DNA of 64,000 nucleotides from the NCBI GenBank assembly GCA_021018995.1, contig CM037587.1, positions 91,385,251 to 91,449,250 on the forward strand, given 5' to 3'. The notes beneath the pieces are model-generated. The model saw only the letters and a program-made list of their open reading frames with translations. It did not search any database and had not been told where the DNA came from. The translations under genes were made by a program, and so were the position numbers. Within the stretch, counting starts at the first letter, position 1; the number at the start of each line of letters is the position of its first letter. The DNA comes from Chloranthus sessilifolius (taxonomy: Eukaryota; Streptophyta; Magnoliopsida; Chloranthales; Chloranthaceae). Positions 1-64,000 of the stretch are shown one piece after another.

Positions 1-620
1 TAGGGGCATGTTGGATTTTTCCCACATCAGCTGTGGGCTGGCCCTTCTTGGGCTCTTTATATCTTGGGCAAACTGGTTTTGTGAGGTTGAGTTAGGCCCA
101 TTGGATTTCTTATCATACATATGTAACTGACAAGAGGAGTTGATTTAAAAGAAAAAGGAAAAATGGGATCTAACCCGCTCTGATACTAAGTTGAAACCAA
201 AATTGACTAAATACATCAAAATATCAAGAGAAAATAAATTAAGGAGAAGACCCACTAAGGTTATTAACTAAAGAGCAATGGGGAAGAAGAGGGAGAGAGA
301 AGGACAATTTAAAGACTACATTGTTACTATAAAGATGATTTCAAGAGTTACAATTAAGGCTCTTTATATAGGGAAAATGTTGAACTAAACCCGCACCTTA
401 ACTAGACACATTCATATGCCTAAATACACATGGACACACACAAAATGTATTAGCTTGAACAAATATTATGTTGGTTTGCTTAGAGTTAATATGGGAATCT
501 TCTGAAAAAACAAAATCTTTCACAACTTCCAACGCTGAATAAATACATTTTACCACATAGATGCAATCACAAAAATAGCCCCAGTTGAAACTTGGGGCTG
601 TTAGTTAAGAACGAAACTAG
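1..620 (-). mobile_element. LTR-retrotransposon remnant (minus strand)
   Basis: On the minus strand a sequence matching an initiator-Met tRNA primer site (AGTATCAGAGC) lies at about 179-190. It is preceded on that strand (higher coordinates) by a TATA-like TATATAAAG near 363-372 and a pyrimidine-rich leader. That order, promoter then leader then primer site, is the end of an LTR. Positions 9-110 hold a second LTR-like block (starts TGTTGG, then CCCACATC). No coding domain is visible and the boundaries are approximate. The missing first exon of the reductase gene was not found here. Confidence 0.35.
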
Positions 621-761
621 AAAATTAAAAATAAATAAATAAAGGGTCAGGTATGAAACGGGCTAACTTTTAGAGATGAATATTTCAGTCCCTTGTTTGA
701 TATGGATGACTATGTAATTTCCTTTGCATTTTTTTCTATTGATAATTTCTTTGTTATCCAG

Positions 762-2992
762 GTTTCTAAGTTGGGATTTGGCTGTGGGGGCCTTAGCGGA
801 TATTATAATCCCATCTCGGATGAAGAAGGAATTTCAATCCTTAAGGACGCATTCAATAAAGGAATCACTTTCTTTGATACAGCAGATGTCTATGGAGACA
901 ATGCTAATGAGGTCTTGATTGGGAAGGTATATATTTGTTTATAAAAGCTGTTTCATATTTATATCTTTCCAGAAGCTTTTAATTTTTGTTCATACTTTCC
1001 AGTCTATTTACATACAAGAAAAGCATGACTCTTCTCTTTGAAACTTTTCTATAATTTATGTATGTTATAAGAGATTGGTTGGGAGTAAATATTTGGCTGA
1101 AATATGGAGACACTGGATAAACTCATTCTCACAATCACAACGGAGTCTTTTTTTTATCTGTTGAAGACTCATTCAGCTCAATCAAATCCTCCAAAATAAT
1201 GAAGTGCCAACATACAATAAGGATACAGGATACCTTATCCTATTTGTTGAGATTTAGACTTTAGAGGAGGGTGCATCCGATACAAATAAGGATTTCTCAG
1301 TTGTAATGATGATATTTTGATTTATAGATAGTTTTTACAAAAATATGCATATATGAGTCCTCAAAGGAAATGGCAGGGAAATATTTTCCACATTTGCACT
1401 ATTCAGTTGCAAGGGATGGTTGCATTTGTTTTGTTGTAAATGGCACCCTTGCCATTCCAGTATCCTAGGAATTCAGGATTTATAGGATCTTATCTACATG
1501 ATCCATACAATAATTAATTCCTACTCCTGTAATCTAGTCAATATAGATGCAAACATATAGGAACTTAACTGTTTATCTGGTAGGATTCATTCATTAAGTC
1601 ATTTGAAATAGTTGTTGGATCTTCAGTGCTTGAGATATCTGACTGGAGTAAATTTAATATTTCAGGCCTTGAAGCAGTTGCCTCGAGAAAAAATCCAATT
1701 AGCCACCAAGTTTGGCATCGTCAAGTTAGATATAAATGGCTTGGAAGTCAAGGGCACCCCTGAATATGTACGGGCATGTTGTGAAGCCAGCCTGAGTCGT
1801 CTTGGTTTAGAATATATCGATCTCTATTACCAGCATCGGGTGGACACATCAGTGCCTATAGAGGAAACGGTAGGTTCTTTTCGATGATCCTTGATACATA
1901 ATTTTTTGTTTGCAAAGAATGATTTGAAGTTTTCGATGGCCATTGGTTTTGACTCTTAAATTTGAATCATATAAATGTAATTTACTGGAATCTTTCTGGA
2001 TGATTGGTTTGAAATGTGAGGTAGATGGGAGAACTCAAGAAATTAGTGCAAGAGGCGAAAGTAAAATATATTGGGTTAAGTGAACCGAGCCCAGATACAA
2101 TAAGGCGAGCACATGCGGTGCACCCAATCACTGCCTTGCAAATGGAGTGGTCTCTCTGGAGTCGGGATATTGAGGAAGCAATAGTCCCCCTTTGCAGGTT
2201 TGTGCAGGTTTGCCAAGTTGTACAGAGTACTATCCTTTGAATCAAAATTAATCTGAAATTGCAAACTTCAAAAGTTGTATGAAGTACTATGAATGATGAA
2301 CATTTATGTTGTCCAAACTATGCTACTTGATACAGTTAATACTTATTGAATAAAAAATGTAAAAAATTCATGTTTTTTAACCTTTCTCATCTTTGAAATA
2401 GTCATTTCTTGAATGCTTATTATGGTTAATATGGAGTCAACCCAACAAGCTAAAGAAATGGAAAAACCTAAAACATAAGACCTCCTGCAGGCTATTTATT
2501 TTATTGGATTATTGAGTTACATGTTATTATCCCTAATTATCCAATTAGGAATTGACATGAAAAACTTAGGTGATTTTTATCTTTTAATGCTAATGCACAT
2601 GGTATCATTTTACATGCAGGGAACTTGGTATAGGGATTGTTGCATACAGCCCTATTGGTAGTGGATTTTTCGGCGGAAAGGCAGTTGTGGAGAGTCTGCC
2701 TGCTAATAGTTTTTTGGTATGTAACTTGGATTTGGATCTTGCATTTTCAGTTTCTTTAGCTTTACAAAGATACAATAGAAATGTAGAATCAGTGTCCAAT
2801 ACAAATGTGTGAACTGATTACAAGTCATTTTACTCTAGGCTTCATGTCCAAGGTTCATAGGAGAGAACCTAGAGAAGAACAAAATCTTGTACACACGTGT
2901 CGCAAGCTTGGCTTCCAAGCATGGCTGCACCCCTCCTCAACTAGCTCTAGCATGGCTTCTTCATCAAGGGGACGACATGGTTCCTATCCCAG
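762..2992 (+). CDS. Aldo-keto reductase, exons 2-6 (first exon upstream of window)
   Basis: NADPH-dependent aldo-keto reductase of the plant auxin-induced/perakine-reductase-like group (family knowledge). It is expected to be a cytosolic TIM-barrel enzyme reducing aldehydes or ketones; the substrate cannot be inferred. Exons 762-926, 1666-1869, 2025-2197, 2620-2716 and 2839-2992 all have AG/GT borders and join in phase without stops. The catalytic tetrad is visible: Asp and Tyr in FFDTADVYG, Lys in LATKFG, His in YYQHRVD. Later conserved blocks are [40 protein letters not shown] and [13 protein letters not shown]. The reading frame opens at the VSKLGFGC block just after the acceptor at 760-761. 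About 20 N-terminal residues are missing and should lie in an exon before position 1. Together with the exon at 40598 the visible protein is 324 residues, against about 340 usual. Confidence 0.93.
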
Positions 2993-3052
2993 GTAAACAG
3001 CTGCTGCAATTTGTAGTTTTCTCTTTGTATCATCATTTATTAAGTGTACTTT

Positions 3053-4158
3053 TGATGGGGACATCGACAATGAAGGCCTAGGTTTCAGGCCGTACAAGGT
3101 GTACCGGCGGAAGAAGCAGCGACGAAGGAACCATGGAACGCAAAGATCCACCGAGGAAAGGCCTGAAGGATCAACCCAAAAGAAGGGCCCCTACCAGGTT
3201 CGCTCGAACGAGCATCCTCCTCGCTCGGGCGTGAGAGCTTCATAATCAAAGCCAAAATTCTCAGTCTGTTGTCACTCGAGCGACCCCTAGTTGTCTCTCA
3301 AGCGACCTTTGGTTCCCACTCGAGCGACCTTCCGTAAAGATTCCCGCTCGAGCGGGAACCAAATCCGCTAGAGCGAGTCACGTGACGAGATTGTCCTTTT
3401 TATCCTTTTTGTTTGTCTTTTCTTGTGTCAAATATAAGTTACTCTTTTAGGATAATATGGTACTTTTCTACTTTAGGGTTATTCCCATTTGTAAACACTA
3501 TAAAGTATATTTTGTAAGCCATTATTGGCACTTGTTGAAAATTAATGAAAGTGCATTGCATTTTGAGCTTGAGAGGAGCTTTGAAGAGTGGGTCTTCTTC
3601 CCCATGTGGGTTTGGTGTGCGGCCAAGGGTAACATGCCCATGTAATCTTTGATCTTCTCTTTACTCGTTCTTGTCTAATTTTTCCCATTTTCTTATTAAT
3701 CTCTTACATCCAATTTTCCCCTTTTTTAATTAATTGTCCCAATTCCATACCTTAGATTTAGAACAACCTTAATGTCCATCCTTGTGGATCGAATCCAATC
3801 TTTAGCCCGTCGATCCATGACCGTTGTTGGGCTCGAGCTTGTTCGATTTGTGTTGTTAATCGCGTCAATTCAAAAGTCATAGAGAGGAAATACCGATTCC
3901 ACCACGAACCACAATCGAAAGCCCTGATCTAGACGAAGCTAGAGTTTTATCTCTAGGGTCGCCTCTTCCTCATTTCCTAACGGATATCGCGCATTGGATT
4001 GGACCCTACTTAAATCTAGCATGATCACTCAAGCGGAATCCCGGGAAACCCTAAGGCATCACTTTAATTTGTGATTAACTGTTCAATTAATTAGTTTAAT
4101 TTCAACAAATTAGCATTTCATGGGCATTCACGTATTTTAGGGTCGTTGTCCCGCGTTA
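3053..4158 (+). repeat. 5' LTR of element A
   Basis: Starts TGATGGGGACATC, ends CCCGCGTTA; the partner LTR ends CCCGCGTCA. Between 3200 and 3376 it holds degenerate copies of the palindrome TCGCTCGAGCGA at 3200, 3221, 3272, 3294, 3316, 3344 and 3365, spaced 21, 51, 22, 22, 28 and 21 bp. A gag start follows about 125 bp after the LTR. Confidence 0.9.
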
Positions 4159-4162
4159 GTTT

Positions 4163-4175
4163 TGGTATCAGAGCC
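4163..4175 (+). other. Primer-binding site of element A
   Basis: TGGTATCAGAGCC, complementary to the 3' end of plant initiator-Met tRNA, 4 bp after the 5' LTR. Confidence 0.85.
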
Positions 4176-4284
4176 TAGGTTCTAGGTTAGGGCATTTGTG
4201 TATGCACATCGTATGTTCGATAGATTACTCACTCATTTGTGTTTCATAGTTGTGTGTCATTTTTAGAATCCGTATTAGTGACTC

Positions 4285-5394
4285 ATGGTCACCATGGATA
4301 CGAATGTGATTGTCGATGCTCTTAAGGGCATCCAAACCATGATGATTACCATGAATCAGAGGTTGAATGCTATGGAGGAAGCCCAAATAGCTATGGCTGC
4401 CTCTAATGGTATGCTCCTCGAACGTTTGGGTCGGTTGGAAGGAGATGGGGAGCAACACGACCGGCGCAATGAGCGTAACGGTCCGCGTTTTGAGCACGGT
4501 GGTCGACCCGAGGGTCAGAATCGGAATCATAGGGAAGTAGTTCATCGCAGAGATGACTACAATCCGGATGAGAGACTCCTCAAGAATGTCCGAGTTGAAT
4601 TTTCGACCTTCAATGGGAGAATGGACCCTAAAGTCTTCCTCGATTGGGTCTTCGATATGGATCCCCACTTTGAGTGGTATGGCATGGACAATGAGCGGTG
4701 TGTTCGGCTTGCCAAAATGAAGCTCATTGGTCAAGCTCGACTCTTTTGGGTCAACGTCGAGCGTATGCGAGTGAATGTGGGTCGTGCTCTCATTACCCGT
4801 TGGGAGGATATGAAAGAGCGACTTACGGAAAAGTACGCCCCTTTATCATACGGCCATCGCCTACTTGATCAATGGCAAAATTTACACCAAAGTAGTATTC
4901 CTGTGACTGAATACATTGGCAAATTCGAGTTCATGATGAGAGTCAATGTGTTGGAAGATTTGCAAGTCACTCTCTCCAGATTCCGCACTGGATTGCTAAT
5001 GGAGTAGCAAAAGGAGTTGGTCTCCCACCCTGTTGACACTCTTGAAGAGTGTTACGCCGTTGTGCAAGACGTCGAACGGTATTTGAAAATGACGGTGGTG
5101 AGGCGATTTGAGCCGCATGTCAGTGGCCATCGAGCCAGGGAAGGGAGGCCTAGTGCCGGGAACCCTCCTTCCAAATCTGCACAACCCACTCCTACAAATA
5201 TAAGGTTTGACAAAGGGAAAGGTGTGGTGGGTGAGTCATCAAGGGGTGGTTCTCATACCAAGTGTTACAAGTGTCATGGGCTTGGCCATTTTATCGCCCA
5301 ATGCCCTACGAGTGACCCTCAACGAAATCTCTTGGTTGAAGAAGAGGTCAATGAGGGAGAAGGTGTTGAAGTACGAACCGGACACCACACCTAG
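4285..5394 (+). pseudogene. Element A gag (one in-frame stop)
   Basis: Capsid/nucleocapsid precursor. ATG at 4285 opens a frame with the gypsy gag core (about residues 90-235). It is cut by a TAG at 5005-5007 and then continues in the same frame to 5394. A CCHC zinc knuckle (CYKC, then H and C) lies at 5263-5304. The matching gag in element B is broken at nearly the same place by a frameshift instead. The end is out of frame with protease because of a shift near 5370. Confidence 0.85.
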
Positions 5395-7580
5395 TGATGA
5401 GGAAGGTGATGACGGTACCGGTACACTAGCTTGCATCCAAGATTGTTTGGTTGTGAGGTGTGCTCTTGCACAACCTCAACGTGATGATAAGGACGATTGG
5501 CGTTGGGATAACATTTTCTATACTTTCGCCAAGTGTGGTGAGAAGAGTTGTAGGGTCATCGTGGATAGCGGGAGTTGCACCAATGTGGTGTCGACACACC
5601 ATCAACCGCTTAGGGCTTACACCTGAAGCCCGCCCGAGACTGTACAAAGTCGCATGGGTCAACTCCTCTTCTATTCTTGTGTCCCAGAGATGTCGTGTGT
5701 CGATACAATTAGCCTCGTATTCGGACACCTTGTGGTGCGATGTAGTGTCGATGGAAGTGGGCCACATCATCTTGGGACAACCTTGGCTCAATGACATGGG
5801 CGTGACCCTCCTTGGATGGTCTAATGTATGCACGTTCATGCATGAGGGCAAGAAGATAAAATTAAGCCTCTTGCCCCCCAAAACGCCATCGAGCAAGAAA
5901 GTTGAGAAGAAGGGTGGTTCGTCTAAGACCATCAATATTGTGAGCAATTTAGAGTTTAAGAAGGCTTCTGTGGATGAGAGCGTGGTGTATGTTGTCATCA
6001 CCACTAAGCTTGCTCTTGAGTCTATGGGCAAACACCCTAAGGAGGTTGAGCCAATTTTGAAAAAAAATTTGAATGTCTTCCTGGAAGACTTGCCCAATGA
6101 AGTCCCTCCAATGCGTGACATCCAACACGCCATAGACTTAGTTCCCGCATCTACTCTACCGAACCTGCCCCATTATAGGTTGAATCTGGTTGAACATGCC
6201 AAGTTAACGCGGCAAGTCAATGAGCTCCTTCAGAAGGGGTTCATCCAAGAGAACTTGAGCCCATGTGTTGTACCCGCACTACTCACATCCAAGAAGGATG
6301 GTACTTGGCGAATGTGTGTGGCTAGTCGGGCCATCAACAAGATTATGGTCAAATATTCGTTCCTTATACCGAGGCTCGACGATATGTTGGATATGATGGT
6401 TGGTGCCGCTATCTTCTCTAAGATAGACTTTAAAAGTGGCTACCATCAAGTCTGAATCCGCCCCGGTGATGAATGGAAAACCACCTTCCAAAGATGGACG
6501 GTCATGCCTTTCAGACTTTCTAATGCCCAGATCATCTTTATGAGGCTCATGACCCAAGTGTTACGACCGTTTATAGGCAAATTCCTTGTGGTGTATTTTG
6601 ACGACATCTTGGTCTATAGTCGCGACAAGGAGCAACACTTGACCCACCTTCGGTTGGTTTGTGAAACCTTGAGGGGAGGAAAGCTATATGCAAACTTCAA
6701 GAAGTGCACGTTCATGCAACGATCCGTTGTCTTCTTGGGGTTCATTGTCTCGACCAATGGGTTGGTCGCGAACCCAAAAAAGGTTAGGGTTATTGTAGAA
6801 TGGCCCGAACCTAAGAACATCCATGATGTCCGCAACTTTCATGGGTTGGCTACATTTTATTGTTGCTTCATCCAAAACTTTAGCACCATCATGACTCCCA
6901 TTACCGATTGCATGAAGAAATGAGAGTTTCAATGGAGTAAAGCCACGACGAAGGGCTTTGCCGAGATCAAGGAGAAAATGACTACTGCATCCGTCATGCA
7001 CCTGTCGGACTTTTCTAAGGTCTTTGAGGTCGCATGCGATGCTTCGGGTGTGGGTATAGGAGTTCTCAGCCAAGAAGGCCACCCAGTAGTGGCCTACTTC
7101 AGCGAGAAGCTCAATGAGGCGAAGCAAAAATACTCCACCTATGACAAAGAGTTCTATGCAGTCGTCCAATCCCTATGGTATTGGAAACACTACCTACAAC
7201 CGCATGAGTTCGTCTTGTTTTCCGACCACGAGGATTTGCGCTTCCTTGCTTCTCAAAAAAAGTTAAACCCGAGGCACGTGACATGGGTCGAGTACCTCCA
7301 GGGATTCACATTTGTGTTGAAGCACAAAGCCGGCGTTGAGAACAAAGCTGCGGATGCACTTAGTCGACGGGTGGCGACTTTGCAATCTATGAGCACTGAG
7401 GTCATTGGATTTGACCTGTTGAAGGAGTATCTTGAATGCTCCGATTTCGGGAAAGACTACAACACTCTCCTTAGCAACCCGGCGAGCACCAACTCTATCT
7501 ATACCTTGCAGGATGGGTATTTGTTCAGGGGCAACCGCCTATGCATCCCTCGCACTTCATTGTGTGATTTCCTTATTTAA
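5395..7580 (+). pseudogene. Element A protease, reverse transcriptase and RNase H (broken)
   Basis: Protease active site VDSG near 5560-5571. The frame shifts near 5600, then runs 5610-6455 through the protease remainder into RT. RT motifs are KKDGTWRMC (about 6292), FSKIDFKSGYHQ (about 6415) and [11 protein letters not shown] (about 6596). A TGA at 6453 lies where element B has an Arg codon, a C-to-T change. A small deletion with frame change lies at about 6490-6500, and a TGA near 6921. RNase H runs from about 7020 (VACDASG) to DALSRR (about 7355). No functional product is expected. Confidence 0.88.
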
Positions 7581-8903
7581 GAGTTACATGTGGGAGGTAT
7601 TGCCGGTCATTTTGAGCATAATAAGACCAATGCACTCGTCGAAGATAGATTCTTTTGGCCTAGTATCATGTGAGATGTCGCTCGAGTTGTGCGATAATGT
7701 CGCACTTACCAAGTCTCCAAGCAAAGAAAGCAAAACACTAGCTTGTACACTCCCTTGCCGGTACCGCACACACCTTGGCAAGACATCTCGATGGACTTCG
7801 TGCTTGGGCTTCCAAAGACTCTCCGAAAGCACAATTCCATTTTTGTTGTAATAAACTATTTTTTCAAGATGGCCCACTTCATACCATGTAATAAAACCTC
7901 CGATGAGACCCATATTGCGAAATTATTTTTTGGCGAGGTGGTACGTCCCCACGGGTTACCCAAGACCATTGTGTCGGATAGGGATGTTAAGTTTACAAAT
8001 TACTTCTGAAAAACCCTGTGACACATGATGGGTACTATGCTCCAATTTTCATCGGCATATCTCCCTCAAATTGATGGTCAAACAGAAGCTACCAATAGGA
8101 GTTTAGGCAATCTCCTTTGTTGTCTTGCCAATGATCACATTAGGACTTGGGACTCCATTCTACCACTAGCCGAGTTTGCATGCAACAATTCCGTCAATAG
8201 GTCCACAAGTAGGAGCCCATTTAAGGTGGTGCATGGTCACAAACCAAGAACACCCCTAGACTTGATCCCTAAGTCTGTATCTCACCACACATCCGAGTCC
8301 GCAGATACATTTGCATAACATATTCATAATTTGCATACCGAAATTAGACGTAAAATTAGCTTGAGCAATGATAATTACAAATTATCGACGGATTCGCATA
8401 AGCGTTTCAAAGAGTTCCAAATCGATGATCATGTAATGGTTCGGGTTAGGCTTGAACTGTTCCCATCGGGAATCGCGAAGAAGCTCTAAGCCCGCAGCGT
8501 CGGACCCTTCAGGAATGTGGCAAGGAGTGGCCTTAATGCCTATGTTCTCGAGCTTCCTCAAGATATGGGGGTTAGTTCAACGCTCATGAAAGACCTAGTT
8601 CCTTATTTAAGCTCAATCCCACCCCCTTGCAACCCTTTCCAAACATCTTCTATTCATGAATCAAACCACATCCCGCAACCTACACCGCCTCCTCCAAACG
8701 AGCCTAAAAGAGATGTAATCGAGAAGATCTTAGATAATCTTGTAGTCTCCACCCATGGCGGAGGGTATCAAAAATACTTAGTGAAGTGGGTTCATAAGCC
8801 AAAATTTGAGAATACGTGGATCAATGAAGACGATGTCCGCCGCCTAGACCCCGATATGCTCAATCGATATCATGACTGCACTGATGCCGCTCTTCATCAG
8901 TGA
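7581..8903 (+). pseudogene. Element A integrase and chromodomain (broken)
   Basis: Continues RNase H through the integrase zinc-binding region (about 7585-7740, with stops), the catalytic core (DISMDF near 7780; SDRDVKF near 7975; frame change near 8010; QTEATNRSLGN near 8080) and the C-terminal GPFR-like block near 8500. A chromodomain-like end (KYLVKWVHKP, ENTW, about 8775-8820) closes at 8903. In chromoviruses this domain directs integration to marked chromatin (family knowledge). Several shifts and stops interrupt it. Confidence 0.85.
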
Positions 8904-8928
8904 TGAAGCCATTTCGGTCTGGTGGAAT

Positions 8929-10064
8929 TGACAAGGACGCTGACAACGAAGGCCTAGGTTTCACGCTGTACAAGGTGTACCGGCGGAAGAAGAAGCGACA
9001 AAGGAACCATGGAGCGCCAAGATCCACCGAGGAAAGGCCTTAAGGAATAGCTAAAAAGAAGGGTCCCTGCCCAGGTTCGCTTGAGCGAGCATCCTTCTCG
9101 CTCGAGCGAGAGTGCTTTAGAATCAAAGCCAACATTCTCGGTCTATTGTCGCTCGAGCGAGGGAGCATCAGGATTTAAGGCCAAAACTTTCGGCCAAAAG
9201 TCACTCGAGCGACCCCTAGTTGTCGCTCGAGCGACCTTCCGTAAAGATTCCCGCTCAAGTGGGAACCAAATCCGCTCGAGCGAGTCACATGATAGGATTG
9301 TCCTTTTTATCCTTTTTGTTTGTCTTTTCTTATGTCAAATGTAAGTTACCCTTTTAAGGTAACATGATAATTTTCTATTTTAGGGTTATTCCCATTTGTA
9401 AACACTATAAAGCATATTTTGTAAGCCATTTTTGACACTTGTTGAAAATTAATGAAAGTGCATTGCATTTTGAGCTTGAGTGGAGCTTTGAAGAGTGAGT
9501 CTTCTTCCCCATGTAGGTTTGGTGTGAGGCCAAGGGTAAGATGCCCATGTAATCTTTGATCTTCTCTTTACTTGTTCTTGTTTAATTTTTCCCATTTTCT
9601 TATTAATCTCTTGCATCCAATTTTCCCCCTTTTTAATTGATTGTCCAAATTTCAAACCCTAGATCTAGAACAACCTTGATGTCCATCCTTGTGGATCGAA
9701 TCCGATCTTAGCTAGTCGATCCGTGACCGTTGTTGGGCTTGAGCTTGTTCAATTTGCGTCGTTAATTGCCTCAATTCAAAAGCCCTAGCTAGGAAATACG
9801 AATTCCACTGCGAACCACGATCGAACGCCCCAACCGAGATGAAGCTAAAGTTCTATCTCTATGATCGCCTCTTCTGCATTTCTTAACGGATCTCGCACGT
9901 CGGATTGGACCCTACTTGAATCTAGCATGATCACTCAACTGGAATCCCGCGAAACCCTAAGGTATCGCTTTAGTCTGTGATTAATTGTTCAATTACTTAG
10001 TTTAATTTCGGCAAATTAGCATTTCATGGGCATTCACGTATTTTAGGGTGGTTGTCCCGCGTCA
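8929..10064 (+). repeat. 3' LTR of element A
   Basis: Starts TGACAAGGACGC after the purine tract and ends CCCGCGTCA, followed by ACTTT. Exact TCGCTCGAGCGA copies lie at 9098, 9149 and 9223, with variants at 9077, 9201, 9251 and 9272. It differs from the 5' LTR by many substitutions and by an extra palindrome-bearing segment near 9149-9200, so the insertion is not recent. Confidence 0.9.
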
Positions 10065-10222
10065 ACTTTCCTCCAAAAAATGTTTGTGTGAAATAATGGA
10101 ACATCTCGGTACTCTTTTGTGGTTGACTGTAATTTGGGAGCAATAACCATTGCTTGATTTTTATTTTTATTTACCTTCAACCTGGGGACAGTCGACACAC
10201 TCATTAGGTTCGACAAAGGAGG

Positions 10223-10451
10223 TCATGATCATGGGTTAAAATCTTGGAAAAACGATACGTATCGTCCAGCCCCAAAACCGATACGTATCGGACGATACGT
10301 ATTGGTTTCGGACGATACATTCCAATGCATGGTCCAAAATTTTAGGTTTTTGTATGGGAGGCACCAATACGGTACCTTGAATGTACCATATCGGTGAGGT
10401 CCAACACCGATACGTATTGGTATTGGATGATATTTTGACCCATGGTCATGA
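10223..10451. mobile_element. GATACGTATCG-type MITE, copy 1
   Basis: About 230 bp with imperfect terminal inverted repeats: TCATGATCATGGGTTAAAAT at the left, and its complement-like GATATTTTGACCCATGGTCA at the right. The interior repeats the palindrome GATACGTATCG and derivatives. No ORF, and no certain target duplication. Related copies are at 10560, 38079 and 38716. Confidence 0.65.
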
Positions 10452-10559
10452 TTGTAAGTTCTGCATGTTTTACCTAACACATGAATTGTTTCCCTGCGTA
10501 CATGAATTTCTTACGTAACACATGAATTGTTTCCTTGCATAAAGAAAGGGGGTGGGGTG

Positions 10560-10791
10560 AGCATGGTATAAAATACCAGTTTTCCTGTACGTATAGTCCA
10601 CTTCCAAAACCGATACATAGCCTCCGATACATACTGGATCCGGATGATACAATGGTATGTATCGTCCTATATACATTACCAATATATATGTAATGCACCG
10701 ATACATTTAAAGTAACATATCGGTGACCTCCGAAACCGATATGTATCGTTCGGTACATACCCGCTTCGGACGAGATTTTGAACCATGGTGG
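10560..10791. mobile_element. GATACGTATCG-type MITE, copy 2
   Basis: Same family as the element at 10223: begins near CATGGTATAAAAT, ends GATTTTGAACCATGG, with interior CCGATACAT and ATATCGGTG segments. It is more diverged and has no coding capacity. Spurious short minus-strand frames cross both copies. Confidence 0.6.
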
Positions 10792-11329
10792 TGAGTCCCT
10801 CACCACAAGTCAAAGAAACAACTTTTTCCATATGAATGGTCGAGCTCATGCATTGTTCATATGTGGCAACTGACAATAGGGAGTAGCATTTCTAAGATGC
10901 CTCGAATGTATATATGGTATGCAATCTCAGCTGCTTCAAGCCAAATGTCTTATCATAGAACATTAGTCAAGCTCTTTGTTTAATGCCAAGGGTTGAATTA
11001 TCTTTTTCTCAAATGAAAGGAAAATTTGAAAAATGTAATCATTATTTTGTTCGATCAATTTGGGATTGGCTTTATGATTCCTAATTCTCCATGAATTTTA
11101 TTATAGTTCTTACTAGAACCGAATCCGTTGTAGCACATCGCTTGTAAGGAAAGTCCTAATATAGGCTGGATTCACAGATCTCATCATAAGGATTTGACAG
11201 GATCCATCCAGCTGGCTGTCAAGCTGACGGTAATTATCCTTTTTTGTAGGCCTTGGGAGGGTCACTGAAAACAAGTCATTTGATTTTACCACAGCCAACA
11301 ATGTTTGAAGACCTTTTCTTCTTCATCCT
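10792..11329. other. Intron sequence without recognised feature
   Basis: AT-rich intron sequence. I see no conserved ORF, LTR end or RNA gene; the short minus-strand frame at 11113-11301 has no recognisable domain. Confidence 0.6.
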
Positions 11330-11515
11330 TAAACCAAAATTACCTTTTTACTCCTGTCTTTCTTCTTAATGACCATTATGTCCCTAAACGAAAATTTCTA
11401 TTTTACCCATGTCTTTTTTTGGAATGACCCCATTACATCCCCGAACCAAAATTACCTTTTTACCCGTCTTTCTTCATAATGACCATTACATCCTTGAACC
11501 AAAATTATTAAAGGG
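11330..11515. repeat. Three-copy tandem repeat, about 55 bp unit
   Basis: The phrase AACCAAAATTACCTTTTTAC followed by a TGTCTTTCTTC and AATGACCATTA block recurs starting near 11332, 11391 and 11444, with a partial fourth at 11498. Units differ by substitutions and small indels. Confidence 0.7.
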
Positions 11516-11989
11516 TAACGTTTTAGAGAATGACTTGTATGATGTATCTTCTCAACCACAATAACTACTGATTTAGAAATTTTGGATTATTGCAAAACCC
11601 CTCATGGCTTGGCAATAATGGCCCGCTAGACCCCGTGATATGCCCACATGGCTGGCCCTCGATTTGCCTGCATGGATAGACCACCCTACTCATATTACAT
11701 CCTCCCCCACTTGGTTCTTTCCATGTCCTTTGCCGCCTTGCCCAAATGTTTCATCAGTGTTATTTTAAAGGCTGGTCGTGAGCTCTATACTTCTCGGCTG
11801 GCCTGTATTCTGGCTAGCCCCTACAGTTAACTAGTTACTCAATATGCTCTGGGTCCTCTTTGTTGCTTGTTTGATGTATCAACATGTTTTCAATCTCGCT
11901 ACTCAAGATCAATCTAGCATTCAATGCAGCACAAGTCGGCACGCTTCTTGTGGGGTTCTAACTATTCACCCTATATGGCTTAAAAAAAA
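11516..11989. other. Intron sequence without recognised feature
   Basis: No domain, repeat or splice-supported exon recognised. The 60-codon frame at 11648 looks like chance. Confidence 0.5.
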
Positions 11990-12860
11990 ATTGGCATGAA
12001 ATACGAGGTGTATTTTCAGCCAGGAACGAAGGTGCACTTGGTAAGACACTTCACTCTCTTAATGATCGAAAATGACCCATCATACTTCTGTACCTAGTTT
12101 GGATTTTCTTCCGGAGAAACTCCAACTATACTAATAGTGTTCAGGTATTTCAAGAAAGTTGCAGCTGGTAGGACATTCGCTCACTCTCTTAATGATCGAG
12201 AAAGACCCACTATACTTTCGGACCTAGTTTGGGTCACAAATAATCTCGTTGCTTGTTCAATTGTATAGATCTGTGGTGTCAGAATGAAGGTGGCATATTT
12301 CAGGAATTGGTCTACCACAACCAAAATAGGTGCAAGCTCCTCACTTTCAATAAAATGAAATAAAATTTAGGGAGACTCTCTCATTGTCGTTTTGGCCCAA
12401 GAAATTACAGGAGGCCCAACAGCGTGAGTCTCTCAAACTTGCCTTGTTCACATATCATTCAGGCCCTAACATACTCATCAATGTCATCCTTCACCTTAGG
12501 TCAATAATATCACCTTTCCAATAAGGCTAGCAATTGTTGACCACCCGGACATATTGTGAGACTCCTCAAGGAGTTCGTTCCTCACATCTTCTAGTTTTGG
12601 CACATACAAGTGACTTTTGTCATTAGTAGACCAATCTCAACCCCCAAACAAACCTTCACTTGGCTGACTTGCTACATTATAGTGCCGACGAGAGGGCTTT
12701 GCCTAATCCATGAGGTAGTCACTCAAGGAATGTGGAGACCACATGATTCATAGAAGCTTATTCTTCATTCGTCAATACTACAAATTCTATTATTCTGCTT
12801 AAAGCATGGGAGACTTGGTTGTCTGTCTGATCCAGCTTGCATAGCAAACCATATCAAACT
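11990..12860 (-). pseudogene. Decayed Ty3/gypsy RNase H-integrase fragment
   Basis: Read on the minus strand, shifting frames, the order is: a DALSR-like end of RNase H (SHALSRIIEFV, near 12790), a zinc-binding-region-like stretch, and a piece resembling the integrase core near 12240-12330 (KYATF, then IYTIEQATRLFV). This is the order of a gypsy pol 3' half. Stops and shifts are numerous. Assignment is by short motifs only, so lineage is uncertain. It lies antisense to the host gene, unlike elements A to C. Confidence 0.5.
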
Positions 12861-12984
12861 TGGCCAGAAAATCTTGCCAATTGAACCATTTAGGCGAAAA
12901 CTTCTTGATGAGGGACGTCAAGATCGAGAGCATTGGAATTGGGCCGCAACAGATTTCTCAGCTTCAGAAAGGCTTAAAGGAGCA

Positions 12985-13600
12985 GAATTAGTGTGTTGGA
13001 GCAATGCCCAGTCGATTGATCGACCATTCAATCGATCGATCGATTGCGGCCAGTGTGAGCAGTTCAAAATCGGAGAAAACTGAAAGTTGCTACAGTAACT
13101 CGATTGATCGAGCTACAGTGCGAATTTGGACGAAATTTAGGTTTTTAGGGGCAAACTTGTCTTTTTGGTGCTTTATTTGTTAGGGTTTTCTTTTGTAAAC
13201 CTCCTATATAAGGTCTCTTAATAAACAATGTAAGGGGTTAATTATTGATTATGAATGAAAGTTATTGCTTGTGTGCTTGAGATGAGCCATTGTTGAAGAG
13301 TGATTCTTCTTCCTGAAATAGGTTTTGTGAGAAGCCAAGGGTGCGAAGCCCAAAATCTATTTTCCGAGAAGGATTTGGTGTGAAGCCCAAAGTCTATCTT
13401 TTATTTATCTCTTTATCTTTCTTTTTTTTTTCTCTGCTTTGTTTGATCCCATAAACCTTAAATCCAGCCGTTACCTTTTCCAAAATCCCCAAAACCATAA
13501 ACCCTAACACCGATTAGAGCCATTGATTCGAACCTATCTCATAAATCCAAAACCCAGCCATCCAACCAGAAATGCCCCGAAATTCAAAACCCACAGATCC
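12985..13600 (+). repeat. LTR fragment with ATCGAT palindromes
   Basis: Positions 13012-13110 carry TCGATTGATCGA (13012 and 13100) and TCAATCGATCGATCGATTG (13028). A TATA-like CCTATATAAGG follows at about 13202-13212, then a leader with a GTGAAGCC...AAGG style block. The leader resembles that of the LTRs of A and B (event order: palindromes, TATA box, GAAGAGTG, GGTTTGGTGTGA). I infer a truncated LTR of a related family. No primer site follows. Confidence 0.5.
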
Positions 13601-13609
13601 TTCAATAAA

Positions 13610-15137
13610 CTGAATTTCAATCGCTCGCTCAAGGTCTATGAGTGCTTGTGAACTCACTCGCTCAAGGTCTATGAGTGCTTGTGAACTCGCTCGCCCGACC
13701 CTGCAGCTTGCGCGCGAGAAACTGAGTCAGACTTGTTTTGACCCTTTTTGTGTGAATTCTTCGGAAATGTGTATCTTTAGGATTCCTTAAGCATTTCTAA
13801 GGACTCTTTGAATGATTTGGGATGTAGGTTGAAGTGTTGAGTACGCGTGTAAGTTCTTGAAAGGTTTAGTGTGGATTGTGCGAGGCGTGATTTGAGGTAG
13901 GGGAAACTTACGACCATTTAATTTGATGTGCATTGTATAAGTTAATTAATGCGATGTGATATGTGTATTCTATATTCGAACCTTTCAAACAAGTTTTGAA
14001 ACATAAAATGTGATGTGACACAAGAAATGTGATGTGATATGTGTGTTCTATATTCGAATCTTTCAAACAAGTTTTGAAACATAAAATGTGATGTAATACA
14101 AGAAATGTGATGCGATATTTGTGTTCTTGTAAGCTCCAAATTCAAGTATGATTATTAAGTGTCCAAAAATAGTATAAGTAATCACTTTATACGATGTGAA
14201 AACTATAAGTTAGACTTTGCACTATGATTTAAGGTTCAGTATAACGAATCCCAAATTGTGCTCCGGTATGGCGGGATATCCGTTCATTGTGCTCCAGTAC
14301 GGCGGGATATCCGTTCATTCTCTTACCGGCCAATGGTAATACTTCGTTCGGCACAAGTATCCCTCATAACACAGGGGCTTGGGCAATTTCGTGAAATGAT
14401 TCATTGAACAACGATGGTTGGGATTCTCATCAGTTTAATATGTGGCTCCTAACGCTATATTTGCTTGGGGTGATAATTTAAGTTATGTCCAATGTCTTTA
14501 AAAACAAAGTATGTGATCCAAATGTGTGTGATTAAATTTCCGCATATGGAATTCAAATGTGAAATGTGCATATGAGATTTAAATGCTGTGAGATATGAGA
14601 TTTAAATGCTACTAATGTTTTCCCCTATTAAGCTTATATGTTAGCTCACCCTTCGACTATACGTCACACTTAGAGAAGGAATTGGATTCGGAGTGCGATC
14701 CAGAGTACGAACCGAAGGAGGACATTGAGCCCCTACCAGAGGAGTTCTTTCTATTCAAGTGGTTGTGCTTGTTTTGTGTTTTGCGCTTGGTACGTCCAGC
14801 CTTTTTGAGTTAGATAATTGGACAATGTAATATATACTTTTGGATATTATTTTGTAAACCACTGTTTGGTGATGGTTGTTCATCACCGGTGATTCGTTTC
14901 GGTTCTTTCGTCAATATATTTTGACATGGAATTTAGAACCGTTATTTTGATCAGTCTTTGAGATATAGAAATGACATTTTCTTTTGTTGTTATGATGACT
15001 CTCTGCTTAGTTAGAGATATCAGCTTTATTTCTGCTATGAGTAGATGTACCAAATGTTTTGTAAGCAAGGGATCGCCCTAATGGGTGATCCGACGGCACG
15101 GGTTTCGGTTATCGAAACCGAAATCCAGGTTGTCACA
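13610..15137 (+). repeat. LTR-like block ending TTGTCACA
   Basis: Non-coding, with internal duplications: a 36-bp unit twice at 13638-13700, an 80-bp unit twice at about 13960-14130, and a 31-bp unit (GTGCTCCRGTAYGGCGGGA) twice at about 14257-14318. It ends TTGTCACA at 15137, directly against a Tat-lineage RT fragment cut in mid-domain. This suggests an inserted LTR of another gypsy family; I could not fix its left end. Confidence 0.4.
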
Positions 15138-16770
15138 GACAACCTACCAAAGGGCTATGACCCCGATCTTTCATGATATAATACACCAAGAAATTGAGAT
15201 GTATGTCGATGACATGATCGCCAAATTTGTAGATCAGGCTAGCCATCTGATCAACTTGCGAAAGCTTTTCGATCAACTGCGAGAGTATCATCTTCGACTC
15301 AATCCTAAAAAATGTGTCTTCGGAGCCATGTCCGAAAAGCTCCTAGGGTTCATCGTCAGCGGCGATGGAATAGAGATCAACCCAACCAAAGCTAAAGCCA
15401 GCATCGAAATGCCCGTGCCATCAACCGAAAAAGAAATTTGTGGTTTTTTGGGGTGTATCCAATACATCAGCAAGTTACATCTCTCGGCTCACGCTTATTT
15501 GCGAACCAATCTTCAAACTACATCGTAAGAATTCTCCCGAGCTTTGGAATGAGGAATCTCATAAGGCTTTTGATAGAATCAAGGCCCATTTATCCAATCC
15601 ACCCATACTGGTCCCCCTCTGCGAGATCGCCCTATGCTGCTTTACTTGTCAACAATAGTAACGTCAACGGGTTGCGTACTCGGGGAACATGATGACTCAG
15701 GGAGGAAAGAGAAGGCAATCTACCATCTGACCAAGAAATTCACTGAATACGAGTCATGATATTCATTGCTAGAACGGACCTGCTTGACAATTGTCTAGGC
15801 TACGTAGCGATTACAACATTACCTGATCAATCGGTTCTCATGCTTGTAAGGATGGATCCCCTGAAGTACCTTTTCGAAAAACCAGCCCTCACAGGAAGAA
15901 CCCTCCGATGGCAGTTGTTGCTATCAGAATTTGACATCACGTATGTCACACAAAGGCAATCAAGGGACGAGCGTTGGCCGTCCATCTGGCAGAACACCCT
16001 CTCCCCGACTATGAGCCTTTAAAAACAGATTTCCCATATGAAGATATCCTGTTTATGATGTTGGAAGTGGAGGGCACCAATGACCGGTTCTGGACAATGT
16101 ACTTTGACGGCGCAATGAACGGTAAGGGGCAGGGAATAAGAGCAGTCTTGGTTTCACCCGAGGGAACTCACGTCCCTTTGTCCATAAAACTCAACTTCTC
16201 GTGCACCAACAACATGGCAGAGTACGAGGCATTTATAGCAGGACTTCAAGCAATGATTAAACTAAAAATCACGCATATAAGAGTCTTCGGAGACTCTCAG
16301 CTCATAATCTCTCAGACAAACAGTGATTGGAAAACGAAGGATGAGAAACTAATCCCATACCATGAATTCCTTTAGGAGCTCTTAGGAAATTTTGAAGAAA
16401 TCAGCTTCACATTCCTATATCGAGCGAAGAATAGATTGGTAGACACGTTAGCTACGCTGGCATCCATGATCGAGGTACCAAAGGACGGGCGACTTCGTCC
16501 GATTGTTATCTCACAACAAGACACCCTTGTATGCAGTGACATCAAAGAAGATTTGGCCATGAATAACGGGTTGCCTTGGTTCAGATATTTTTTTTTTTTT
16601 GGAAAAACGTGCTTTTCCTAGCTTTGCCACCATAATCAACAAAAGAACTATACAGCGCTTGGCTGCCGGTTATGTAATCTGTGCAGGTATACTCTAAAAG
16701 CGATCGTTCAACAATATGCTGCTTCATTGTGTCACAACGTTGGAAGCCATGAGGATCATCTGGCAAGCGT
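15138..16770 (+). pseudogene. Tat-lineage gypsy pol fragment: RT, RNase H, second RNase H, start of integrase
   Basis: Begins inside RT, just before TYQRAMTPIFHDIIHQEI and the catalytic MYVDDM (about 15200). It passes through the RT connection and a broken first RNase H (to about 15900) to a second, archaeal-type RNase H at 16090-16480 with its acidic residues visible (MYFDGA, NMAEYEA, FGDSQ, VDTLATLAS). It then reaches the integrase N-terminal region (KRTIQRLAAGY near 16640; NNMLLHCVTTLEA near 16710), where it stops. A second RNase H marks the Tat/Ogre/Retand branch (family knowledge). There are frame changes near 15530 and 15700 and a stop near 16375. The integrase catalytic core is missing. 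Confidence 0.8.
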
Positions 16771-17222
16771 GACTGCCTGTCGGGCCAGGAAAGTCACCAA
16801 CCCGGACCTTAGTAGGTCTCAAAAGATCTTCATAAAGAAACATCCTGCGCAGAGTACCTGTTGCAACACTTTGCCCATGCCCCAAAGAAAAAGGTTTCAC
16901 CTCACCTAAAAGATCCAATGTCAGGGCGTCTGAAATGTTCTCATCAAATGTTACTGGGCGACCGGAAATGCGAAGACCCGTCAATAATGCGACATGTGAA
17001 GGAAGGAAAACTAATTCCCCCCAAGGGAGATGCACTGAGTAGGTCTCTAGGCGATATCTCTCCTGCACAGCCCAAAAATAGCCACGATTCATTACCATGG
17101 GCACAATCCGTAGAAAACGATCAAAGTCGGCGTCATCGACCAGGTCACATACCCTGTCTGGCAATTGTAGGTACTGGTGTGCCTCGAACCAGCCGCCACG
17201 GAGCACAATCACCGGGAGGGGC

Positions 17223-17256
<34 letters not shown>

Positions 17257-17606
17257 GTAGGCCAAAAATAGAAGTACAATACAAAAGTAGTAACATGCAT
17301 AGGGAAGGGGAAACCCACTAGCTCCAGACACCTGAAATTTGAGAGATGGTCTTTTTGAAGGTATAACAATCTGTTGGGGATATTGGGATCCCGGCCCTCA
17401 GGCCACGCCCATTCTCTAGCTGGTCCTATTGTCCGTTGAGGCGCCATAACTTCATTAAGGTCTTCCTTGTCTTCTTCAGACGGGCTGAACGTGGTATCTT
17501 CGCTCTCAACTTCCTCTACATACTCATCGTGGTTACCTCGGCGCCTCCCACGACCACGTGATGGTGTGGCACGTGAACCACCTCGAAAGCGATCCTGAGA
17601 CATCAA
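16724..17606 (-). pseudogene. Antisense plant-mobile-domain ORF of the Tat element (truncated)
   Basis: The minus strand from 17606 encodes an Arg/Gly-rich start (SRGRGRRRG) and an acidic stretch, ending near 17333. After about 110 bp containing a (CT)n tract that could serve as an acceptor tract, a second open stretch (17212-16724) encodes a block typical of the plant mobile domain: RYRLETYSVHLPWGE, then LTGLRISGRPV. The simple CAG/GT to TTAG/C junction does not keep frame, so the splice is unresolved. The C terminus is lost where the ORF meets the truncated integrase near 16765. PMDs occur both in host MAIN/MAIL proteins and inside transposons (family knowledge). The position between pol and 3' LTR, in antisense, fits a captured accessory ORF. 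Confidence 0.7.
17222..17254. repeat. (AG)n microsatellite
   Basis: About 13-14 AG units on the plus strand; on the minus strand it forms the CT tract just before the second stretch of the PMD ORF. Confidence 0.95.
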
Positions 17607-18980
17607 AACTGAGAGAGCATCAGAAGCACAATAAAGCGATTATCAATCGTGGCAAAGAAAACTGCACTAAGTCCATAACATAAGGCCTCGAGATAGGTGT
17701 GGATCTCTACACCCCACTCACATTCACCTTTTCTTTTTCTTTTATTTTCATTTTCTTAAATATAGCAATTACAAAAAGAAACAATTACAAAAAAAAAAGA
17801 AAAAAAATAAGTAAATAACAAAATCGTGCTCAAGCCCCTCCAGCACCTTAAAACCCTTCAAACCCAAAGTTCCCGAAATCCGTGAGAAGCTCAAAATCCT
17901 CACCATATGGAACACCCATGATAAACAGTTTCCTTCCACCTAGCCACAACCCTCATAGACTTTAAGAAAAAATAAAAAATAATCCCATCAGAGCAAGCCC
18001 TCCCCAACCATTCCCTAAACTCACCCGCTCAAAACAACACTCCTAATCCAAGTCCTCTCAAACCACAAAACCCTCTAAATCAAACTCACTCATCGACTAA
18101 ATGGAAAATCCGTATGGTATCAAAATCAGTTTTTTTTTAAATCCATATTTACCATCAATTTTCACAAGCATGCATGATTAAGGAGAAATACATGATGAAA
18201 ATAGGGATTTTGAACTTACCCGGCCAAGATTCTAAAAGAGGACCAAGACCCGGCGGAAAATCGAGTGAATTCTGGAGAAAATCGATATGAATCGGCGTGA
18301 AATCTAGCAATGTTTCGTCAAAGTTGCCCACACAAGGAAGTGGAAACCGGAAGAGGCGGTTTGCGAAAGTATTTCAGCGACCTTAATGAATGCTCGGGTG
18401 ACTTTCGAGGCTACGATATATGTGCAATCGCTAATTACACGCCACAGCCCGTAATCGTCAATTACTTGCTATGGGCCATGCATAACCAAGGATTATGCGT
18501 CCTCCGGAGCGATTTTTGGGCCCACTTGTATTTTCTTTTCTTTTTCTTTTTAAAAACAAAAACAAAACAAAAATAAATAAATAAAACAAAAAAAATTAAA
18601 ACAAAAAAAACAACGACAACAAATAAAAAGGCAAAAAAAAGAGGAGAGAAGTGGTTCGTTCAAAGTTCTTTCAATGTCTCGTATGAGTTTTACTGAGCGT
18701 TCCATCCACCGATGGGCCGATCGAATTTATAGATGTCTGGCATGCATTTCAAAGTCTTGTTTTCGCATCATGTTATTCTTGATTTTCTTTTATTGCCACA
18801 ATTAAGTCAGGATTCGAACATCGACCACCACATGGAATTGACAATCTCATAACGTATTCCGTTCGCCCCATAAAATGACAACGAATTCAGAATGAGGCGA
18901 ATGCTTGAAGTAGTGGTTCGGGTGTCTTTTTTTTTCTTTGACGGGGATCACACACGATCCTTTGTCAAAGAGGGGCATTC
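17607..18980. other. Non-coding 3' region of the Tat element
   Basis: Lies between the antisense PMD ORF and the 3' LTR. It contains A-rich tracts at about 17735-17820 and 18545-18640. A purine tract (CAAAGAGGGGCATT, 18966-18979) just before the LTR is a likely polypurine tract. The frame at 18310-18576 has no recognised domain. Regulatory sequence for the antisense ORF would be expected here but is not identifiable. Confidence 0.55.
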
Positions 18981-20327
18981 TGTAGACATCTGATTTGGAT
19001 CGAGCGATCAACCAACGCCAATGCTTGGTGGTCCGCAACAAAATTATATGTGACAAGTATACACAAATTGGCCCCAACACTAGGTCATCTAAGGTCAGAG
19101 TTTGACTTCATTGGATTAAAAATGAACAAATATAACACGCATAATTAACAATCACGCATGTTATATATGCCATCTTTTTACTTTCCAGACCTGAGCCATG
19201 GCAGATCATCAGCCCGACACTTCTAAGTCAGTGGGATGCCAGTAAAGGGCGCATAATAGTTAATTGCATGCCCTATTACATGCGTAATTAACAGTTACGC
19301 GTGTTACTGAAGCTAAAACAACTACAAATCTGCAAAAGGGACTGGTACGACTGGCTTGGACAGTCCCTAGAGCAATGAGAATATGGTCTTGGCTACCCAG
19401 CTGCCTCACCAATCAAATAGAAGCACTTTTCATCTCAACCCTTCATTTCAAACTAGCTTTTTGACTTTGCATCTCAACCCTTGGATCATTGAGCCAAAAC
19501 TCTATAAAATGGCTCCCTGTTCTAGCTAAAAGGGACCTTTTTTGGAAGCACCAGTGTGCTGGAATCTTGGAGCAAGTATCCCTAGCATTAAGCCACTTCA
19601 AGTTTTTTTCTTTTCTCCTAGGTTGTTTGGAATTAATCATGTCTTTTTCTTAAAAAGTTCTCCTTTGTTTTCTTTCAATCATTGCTTCTATGATGAGTTT
19701 TATGGAGGGATGAGAAGCCATCTCATATCCTCATAAAGCTCATAAGAGAGGGTCATCCTAAACCATAGGATTTGGACCTCAACTCCATGGTAGTGTTCTA
19801 CTCCTCTCCACTTTTTATTTACCCTATTTTTTTAGCAAAGATAGTCCCTCAGTCATACCGATGAGTGCTTAACCATTTTTTTGTTTTTTTTATAAGTTAG
19901 AGTGGCTTCATTCAAGTCCCCACCTAGATAGTCATCTTCATTTCACATTCTGCAGAGCTGCAGCTCTTAGCATTCAGGATTATCCACATCAAAAGGTCGC
20001 ACGGTCGTATTCAATTGGAGATGTTGTTATTACTCACAATCGGAACAGCGTGCGAGACATTTCATTAAGAGATAGGAAAAGTGGTCATCAAGTCCGATTC
20101 AATCGGGCGGGTTAGGTGCGCAAAAGTCCTTCCTATTTCGTAACCGGAGCCCTTGCCCAGATCAAAAGGTAATGTAGATTAGTTTGGCGTTCTTTTTAGG
20201 TTCCCAAGGATTTCCTCTAAACTTTGGTTGCGACTCCTTCATTTTGTTATTATTTTTTTGGTAAGCCGTTAGGAAGTAGCCGAACTTTGCGTAGACCTTC
20301 AGATCTAGTCATGATTCATGGTCTACA
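18981..20327 (+). repeat. 3' LTR of the Tat-lineage element
   Basis: Starts TGTAGACATC, ends GGTCTACA, giving 7-bp inverted ends TGTAGAC/GTCTACA. It contains the phrase GGTTGCGACTCC near 20228 typical of this LTR type. Two quasi-palindromic segments (19134-19164 and 19279-19306) repeat a GCRTAATTAACA / CACGCRTGTTA arrangement. No 5' partner LTR is recognisable within the window. Confidence 0.7.
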
Positions 20328-22190
20328 GGGTAGAATGTCATTCTATGTAAATTTTTCGTCATGTGATATTTATAATTATAATAAAAAGATCTCAACCCTA
20401 ACCACGGGCTAACTTTTCTCCTCAAAACTTAATTTCCCTCTTCTTCTCTCACCATCTTCTCCTAAACCCTAACCTTAATCTCTACCTTACAAGCTTTCAA
20501 TCCACAACTATCTAAAACACAGACTTACTTGATATCAGAACCAAACCCTTGCCTCCACATCATTGTCTGTTGACGTCAGTATGATGTCAGGCTCACATCA
20601 GCCTTCGTCAACTCCTTAATCCTGAATGCCACAAAAATTATAATTTCATGATAACTTTTCATATTCTATGATTTTTCTGTGATTTTGTTTTTAAATTTTT
20701 AAAACACTTTATACACCATTTTTTTCCAAAGCTTGCTTTTCAGCCGAAAATGGCTGTTTCTCAGTTTTCAAGGCCTCAGGATCTGTGCAGCTAATCTCTG
20801 CAGATATGAAACAAAAGGATGGGTTGAAATTGATTAGTTGGTTCACTCTTTTTCTGGGTAGAGGGGTTGGTTTGGTGCTATTGTTGATACACAGGTGATT
20901 GTGTGCTGCCCCTTCAAATTAAATTTCTTTTTTGCTCAGTTTAGTGCTAAATTTCTGCTTAAAGTTGAGTTGTGTACTTGATATTCTGGTTTATTGCCTA
21001 GTTTGTGTTGGGCTGTAGTTTCAACCTGTGAAAAATCCTGTAGTGAAGCTTCTTTTTTTTCGCTGACGGGGTATCAGGGCCTCTTAGAGAACCTGACTAA
21101 TCCCTGGGCACGTGCAACACCCGCATGTCACAGGTACGAGGTAAGTACGGACAAATCCCTGCAGGTGGCCAACATGGGGTGGGATTCGAACTTAGGATCT
21201 CCGCTTCTTGGGGCGTGGTCCTGTAGTGAAGTTTTATTAAGATCTAGTGGTCCAGATTTGGTTTTTCATAGCGTTTGGGTAGTGTATTGGCTGCACTAGC
21301 GTTGAGTTGTTGGCTGATTGCTTGAGCATCAAGTGTAAGTCATGTCCGAAGTTAATTCGGAACGAGTTTTGTCCAGAAGGTTCTTGCCCCGTCTTTCGAG
21401 CACCCCAGTCTTTCGAGCAAACGAAGGCTCTTCATCAATTGCTATATAAAAGTTAAATGGAGGTAGCTGTGTCCTATTGTCGAAGGCTTTTACTTGGTGA
21501 GGGAGCAATCCCAAAGCCCTCTGGTGCAAAGTATTTTAAAAAGACAATGGGGTGGAAAGTTGATGATTCCTTGATTATATCGTGAATTTTGAAAACAATT
21601 GAGCCCTCTATCGCTTTGGAGCTCTTACTTTTATCATCTTCCAAAGAAGTATGAGATCATCTATTTCTCTTTGTAATCTTGTGGAGACGTGGCAAAAATC
21701 TATTAGCTACAAATGAAGCTTATGAAATTGCAACGAGGTGATCTGACCGTGTCAGGCTAGGATAATAGATTAAACATTTATGGGATGAGATGCAAAGCCT
21801 AATCACTTTCTGCTGATTGTACTTGTCCATATGCTTATGAGGGTACAAATCTCGGGAAGAAGAGTTCCTTGTAAATCTCTCATTGTTTCAGTTATTTGTT
21901 GGGTGGCATCCAAAATTTGAAAAAAGTAAAATTCATCTATCCCAATGCTGTCCTTTTCTATTAAATGAAGAGGAGCGAGAAAAAGCACTGACTACTGTTT
22001 CTACTCCCTCAGTTTTAGGCTTTTAGCTGTATTTAAGTCTAATAATTTTTGTGGTGGTCGTGACAAAGGATGAGGCCGTGGTCGGAGAACTAATAGTTGA
22101 GGGCGTGGAAGTAGCTTCACAAATGCATTTAGGTTTGATCACTTGGAATTCAGTTTGTGGAAGCGAATTAGCAATTCAATGCTAACTTCC
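20328..22190 (+). mobile_element. Possible Ty1/copia remnant
   Basis: A primer-site-like TGATATCAGAACC lies at about 20529-20541 after a pyrimidine-rich leader. Downstream sequence (about 21740-22130) shows a broken frame reminiscent of copia gag, followed by an Arg/Gly-rich stretch (GGRDKG, GRGRR). Everything is degenerate and no pol motif is seen; treat it as weak. A SINE is inserted at 21049. Confidence 0.3.
21049..21218 (-). mobile_element. tRNA-derived SINE (minus strand)
   Basis: Flanked by a perfect 13-bp duplication TCCTGTAGTGAAG (21036-21048 and 21219-21231). On the minus strand it contains a box B-like GTTCGAATCCC (near 21190) close to its start and ends in an A tract (T run at 21049-21060 on plus). 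These are the hallmarks of LINE-mobilised, Pol III-type SINEs. Confidence 0.85.
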
Positions 22191-23179
22191 TAAGAATTGA
22201 ATTCCCTTGGAAATGACACTTCTCTTGTTTGATTATGTTGTCCGGGAAATGACTCCCCTGAAATTACAATTCCACTGTTTGAATAGTCTGTCTGGGAAAT
22301 AACTTCCGTTGAATTGCAATTCCACTATTTGATCAAAATTCAAAATGTATTAAAAGTCAAACATTTACTAAGAAAAATATTTGATAATATTACTAATTTA
22401 ACAATTAACACAATAGTAATCACTATCGACTACAAGTTATACCAATTAAAGTTTAAATTTTTATATTTTGATTTAAAGAAGTCAAATTTTGACCAATAAA
22501 ATATTGAAGCACTAACTTACAAATTTGCATAGTACTAGCTAGAATATCTACTGTCAGGTTACACTAATTAAAGTTTGATAAAAGGTAAAATTACTATTAA
22601 AAGTCAAACTTTGACAAATATTAAATTTGGCAATGTACCGTCAAGTTACAAATTAACATAGTAGTACTCACTATCCACTAGTAGGTTACACTAGGACTGT
22701 CAACGGGCCGGTCTATGCCGGGCTTTTTATAGGCCTGATTTTTTTAAAACATTAAAAGGAGGGCCCGAGCCCGACCTGATATGCTACCGAGCTGAGCCCG
22801 GCCCGACTCGCGTGCTAAATGTGGAGCCCGAAACCCCCAAAAAAACCCAGCCCGATATTAGTCGGGCCAAAACCCTGATTCGGGCCGGGTTTCAATGATT
22901 TTTTTAGAATTTTTTTCAGTAGCTTTTTTGAGACTTTTTTTCCAAATAGCTTTTAGGGAGAGAACTTAGGAGAGAGAGCTTGAGTGCCTGAAGTTAAAAA
23001 TTGAGAAGTTGGGTGGGAGGGAGAGAGAGAGAGCTTGGCAATGGGTTGGGGGTAGAGAGATTTTCGCAATGAGAGAGAGGGAGAGAGCTTGAAAGCTATG
23101 GGGGAAGAGTGGGTCGCTTTGCAATGGTTGGCTGGGATGAAGAGCTTGGGCCGGTTGGCAATGGCTGGCTGGGATGAAG

Positions 23180-23218
<39 letters not shown>

Positions 23219-24775
23219 AAAGCTTGAAGTTGAAACCCTAAGCTACTGCTGCGGCGGCATCGCTGTTTTGGGTGAAGCGATGAGATGATAATGAAATGGG
23301 AGATGAAGAAACCCTAAGCAATGAGTGTTATATAGGGCTAAAGGGGAAATGACTTATTTAACCGCTTATATATCTGCCATTTACAAGCCTCTTTATAAAA
23401 AAAAGAGATTGTTTACGGGTCGGGTTCAGGCTGGGCTTACTGGCCCGAAATTTTAAAGACCTATTTAGGCCCGTTTATTTTTTACAATACAGCCCGAACC
23501 CATTTTTTATTCGAGCTTAGCCCGGCTCTGCCCGTTTATCATTAGGTTAAAATAGTTAGCCCGAACCTGGCTTATCCGGGTCGGGCCCGGTCAAGGATGA
23601 AACCCACCACGTTGACAGCCCTAGGTTACACCGAGTAAAAATCAAATTTTGAGGAAAAGTCAAACTTTGACCAAAAAAAAAAAAAGTGTTAATATATTGC
23701 CAAATTACAAATTAACAATAGGAAATACCATCCACTGTAAGGTTATACTAGTAAACGTTTGATTAAAAAAAGTCAACTCTGACTAATCATAAATTTTACA
23801 CTGTCAAGTTAAAAATTAATAGAGTAGTGTTCCTTATCTACTTTTAGGTTACACTATTTAAAGTTTGATTAAAATCAAATTTTGCTAAACAGTTAAACTT
23901 TGATTAGAAGCCAAACTTTGACCAATAAAAATGGGGCAATGTATTGTCTAGTTATAAATTATCACAGTGGTAGCCACACTATTCACTCTTAGGTTACACT
24001 ATTAAAAACTTGATAAAATATCAAATTTTGATAAAAAGTCAAATTTTGACCCTAGAATAAAACTTTAGCCAATAAAAATTTCACAAGCGACTTACCAATT
24101 TACATTGTAGTAGACACTATTCAATACCATGTTTCACTAGTTAAAGTTTCACTAAAAGTTGAAGTTTGATTAAAAGTCCAATTTTTTACTAATAAAAAAT
24201 TTAAGAATTTAGAGTCAAGTTAAAAATTAGTATAGCAGTAACCACTATCCATCAAGTTATGACAATCAAAGTATAATAAAAAGTTAAATCTTGACTAAAA
24301 GTAAAAGTTTCACTAAGTCAAATTTTGACTAGTAAAAATTTATTAATGTACTACCAACTTACATTCATACAGAAATTGTCACTATTCACTCCCAGGTCAC
24401 AGTAGTCAAAGTTTGACAAAAAGTCAAACTTTAAAAAGCATATAAATCTTTTTAAAGTTTGATCAAAATTCAAACTTTGACGCAGTTAAACATTGACTAA
24501 AAAGAGCATGATATAAGTGATCTAGTTGTGGTGACAGGAATAGTGATATATCGCAAAAGTATCCAGTGGAATTGCCACTTCAAAAATTTTGTAGGTGAAA
24601 TTACAAATAGCCATGAAGGAATTGGTGCCCCCATGGCAATTCTATTCCACAGGGGGCAATTCTATTCCACCCTGTTATTTCTCAATCAAATGGAAGACGT
24701 AGAATTGCCAATTCAATTCCACTGTGGAATTGCAACTTCCACTTTATCAAACATAGCCTTCATTAAGGAAATTTG
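22190..24775. repeat. Diverged tandem array (unit about 105-145 bp) with AATTCCA-rich flanks
   Basis: A unit containing AAAGTTTGAT(T/A)AAA, GTCAAACTTTGAC-like segments and an (A/T)GGTTACACTA block recurs about nine times from 22440 to 24480. Phase marks lie near 22449, 22569, 23632, 23752, 23857, 24001, 24139, 24266 and 24404. The array is split by a hAT element. Its flanks (22180-22330 and 24550-24770) are both rich in CAATTCCAC and GGAATTG, partly as inverted copies, suggesting the whole block is one non-autonomous DNA transposon (inference). Confidence 0.6.
22692..23623. mobile_element. Non-autonomous hAT element
   Basis: 932 bp with a perfect 8-bp duplication GGTTACAC (22684-22691 and 23624-23631). 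Inverted ends TAGGACTGTCAACG and CGTTGACAGCCCTA match at 13 of 14 positions. Subterminal GGGCC/CCCG-rich motifs repeat in both orientations. An (AG)n tract lies near 23184-23214. No transposase is encoded. The 8-bp duplication and TAG-type ends place it in hAT. Confidence 0.92.
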
Positions 24776-25034
24776 AACATGTGGAAAGACTGGACACACA
24801 AAAGGATTTTTGCTAGGACTTACAATCTTACATGGCAAGCCTCCATGAGCCAAATGTCCCTCTCATGGAGCTGCTGTGATTGAGAATTCTCCTGCACCTG
24901 ATTCCTAGAATAGTGAATTTTGATACATCTAGCCATCTGATTACCAAACCAAAAAAAAAAAACACATAATTAGAGAGGACTTATAATATATTACCAAATT
25001 CCATTATTCACCACCCTGCCCTTCAAGAAGTTAT

Positions 25035-25434
25035 TGTTGATATGTGGAAACAAATGCGATTGAGTCACTTGGGAGTACTGTTGATCCAGTCACAATTTGG
25101 CCGGTCGAGCTCGGCGGTGAGCTCGCGGGGGGTTACAGGGGGGCAGCGCCCCCTTGCCCGAAGGTGGGAGTTCGGGGGCGGAGCCCCCGGCTCGAAAGAA
25201 CCGTAAGTCAAGGTATAATAGTAATTTGACATTCTATTATGTTAGCCCTAATTACAGGGTATATGAAGTCTTTTTTTGTGACTGCTTCTGTAATCTGTTT
25301 TGGAACTCTTGAAGAATAGTGAAACCTGGGTGAATCCGTGGATTTAGGCAATATTGCCAAACCACATAAAATCGTTGTGTTTTCTCTGTGTGATTGATTT
25401 ATGTTCTTGTTTATTTTCGTTTTCTTCCTTCACA
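25035..25434 (+). repeat. 5' LTR of element C
   Basis: About 400 bp, TG...CA, followed by the primer site TGGTATCAGAGC (25437-25448). It holds two perfect GC hairpins: GGGGGC/GCCCCC with a 3-nt loop at 25139-25153, and CGGGGGC/GCCCCCG with a 3-nt loop at 25173-25189. A GAGCTC-containing inverted pair is at about 25106-25124. Confidence 0.88.
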
Positions 25435-25467
25435 ATTGGTATCAGAGCTCTTGGTTGAGTGGGAGCA

Positions 25468-26240
25468 ATGGCCGAAGAAGGAAAGGTGAGAATCAAAGAG
25501 TTCAACGGTTTGAACTTCGGATTCTGGAAGGTGCAAATCGAAGATGTTCTATATCAGAAGGATCTCTTTCTTCCTCTAGGAGGAAAATCGAAAAAGCCTG
25601 AGAACATGAAGGACAACGAGTGGGAGATTCTTGATAGGAAAGCCCTAGGTGCGATCGGATTATCCCTCTCGCCATCTGTGGCCTTCAATATTTCGAAGCA
25701 GAAAACAACAACAGATTTAATGGCGGCCCTGTCCAAGATGTATGAGAAACCCTCCGCATCAAACAAGGTTTTTTTGATGAAAAGGTTATTCAATATGAAG
25801 ATGTTGAATGGTGATAGTGTGGCCAAGCATTTAAACGAGTTCAACGTCATCACTAGTCAGTTGAAGTCGGTTGGAATATGCTTTGAAGACCAAATCAGGG
25901 CTCTATTGATTTTGTCTGGATTACCAGAAAACTGGGATAGCTTGGTAATGGCTGTGAGCAACTCCCCTGGTTTGGGTACTTTGAAGGACGATGATGTCGT
26001 GGGTGTTTTTCTAAGCGAAGAGGCTCGCAAAAAATCTTCAGGGTCTGCTGAGTCGTCAAGCAGCGCTTTGAATGTAGAAGAAAGGGGCAGGAGTTCAAAG
26101 AAGTAGAACATAAACTCAAATCGTTCTAAATTTAGGAATGGCAGCAGATCTAGACCTCCTCAAGCAAAGGGGTGATGGCTGCTGGAACTGCAGGAAGAGG
26201 GGGCATCTTAAGAAAGATTGCAGAGCTCCAAAGAAAACCG
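25468..26240 (+). pseudogene. Element C gag (broken)
   Basis: ATG at 25468 opens a copia gag (UBN2-like) of about 212 codons ending at a TAG (26104-26106). The CCHC knuckle (CWNCRKRGHLKKDC) lies at about 26180-26221 in a different frame, so a frameshift follows the stop. Length and order match Tnt1-type gag. Confidence 0.85.
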
Positions 26241-29200
26241 CCCAAAATAGAAATTAGGAAAGTAACAATTCCTGAAACCTCTCTGATGATGCTAATACCG
26301 AATCTGATGCCTTAATTTTGTATCGTGATACACATAATGATAAATGGGTTGTAGATTCCGGTGCATCTTTCCATGCTACTCATAGAATGGATATTTTGCA
26401 AAACTATGTAGAAGGTGATTTTGGGAAAGTCTACCTTGAAGATGGAGAACCATGTTACATTGTTGGAAAGTAATGCACAGATAAGTTTGCAAAATGGTAG
26501 TACCCTAAAGTTGAAGGACGTGAAGTACGTGCCTCAACTAAAGAGAAATTTAATTTATGTTGGGCAGTTGGTTGATGAGGGTACAACTACCACGTTCTGG
26601 AGTGATTCGTGGAAGATGACGAAGTGTCCTGTAGTGATAGCACGGGATAAGAAAGATGGCACCTTATATATTATATCTGGGCCTAACAATTTCATTTCAG
26701 TCGCCTTTACAGGTGTGGAAGCAAATACTTGGCATCTCAGGCTTGGACATATGAGTGAGAAAGGCATGAAAGTAATGCATTCGGCGGGCAAGCTACCTGA
26801 GTTGAAATAGGTAGACGTGTACTTTTGTGAAGACTGCATCTATGGGAAACAGAAGATGGCTAGTTTCCCAAAAGTTAGAAGAACTCCAAAACCTAACAAA
26901 TTGGAGTTGGTGCACACCAATTTATGGGGGCCATCTCAGGTACCTTCTCTTGGCAGTTCTCGTTATTTTGTCACTTATTGACGACAACACTAGAAAGTCA
27001 TGGGTTTATTTTCTGAAACATAAATCTGAATTATTTGATGTTTTTAGAAAATGGAGAACCCCTGTTGACAACGAAACAGGTCTGAAATTAAAATGCCTAA
27101 AGTCAGATAATGGTGGAGAGTACTGCAGTAATGAATTTGAAGACTTGTGTGCTCTGAAAGGGATCAAGAGGTTGAAAACGATCCCCAAGATACCACAACA
27201 GAATGGTGTTGTTGAGAGAATGAATAAAACCATCACCGAGCATGCCAGAAGTATGAGGATAGATGTTGGGTTGTCGAAATCCTTTTGGGCAGATCCAGTG
27301 AACACCACAGCATATGTGATCAACAGAGGACCTTCAATTGCACTGGATGGACTGGAAAAGAGGTAAACCTAACACACTTTATTTGGTTGTACCTCTTATG
27401 TTCATATTAATGCTGATGAAAGGAACAAATTAGATCCTAAATCTAGGAAATGTATTTTCGTCAGATACGGCATTAATGACTTTGGTTATCGATTTTGGAA
27501 AATCGAAGCATTCGAAGCAAGGATCACATTTAATGAGTGTGTCATGTATAAAGAAAAATTAAAAGATGACACTGTAGAAAATCCAATGGGTGAAAAATTT
27601 ATGGAACTTGATGAGGATACACCAAAGAGTGTATTGAAACCATTAAATGTAAACAGATGTTGAAAATCAAACCTCTTTCAGTCAAGTTTCACCTACTAAG
27701 ACTCCACCTCCACTAACGAGGTCAACTAGGGTCACCGAAGGAATGACCTCGGCTTGGTATTTGTCTTCTCTAAATTATCTATTGCTAACTGAAAATGGTG
27801 AACCTGAATGTTTTGAGGAAACAATGCAAGATAAAGCACGGGATGAGTGAGAGTGTGCTATGGATGATGAGATGGACTCTCTTTCATCAAACCAAACATG
27901 GGATTTAGTTGAGTTACCGGAAGGCAAAAGGGCCTTACAAAACAAATCGGTTTTCAGGTTGAAAGAAGACCATGATGGGTCAAAGAGGTACAAACCCAGA
28001 TTGGTTGTGAAGGAGTTTCAACAAAAGGCAAGTATTGATTACTCTGAAATATGTGCCCCTGTTCTGAAAGTGGCTACCATTAGATCAATATTGAGTATTG
28101 TGGCAGCAGAAGGCTTGCATCTAGAGCCGCTAGATGTAAAGACAACATTTCTTCATGGTAGTTTGAATGAAGAAATATATATGAAGCAACCAGAAGAGTA
28201 CACGGTACCGGGTATGGAACGTATGGTGTGCAAACTCAAAAAGAGTTTGTATGGGTTAAAGCAGGCTCCTAGGCAATGGTACCTTAGGTTTGACAAATTC
28301 ATGTTTGGTAATGGGTATAATAAGTGCAATGCTGATCATTGTTGTTATTTTAAGAAGTTTGATGATAGCTATATTATACTACTCTTGTATGTGGATGACA
28401 TGCTAGTTGCAGGCTCAAGCATGAGTGAAATAACAAGGTTGAAAGAGCAACTCTCCAAAGATTTCTCTATGAAGGATTTAGGTGCAGCAAAAATAATTAT
28501 TGGTGTGCAGATCAGCAGAGACAGAGCTAACAGACAATTGAATTTGTCTCAATCCCAATACATTGAGAAAGTATTGGAAAGATTCAATATGAGTGGTGCT
28601 AAGGCTGTTGGCACTCTTCTAGCCAGTCACTTTAAATATCCAAAAGGCAGTGTGCTTCTACGGTTGAAGAAATGGAATACATGAAGAGGGTTCCCTATGC
28701 ATCTGCAATAGGGAGTCTTATGTATGGCATGGTTTGTACGAGACCAAACATTGCACAAGCAGTTGGTGTTGTGAGCCGGGTCATGTGCAGGGCAAGGAAC
28801 ATTGGGAAGCCGTCAAGTGGATCTTGAGGTATTTGAGAGGTACAACAGATTCATCATTGTTCTATACTAGTTCAAAAATATGTCTCCAAGGATATGTTGA
28901 TTTAGATATGGCAAGGGGCGTGGATGGAAGGAGCAGCACCAGCGGTTATGTCTTTACTTTGGGTAGTACATCAGTCGGGTTTCTAGATTGCAGAAAATTG
29001 TAGCTCTCTCAACCGCTGAAGCAGAGTATGTGGCAGCTACAGAGGCATGTAAGGAGATTATATGGTTGCAGCTCTTCTTGAAAGAGTTAGGTAAGGACTA
29101 GAAAGACTGCAAGCTTTTCTCGGATAGTTAAAGTGCAATTCATCTAGTAGAGAACTTGATGTTCCATGCAAGGACAAAGCATATTGATATCAATTATCAT

Positions 29201-29330
29201 TTCATATGTTCACTTCCTTGACGAGAAGGTGAGTCAGTTGGAGAAGATTCACACAAGCATAAATCCTGCAGATATGTTCACCAAGGTGGTAACAGTTGAG
29301 AAGCTGAAGTCATTCTCAACTTCTATTTCT
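26241..29330 (+). pseudogene. Element C pol: protease, integrase, RT, RNase H (broken)
   Basis: Protease WVVDSGASFH near 26347; GAG-pre-integrase WHLRLGHMSEKG near 26728 with C..C following; integrase core (DDN near 26980, SDNGGEY near 27105, QQNGVVERMN near 27199). RT motifs are LDVKTTFLHG (about 28131) and LYVDDMLVAG (about 28387). RNase H spans 28740-29240 (AEAEYVAATEACKEI near 29020). Stops or frame changes occur near 26430, 26810, 26950, 27363, 27660, 27850, 28680 and 29000. Confidence 0.87.
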
Positions 29331-29420
29331 CTTCTAGCTTGAAGACAAAGGGATGATTCACCTCGGGTTGGTATTGTTATTCTAGAGTTTGCTTTGGAAA
29401 TAGCTATTCGCATTGGAGAT

Positions 29421-29604
29421 TGTTGATATGTGGAGACAAATGCAATTGAGTTACTTAGGAGTATTGTTGATCCAGCCATGATTGCGCCAGTCGAGCTCGG
29501 CGTTGAGCTCGCGAGGGGTTGCATGGGGGCAATGCCCCTTGCCCGAAGGTGGGAATCCGAGGGCTCCGCCCCAGGCCCGAATGGCCCGTAGGTCAAAGGT
29601 ATAA
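29421..29604 (+). repeat. 3' LTR of element C, left part
   Basis: Starts TGTTGATATGTGG and matches the 5' LTR through GGTATAA, where element B begins. The GC hairpins are eroded by transitions (for example GGGGGCAATGCCCC). Confidence 0.9.
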
Positions 29605-30560
29605 TGATGGGAACGCCACATACATGGACATTGGATTCGGATCACATCGTTTCTATTGACGTCGGAAGAAGCGTAGAGGAAGCCCGAGTACCGTAGCCTC
29701 AGAGGAGAAACGGACACAAACCGCGAGGAGAACAACACCGCAGGGAATCCTCGCGTGAGCGAGCACTTAAAGTCACTCGAGCGACGATAATCCTCGCGCT
29801 CGCGAGCTACGGCGATGATTTCAAACACGCGAGCGATCACTTAAGCTCGCTTGAGCGAGCCCTCGCGCGAGCGATGATAATTATCGCTCGAGCGAGCTAC
29901 GGCACAGAATTTTATGCGAAAAATTCCTTTTTGTGTTTTATTAGTATTAGAACTCTTTTATTTCGAACTTAATTATTGGTAGCCTATATATAGAGGCTTG
30001 TAAAGACTTTTAATTAGTTGATTGATTATTTGAATGCTTTTATGCTTGAGTAATCTATGTCTGAGATGGGTTTGGTGTGAGGCCAAGGGAGTGATTCCCA
30101 AAGCCATTGTCATCTTCTCTATTCTATTTGCTATTTCTCGATCTGTGATTGCTTTCTAAAACCATAGCCTAAGTGTTTCCTTGTTTTCCCAAAACCCTAA
30201 ACATAGCCAACATCCGTTCTAAACCATAAGTCGATCCGAAAACCAAAGTCTATTGCAAACTGCAAATCCCTTTCACAACCCAACTTGGAATCCGTGAATC
30301 TACATCGAACCGAAGACGAGTGCCTAAGCTTGGAAAAAGCTAGAGTTCTATCTCTAGGCCGATCTCGCCTCGACTCGAAAAGTACTTGCACATCGGACTG
30401 AACCTTACGTGGATCGCGTGTAATTTACCCATCAAAATTTCTGCAAAACCCTAAAGGTATCAAAGATAATTTTGCGATTAGACTTGATTTAATTTCATTA
30501 ATTTCGACAAAATCTGCATAAAAATTATATTCCGCATTTTAGGGTCGTTGTTCCGCGTCA
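29605..30560 (+). repeat. 5' LTR of element B
   Basis: Starts TGATGGGAACGCC, ends TTCCGCGTCA. Palindrome derivatives of TCGCTCGAGCGA start at 29751, 29773, 29794, 29825, 29847, 29863 and 29884 (the last exact), with gaps of 22, 21, 31, 22, 16 and 21 bp. A TATATATAG box follows near 29984. Confidence 0.9.
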
Positions 30561-30692
30561 GTTTTGGTATCAGAGCTCTAGGTTTTCTAGGTTAGGGCAT
30601 CTTTGTTTGTCATATTTATTTTATTGCAGTATTTTCTATTGTGAGTTCATATTGCATGCCATATTAGAACCCTAATAGACCTTGTGATCACC

Positions 30693-31725
30693 ATGGCTTC
30701 GGATGAGGTTCTTAATACTCTTAGAGCTATGCGAGAAGAATTAGGTGTGATTAACGCACATCTAAATACCATTGAGCAAGCCCAAACATCCCTAGGAGTT
30801 GGTAATGATAGATTACGTGATCGAATCAACCAACTGGAAGCGATGGGTGGGCTGAAAAATCAACACCAAGAGCGTGAGTGCCCTCACTTTGAACATAATG
30901 GTCGCCAAGACAATCGGAACCATAGGGATCATCGTAGAGATGACTGTGACCCAGAAGTTCAACTCCTTAAGAACGTCCGAGTTGAAATTTCGACTTTCGA
31001 TGGAAGAATGGACCCTACCGTCTTCCTCGATTGGCTTTCTAACATGGACCAACACTTTGATTGGTATGCCATGAATGACGATCGTTGCGTTAGACTCGCT
31101 AAGATGAAATTGGTTGGTCAAGCTCGGCTTTGCTGGCTCAATATCGAGCGCATCAGGGTAAATCCGGGTTGTCCTCCCATTGTCCATTGGGATGATATGA
31201 AGGAACGACTTACTGAGAAGTATGTTCCTTTATCATACCACCAACGCCTCCTCGACCAGTGGCAAAATTTACGTCAAGGTGGTATGCCCATGACTGATTA
31301 CATTGTCAAATTCGAAAAGTTCATGATGAGGGCAAAAGTATCGGAAGACCCTGAAATCACTCTCTAAATTCCGCACCGGATTGCGACTTGATTTGTAGAA
31401 AGAGTTGATTTCTCACCCCGTTGAAACTCTTGAAAGATGTTATGCTGTTGTGCTAGATCTTGAAGATATTTAAAAACTACGGTGGCGAAGAGGACCGAGT
31501 CACAATATAATAATCACCGATCCAATGAGGGACGATGCAATCCTCCTCCCAAACCTACACAACACACTCCTACCAATCCCAGGTTTGAAAAGGGAAAAAT
31601 GTAGTCGGAGAATCCTCAAGGGTTAATTCTCAAGTAAAGTGCTATAAATGTCATGAGATGGACACTTTGCCGCCTAATGCCCTACGAAAGAACCCCAAAG
31701 GACTCTGTTCATTGAGGGGCAGGAG
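30693..31725 (+). pseudogene. Element B gag (frameshifted)
   Basis: ATG at 30693. The open frame runs to a TAA at 31365-31367 created by a one-base shift in the segment where element A reads on. The C-terminal part with a damaged CCHC knuckle (CYKCHE, near 31640) continues in other frames. Homologous to element A gag along its length. Confidence 0.85.
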
Positions 31726-34700
31726 GATGATGATGAGGTAGTGTTTAAAGAAGTGTTTGAACCGGTTAGCACACCCAGTGATGAGGAGGGTGATGCTATT
31801 GGTCATGCTTTAGTTGTAACATGTGCCCTTGCACAGCCTCAACGGGATAAAAAGGATGACTGGCGAAGGGAGAACGTCTTTCAAAACTTTGCCAAATTTT
31901 GTGAAAAGAATTGCAGGGTCATTGTGGATAGCGAGCGGTAGTTGTACTAACGTAATATCAACTCATGCAGTACGCCGCTTAGGGCTTACACTTGAAGCCC
32001 ACCCGAGACCTTATAAAGTCGCATGGATTAGTTCTTCATCCATTCCCGTGTCGAAAAGGTGTCGTATACCGATTCAGTTAGGTTCTTATTCGGACACCTT
32101 ATGGTGCGATGTGGTGTCGATGGATGTGGGTCATATCATTTTAGGAAGGTCGTGGCTCTACGACATGGATGTGACTCTTTCTGATCGATCAAACATATGC
32201 ACGTTCATGCATAAGGGCAAAAATATTACACCCTTTGCCTCCCAAAACACCATCGACCAACTCCGTTGAAAAGAAGGGCGAATCTTCTAAAACCGTTAAT
32301 ATTGTGAGTCCTTATAAGTTTGAGAAAGCATCGTTAGATGAGAGTGTGGTGTACCATAGTTGTCACTACTAAGAGTGCACCCGAATCAGAGAGTGCGTGT
32401 CCCAAGGAGGTTGAGTCGATTTTAAAAGAGTTTACGGATGTCTTCCCTTAAGACTTACCAAATGAACTCCCTCCCCTGCGTGATATCCAACACGCCATAG
32501 ACTTGGTTCCCGGATCTACCTTATCGAACCTGCCCCACTATAGGTTGAATCCGGTTGAGCACACCGAGTTAACTCGACAAGCCAATGAGCTCCTTCAGAA
32601 GGCATCTAAGAGAGCATGAGCCTGTGTGCAGTACCTGCCCTACTCACTCCTAAGAAAGATGGTACGTGGCGCATCTGTGTAGATAGCCTTGCGATCAATA
32701 AGATTACAGTTAAGTGTCGGTTTCCCATACCAAGGCTCGATGATATGCTCGATATGATGGTTGGTGCCACTATCTTTTCAAAGATAGACCTTAAGAGTGG
32801 CTATCATCAAGTCCGCATCTACGCCGGTGATAAGTGGAAAACTGCCTTTAAGACTAAGGATGGTCTTTATGAGTGGATGGTCATGCCATTTGGGCTTTCT
32901 AACGCCCCGAGTACTTTCATGCGACTCATAACCCAAGTGTTGAGGCCGTTTTTAGGCAAATTCCTTGTTTATTTCGATGACATCTTGATCTATAGTCATG
33001 ACAAGGATCAACACTTGAACCACCTTAGGCTGGTTTGTGAAACCCTCAAGGGCGAGCAGTTGTTTGCAAATCTCAAGAAATGCACCTTCATGCAACGATT
33101 TGTTGTTTTCTTGGGATTTATTATCTCGGCTGATGGAATGGTCGCGGACCCCGAAAAGGTTAAAGCCATTGTGGAGTGGCCTGAGCCTAAGAACATACAC
33201 GATGTCCGTAGCTTCCATGGTTTTACTACTTTTTATCGTCGCTTCATCAGAAGTTTTAGCACCATCATAGCTCCAATTACTGATTGCATGAAAAAGGGGG
33301 ACTTTAAATAGGGAAACCGACGACAAACGCCTTTGTTGAGATCAAACAACGAATGAGTAGTGCACCCGTCATGCGATTGTCGGACTTTTCTAAAGTCTTT
33401 GAAGTCGCATGCGACGCTTCGGATGTAAGCATAGCAGTGCTTAGCCAAGAGGGTCACCCTGTGGCCTATTTTAGTGAAAAACTTAACGAGGCAAAGCAAA
33501 AATACTCCACCTATGACAAAGAGTTCTCTGCGGTCGTCCGATCTCTCTGGTATTGGAAACATTACCTTAGACCGCAGGAGTTTGTGCTGTTCTCTGACCA
33601 TGAAGCCTTACGCTTTCTTGCTTCACAGAAGAAGTTGAACCCAAAGCACGCGAAGTGGGTTGAGTACCTTCAAGGGTTCCCATTCGTGTTAAAGCATAAG
33701 GCCGGTGTGGATAATAGGACCGCTGATGCACTTAGTCGGCGAGTGTTGACTTTGCGCACAATGAGCACCGAGGTCGTCGGGTTCAAAAAGTTAAAGGATG
33801 AGTACCCCGAATGCCCAGATTTTGTGGTTGAGTACACTGCTCTCCTTAGTAACCCGATCGGCACACACTCTGTGTACACCATCCAGGATGGGTACTTGTT
33901 TAAAGGCAATCGCCTTTGCATCCCTCGCATTTCATTGCGTGACTTTCTCATTTGGGAGTTACATGCTGGAGGGATGGCAAGACATTTCGGGCGTAATAAA
34001 ACTGTTGCGCTAGTAGAGGATAAGGTTCTTTTGGCCTAGCCTAATGAGAGATGTCGCCCGGGTCGTTAAGCATTGTCGTACTTGCCAAGTATCAAAACAA
34101 ACCAAACAAAATACTGGCTTGTACACCCCGTTACCCGTGCCACACACACCGTGGCAAGACCTCTCTATGGATTTCGTGCTTTGACTTCCTAAGACCCCTA
34201 GGAAGCACGATTCCATCTATGTCATGGTAGACCGATTTTCTAAAATGGCCCACTTCATTCCTTGTTCCAAAACCTCCGATGCGTCTCATATTGCTAAACT
34301 ATTTTTTGCGGAGGTAGTGCGTCTTCATGGGTTGCCCAAAACCATTGTGTCTGATAGGGATGTTAAATTTACTAACTATTTTTGAAAGTCCCTTTGGCAC
34401 ATGATGGGCACATTGCTCCAATTCTCAACAGCTTACCACCCTCAAACGGATGGCCAAACCGAAAGCACCAATAGGAGGCTTGGGAATCTCCTTCATAGTC
34501 TTGTCGGTGATCATGTTAGGACCTGGGATACCATCTTATCCACAGCTGAGTTTGCATATAATAATTCTGTTAATAGGTCCATAGGCACGAGTCCTTTTGA
34601 GGTAGTACATGATCATAGGCCTAGGACCCCATTAGATTTGATCCCCATGTCTGCATCCCATGGAGTTTCAGAGTCTGCCGATGCATTTGCACAACATATT

Positions 34701-35280
34701 CATAGCTTGCATGCTGAAATTAAACAGGAAATTAATTCAAGCAACAATCAATATAAATTATCTGCAGATGCTCACATGCGTTTTAAAACATTTCACGTGG
34801 GTGATTATGTGATGGTCCGGATTAGGCCTGAGCGGTTCCCATCGGGATCCGCAAAGAAGCTCCAATCTCGAGGCGCTGGTCCTTTTCGAATTTTGGCCAA
34901 GAGTGGTCCTAATGCATACGTGCTCGAGCTTCCTCCAAGTACGAGGGTTAGTTCAACGTTCAACGTGGAGGACTTGGTTCCTTATTTGGGTTTCACCCCA
35001 CCTCTTAAAAATCCACTCTAGCCAACATCTAGTCCCAATCCCAACCCAACCTTGCAACCTCTACTACTTTCTTCCCCAAGCAGACAGGAAACAGATGAAA
35101 TGGAGGATATAATCAATGATCATGCTGTCTCTACACATGACGGGGGATTCCAGAAATACTTAGTTAAATGGGTCTGCAAACCGGAGTCCGAAAACACTTG
35201 GGTCCACGAGAATGAAGTTCGCCACTTAAACCCCGACCTGCTAGACATATACCACGAGCGCGTTTCATCGGTGATGAAAC
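31726..35280 (+). pseudogene. Element B pol with chromodomain (broken)
   Basis: Protease IVDS near 31918 (disrupted by a one-base insertion). RT spans 32616-33311 with [23 protein letters not shown] and [11 protein letters not shown] (about 32972). RNase H spans 33353-33750 (VACDASD, ending DALSRR). Integrase begins with the zinc region near 33950-34110 and runs through the core (SDRDVKF near 34358, QTESTNRRLGN near 34454), then a GPFRILAKSG block. The chromodomain (KYLVKWVCKP, ENTWV) lies at 35100-35270. RT and RNase H each remain open for over 200 codons; breaks lie near 32270, 32460, 33310, 34040 and 34385. Confidence 0.88.
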
Positions 35281-35299
35281 CTTTTTGGTCCAGGGGAAT

Positions 35300-36260
35300 T
35301 GACGGGGACGCCACATACATGGACATTCGATTCGGACCACATCGTTTCTATCGGCGTTGGAAGAAGTGTAGAGGAAGCCCGAGTGCCGTAGCCTCAGAGG
35401 AGAAACGGACACAAACCGCGAGGAGAACAACGCCGCAGGAAATCCTCGCTCGAGCAAGCACTTAAAGTCGCTCAAGCGACAATAATCGTCGCGCGCGCGT
35501 GCTATGGCGACGATTTCAGACGCACGGGCAATCACTTAAGCTCGCTCGAGCCAGCCCTCGCGTGAGCAATGATAATTTTCGCTCGAGCGAGCTACGGTAC
35601 GGAATTTTATGCGAAAACTTCCTTTTTGTGTTTTATTAGTATTAGAATTCTTTTATTTCGAACTTAATTATTGGTAGCCTATATATAGAGGCTTGTAAAG
35701 ACTTTTAGTTAGTTGATTGATTATTTGAATGTTTTTATGCTTGAGTAATCTATGCCTGAGATGGGTTTGGTGTGAGGCCAAGGGAGTGATTCCCAAAGCC
35801 ATTGTTATCTTCTCTATTCTATTTGCTATTTTTCGATATGTGATTGCTTTCTAAAACCTTAGCCTAAGTGTTTCCTTGCTTTCCCAAAACCCTAAACCCT
35901 TTTAAAACCCTAATTCAAACATAGCCAACATCCGTTCCAAACCTTAAGTCTATTGCAAATCGCAAATCCCTTTCACAACCCAACTTGGAATCCGTGAATC
36001 TATATCGGACCGAAGACGAGTGCCTAAGCCTGGAAAAAGCTAGAGTTCTATCTCTAGGCCGATCTCGCCTCGACTCGAAAAGTACTTGCGCATTAGACTG
36101 GACCCTACCTGGATCGTGTGTGATCTACCCATCAAAATTTCTGCAAAACCCTAAAGGTATCAAAGATAATTTTGTGATTAGACTTGATTTAATTTCATTA
36201 ATTTCGGCAAAATCTGCATAAAAATCATATTCCGCATTTTAGGGTCGTTGTTCCGCGTCA
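35300..36260 (+). repeat. 3' LTR of element B
   Basis: Starts TGACGGGGACGCC, ends TTCCGCGTCA. It carries the same palindrome cluster (35447-35590), an exact copy at 35579. It differs from the 5' LTR by scattered, mostly C/T and G/A changes and a small insertion near 35890-35910. Confidence 0.9.
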
Positions 36261-36478
36261 TGTAATAGTACTTTCACATACTATTATGTTAGTCCTAATT
36301 ACAGGGTAGACAGTCTTTTTTCGAGTGACTGCTTCTGTAACCTATTTTGGAACTCTTGAAGAATAGTTAAACCTCGGTGAATCCGTGGACGCAGGCAATA
36401 TTGTCAAACCACATAAAATCGTGTTTTCTCTGTGTGATTGATTTGCATTCTTGGTTATTTTTGCTTTCTTTCTTAACA
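36261..36478 (+). repeat. 3' LTR of element C, right part
   Basis: Resumes TGTAATAGTACTTT and matches the 5' LTR from about 25218 to its end, closing ...TTCTTAACA. The TGTAA here and TATAA at 29600-29604 form element B's 5-bp duplication with one mismatch. Confidence 0.9.
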
Positions 36479-36755
36479 ATTATCATTGTCAAGATCCGCT
36501 GCTGTCCAAACCTGACGCCTTCGACAACCTTGTAGGACCAACAACAATGTAATCTGCTACTACCCAAAATCGACATCCTTAACCACCTACTGCCATAGAA
36601 TTAAATACAATCTGATCTGCTAATGCCGTAACGTTTCTTGACAATGTGTCACAACAGACCACAATATTCCCCAAAATTAGCAGGTTAGATCTTGACAATG
36701 GTACACCTACCTAATACACGAGAGAAGCACTTAGGAAATATATTCAAGCCACTAA

Positions 36756-37996
36756 GGGGCCGTTTGGATCTCCAGATTAAAAAGTCATTTTTTTTCTTCA
36801 TAAAAGGTTTCCATCCTGTGTTTGGGTATCAAAGGTCTGTGACCTTTTCCTGTTGACAGAAGTACCCATTTTAACTTAAAATGAGAATTTTTTAATTCCA
36901 CCAAAATAAGTTGAATTTTTTTCTCATCAAAATATGAGACAAATATGTCTCTACTATAAAACTTACCCTCACACCACAACCAATTCTACTAGCACCACCA
37001 CCGTCGCCACTATCACGACCACCACTATCACCACCTCCTTACCACAACCCCCTCCACCTCACCACCACCACACCACGATAATGACCACCACCACCACAGC
37101 CTCCACCACCATGGCCTCCACCTCGCAACCACCACCCACCACCACAACCGCCACCCCGACCATCGCCACACCACTCCCTCCTCCACACGACCACCACGAC
37201 TACCTCTACGACCATCACTACCTCTACCACCACCACCTTCACCTTTCCACCACTACATCTTCCTCACGACCGCCACCACCTCCTACCTCCACCACCACAC
37301 AACCACCACTGCCCCACCACCAACAACAACACAACCTCCACCTCACCACCACCACAACTTATACCAGCACCAGCACCACCACCTTCACCTCGCCACCACC
37401 ACCATCACCCCACCACCCACACCACCATTACTACCTTCTCCACGTGATCACCACCACCACATAACCAATACTAGCACCACCACTGCTACCATCACGTCCA
37501 CCCCGTCGCCACCACCCAGCCACCGCTGCCACCCCCATCACCTAACGACGTCCACCGCTAGAACCATCACCACCACCAGGACCACCAACTTCTCCACCAC
37601 GCCGCCGCCTCCATCACCACCACCTCCTCCTCCATCACTGCCACGCCACCACCTTCTCTGCCACACGTCCACCACCACCTCCTTCTCCATCACTACCACA
37701 CAACCACATCACTACCACCTCCTCTGCCACTACTGCACAACCACATCACCAACAGCACCTTATCCACTATGACCATACACATCTTCACCATCATCAAATA
37801 GTAGCCAAATGAGTCATTGGGAAGTTTCAAATGTTACCCAAACAAAAAAAAAAAATTAAAATTACTAGACACTAGAAAGCCTAAATGTTACCCAAACGAC
37901 AGACACCATAGTTCACAAATAAAATTGTTCACAAACAAATTTGTCTCTGGATTAAACTTTCCCCGAAGTAAAAAGTCACAAGATCCAAACGGGCCC
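36756..37996. mobile_element. PIF/Harbinger-type element with CCA-rich interior
   Basis: Inverted ends GGGGCCGTTTGGATCT and (reverse complement of the right end) GGGCCCGTTTGGATCT agree at 15 of 16 positions. Both sides are flanked by TAA (36753-36755 and 37997-37999), the 3-bp duplication of PIF/Harbinger/Tourist elements. No transposase. The internal 800 bp is CCA/CAC repeat. Confidence 0.82.
36970..37770. repeat. Imperfect (CCA)n/(CAC)n tract
   Basis: About 800 bp built almost wholly from CCA, CAC, ACC and close variants on the plus strand, so the minus strand is GGT-rich. The apparent Thr/Pro/His-rich frame at 36934-37464 is a by-product of the repeat, not a recognised protein. Confidence 0.9.
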
Positions 37997-38078
37997 TAAC
38001 TTCATGTTTGAGTGTATACAACATGGGAGATGCAATGAGGGTTATTTCTTGTACTTGATTTTGTAAAGGAACCAGAAG

Positions 38079-38277
38079 TCATGGTTTAAAATCTCAATTG
38101 GTATCGAATTGTTACTCCCTGTACACTCCGGTATTGGAGCCAGGCAATAGAAACGCCTGGTATTAACTCTTTTAGTTGCTTTCAGGGTTCATGCTAGCTG
38201 TAAAAACCAGCATAACAGTTTGTTACCGATGCCGCCCATGAGCAGTACTGTTACCAACACGGATATTTTAAACCTCA
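38079..38277. mobile_element. GATACGTATCG-type MITE, copy 3 (diverged)
   Basis: Ends TCATGGTTTAAAATCTC and GGATATTTTAAACCTCAAG match the family ends at 10223. The interior has lost most GATACGTATCG motifs; a separate inverted pair (CCAGGCAATAG / CGCCTGG) lies near 38140-38160. Confidence 0.5.
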
Positions 38278-38715
38278 AGTAAACTACCACAAAAGACCTT
38301 GCAACACAAACTCGTACCAAAATTTATCTTTATAGCTGAAACTATTCAATCCCTTTGGCACACCCTATTACCTATGATTCAGATAAGTGAAAATGTGTTT
38401 TATGCCAGCCGATTGCGAACAAATAAATTGCCAAATTTGAAGAGTCTTTGTTAAATGGCATTGCTCATCTATCCTGGACATGTGGAGGCTATCTTTTTAG
38501 ATAAGTACAATCATAAAAAGTTCATGATGACCATGATTAGCAGGAAAAATTACCCTATTACTCCTGGATACAAATGATAAATAATTTACAGAAGTGTAAC
38601 TAACACAATAAATAAAGATAAATTTTTGTTATCATTTGACAGAATCTTCATTTTGGTTTTCAAGATCTCGTTTGGAATACGAATACTTATTTGTGCACGA
38701 GTAATGTAGACATAG
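38278..38715. other. Intron sequence without recognised feature
   Basis: AT-rich; no ORF, repeat end or RNA gene recognised. Confidence 0.55.
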
Positions 38716-40351
38716 TCCAAGCTTCAAAATTTCGGATGAAACTGATGCATATCGTCTGATATGTATTTGCCATGACCCAAAATTCTACCTTATGACGAGG
38801 GCCTAGAATTTCATGTTATGACACCGTATGCTTGTTAAGGCGATAAGCGAACATACATACTATTCATAGCTCAACATAGAAATAAAGATCAAGGCATTTA
38901 TATATTAAATTAAATGGCTCAAGTAAAAGCGGAAAGTGTAGATGACAATTAATAATCTAATATCCTAACCATGCATCTAAGACATCGGAAGTTTCACGTA
39001 GGGTAAAACCGTCCCATACGTAAACCCATAAGATGTATGAAAACAAGAGCAGCTGGAAATGTGTCTCAAGAAAGTAAAAAGGCTAGAGTTAAAAGAACTA
39101 TCAAGGCTCATAATATTCTGTCGGATCTACGCCCTCATCCAAGTGGTAGTCGATGTCCTCATCTTCATAAGCCGCCTCCAGTGCAGCTGCCTTGACATCA
39201 TCAAAGGTAGAATGATCTATGTTCTCCCTTACAACTGCTAGATTTCGTAGGGTGAGTTTACTCAGTCACGTAAACTCAGTGGGTTGCACAATCGATCCAC
39301 CATAACTTACCCAGGTAGTCATGTGTGCAATCGCGTGAGTCGTAGTATTTTTGAAATAAAACCAAGCACCTTTATAAAATTACAATAATATCTACGAGTC
39401 TCATAACATACCATATCGAAACTGAAAGACATCATAGAATGAAATGTACATTATACATTTATTTCTTATTTCTTTTCCTATCATAGAAGAAAGTCCTTAC
39501 TTTCTTATCATATCGTATCTTAACATATTTATAAAAGAACTAAATAATTTAAGATGGATTGAGAGGCACTCACCTATTGAAGCGTGAATCAATTTTTGTG
39601 ATGATTTGGGTTGACAACGATCGGATTCGGAGCGTCGATTGCTCGAGTCTTTTCGCAAGTAATATTCTCTTACGATGAAACTATCGCAGCGATGAGGAAC
39701 CTCGATAGGGAGGTGATTAACCTCTAGAAAAGAAAGCTCGGCCGTCGTTATAATGGTGGATCGAACTCGTGGTGTTGCTCGGTCATGGATCTCGTTCAAA
39801 GGTGAGACGGTGGTGCACAGTGACTGTGCTTTTGTAGAGAAGAGAAAACAAGAGAGACGGGTGAGAGAGGGAATGAAGTAGAGATTTCTAATTCTCTCTA
39901 GGTTTCCCATTTATATACAAGTGGTACTTAGAGAAAGTCCGAATGGGCGAGTTAATTACCCCAAAAAGGTACGAGTGTTTAAGGACTCTGATTGCAAATC
40001 AATTCCATGAATAATGGAATTTAATTACCTTAGATGTTTTAATGTACTAGGTCTCTTGGGATTCGGTTACCATTCTTGTGGAAACCGGATCTTATTTAGA
40101 ATTTTCTTAATTTAGTTGTAAGGGTTACGATACGGTATGCACACAAATACCGATCTTGATGCTTCACCCATCTATTACCATTAAACAGGATCAAAATAGA
40201 CCCGTGTCATAACAGTATTGCTTTCAGAGGTCAACGGGTCGATAATTGAATGTGTTGATCAATGCATTACCAATGTATCGTCCAAAACCAAAACATATCG
40301 GTTTTGGAGCTGGCCAATACATATCGGAAAACCAATATTTTGAATCTTGGA
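38716..40351. mobile_element. GATACGTATCG-type MITE, copy 4, split by a solo LTR
   Basis: Left end TCCAAGCTTCAAAATTTCGG and right end CCAATATTTTGAATCTTGG are inverted relatives. ATCGTCTGATATGTAT on the left and ATGTATCGTCC, CATATCGG on the right show the family interior. The 1.4-kb LTR at 38814-40214 separates the halves. Confidence 0.55.
38814..40214 (-). mobile_element. Solo LTR, probably Ty3/gypsy
   Basis: 1,401 bp with inverted ends TGTTATGACAC and GTGTCATAACA. On the minus strand a TATATAAATGGG box (near 39912) precedes a pyrimidine-rich leader, giving the orientation. No internal domain follows on either side. The bases flanking it (TTTCA left, GTATT right) do not form a duplication. 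The 137-codon minus frame at 39497-39910 lies in the leader and has no recognised domain. Confidence 0.7.
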
Positions 40352-40597
40352 TAGCCAGATCATGATGATAATGATTATAAGACCACAATGGTGATGACTT
40401 GGTGGTATCGTAGGGGTTATACAGCTGAAGTTGTGGAGTCTAGTGTTTTTAAATTAAACCTCGCTTAACTTTCAAAACGAAAATGCTTATTTGAGTACAT
40501 TATAATAGATCAGCCAGGGCGATGATGGTGGTGGTGGGATTGTAATATGACACCTGTTTTCCCTTATCCTCAGTTTGAATCTATTTGAATTTTTCAG

Positions 40598-40779
40598 GGA
40601 CAACCAGGATAAAGAACTTAGATAGTAACATCGACGCCTTGAATGTGAAGCTTACCAAAGAAGACTTGCAAGAAATCTCCGATGCCGTTCCTATTGATGA
40701 AGTGGCGGGTCTTAGAGTAAGTGAAAAAATTTACATGCACTCTTGGAAGTTCTCAAATACACCAGTAAAAGATAATTAG
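40598..40779 (+). CDS. Aldo-keto reductase, last exon
   Basis: This exon completes the gene begun at 762. The donor at 2993 leaves phase 1 after the first base of a Gly codon, and this exon starts with the two bases that restore it after a pyrimidine-rich tract and AG (40596-40597). It encodes the conserved C-terminal cofactor-binding block (TTRIKNLDSNIDAL, then LTKEDLQEISDAVP and DEVAG) and the WKF..TP tail common in the family, then TAG. There are no frame breaks. Downstream, 40780-40990 is probably 3' UTR; no strong AATAAA is present. Production of this exon in the mRNA requires removal of a 37.6-kb intron, which is inferred, not shown. Confidence 0.9.
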
Positions 40780-40872
40780 ATCGAGGTTATTGACATGCTC
40801 AACATGGCTGGAACAGAGATATCATTACCCATCAAGTCAATTATCCATTGAGCATTAAATGTTTTCTTTTAG

Positions 40873-40892
40873 TGTGTGTGTGTGTGTGTGTG
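40873..40892. repeat. (GT)n microsatellite
   Basis: About ten GT units in the probable 3' UTR or immediate downstream flank of the reductase gene. Confidence 0.95.
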
Positions 40893-40991
40893 AGATATCA
40901 ATGTATTGAATTTGAACTCAAATAGTTGGGTATTGAAGTTTATGATTTTAAGGTGAGTTAGTCCTTTGATTACTGTAATCTTACAATGTAA

Positions 40992-41150
40992 GAGTGATGG
41001 CAAGTGCTGTCCACCAAAAGCGACAGGTTGCAGGTTCGAGACCAGGAACCAGCCTTTCCAAAATGGGGTAAGGCTGCTTACCATCAACCTCTGCGAGATC
41101 CCGCTGAAAGTGGGAGCCTTGTGTACTGGTTACAACCATTTTTTACGAAG
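40992..41150 (+). mobile_element. Au-like SINE
   Basis: Carries a box B-like GGTTCGAGACC (near 41032), then GGGGTAAGGCTGC and a GTGGGAGCCTTGTGTACTGG block ending in a T run, the recognisable order of angiosperm Au SINEs. Flanked by TACAATGTAA (40982-40991) and TAAAATGTAA (41151-41160), a 10-bp duplication with one mismatch. It lies about 210 bp after the reductase stop codon. Confidence 0.85.
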
Positions 41151-41160
41151 TAAAATGTAA

Positions 41161-42490
41161 TTCTAGGTTTGGCTAATAGCACAAATGTAACAGAGCTTAG
41201 AGTACAACAACAGCCTTTTCCCCCTCAATTCTGCAGCACTCCTATCCTCAAATTCAGCAGCAACCCATTAGGCCCAAGCAATAGTGGAGTCATTTTCGTC
41301 TTCTCCACAAGTGTTTTGGGAACGGTGACAATATTGGATTCCCTCAAATGAGAATTGACAAAAAAAATTCTCAATTTCTTGTCCTCAAGTTTGAAAACCA
41401 TGGTTTTGAGTGAGATGAAGCTTTCTTCTCACAAAAGGTCTAGTGGTCAGCATAATAAGGTGTCAGTCAGGTAGAGAGAGCCTTCTACTCATTTTATCCT
41501 AGCAAAGTGGATATCCACCTATTTCAGGGGCCCTGAAAATCTGTCAAGTTTAATTTAGAGGGAATTCATGTGAAGATATTCATAAGCTTGATTATTTTTT
41601 TGGTTGTCTGTTAGGAGTCGATCCCTTTGATGGTGTTCTATTTGAGCACCACATGGAGATGTTTCAGTGTCACGTAGGCATGTACAAGGTCGATCCAAGA
41701 TCATATAAAAAAGTCATTTTAATAACCATTTATCACATGGATCAATAGTTGTTAGACGGTGACCTGAAAAATCTAGTCACCATTAATCTTTCTACCTTAA
41801 ACTAAGGGCATACTCTTTTTCTAACACCCCTAGGGAGAGTTGAATTCTAGGAGGAACCAATGTCTGCATGGCATTTTCAATGACACTCATCAGCTTAGAA
41901 GGTCACAATTGTAGGGTAGGGTTCAATGTCTGCGATCAAGTGGTAGTGGACGGCATCGTAGAGATTGAATCCCATTATCACAAATTTTGATCGATCAGCA
42001 ATCTTAGCTCATGAACAAGTCTAACTATCAATGTTACATTAATGGATAATTCAAGATACTAAAAGTAATATCAGTGGATCTTTTTTTATTGATGATCTCA
42101 AAGTGATAAATTCTTTCATCAGGTCAAAAGAAAGAAATTGATGATCTAGTTCGTTTCTTTGCTTAACAAATTTCTAATTGCTTCTTCTTGACTTGGTGAA
42201 CTAGTGTTAGCTTGTCTATCTTTGAAAATGTTTAACAATTAGTTAAGCGATTACACCTAGCAAATAACCCCTTGTATTAGCTATAATCTTACACCAAAGA
42301 TCCTCCAAACATCTTCGGTATTAGGCACCGTTTTCCGGTAAGCTTCCCATATTCTGAAAGAAGCACCTTTCAGCGCTCAGTATGCCAAGTTATCATTTCC
42401 ATTGTTTGTGGATTGGCAAGTCACGCACGCTTCTTCGTTCCACAGCTGAAATGTCCCCGGTGTTACTAGGTGAAGTTCAATCATTTCGGC
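41161..42490. other. Intergenic, no recognised feature
   Basis: No conserved ORF, LTR end or tRNA seen. The Gln/Pro-containing 60-codon frame at 41169 has no recognised domain. Confidence 0.55.
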
Positions 42491-42753
42491 TGTGTTTGGA
42501 TAGCTTTCTATTAGCTCATTCCTTTCAGAGTAGGGTCCCCCAACTCCTTGCTAACTCTCTGTAAAGTAGGATTTCCCTGTTTCAGCAATTCTCTCCTGCT
42601 CTCGACTCATTCCTTGCCAGAGCAGATTTTATTTGTTCTGGCAGAGGGTAGGAGGTAGCTGCTTTGTGGGGAGGTAGCAAAGAGATGGGGGACAGCTAAA
42701 GCAAGTCTATCTAGCTCTGGCAGGGAGCTAACAAAGAGCTATGCTAACTGCAC
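42491..42753. mobile_element. Fold-back MITE 1
   Basis: Left GTTTGGATAGCTTTCTATTAG and the reverse complement of the right end, GTTAGCATAGCTCTTTGTTAG, match at most positions and both run on into CTC. Non-coding, pyrimidine-rich on one half and purine-rich on the other, so the whole can fold back. Confidence 0.55.
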
Positions 42754-42760
42754 CCTTAAC

Positions 42761-43072
42761 TTGTGTTTGGCATTGCTTTTTGGGAGAGTAGAAAAGATCA
42801 TCAGTTGTTCTTTGTTATTGCAAAGAAATGTAGGGAGAGAGAGAAAATGGTTGGAAGAAAATAAAATGGAGGTTCTTTGAAATAGGAAAACTAACCTTCT
42901 TTAAAAGAGCATGATTTTTCATGTTCTTTTAAAGACATTGTTTTTCATGTTTCAAAGAGTAGCCTCCCTTTTTTCCTTCCGTTAATCCTTCTCTCTCCCC
43001 ATATTCAGTCGGAAAAGCAAATAGCAACAACAATTCTTTTTTACTCTTCTAAAAAGCAATGCCAAAGACAAC
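42761..43072. mobile_element. Fold-back MITE 2
   Basis: Starts TTGTGTTTGGCATTGCTTTT and ends AAAAGCAATGCCAAAGACAA, a near-perfect inverted pair. The inner part (about 42875-42960) is also inverted (TTCTTTAAAAGAGCATGA against TCATGTTCTTTTAAAGA), so nearly the whole 310 bp forms a hairpin. CCTTA precedes (42754-42758) and follows, but the target duplication is unclear. Confidence 0.75.
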
Positions 43073-43531
43073 CTTACTCTCCCAAGGTTCTTGTGCAAAG
43101 TTGTCAAAGCCATCTATATGGTTCTGCTGATCCATCTGAAGTCAAGCGTTGTAAAGCGCTCCATCATAGATGAGTTACGCCGTTTCTTCTTTGAGGGCAA
43201 AGGGATGAAGCTACGTGATAGGAAGTTCGCCTAAAAATCACTCGTTAGAGGATCTTAACCATCTTATGTGCACTCTAAAACTAATGGGTGTTCATTATAT
43301 GATATTATAGAAAGAGGGCGAGGACTATGCATCGAGCATAGAGATATATCTATTGATATGGGCATGTAGTGCCTTTTTGTGAAGTGACCAGTGTTGCTTT
43401 ATAATCATTTCACCACGTTTTAACTACGATTATCTTTCTTTTCAAAAAATTTGATAACATTTTCTAAATACCCTGCGCCTAACTATGTGAGAGTCAAAAC
43501 CCCACCAACCTACCTCTTTTACACTAAAGGG
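43073..43531. other. Intergenic, no confident feature
   Basis: A short frame near 43090-43230 faintly resembles the end of a LINE reverse-transcriptase ORF, but is too short and broken to call. Confidence 0.4.
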
Positions 43532-43805
43532 ATGTTAGCGCTTCTCTCTCGGGGTGTCAGCGCATCTCCTCGTTATCGAGGTGTTAGCACTTCGCTATCG
43601 AGGTGTAAACGCCTCACTATCGAGATGTCAACACTTTTCTCCCGGGGTATCAGCGCCTCACCATCGAGGTGTCAATGCTTCACTCTCAGTGTGTCAACGT
43701 TTTGCTAACGGGGTATTAGCGCTTCGCCTCACTACCTGGGTGTCAGCGTTTTACTAATAGGGTGCCAACGCCTCACTATCGAAGTGTCAACGCTTCTCTC
43801 CTGAA
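43532..43805. repeat. Minisatellite, about 23-bp unit, about 12 copies
   Basis: The unit GTGTCAACGCYTCACTATCG, with variants, starts near 43532, 43556, 43583, 43605, 43628, 43650, 43672, 43697, 43718, 43742, 43766 and 43788. Reading frames across it give Ser/Arg/Cys-rich repeats that are by-products. Confidence 0.88.
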
Positions 43806-45190
43806 CTGCCAACTGTCACGGGGGCACAGCCCGACACCGGCTGTCATGCCCGTGCGGCGCCTCCCTGTCACAACAATGAGATCAGTCTAACCCTCAACCA
43901 ACTCTGAATAAAGTTTGAAGATTTAGAGGGCTTCTTTGGAATAGTGGCTCCTATACATAATTTTTTCCTACACAATTTTCCTCTACACATTTTCCCCTAT
44001 GCAATTTCCTTATGCACGATTTACACGATTCTTCAGGTAATTCATTAGTTCTTAATTTTCTGGTTCTAATTCTTATATTCTAAAACTAGTTTCTTTTTTT
44101 TAATTCTAGTTCTAGATTTAGATTCTAGCCCTCTAAGTTCTTAAATTCTAAATCTTAGATCTTAGGTTTTAATCTAAATTTCTAATTTACTAGCTCTAGT
44201 TCTTAATTACTAGAGCCAAGCCTTAGCTTTAGCTTCTTAATTTCTCTTTCTGATTTTAGGCTTTAAATTTTAGTTCATAGTTTCGATTCTAATTTTTTAG
44301 TCCCAAATTCTATTCTAAAATTCTAAAACTTAGGATTTTGATCTTCAATCTTTATCTCTAGGTTCTAAATTTTAGTTTCGATTTCAATCCCAGAATCATA
44401 GGTTTTTTAATTCTAGATTTCTTATTCATAGTTCTTAATTTTTTTAAATCTTTTAAAATTTATAATTTTGATCTCTAAATCTATAATTCCTAATTTTAAA
44501 ATCAAATTTTCAATCCCTAGCCATCCGATTTGCCCAAGGGAACTTACGGAGGATACTCGGAAACAGGGCCGATCCTCCTTAACATAACGGGCCAAAACCC
44601 TTTTTTTAGATTTTTAGTAAAATTAGTATATTTGCTTTAATTAGAATTTTAGTAGAATTAGCATATTTTTAATTAGTTAAAATTTTAGTAAAATTAACAT
44701 ATTTGTATTCCTAGTACAATTAGAAGACTTAATTAATTAGACCTTTAATAAGTTTAAAATATTTAAATTAATTAGACTTCTAATAAGATTAGAAGACTAG
44801 ATTAATTAAATTTCTAATAGGATTAGGAGACCTTTTTCAGACTCCTAGTAGATTAGGAGACCAAGTTAATTAAAATCCCAGTAGGAATAGAAAAATCAAA
44901 CTAGTTAGACTAAAGGCAACCCACAGCTGCTGACGTTCGCCGGCGGACGATTCAGTAAAGGAGTTCAACCTGCAAGCCCCCGCTCCCTTTAAAGCGTGAT
45001 CAGTAACGTGTTGCAGCGTCGATCAATATCTGCAGCTGGCGATCGCATCTTCTCAGGTATTCTTCATTTAGAATTTGTCTCTTTAATTTCAGCATTTAAT
45101 ATTTCCTAATTTATTACTCCATCATCGCCTTTGTCAGAGTCCACTTGGATCGAATTGGGTCATTCTTTCTGAGGACTGAAAGAAACTCAG
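43806..45190. repeat. AT-rich degenerate TCTAA/TTAGA repeats
   Basis: 44040-44520 is built from ATTCTAG/TTCTAAT-like words. 44610-44890 repeats an AATTAGAAGACTTAATTAAT-like phrase with changes, about six times. 43806-44040 and 44900-45190 show no recognised feature; the latter may be leader of element E. Confidence 0.55.
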
Positions 45191-45212
45191 GAAAAGTGCG
45201 TACCAACACCAG

Positions 45213-46160
45213 GTGGTAGCTTGTACAAAGCTTCTACCATGGGCTTGATGCCAAAAGCAGATTTATGATTAATACATCATGTGGTGGCACATACCTCAGC
45301 AAAGCCGAAGTAGAGGCCTGAGATTTATTCAATGTGTTAAGTGAAAACTCCATGCAGCAGGAGTCTTTGTCAAGCAATGACAATGAACCAATTGCTAGAG
45401 GTTTAAAAGAACTCACGTCTTCTAGGAAATTGTATGAATTAAATGTATACAATAACCTAGAGAGGGAGATGGACAACTTGTCTAAAAAATTTGATAAAGT
45501 GTTGAGTGTGTTGCAGCCCCACATGATTGCACAGGTTGGAGAGGCATGTTTAATATGCCACACACTCCCATCTGCATTGTCCCTCTGCTGGTCCATTTCC
45601 AAAATTAGTAAATGAGCAAGCCAATATTGTCTAATCATTTGGACAACAGCCTGTTGGGTACACTTGGAAGAACCACCCAAATTTAAGGTGGAGACAAGTT
45701 GATTTGCCTCAAACCCAGCAGCAGCAGGCACTGCCCTAAAATTTCAACCAGCAATCCCCTCATGGTTACGCACCAAGACAGCATTTCCCACATCAGTTCC
45801 CCCAGCCAAGCCAATTAATTTTGCCACCCCCACTGCCCAGAACCCCCTCCTTTGAAGAGCAGGTTTTGTCTTCATTGCAAAACCTCGGCTCCGTTTCATA
45901 AATTGTGGATTCTCACACGCAGAGCATCAGAAAAATTGAGGACTAGCTTGGTTATATCTCAAATGCTCTGATGAGAAGGGAAGAGGGTCGACTCCCGAGT
46001 CAAACTATGAACAATCCCAAAGGGGCACACTTGATTGCTGAAGTCTCTTCAAGTCATGAAGAAATTAGAGCCATCAGTGCCTTGAGGAATGGGAAAGAGG
46101 TGGTAGACGAAGATGTTGTAACTGCAAAAAGGTTGTGCATTCGGCGAGAAGCTAAATAAA
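45213..46160 (+). pseudogene. Element E gag fragment
   Basis: Frames from 45240 give an Athila-like gag C-terminal half: a CGGTYLSK-like block, ELTSSRKLYELN, then MDNLSKKFDKVLSVLQ, then a degraded Cys knuckle (CLICHTLPSALSLC, near 45549). A Gln/Pro-rich linker follows, then GRLPSQTMNNPKG and an ISALRNGKEV motif (about 46070-46110). Stops interrupt near 45327, 45615 and 45900. No protease, RT or integrase follows. Confidence 0.65.
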
Positions 46161-48711
46161 TAAGGACAGTTGTATAAGCCCGACTGAAAAATAAAATTTT
46201 CAAAAATAAAATAAAATAATAAGAATAATAATAATAATAATTTTTAAAATATAAAAAAATACCAGTTGAACCTCATTTCCACATGCTTTTAAGGAGCCTT
46301 TCCCTTCTTGAAAAGAGGAGGCTTTGATGGAGGAAATGAGGCATGTTATTCAGTTGTTGTCCTTGATGGATGAGATGGGCTGAGGAGTGTGAAATTTTGG
46401 TGTTTGGACTGAGGAGGCGCCCACCCATGTGTTCGCTCAGTCTTCTTTTGATTGCCCACCTGCTATGGAGCTGGAGCTGCTCCCTAAATCTAGCATGCAA
46501 TTGTCAACTGCTGAGCTAGAAGATCTCAGGTTTGATGCAAATGCAAAGGTATAGCCTTTCATTTCTATATTGCAATTCATTCTAGTTCAGCTGAGTCCAG
46601 ATGGGAGACCAAAATTTATGTCATTCATGCACCCCCATCCGGACTGTTTTGTGTATATTGTGTTGTGTGATCTGATTTTTGTATGAATCCTACTTTACAA
46701 TGTGTGCTATTAATGTAGAAAATTCTTTGCCATCAATTTGATTCATACTCAGATCATGTATAGCAAGTTGTGTTTAGGATTTTTTTTTTTTTTTTAGGTG
46801 TCTAGTATAGCAAATGTTTTCTATATACCTGCTGTTTTTAGTGTAATTTCTGCTGTAGATAGTTGATGTTTTAGGAATTTGTTTAGTTGCTTTGTTCTCT
46901 TAGTTGTTATTGTGTATATTTTTCTCCTTTATATAAAATTCTGCAATCTTTTAGTTAAGTTTTCTCTTTATTTTCTATTGTAGTTTAGTGTGTTTTTATG
47001 TTATAAACCCTGCTGCCCCTGTACATGTGTGTTGAAACAGTGAGGATACTATTTATCGTAGGTTTAGGGGTATAGCAGGGTAGACCAGCCAGTAAAATAA
47101 TTAATTTTAGTGTAGTAGTGTTAGTTGAATTGAAATGATTAGAGTCAATTCCCACCTAATCATGAGAAAATGAGGAAATTTAAAAAAATTTGCAAAGACT
47201 CTAAAATTGAAAATTTTTAAAATTTAGCACCACCATGAAGCTAACATCAGAAAAAAAATTCAGTTAGCACTTAGTGAACCTAAGAGGAGAGGAAAAGGTG
47301 AAAATATACTCCATGGGTTAATTTGAAGACCATACACAGTGAGATTTGGGCCTATCAGATTTCTTTTGAAGAGTGTTTGTAGCAAATTTATCCTGCTCTA
47401 AGGAATGACAGACTCAGCATCTTTTCACTAGAAGTTAGGCACCCCCGAATCGAAACTGATTGATAGCACTCATGATACTAAGGAGATGATTTAAGGCATT
47501 CATTTGGACAGTTTGAGCCTGAAATTTTAACCTATTAAACTGCCCTTGTGTATACACTCTTTGAGCCTTAAAAATCTAATTTTTTTATTTTTTTTCTTCG
47601 ACAAACACCAAAATACTTGCACCTAAACCTCGTTAACCTGATTCAACCTTACCCTCACTCTGAGATTTCAAAAGTTAAGGAGAAGAAGTTGAAGATAGGT
47701 AGGCTGGGTTCAATATTTGGTAAAAGGAGAAGAGAAGCAGTCTAAAAACTGCCGTGTATCAGTGGTATGTGTGGCAATTCATCATAAAAATCATAAAAAT
47801 ATAAAAAAGGGAAAAAAAAAAAAAAAAAAAAAAGAGAAGTCAAAGAAGTACCTCATCTGAAAATTAAAAAGAAGAGAAGAAATTGGCCACTTCGGATCTG
47901 AAAAATACAAATGAAGATGAAGCTGTAATGAAATGAAGAATGTTAAGTCATGAATCACCTCCTCTCCTTGCTGATTTCTTAATTTTGAATCCCTCATACC
48001 CCTTTTGTTCTTTATAAACCTCACCCATAAGCCACATTACAACCCATCAAAAAGACCTTATTAATCCAAAGTGAAATGAGTTGTCTTGTAGAGATGAGGA
48101 AGTATCTAATCTATGGTGCAAAAGGATTTGAGGATGTCAAGAATTAGAAACAATATCTATGCTCATGCTTGCAGGCCTATTTGAAGTCTGTGACTAATCT
48201 TGAGCTGATGAGAATGTGAGCACCTTGATGTTCATTGTTGAGAGACAACCCTGGTGAGAATTGGGTCTGAAATTTAAATTCAGTGGGGTAGTATCCAACC
48301 TGATTTTTGAATTTAACTCAAGCTCAGTACTTATTTGTGCACATTGTATTCCTTATGTAAACTGATTGTTGGTGATGCAAATACATGTTGATTTTGAGTT
48401 TTAATTTGCTGCATTATTGCTGTAATTTCCTCTAATTTTTAAAGAAAATGTGTGAAATGATGCTTTACTCATTGAAAATTGTTGTCATTGACTATATTAT
48501 ATTTAACTGTTTTAATGGTAAAGTTTGTAGGTAGCTTCACTGAAAACCCTCAGGAGACTTCACTCCTCCATTAGGGACCACCTAGGGATTGAAATGACTT
48601 GATGCATAAGCTAAATACATCAGTACTCCCAACGAAAGTGGCATTTACTATTTTGAATAACTGTTTTAACTTTTCCTTTGCTCGAGGACTAGCAAAGATT
48701 AGGTTTGGGGG
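46161..48711 (+). other. Element E non-coding 3' region and polypurine tract
   Basis: 2.5 kb without a conserved frame. It holds T-rich runs (near 46780) and an A run (47811-47832), and ends with the tract AGGTTTGGGGG. Short frames at 46273 (-) and 47791 (-) have no recognised domain. Confidence 0.6.
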
Positions 48712-50235
48712 TGTAGACACCCAAATTTGGCCCAAGGCCCGATCGACACATACTTTGAGAAGGGTGCACCCCCGAGCTTCCGAAAGCATTCCTAAAACTC
48801 TTAGGAATCAACCCCAACCTTCTCAGATCCCTTAGAACCCGTCCCGGACCAGTTTCTGAACCTTCCTAAGCAGTGGTTGGAAAGAGGAGTTTCAAATTTT
48901 ACACAAACCTCTGTTGGAGCTGAGTTATATACCATTGGAAAGAGGACTTTCCCAGCTTTTCAACAAGCTAAGAATCACTTCAATTGGAGTTGTATATCAA
49001 AAGTTATGACGATTTAACAATTAGGTTGTTTGACTCGATGTTGCCTGGTGCATGTATTACATGTGCCAAGCCATTTTTGGATAAAAAATGGCTTCGCGCA
49101 TCTAATACTTGCGCCAAGTATGGGTGGGACCCCCTGCGGGCTCCACACCTCCAGGCACTGTAGCTATGCTTGGCACATCTAATACATGTGCCAAACTTAG
49201 CTATAGTAACTAATGGTTTTTTGCTCGAATTTCACTATTAGGGTTTGACTTGTTGATCATTTCAAAGTTTAGGATGGATTTTATTAGGACTATTGCACCC
49301 ATGTTTACCCTATTTGCAATCCTCTATTCATTTGAAACCTCACCCTATCATCTACCATTAAACCTAATTCACACCTTTCTAAGCCTTTGAAACCCTATGA
49401 AACCTTAGATGTTAGGATTACCTAATTGCTAACCCTAATTAACCTCTAAGCACCCCCCTAACCCTCTCTTTTCCTATAAATAGAGAGGCACCCCCCTTGC
49501 AAATGGCTTAAAAAAAATCTAAAAGAGAGACAAGATTAAGAGAGACCTTTTCCCCCCTTTGGTGCGCCAATCCTATACAAATTCCATAATTGATCTTTGC
49601 CCTTTAAACCCCATTTTCCACCATTAATCTTGGAGATTTAGTTAGAACTACCCTCTAGCCTTCTTCCTCTACCTCTCAGCTACCAAGCCTTAGAGATTAG
49701 AGCCCGTCTCTTAACCCGTTTACTATCGAAAGCTCACCGGCAACGCTCTCGCGTGAAGGACCACATCGGTGCTACAAGGGCCCGAGAGCTCCGGCTCTCC
49801 CCTCTATTCCTTTACCTTCTTTGGCTTTTCCTCTATCCTAGAATTGAGTCGTTATGCTGCCCAAATTTTGGCAAGCGGGAACGGCTCAATAGGATCGGTG
49901 TGCCTTCGAGCAAGGGAAAGTGCCGCTCATTTTCTTTTCTTCTTATATATATAATTATATATATATATATATATATATTTTATATACATCCAAATAGCCA
50001 TAGTAGAGATCGCTTACGAGAGGATTCGTCGGGTGCCTAACACCTTCCCGATCGATAACCGAAGCTCCTACCCAAGAGCCTTTGGCATAGACCGGAATCA
50101 GAGTCATATTTGGCACTTTGGTGCATTTAATATTGATTTGGGTTTCTCGGGACACCAAAAGCTCAAGGTGGCGATTCTTTATTTTTCATACGAGTACATC
50201 GTCGTGATGGATCGTTAAAAATTCATGGTTGCACA
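48712..50235 (+). mobile_element. Solo LTR (TGTAGACACCC type) inserted at E's LTR boundary
   Basis: 1,524 bp, TGTAGACACCC...GGTTGCACA, flanked by GGGGG on both sides (48707-48711 and 50236-50240). TATA box TATAAATA at 49475-49482. Three quasi-palindromes lie upstream of it (49049-49070, 49093-49117, 49169-49195). An (AT)n tract is at 49950-49980. No internal coding follows, so it is a solo LTR. Confidence 0.8.
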
Positions 50236-50240
50236 GGGGG

Positions 50241-50907
50241 TGTGTTAATCTCTGAAAAGTATCACTTTTCACCCCTTAACCTGGCCTTTGATGAACCTTT
50301 GAGCTGGTTAATAATAATTTTTAAGTGTATTTGTGTAGATGACAGGATTTACAGCTTAGTGCAGCAATCCAACATTTTTATGCCAAGAAGAAAGAATTTA
50401 GAGCTAAGATGTGGGACTGATGGGTTTACATTGAATGCACCATGGTGGTTCACACCATTGGGGCCATTTTGCATGCATTGGTATCCTATAAGGCCCACTG
50501 AGAGAGAGAGAAGTGGAACCTAAGCACAGTGAAGTATTGCTACTTTGAACATTACAAACTGTAAAATCTGAAATCCATTGTTGAGCAGCTCTGTGCCTTC
50601 AAATAGCAACTTCTCGAGCAGCTCACACTCTCTTGCAGCAAGTCCACACTCAAGTACATCATGTGTGCAGCAAACTAGCATTCTAGCAGCTGCGTTGTAG
50701 CCTCAAAAGTACACTCGAGCAGTCCATAGAGTTGCTGCAATGAACTTGTCGAGCTAATGCCTGAAACCCCCATCCTGTCGAGCTCATTGTTGCAGCATAT
50801 CAAGCCGTCAAGTAGTTGAAACTAGCCTGTCGAGTTGCTGGCTGAAGTGCTGCGCTGGCTGGTGTAATTCAACCTGGCGAGCTGCTGAATGAACTTGGCG
50901 AGAACAT
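50241..50907 (+). repeat. 3' LTR of element E, left part
   Basis: Starts TGTGTTAATCTC immediately after the second GGGGG. Its right half (50580-50900) repeats GTCGAGC/CTCGAGCAG words (50614, 50715, 50749, 50778, 50830, near 50878). Interrupted by element D; the rest should lie after D's 3' LTR, outside the window. Confidence 0.6.
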
Positions 50908-52267
50908 GGTGATCTGTGCCAAAATATGATTATATTTCGTACCTTCATTCCTACATTTAGCTATCCGATGAAAGCTATCTGACTGCTATTATATAGTTTT
51001 AGTGGTTTCAGGTATTTTCAACCATTGGATCTTGAAAGAGCATAAAAGAGGGTAATTAAGAGTTACACAAGAACATTGGACAAAGAAGCCAGCAGAAGCA
51101 CTAAAATCCGTGAAAATGATTGATTGGCCCAGCATCCACCAGAAGAATGAAGATGTTACCTGTCCTTGTCAATCGATTGACAAGAATGACAGCTTTTCCC
51201 CTTTATTTTAAAATTTGAATTAATTCAATCGATTAATATTTGAAATCAATCGATTGAATTCAAATTCAAATGATTTCTCCAAAAAGAGGATTTGAACTCA
51301 ATCGATTGAGAATTGAATTTCAATCGATTGAGCCTATTTTGGAAGTTGTCCTGCCCGCTCCCTATAAAAGCAATGCTATGGCTTAAGGTTAGGGGGTTCT
51401 CTGCTAGTAGAATTTTCTTAATTTTTTTTATAGCTTTTCTTTATAATTTTTGAATCATAGTTTGTAATTAGGAACAAAGTATTGTAAGGAGAGATCTTTT
51501 GATAAATAAAAGTGTATGTTTAGATGATGGCTTTTGGTTTGTATCATGCGTATAGCTCGAGGATGAGAGGCTAAACCCCCTCATTCAAGGAGGAAGCGAC
51601 CCCTAGATGAGTCACTACTTATTGTTAATTCTATAATTTCTTATTATTATCATTGAATCATTCTGTTAAGAAGTGTGTGCTTAATAGAATATCATCGAAT
51701 GCTCATTTATGGCCGTCGATCTTGATTATCGACAACCATAAAAGGGTCATTCCATATAGATTTATTCCTGCAGGCCGATCTAAGCTACCGAGTGATTGAT
51801 TCTTACTATTGTGATTTTGAATTTGAGATACGTTATGCCTTTCACATAATTCATGCTGCATTAGGATGAGTCATAGTTTTTGGATAGGGTATGCCGGATC
51901 AACAATCACATTCTTTACGATTCATTTTTCTTCTTTATAAATGATGGTATATTGGTGTGGTATGAAATCGTGTGATTAATTGTAAAGAAGTTACAAATCC
52001 AGGGTTAGCAAACTCCTTGATCATCTCTTAATTGTCATTTTCTTTATCATAATTTGTTCTTGCATAGATTAATTTACGTTTATTGTTCTAGCATCGTGTG
52101 ATAATTGCTTAGCAATTCAACTTTCTCTCCCTTAGTATTTCTTTGGACATTTTTGTTCTCTTTAAATTTAATTTAATTATACACTTTTCTGTGGGTACGA
52201 CACTCTTGATTTTACCGTATCACAACTAATCTTGTGCACTTGCAAGGATACATTTTAAAACCGATCA
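50908..52267 (+). repeat. 5' LTR of element D
   Basis: Begins TG(GTGATCTGTGCC) at 50908-50910 and ends CCGATCA. U3 holds TCAATCGATTGA at 51169, 51246, 51298 and 51320 and a one-base variant at 51225. CTATAAAAGC, a TATA box, follows at 51362. Compared with the 3' LTR, the pair around 51169 has lost one 22-bp unit. Confidence 0.88.
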
Positions 52268-52273
52268 AGTTTT

Positions 52274-52291
52274 TGGTGTCGTTGTCGGGAA
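52274..52291 (+). other. Primer-binding site of element D
   Basis: TGGTGTCGTTGTCGGGAA, close to the TGGCGCCGTTGCCGGGGA site used by Athila elements (thought to pair with tRNA-Asp), six bases after the LTR end. The three differences are C-to-T-type changes or equivalent. Confidence 0.7.
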
Positions 52292-52342
52292 AGCGATGCA
52301 ATTTTATTGATTTTTAGGAGATTTGTGTTTTCGGATTGACAG

Positions 52343-52481
52343 TCAATCGATTGAATTCATTGTGTCAATCGATCGACTATGATTCTGTGTTTTCTTTGTT
52401 CTGCTTGGTTCACTATTTCTGTCAATCGATTGATCTATAATAATCAATTGATCGACTTTTAAGCGTGACCACTTTTCAATT

Positions 52482-52535
<54 letters not shown>

Positions 52536-53045
52536 AATTTTGTGTTCAAAATTTTGAATTTTGAATTTCAAAGTTGAATTTCAAATTTAAAATTTGAACT
52601 TTTTAATTTTTAAATTTCAATTTTAAGACTTTTGAATTTTAAAATTTTAAAATTTTAAATTTGAATTTCAAATTTTGATCTTGATTTTCGAATTTTTGAA
52701 TTTTGAAAAAAAAAAAAAAAATCTATTCGGATTTTGACTACTGTCCACTATAGTAGTCAATCAATTGATTCTTCAATATCAATCGATTGAGTTCTGGGGT
52801 TTTAGTGTCAGTTTGTCACTGTGTAAACCTTTGGGATTCTATCAATCGATTGACCTTTTTGTTTCAATCGATTGACTAGACTTCTGCTGTTTACAATTTT
52901 AGTGGTATTTCCTATTCTGTCTAGCCTGATTTTTGAACCTCAATCGATTGATTTTGACAAATCAATCGATTGACTGGTAAAGTCATCTTTCGGAACACTG
53001 TTGTGTTTGTTTCAATCGATTGATTCTGTTAATTCAATCGATTGA
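52343..53045. repeat. Palindromic dyads in the leader of element D
   Basis: TCAATCGATTGA (nine exact copies) and near copies form six pairs with starts 22 bp apart: 52343/52365, 52422/52444, 52757/52779, 52842/52864, 52940/52962, 53012/53034. The ten-base spacers all differ. Between them lie a (TA)n tract (52487-52531) and an AAATTT-rich stretch (52540-52720). Confidence 0.92.
52487..52531. repeat. (TA)n microsatellite
   Basis: About 22 TA units in the leader of element D; similar shorter tracts lie at 49950-49980 and 61938-61966. Confidence 0.95.
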
Positions 53046-53225
53046 ACCTGAGTTACTTCATTGTTGGGTTTATTGTGGACTCGATAATCCTTGTCTTGGG
53101 TGTGTTGGTGCATGAGCTTTACTTAATCTCATCACCCACATTTACAATCGTTGAATCGTGAAATTGAAAAGTATTGCAGAGTGAATCATAGAAATCATAT
53201 GCTTCAACGTCATCACACTGAAATC

Positions 53226-54890
53226 ATGGCAGATTAAAGACAAGGACGGAATGGGAATAATCATGAAAACAACAATGAAAATGAAAATGAGAATCATGAT
53301 GAGGTCCCACAACATTGGAGCAATACAATGAACCCGGTCTTTATGAGGATCAGGATATAATCCTTCATGCTCCCATCCCAGGAAATCATTATGAATTTAA
53401 GTCGGCAATGATTCAAATGTTGCCAATTTTCAACGAGTTGAGCAATGAAAATCCATATACTCACTTGAACGAGTTTATTGCGGTGTGTAAAATATTCAGA
53501 GTATATAATGTCTCCGATGAGATAGCAAAGTTACGCCTTTTTCCCTTCTCTCTAAGAGATAAGGCGAAAACTTGGTTCTTTTCCTTATAGCCAAAATCTA
53601 TCCGGAGTTGGACGGAGTTTCAATGTGAATTCTTGATGAAATACTTCCCCATGAGCAAAACCAATGAGTTGCATCAGAAGATTCTGATATACGCCCAACA
53701 ACTTACTGAGATATTTCATGAATGTTGGGAATGTTTTACAAAATTAGTCAAAAGTTGCCCTAATCATCATATTTCAAGGTGGCAACAAGTCCAAAGTTTT
53801 TACAACGGATTGATTCTAGAAGAAAGACGCATGGTTGATACACCTTGCGAGGGATCATGTGCTACGAAAGAGGCTGAAGAAATTTGGACATTGTTTGAGA
53901 GATTATGCCAAACTTCAATACAAAATGAGACATTGGGGCGAACTAACTTGAATATGACAACTAAATCCCATGTGTTGACAAAAGGTGGGTTGTATGATGT
54001 CAACAATAATACCTCAGATTTATCAACAAAAGTGGATATGTTGTCTAAATAAATTAACATGTTGTTAGCCGCAATAAAACAAGCTCAAACTCCCATCACC
54101 CCCACTGTCTGTTCAATTTGTGAACACTCAAGTCACATGGCTATTGAGTGTCCAGCAACTCTGATGATCTTTCCTGACGAACCTACTCCTCAAGAGCAGG
54201 TGACTGTAACTCAATTGTACCATCAGCAAGATAGGAATGTGTACTCTAACACCTATATCTGGAATGGAAAAATCACCCTAACTTAGATGGGGAGGATCAA
54301 ACCAAACTGGACAGGTGAACCAGCAATACAGATCTAACACATCGAGTGGACAACAGGGCTTTCGTCCACAACAGAATTTTAACTTTCAACATAATTCGAA
54401 TTATCATCACCTAAATTTTGAGTACCGGAAAAATCAGAATTTCAATCAAGCTAATACTTCCAGTTCGAGAGATTCGGATTTAAAAGCGAAGATCATGCTG
54501 AACGTGCAAGCTTTTCAACAATAAAATATGCAAGCCCTTCAGCAGATGTTGAAGGACCAATTTGGTCAATGGACTAATCAAATGAATCAAAGAGAGGAGG
54601 GAAGGCTTCCCAGCCAACCCATCAATAACCCTCGAGACCAAACTCCGTCTGATGAAGGACCCTCAACTAGCCATCAGTTGAAAGTTGTCACCGTGTTAAG
54701 AGGTGGGCGTGTGATTGATAATCAAGTGAAAATTCCAGTGAAATCAAAAGAAGAAAAAGAAACTGATGGTGTTAGTTCGGCCTTTTCAACTGTTGAATTA
54801 AAACAATTGCCTGAGTCACTCAAATATGCTTTTCTAGGACCGCATGAAATGCTTCCAGTAATAGTTTCATCAACATTATCGAAAAAGTAA
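53226..54890 (+). pseudogene. Element D gag (broken)
   Basis: ATG at 53226 is followed by a stop three codons later. Further frames give the Athila gag core: IQMLPIFNELSNENPYTHL (about 53409), LRLFPFSLRDKAKTWF (about 53532), then a TAG, WTEFQCEFLMKYFPM (about 53611) and a CCHC knuckle (CSICEHSSHMAIEC, near 54112). A Gln/Asn-rich linker and a VTVLRGGRVID motif (near 54688) follow. Stops lie near 53589, 54049, 54284 and 54522. Confidence 0.82.
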
Positions 54891-57565
54891 GAGCATGATT
54901 TGATGAAGGTGTTAAAAGATCATAAAGAAGCAATTGGATAGACTTTAGGCGACCAAAAAGGGATTGATCTATCAGTATGTATGTGCAAAATATCTGAAAG
55001 ATGATAGCACACTATTGAGGGAGCCATAAAGACGACTTAGCCCAAACATGAAAGAAGTCGTATTGAAAGAGATCATCAAGTTGCTCAATGCTGAAATCAT
55101 CTATGTAATCTCTGATAGTGAATGGATAAGTCCGGTTCAAATTATTCCCAAAATGTCAGGGGTTACAGTGAAAGAAACCACTAAAGGGGAATTAGTACCT
55201 ACGCGTAAGACTATTAGGTGGCGCGTCTGCATCGATTATCGAAAATTGAACACAGTCACTAGAAATGATCATTTTCTCCTTCCATTTATTGATCAAATTC
55301 TTAAGGAACTAGCAGGGCAGGAGTTCTACTATTTTCTTTATGGATATTCGGGGTATAACTAAGTGTATGTATTTCCAACTGATCAAGAAAAGACAACATT
55401 TACTTGTCCTTATGGTACATTTGCATATAGCAGAATGTCATTCGGCCTTTGTAATGCTTCGCCCACCTTTCAGCGGTGTATGTTAGCTATATTTTCTTAT
55501 ATGATTGATAAATTTATCGAAATATTCATAGATGACTTCTCTGTCTTTGGAAAGACCTTTGAATTGTGCTTGCATTACCTTTGACAAGTGTTGCAATATT
55601 GTGTAGAATCCAATCTTATTCTAAGCTGGGAGAAGAGCCATTTTATGGTTCGACAGGGAGTAGTTTTAGGACACATCATATCAAGAAAAGAAATTAAAGT
55701 TGACTTAAAGTGTTCGCCAAATTCGATCATTTTTGGGGCATGCTGGATTTTACAGACGATTTATCAAGATTTTAACAAGGTCGCTAAGCCATTATGTAAC
55801 TTGCTTGGAAAAGATGTTCCGTTTGAATTTGATGAAGACTGCATGAAAGCCCTTTTGAAATTGTGAGAGTTATTATCAAATGCTCCGATAATCCAACCTC
55901 CGGATTATTCGCTCCCTTTTGAACTTATGTGCGACGCATCGGACTATGCTATTGGAGCAATCTTAGGGCAAAGGGTAGGTAAATTATCTCATGTGATTTA
56001 CTACGCCAATAAGACGATGATTGATGAGCAACTAAATTACACCACAACCGAGAAGGAATTATTAGTTGTGGTGTATGCGTTGGATAAATTTCGTTCTTAT
56101 TTGCTCGGATCCAAAATAGTGGTCTTTTCAGACCACTCTGCGTTGAAATATCTTTTGACGAAAAAAGATACAAAACTAAAGTTGATCCGATGGATCCTGC
56201 TCCTCCAAAAATTCAACTTTGAAATTAAAGATGAAAAGGGGGTTGAAAATGTTATCGCTGATCATTTGTCACGGATTCTACCTGAAGAATCATCTGTGTC
56301 AAAAACCATCCATAACATATTCCCAAATGAGCAATTAATGGCAATAGATACAATAGCTACAAAAATTCTTGGTTTGCGAACATCATAAATTATTTGGTCA
56401 CTGGCAAAATTCCTATGCAATAGGGTGGAAATGATAAGAATCTCTTTTTACCCCAGATCAAATACTAATTTTGAGATGATCCACACTTGTTCAAATTTTA
56501 TTCATATCAAGTCATCAGAAGATGCATACCAAAAGAAGAGCAGCTGAGTATCATAAATTTCTGTCATGCTGGGGCCTGTGGATGTCATTTTGGAGGACAA
56601 AAGACTGCACAGAAAATTTTTCAAAGCGGATTTTATTGGCCCTCCATTTTTTGAGATACAGCAAAATTTTGTAAAGAATGTCAATGATGTCAAAAGCTCG
56701 AAAATATTTCAAGACGAAATATAATGCCATTGAACCCAATTTTGGTTATTAAAATTTTCGATGTGTGGGGGATCGACTTCATGGGTCCTTTTCCCCCATC
56801 ATTCGGTTATCTATATATTTTGGTAGTCGTCAACTATGTTTCAAAATGGATGGAAGCTGTGGCAACCCAGTTAAACGACCATAAAGTGGTGGTCAAGTTC
56901 TTGAAGGAAAATATATTTAATAGATTTTGGATTCCCCGAGCAATCATTAGTGATGGCAGTTCACACTTCTGTAATAGTCATTTTACGAAATTAATGAAGA
57001 AATATGGTGTCACACATAAGGTCGCAACACTATATCACCCGCAGAAAAGTGGCCAAGTTGAGGTGTCAAATCAAGAGATCAAGCAGATTTTAGAAAAAAT
57101 TGTGCGACCAGATAAGAAAGATTGGTCAAATCGTTAATCTGATACTCTCTGAGCATATTGCATTGTATTTAAGACACTGATTGGAATGTTGCCCTTCAGA
57201 ATTGTGTATGGGAAAGTTTGTCACCTCCCAGTCGAATTGCAACATAAGGTATTCTGGGCAATAAAGAGATTTAATTTTGACATGCAAGAGGCAGGTTCCA
57301 ATCGCAAGCTACAATTGAACGAATTGGAAGAGCTACACTGTGATGCATATAAAAATTCGAGGCTGTACAAGAAGCAATACAAGAGATTGCACGATCAATC
57401 AATTTTTCGAAAGAAATTTCACATAGGACAATAGGTTTGGTTGTTCAATTCCAAACTTAAACTCCATCCTGCAAAACTGAAGTCGAGATGGGAAGGACCC
57501 TTCCATGTCATATCTACTACCGCACACGGTGCAATTGAGATTAGGGATCTTAAGGATAATTGAAT
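54891..57565 (+). pseudogene. Element D pol: RT, RNase H, integrase; protease missing
   Basis: gag runs almost directly into the region before RT (LPESLKYAFLGPHEMLPVIV, then a KDHKEAIG block), leaving no room for a protease with a D[ST]G site. RT: RWRVCIDYRKLN near 55217, FGLCNASPTFQRCM near 55441, FIDDFSVFG near 55528. RNase H: MCDASDYAIGAIL near 55927 to IADHLSRI near 56250. Integrase: zinc region near 56540-56700, core Asp in GIDFMGPF (near 56770), Asp in SDGSSHF (near 56950), Glu in [11 protein letters not shown] (near 57052), C-terminal block to about 57560. Stops or shifts near 54950, 55030, 55362, 55584, 55866, 56388, 57137 and 57434. Confidence 0.85.
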
Positions 57566-57765
57566 TTTCAAGGTGAATGGGCAACGGCTTAAACCAATAT
57601 TTGAACCAATGACCCAAATGCAAATTGAATCAACATACCTCAATGACCCAGAAAGATGACATTCGAATGGTCGAGCTGTCGACACATAAACTCAGCACTT
57701 CCTGGGAGGCAACCTAGTGTGCAGCTTAATTCTTACTTCTTTGTGGTAGAATTTGTAAGTCTCTC

Positions 57766-58241
57766 TCAATCGATTGATTTTGAGAAAAGTCAATCGATTG
57801 ACTTTATAGTTTGTTCAATTGATTGAGAGTTACCTTTCTCAATCGATTGATATTTCTATTCAAGCCATCATTAGGCAGTCATTCCACATCTTTTCTGTTA
57901 TCAAACCGTTCGATGCTACATGCATGTCAATCGATCGGCAATCCCTTGTCAATCAATTGATATATTATTGAAACACCCGGCATTCTCGGAATCCATGTGT
58001 CAATCGTCTCGTATTTTCAACTGTCGGATAAGTCAAACGTCGTGTTAATGTCAATCGATTGATATTTTACTCTCAATCGATTGATATGACAAAACTACTG
58101 ACTCTCTCCGTTTCCCAAGAAGTCAATTGCCGCGCCTTTTCAAGAAACGCCTTCAACCTTCAGCTGTGCATTGAAGTTTCAAGCCTTCGCGACGCCTCGA
58201 GATAATGTCAATCGATTGACATTTCATTTTCAATCAATTGA
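57766..58241. repeat. Palindromic dyads between pol and the accessory ORF
   Basis: Exact TCAATCGATTGA at 57766, 57790, 57839, 58051, 58073 and 58208, plus variants at 57815, 57927, 57949 and 58230. Pairs with 22-bp spacing: 57927/57949, 58051/58073, 58208/58230. Pairs 57766/57790 and 57815/57839 have 24 bp. Confidence 0.92.
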
Positions 58242-58378
58242 TATTATGGTTCCTCCAAACTACATGCAAGTGGATGTCAATTTAAGGAACAGCCCGTGGT
58301 CCCTTCTTCCTCAACTCTCTGCACATTCGGCCAATCGACCTTGTTCATCTCTCCAAATATTCCCCTCGTACGATCGAA

Positions 58379-59542
58379 ATGGCAGCACTTGGGCCCCAGA
58401 TTTGCCGACCACCTCGTCCTGACAATAATCCCATGCGAATACCTAATAATGATTGCGTGGACCGACAGTGTCAAACCGAGAACTTCTTCGATCTTACAAA
58501 ATTTCGTCGTATCGCCGAAGCTGCGCGTTCCATCGAGTTTATTGAAGTCTTGCATCTTGAAATGTTACTCGCACCCCCTCCTATCGACATGCCCTTACGT
58601 CTAATACGACTTTTCTATCAAAACATGGAGTGGGTGTCGGCATCGCAATCCCCGACTGGTTTTACGTTCATCCGCATTCGAATCGATAATTGGTCGTACA
58701 ATTTACACACCGCTGATCTCGCCCGTGCATTTAATTTCTACATTGTTCGTCCATTGAATCATCATATCGATCCGGCCGTGAACCTCAGCCAAGAGATCAT
58801 GATAAATAATATATGTGGTGGTAGACACGGTTCTGGATTGTCAACGAAAAGAGCAGTCTTGTCAATGGACATACTGTTTTGGGACATTGTCATGTCTAAT
58901 AACTTGCTTCTGTATGGAACCAAAAGTGAGAGGACAAAGAACCGGGTAGCAACACTGTATGCAGCCCACACTAATATTTGGTTTGATGCATCTGGTTTAA
59001 TGCTTGATGAAATGTGGCGGTGTCACAACAACATAGCTGTCACCACTGCGCAATGCAAACGAGAGGCTATTCTTCTCCACTTTCCTCACTACATCATGCA
59101 TCTTTTGGATCAGACCGGGTGTCCAATTTTTGATGATGAAGTAATGGGCGTCATGCAGTTCTATCACTATGACACAAATGTGTGGGACAAGAGTATTAAA
59201 GCCATCATAAGGAATGCACCGCAGCCCCTCGATATTGGCGAGATGCCACCTCCTCCTCTCCAACCAAACCCCGCACAGCACCAACGTGACAACTTACGTC
59301 GACCTTGTCCTGAAGAGGTCCTTGATTTTAATGCCGAGAAAGCAGTCACACGCCTAGAGGCGCGGATGAACGAGTTGAGTACTATGGTTGGAGGTATCAA
59401 TCAGCAGTTAAGATTTCAAAGTTCTCTCCTCATGCGGATTGCACGAGAATCATTCCCGGTGCAAGTCGATGACTTCATCACAGGAGCGCAAGCGACGATG
59501 GATGGAGAGGAAGATGTTGAACATAATGATAATGATGAATAG
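58379..59542 (+). CDS. Accessory ORF of element D, 387 aa, uninterrupted
   Basis: The longest open frame in the window. ATG at 58379 lies about 140 bp after the last dyad, and the stop is TAG at 59540. The centre (residues about 75-240) resembles the putative plant transposon protein domain found in post-pol ORFs of Athila-like elements: LIRLFYQNMEW, then a RAVLSMDILFWDI and ILLHFPHYIMHLL region. Assignment is by pattern only. Residues about 285-300 are Pro-rich, about 320-360 could form a coiled coil (RLEARMNELSTMVGG), and the tail is acidic (EEDVEHNDNDE). There is no signal peptide or clear membrane segment, so it does not look like an envelope protein. It is flanked on both sides by palindromic dyads. 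Molecular function unknown. Confidence 0.75.
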   Translation: MAALGPQICRPPRPDNNPMRIPNNDCVDRQCQTENFFDLTKFRRIAEAARSIEFIEVLHLEMLLAPPPIDMPLRLIRLFYQNMEWVSASQSPTGFTFIRIRIDNWSYNLHTADLARAFNFYIVRPLNHHIDPAVNLSQEIMINNICGGRHGSGLSTKRAVLSMDILFWDIVMSNNLLLYGTKSERTKNRVATLYAAHTNIWFDASGLMLDEMWRCHNNIAVTTAQCKREAILLHFPHYIMHLLDQTGCPIFDDEVMGVMQFYHYDTNVWDKSIKAIIRNAPQPLDIGEMPPPPLQPNPAQHQRDNLRRPCPEEVLDFNAEKAVTRLEARMNELSTMVGGINQQLRFQSSLLMRIARESFPVQVDDFITGAQATMDGEEDVEHNDNDE

Positions 59543-59762
59543 TTTGTTTGTCTTGTGCTTAGTTTGTTACTTTGTTTAGATGTGATAGGTTTCTGTTTGT
59601 GTGCTAGATCAATCATAGGTTGTGATAGGTTTTAGTTTATTTCAATTAATTTGGAGTATGTATGTGTGCTAAAATAATCAAATCAAATTAGGTGAATGAA
59701 ATATTTTAGATGAATGGTGTTATCTCTCTGTGTACTCTCAAACTGTTGCCCAATTTCATCAG

Positions 59763-60128
59763 TTAATCGATTGAAATTTATTCTTCAATCGATTGAGGCA
59801 TTTGGTGTGTTTTGATCTCACAATGACAATAATTTCTGTCGATCGATTGAAAAATGGTTTTTCAATCAATCAACTTTGACCTAAGTTCACATTAATTGTG
59901 TATGAATCTTTCTGATTTCAAGTTGATTGATTTGAATATGGCAATGCACGTTGGATAGAGTCAATCGATTGAACTGAATAGTTCAATCGATTGATCCAGA
60001 TTGGAATTCCAAAGGGAATAGAAAGTTTCCAACATTAATTCGATTGCATATATTGAAAATTCTCTGTGAACAGCAAGTTTTGGTCTGCACCAAGTCAACC
60101 TTTCCAAATATAGTTCTCAATCGATTGG
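59763..60128. repeat. Palindromic dyads between the two accessory ORFs
   Basis: Pairs 59763/59785 and 59961/59983 (22 bp) and a degenerate pair 59839/59862 (23 bp). A single variant ends this group at 60117. Exact 12-mers: 59785, 59961, 59983. Confidence 0.9.
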
Positions 60129-60296
60129 ATGATACAATTTCCGAAGGAATCAATTGTGTGCCCCCGAAATCTAAATTTCATTTTATCTTTAGATACTGTG
60201 TTTTAGGAAAATTTTGCTTTATTTAAACAACCGTAGGATAGTTTTTCTAAATAGCTCCCTTAGTCAAAAATCAACTGTCCTCCCAAACCTTGTGTT

Positions 60297-60611
60297 ATGG
60301 ATTCAATCAAGTATCACACTCGATCGATGGTTAGGAGATTGGCAGAGCCGGCGCGGAAACATACACGATATCACTCACCACGACCACCTCTCGACTTGTT
60401 AAATCATGAGGTCGTTGATTTAGAATCGACTTCGCCGCTGTCGACTTCGTCAAAATCACCCGTTGAATTGATGTCCATCGATTCACCGAAACCACCACCA
60501 TCCCCACCTTGTGCCCCAATTCCTCCACCAGGTGGCATCGGCATCTCAGAAGAAATGTGGATGATGATGTTTCCAAAGTCGAAGCCAGGGATGGCTTCCG
60601 ATGATGGCTAA
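60297..60611 (+). CDS. Small Pro/Ser-rich ORF of element D, 104 aa
   Basis: ATG at 60297, stop TAA at 60609. The N-terminal third is basic (RSMVRRLAEPARKH). The middle is Ser/Pro-rich (STSSKSPVELMSIDSPKPPP, then PPSPPC), with PPPGG and WMMMFP near the C terminus. No family recognised. Its place between two dyad groups and its uninterrupted frame suggest a second accessory ORF, but a chance frame cannot be excluded. Confidence 0.4.
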   Translation: MDSIKYHTRSMVRRLAEPARKHTRYHSPRPPLDLLNHEVVDLESTSPLSTSSKSPVELMSIDSPKPPPSPPCAPIPPPGGIGISEEMWMMMFPKSKPGMASDDG

Positions 60612-61017
60612 AGGCTAGGATTTAGTTTTAGGTTTTAGATTTCACAGTCTTTTTAGATTTTATGTTACTTTTCTAACGTCTTAGTCTAGTTTCCTTTAAT
60701 TTATGCACTAAAATAGGTTCTTTTTGTTTTCAATAAGTGTCGTAGATTGCACATAATTAATGGAATTTTAGTTTAGTTAAATATCTTTGTTTAAATTGTT
60801 TAGATGCTCAAATCACAAATATTTTTCACCTGGTCTACCTTTTGGTTTTCGGTTGCATTTAACAGGTTTGGGGATCCCATACACCTTCAAAAATCAAACC
60901 AATGAGGACATTGGATACAACAGGTTTGGGAGTGAGAAGTTCAATTTAGAGTCTTTTGAAAAAAAAAAAAAAAAAAGAGGTTCTGGGACTGTTCTCGGAT
61001 TTTGAAAAGTGTATCAG

Positions 61018-61206
61018 TCAATCGATTAAACCCAGGGAGTCAATCAATTGATTGATAACCATTAACCCAGATGCATTCAGCAGGTTAAGGGCAGTTAATC
61101 GATTGATTTACAAAAATCAATCGATTGACTGCAAATTTGTAAGCCCAATAACCGACTGGAAGCATGCATCAATCAATCGATTGAAACCATTGAGTCAATC
61201 GATTGA
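61018..61206. repeat. Palindromic dyads 3' of the small ORF
   Basis: Three successive pairs with 22-bp spacing: 61018/61040, 61095/61117, 61173/61195. Exact 12-mers: 61117, 61173, 61195. Preceded by an A run at 60960-60976. Confidence 0.92.
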
Positions 61207-61930
61207 TTGATAACCAGTAAACTCATAAATTCCGAAATATGTTTTCATGACCTTTAAGTGTTAATGCCCGAAAATTTTTGTAAACTATCATCGTGCCATG
61301 ATAAAACTATAAATGCTCATGATGCTTAATATAATGCAAGTTTTAATGATGATTTCACAGTCCATATCCAGAAACTCTGGCATCATTACCATGCTTTATT
61401 TCCAAAAATCTGGGAGTTTGGTCTAAAAACTTGAATCCAAGGATTTCAGTGGAGACTAAAACCCAGAGAACTTTAGAACCTTTCCTCGTTCTTGATGAGT
61501 GTGGTTAAAATTTGAAGTCTTGTTCAGTTCATACTTGATTGTTATAATCTCATACGCTCATCTCGGTTTGTGTATTTGGCAATGTATCAAGATATTAAAA
61601 CTCATTGTGTTTGAATTCGAAATAAATTGGCATCATTATCACCTTGAAAAGAAATGATCGAAGGCCCTCTTTGGCCTGTTTGTGCTTAAAATGTCCCACC
61701 TTATACTCAATTATCATTTAGCACTTTTTTCTTTTTTAAACCGTGATGAAAAAAATTCAGCCCTAATTATTTCTTCAGTAAGTTATATTAACCATGCCCT
61801 CACGAGTTTGAAAATGCAAAAACCCTACCCTTGTTACCTCTGAGAAATTCAAGATGACAAAAAGTGAGGGAATCGAGAGGCATGATTGTGACACTTGTGG
61901 GAGAAAAAAATAAAAAGGTAGAAAATGAGA

Positions 61931-61970
<40 letters not shown>

Positions 61971-62861
61971 GATTTCAAAATGAAGAGCAAAAAGGAGTAG
62001 AAAGAAAAGAAAGTTGAGAAGAAGCAAAAAGAAAATTTCTGAAAAATTGGCAAAATAAAGTGAAAATGAGAAAATCAAATTGTGTTTTTGTTTCCGGTTT
62101 CTCAAAGAAATTTGATCTCCGATTTCCCTTTCTTTCTTAAGCCTTTTTACCCAAGCCCCGTTACAACCTTGAAAAAATCCTTCTTAATCTAATCATGAGT
62201 GATAAATGCCTTGTCGAGAATGATAGTGCAATGCCTATGGTGTGTGGTATGACATGCTAGATACACAAATATCTTTCTTTATGAGACTTCTTTTTCATTA
62301 ATGAACCGTGCTTCTTATTTCATGTGAGACCTCCTTATTTGCATTATAGTTCTCTCTCACATGTGTGTGAAAAGTAACCCAGATCAGAGCAATTTTGTTT
62401 TGAGCGCATATCCACGGTGAGGATTGAGTCAAGACATGGAGTCCAAAAGATTCCTAGTTTGGACTTACTCCCTGATGGAAGAATTTTTAGCAATGGTAAG
62501 TACACGACACTCTGGGCATGAATCATGAGTCATCGAAAAAACAATGCATTGAATTAATCTGAATGAGCATTGATAAGATTAGCGTGGCCGGGAGCATCTT
62601 ATAAAAATTTTGTGGACATTTAACGATCTAAGGGCATGACAATAATTCAAGAATTTATTAGTTTATGAAGTTTGTAGGTATCTTCACTGAAAACCTTCAA
62701 AAGACAACTCCTTCACTAGGGATCACCTAGGGGTTTAAAGGCTTATTGCATATGCTAGATGCAATCGTGTTCCCTACGAAAGTAGCATCCATTTTCTTTG
62801 TTAATTGTTAGTTATTTTTCATTCTTTTTGCTCGAGGACTAGCAAAGTATAGGTTTGGGGG
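61207..62861 (+). other. Non-coding 3' tail and polypurine tract of element D
   Basis: AT-rich, no conserved frame, and no dyads. It has an (AT)n tract at 61938-61966 and ends with GCTCGAGGACTAGCAAAG and the tract GGTTTGGGGG before the LTR. The last 200 bp match the equivalent tail of element E. Confidence 0.7.
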
Positions 62862-64000
62862 TGTTATCTATGCCGAAATATGATTATATTTCGCACCTTA
62901 ATTCCTACATTTAGTTATCTGATGAAAGTTATTTGACGGCTGTTGTATAGTTTTCGTGGTTTCAGGTGTTTCCGATCATTAAATCTTGAAAGAGTATAAA
63001 AGAGGATAATTAAGGGTTACACAAGAACATTGGACCAAGAAGCCAGCAAAAGCACCAAAATCTGTGAAAATAATTTATTGGCCCAGCATCCACCAGAAGA
63101 ATGAAGATGTTATATGTCCTTTGTTAATCGATTGAAAACCAAATATCAATCGATTGACAAGAATGACAGCTTTTCTCCCTTTATTTTCAAATTTGAATTA
63201 ATTCAATCGATTGAATTCAAATTCAAATGATTTCGCCAAAAGGAGGATTTGAACTCAATCGATTGAGAATTGAATTTCAATCGATTGAGCCTATTTTGGA
63301 AGTTGTCCTGCCCGCTCCCTATAAAAGCAATGATATAGCTTAGGGTTAGGGGGTTCTCTGCTAGTAGAATTTTCTTAATTTTTTTTATAGCTATTCTTTG
63401 CAATTTTTGAATCATAGTTTGTAATTAGGAACAAAGCATTGTAAGGAGAAATCTTTTGATAAATAAAAGTATATGTTTAGATGATGGCTTTTGATTTATA
63501 TCGGGCATGTAGATCGAGGATGAGCAGCTAAACCCCTTTATTCAAGGAGGAAGCAACCCCTAGATGAGTCACTGCTTTATTGTTAATTTTATAATTTTTT
63601 ATTATTGTCATTGAATCATTCTGCTAAGAAGTGTGTGCTTAATAGAATATCATCGAATGCTCATTTATAGCCGTCGATCTTAGTTATTGACGACCATAAA
63701 AGGGTCATTCCATCAAGATCTGTTCCTATAGGGCGATCTAGGCTGCCGAATGATTGATTTTTACTGTTGTGATTTCGAATTTGAGATACACTATGTCTTT
63801 CACATAATTCATGCCGCAGTAGGATGAGTCATAGTGTTTGGATAGGATATGTCGGATCAATAATCACATTCTTTACGATTCATTTTTCTTCTTGATAAAT
63901 GATGGTATATTGGTGTGGTATGAAATCGTGTGATTAATTATAGAGAAGTTACAAATCTAGGGTTAGCAAACTCCTTGATCATCTCTTAATTATAATTTTT
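62862..64000 (+). repeat. 3' LTR of element D (truncated by window)
   Basis: Starts TGTTATCTATGCC after the purine tract and matches the 5' LTR to the window end. Palindromes lie at 63124 (variant), 63146, 63203, 63255 and 63277. It keeps the first pair that the 5' LTR lost, but has lost the 21-bp unit present at 51225-51246 of the 5' LTR. Confidence 0.88.

Follow-up and report, generated by a model that had tools for sequence, protein, structure and literature searches.

Plant LTR retrotransposons have already been reported to carry repeated palindromic boxes in their non-coding parts, and the arrays described here are in that respect partly known. The closest described examples are the RM boxes of Sireviruses, in which, according to the sections of the original description on which we draw, repeated palindromes lie upstream of the TATA box and of ENV in 8-32 copies per element, the box of Tnd-1 being ACAATCGATTGT (Bousios et al., 2010; PMC2829016). 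The palindrome-rich LTR regions of maize Sireviruses are also described as hotspots of small RNAs (Bousios et al., 2016, as relayed in passages of PMC5311732 and PMC10760457). A first-pass annotation of the present DNA knew of no description of such a module; in the parts of the literature searched, this holds for the 22-bp register of the boxes, their location in the leader and their occurrence in gypsy elements, but not for palindromic boxes as such. Also new here are TCGCTCGAGCGA boxes in the U3 of two chromovirus elements, often at steps of 21-22 bp.

Results

The window, by which we mean the whole 64,000-nt stretch analysed, contains an old, decayed LTR retrotransposon of the Ty3/gypsy type, element D, together with chromovirus elements A and C (Table 1). 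An RNase H-like domain precedes the integrase core in element D, which is the gypsy domain order and not that of a Ty1/copia Sirevirus. Athila elements are characterized by an Asp-tRNA-like PBS, an extra ORF between pol and the 3' LTR, and long LTRs; the PBS (presumably of the Asp-tRNA type), third ORF and LTR length of element D fit this anatomy, by which it is probably Athila-like. Many TAATCGATTA palindromes also occur in Athila-like elements of soybean, and literature searches for TCAATCGATTGA, the box of element D, and for TAATCGATTA returned nothing related, as judged by title. The ends of the 5' LTR were set by eye, at TG as after the PPT and at CA preceding the PBS. In their alignable part the two LTRs differ at 94 of 1112 positions (K2P 0.045 per LTR), and the 3' LTR extends to or past the end of the window, so that element D does not, as first annotated, end at 63288. 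Viral contigs searched with the integrase (20 pattern matches) or the RNase H protein (3) yielded no relatives.

Table 1. Features of elements D, A and C, in positions counted from the first letter of the 64,000-nt window.
Feature	Position	Strand	Remarks
D, 5' LTR	50910..52267	+	about 1358 bp
D, U3 box cluster	51169..51331		5 sites; pairs at 51225 (21 bp) and 51298 (22 bp); TATAAA at 51363
D, PBS-like stretch	52274..52291	+	read from sequence
D, leader box cluster, PBS to gag	52343..53045		12 sites forming 6 dyads, each of 22 bp (52343, 52422, 52757, 52842, 52940, 53012)
D, gag-pol pieces, broken	53633..57137	+	gag 53633, RNase H-like 55927, integrase core 56724; box-free
D, box cluster, pol to third ORF	57766..58241		10 sites; three 22-bp dyads (57927, 58051, 58208) and steps of 24, 25 and 24
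D, third ORF, intact, 387 aa	58379..59542	+	box-free; weak PF20167 match, under the Pfam cut-off
D, box cluster past third ORF	59763..61206		dyads 59763, 59961, 61018, 61095 and 61173, and single or weak sites
D, 3' LTR, reaching window end	62864..64000	+	boxes 63124-63288, among them dyads 63124 and 63255; TATAAA at 63320
A, 5' LTR U3	3200..3376		7 TCGCTCGAGCGA-type boxes (<=2 mismatches); steps 21, 51, 22, 22, 28, 21
A, 3' LTR U3	9077..9283		6 boxes (<=2 mismatches); steps 21, 51, 52, 22, 49
C, 5' LTR U3	29751..29895		7 boxes (<=3 mismatches); steps 22, 21, 31, 22, 16, 21
C, 3' LTR U3	35446..35590		6 boxes (<=3 mismatches); steps 22, 21, 53, 16, 21

The palindrome TCAATCGATTGA occurs 29 times exactly in the window, all within 51169-63277 and thus in element D, which reproduces the earlier hand count. 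With up to two mismatches the window holds 54 sites, 48 of them in D, while first-order Markov sequences with the dinucleotides of D (60 simulations) gave a mean of 0 exact sites and of 1.8 at <=2 mismatches (maximum 5). Seventeen site pairs in D have starts exactly 22 bp apart, and these are the same 17 that had been annotated by eye (Table 1). Other start distances up to 30 bp are rare (21 once, 23 never, 24 twice, 25 once), and distances of 4 (three), 26 (three) and 30 (one) all arise from overlapping, shifted matches at 61044, 61169 and 61199. When 48 sites were scattered at random over the same non-coding blocks, the mean number of pairs at 22 bp was 0.58 and the maximum 6 in 20,000 trials. 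With shifted matches excluded, 17 of 21 close neighbours lie at exactly 22 bp (P about 7e-22, assuming spacings of 12-40 to be equally likely), as do 15 of 19 (P 4e-19) once the LTR copy and a dyad that may be a duplicate are removed. A motif-free count of 7-mer repeats in D likewise places lag 22 on top (80, with the runner-up at 17).

The first-pass annotation equated this distance with about two helical turns. However, element D has no pairs at 31-33 bp, and among longer gaps a 10-11 bp periodicity did not reach significance (lowest P 0.07, n = 7; gap lists with 3-mismatch sites, without the 313-bp gap and the gaps of D's 3' LTR), so that simple helical phasing does not seem to account for the fixed 22 bp. 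The accompanying claim that the length of the spacer and not its sequence is conserved was borne out: mean pairwise identity among the 17 spacers is 3.08 of 10, equal to that of shuffled spacers (3.08), which indicates that sites and distance were kept and spacer sequence was not.

These spacers bear directly on the possibility that the boxes have no function, and spread and persist through slippage, through template switching or through gene conversion among identical 12-mers. Recent slippage would have carried spacers along, and here they differ as much as shuffled ones. When 19-bp flanks were compared with sites masked, two of the 136 dyad pairs, the LTR copy 51298/63255 and 61018/61173, exceeded the shuffled maximum of 12 and two more tied with it, and seven lay over the shuffled 99th percentile with 1.4 expected, which leaves room for a weak trace of shared ancestry. 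Dyads 61018 and 61173 do resemble a duplicate, and the two LTRs of D differ in two places by one 23-bp and one 21-bp unit, each bounded by a box, both of which speak for such a process. Recent tandem duplication of a single 22-mer, named at the outset as a possible refutation, is nevertheless rejected for most of D on the spacer and flank comparisons. An origin without function, which we regard as improbable, would also leave unexplained the absence of boxes from gag-pol, third ORF and R-U5, and the fact that A and C show steps of 21-22 bp built on a different palindrome.

Fifteen near copies carry 17 changes, all of them transitions (sites 61044, 61169, 61199 and 60474, overlapping or isolated, being omitted). 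By our arithmetic, decay after insertion alone at K2P 0.045 per LTR would give about 24 changes over 44 sites, sites with >=3 changes going uncounted, and nearly all sites may therefore have been exact at insertion.

The 48 sites of D are distributed over U3, where they precede the TATA box, the leader, the gap between pol and the third ORF, and the part downstream of that ORF; none falls in gag-pol, the third ORF, R-U5 or 61250-62860. The 2-mismatch site 60474 is within a 104-aa ORF. The last box starts 43 bp before the TATA-like sequence in D, 134 bp in A and 101 bp in C, equally in both LTRs of each element. The observed/expected ratio of CpG is 1.2-1.9 in eight of nine box regions and 0.86 in the ninth, env-PPT of D, against 0.69 for the window, although GC content in D is only 0.26-0.38; in Sireviruses, clusters of RM boxes mark out CpG islands.

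This layout could also arise if a protein encoded by the third ORF bound the boxes in the element's own non-coding parts and countered silencing, the role that VANC21 has for VANDAL21. VANDAL elements are DNA transposons. The target of VANC21 in VANDAL21, YAGTATTAY, is family-specific and dense mainly in non-coding regions, as are the boxes; however, the passages of PMC5735166 used here describe it as non-palindromic, with a single orientation and frequent tandem repetition, in contrast to 22-bp palindromic dyads, and VANC proteins as carrying DUF1985. The third ORF, which we infer to be env-like from its position, is intact with box clusters on both sides, and linker boxes of Sireviruses are, in the portions of PMC2829016 drawn on, found only together with ENV. 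The intactness of the third ORF is not significant, since neutral decay would leave no new stop with P 0.18 (indels ignored), and selection could not be read from it. Pfam gave the weak PF20167 match and no other family, DUF1985 included, up to an E of 5, and none of 2169 candidates was a homologue at E <= 1e-3. Elements A and C carry boxes, yet the chromodomain end of pol adjoins their 3' LTRs and leaves no room there for such an ORF. A role for the third ORF as box-binding protein appears quite unlikely.

Both A and C encode a chromodomain. Steps of 21-22 bp make up 4 of 6 in the 5' LTR of A (P 1.5e-4) and 4 of 6 in that of C at <=3 mismatches (P 1.5e-4), with weaker results for the 3' LTR of A (2 of 5, P 0.015) and, at <=2 mismatches, for the 5' LTR (2 of 4, P 0.012) and 3' LTR (1 of 3, P 0.12) of C. 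In motif-free 7-mer counts, lag 22 ranks second in A (10, behind lag 44 with 11) and outside the top ten in C, and motif-free palindrome counts in the U3 of A 5' and C 3' are not clearly over shuffles. The two elements are not independent tests, because they are related to each other (73% internal identity) and TCGCTCGAGCGA was chosen from this window.

Discussion

The paired palindromes suggest docking sites for a symmetric DNA-binding protein. The explanation that we favour, with a probability of about 0.6, is that the boxes form a cis-regulatory module bound as DNA by pairs of nuclear-factor dimers. One 12-bp palindrome would be the site of one two-fold-symmetric, dimeric factor, and pairing at 22 bp would allow contact between two dimers and so tight binding of the paired sites. 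Clusters upstream of the TATA box could then drive transcription of the element, while those in the leader and flanking the third ORF could act as extra enhancer or internal promoter elements and may also hold the non-coding parts open against silencing. The cooperative site for a symmetric protein proposed in the first-pass annotation stands as the best explanation, as a predicted site, and gains from the second palindrome in A and C. A self-complementary consensus common to otherwise unrelated dyads is expected for a dimer, and the recurrence of 21-22 bp steps with a second palindrome in A and C strengthens this reading; the presence of boxes also in the leader and downstream of the third ORF counts against it, being out of the ordinary for a promoter. 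A host-encoded factor is the more likely one, since A and C have a similar U3 layout without room for a third ORF. HD-Zip sites, the only factor sites compared with the boxes, have one central base (CAATNATTG, as given in the part of PMC4862318 on which we rely); CAATNATTG occurs 0 times in D against 37 times with two central bases, and HD-Zip factors were rejected because the half-site spacing is wrong.

Alternatively, the boxes could act as RNA. Two copies of the self-complementary 12-mer 22 nt apart would give a hairpin with a stem of 12 bp and a loop of 10 nt, and copies could also pair within and between genomic RNAs, thereby compacting, dimerizing or packaging the RNA or feeding small-RNA production. 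From the general biology of LTR elements, the regions that hold the boxes, the leader and the U3 at the 3' end of the RNA among them, should be transcribed. The computed stability of the hairpin is about -13.7 kcal/mol, and the small-RNA hotspots in the palindrome-rich LTR regions of maize Sireviruses (PMC5311732, PMC10760457, in the passages cited) would accord with such a role. However, stability is nearly flat from a loop of 9 (-13.8) to one of 15 (-13.3), and loops of 4-8 are slightly better (-14.3 to -14.8), so folding alone selects no 10-nt loop. Moreover, hairpin arms need not each be a palindrome of one fixed sequence, unpaired single sites exist, and the 17 dyads contain no compensating arm change, though neutral decay would show none either. 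We consider an RNA role unlikely, and prefer binding of the boxes as DNA by paired dimers.

It is conceivable, if doubtful, that different lineages of plant LTR retrotransposons each have their own CpG-centred palindrome with a common 21-22 bp pairing and a gap of about 50 bp between pairs, owing to a single class of nuclear protein complex that reads the geometry of the pair while, in an arms race with silencing, the letters it recognizes drift. To our knowledge, the activators of plant retrotransposons are mostly unknown. If the register is functional, it would provide a directly testable binding module for these elements and would connect the Sirevirus palindromes with a rule wide enough to take in gypsy elements; a pair distance that stays fixed while the spacer sequence varies freely offers a powerful way to find the protein.

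Outside plants, exactly the same 12-10-12 dyad is intergenic in Geothrix rubra (L031), where both flanking genes match TetR_N, and in an Acidobacteria MAG (L030), whose flanking genes were judged TetR-type by eye only. These bacterial dyads, with presumed gene starts and a putative operator role, are unrelated to D. In viral contigs the full dyad pattern found no relatives, and the bare AATCGATT pair found 29 stretches with 2-10 AATCGATT each, among which no comparable array was seen; the stretch with 10 AATCGATT (L004) is a 15-bp tandem repeat.

The arrays stand nearest to those of Sireviruses. Maize Sireviruses have palindromes clustered in the LTR cis-region, as here, although these are copia elements and their motif is CACCGGACNNNGTCCGGTG (passages of PMC5311732 and PMC10760457). 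In what we draw from PMC2829016, Sirevirus RM boxes are likewise short, dyad-symmetric, CpG-rich palindromes, most of them in the upper half of the LTR before the TATA box and upstream of ENV, and the box of Tnd-1 and element D have CAATCGATTG in common. Those hosts are Ty1/copia, whereas D, A and C are Ty3/gypsy, and the RM core is CGG-CCG except in Tnd-1, whereas TCAATCGATTGA and TCGCTCGAGCGA are without it. The same source, in the portions used, reports neither leader copies nor a fixed pair spacing, both of which D has, and linker copies after ENV in 2 of 79 cases, whereas D has many past its third ORF. Against a Sirevirus minimum of eight palindromic copies per element, D has 48, A 13 and C 9 (<=2 mismatches; both LTRs for A and C), but the published counts cover one LTR plus linker, and per LTR A (6-7) and C (4-5) fall short. 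In placement, D resembles the Sireviruses in both U3 and the gap between pol and the third ORF, and A and C resemble them in U3 alone.

Results

Element D, an old Ty3/gypsy-type LTR retrotransposon, carries the 12-bp palindrome TCAATCGATTGA repeatedly. The 29 exact copies counted in the first-pass annotation were recovered in the window, all within 51169-63277, and 48 sites in D match with at most two mismatches. At that threshold the same 17 pairs (dyads, with a 10-bp spacer) have starts exactly 22 bp apart, as had been proposed, compared with a mean of 0.58 and a maximum of 6 when sites were placed randomly in the same blocks (20,000 trials). Other close neighbours lie 21 bp (one), 24 bp (two) or 25 bp (one) apart; none lies at 23 bp, and allowing three mismatches adds one such pair (59839/59862). 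Lag 22 also ranks first (80) in a motif-free count of 7-mer repeats. Among inter-pair gaps, 8 of 15 measure 49-57 bp (rough null 1.2, 99th percentile 4), and no helical phasing was found for this secondary spacing.

The boxes occupy four regions of D (Table), with none of the 48 sites in gag-pol, the third ORF, R-U5 or 61250-62860; one two-mismatch site (60474) falls within a 104-aa ORF, which matched no Pfam family up to E 5. When perfect 12-bp palindromes were counted per region irrespective of motif and compared with shuffled sequence, there were 19 versus 0.63 in the leader (AT repeats contributing part), 6 versus 0.15 in the pol-ORF3 gap, 5 and 6 versus 0.16 and 0.25 in the two U3s, and 12 versus 1.29 between the third ORF and the polypurine tract. 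No clear excess was seen in gag-pol (3 versus 1.49) and none in the third ORF (0 versus 0.32).

The LTR alignment of D starts at 50909 and 62863, the second LTR reaching the window end or continuing beyond it, and 94 of 1112 alignable positions differ (73 transitions, 21 transversions; K2P 0.045 per LTR). Gag, the RNase H-like domain and integrase are present as broken pieces. The third ORF has a weak PF20167 match, under Pfam's cut-off, and no homologues in a protein search of a collection with uncertain plant coverage. The layout and an Asp-tRNA-like primer site, which we take to be Athila features, suggest that D belongs to that lineage.

Table. Coordinates of features in the window and in bacterial sequences
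Feature	Position	Remarks
D, box region 1	U3	upstream of TATAAA
D, box region 2	leader	primer site to gag
D, box region 3	pol to third ORF gap	
D, third ORF	58379-59542	387 aa, intact
D, box region 4	59763-61206	downstream of third ORF
D, 104-aa ORF	60297-60611	intact, downstream of third ORF
Chromovirus A	3066-10062	chromodomain
Chromovirus C	29605-36260	chromodomain
A 5' LTR box steps (<=3 mismatches)		21, 51, 22, 22, 28, 21; P for 21-22 steps 5e-5
A 3' LTR box steps (<=3 mismatches)		21, 51, 52, 22, 49; P 0.017
C 5' LTR box steps (<=3 mismatches)		22, 21, 31, 22, 16, 21; P 1.5e-4
C 3' LTR box steps (<=3 mismatches)		22, 21, 53, 16, 21; P 0.0015
LTR-like fragment	12990-13210	76% identity to A LTR over 113 bp
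Copia element	25033-36481	RVT_2; LTR ~405 bp; chromovirus C splits 3' LTR
Degenerate tandem array	43529-43813	22-bp period (TATCGAGGTGT...); outside any recognised LTR
Remnant of another element	48521-50280	LTR from ~48713; polypurine tract region resembles D's
Repeated TCGAG words (by eye)	50600-50905	directly upstream of D; possibly another U3, target of D insertion
Dyad, Geothrix rubra	5233-5266	between divergent TetR-type genes
Dyad, Acidobacteria MAG	3649-3682	sequence closely similar to that of G. rubra

Among palindromic 12-mers with more than two kinds of letter, the next most frequent in the window is TCGCTCGAGCGA (5 exact copies), located in the U3 of both chromoviruses. At two mismatches, P for its 21-22-bp steps is 1.5e-4 (A 5'), 0.015 (A 3'), 0.012 (C 5') and 0.12 (C 3'). 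These data amount to at most two further observations, not fully independent, because each element's two LTRs duplicate one another, A is related to C, and the window itself was the source of the motif; each family is represented by one copy. Lag 22 ranks second in A (10) and outside the top ten in C, and 4 of 7 gaps between pairs in A and C measure 49-57 bp. Perfect palindromes number 3 versus 0.07 shuffled in the A 3' U3, with no clear excess in the A 5' (1 versus 0.12, maximum 2), C 5' (1 versus 0.12, maximum 1) or C 3' U3 (1 versus 0.17, maximum 3); where 5 of 6 base pairs suffice, the C 5' U3 has 7 versus 2.1 (maximum 6).

In the LTR-like fragment, a TATA-like sequence is preceded by palindromes of the fragment's own, spaced by ~20 bp, one of which is perfect over 18 bp (13029, by eye). 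In the remnant's U3, three long but imperfect palindromes of the type TTGGCACAT...ATGTGCCAA were noted by eye; an even-centred palindrome count gave no excess in this region.

Discussion

The symmetry, repetition and fixed distance of the boxes, together with their free spacers and position outside the main coding parts, would be expected of a dimeric factor binding in pairs, and they are predicted to be paired sites for such a factor. The main rival is that paired boxes form RNA hairpins, for which the 10-nt loop is not favoured by computed stability. The spacing of the half-sites rules out an HD-Zip site.

The spacers indeed differ, as first annotated: mean pairwise identity across the 17 dyads (3.08/10) equals the shuffled value (3.08), so recent tandem duplication is rejected as the source of most dyads. 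When sites were masked and short flanks compared over 136 pairs of dyads, similarity was above the shuffled maximum for the LTR copy and for 61018/61173, and level with it for two pairs. The 99th percentile was passed by seven pairs (1.4 expected), so that some old shared ancestry is possible. The 17 changes in near copies (n=15) are transitions only, 11 being C>T or G>A, and would fit methylated-cytosine decay. Since they do not exceed the ~24 over 44 sites that we calculate for post-insertion decay from LTR divergence, nearly all sites may have been exact in the parent of D. At each of two box positions one LTR has a unit (23 bp and 21 bp, respectively) that the other lacks, whether gained or lost; single units thus come and go, and the persistence of pairs suggests selection.

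The exact dyad also occurs in two stretches of the prokaryote genome collection (Table). In G. rubra both flanking divergent genes match TetR_N, and the bacterial dyad is likely an operator of the same geometry without common descent with D.

An element-encoded binder of the VANC21 type (PMC5735166) is possible, with little in its favour. In 13 Sireviruses, Bousios et al. (2010; PMC2829016) described repeated palindromic boxes located upstream of both TATA and ENV (that of Tnd-1 being ACAATCGATTGT), which they term Sirevirus-specific and did not find in the classic retrotransposons studied there. Later work (PMC5311732, PMC10760457) states that several transposable-element families have cis-regulatory regions built from arrayed repeats, some of them palindromic, and links palindromes of the Sirevirus kind to small-RNA hotspots. 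The papers listed by the literature searches, judged by titles and abstract openings and with subscription papers mostly outside their scope, yielded no such boxes in plant gypsy elements and no 22-bp register.
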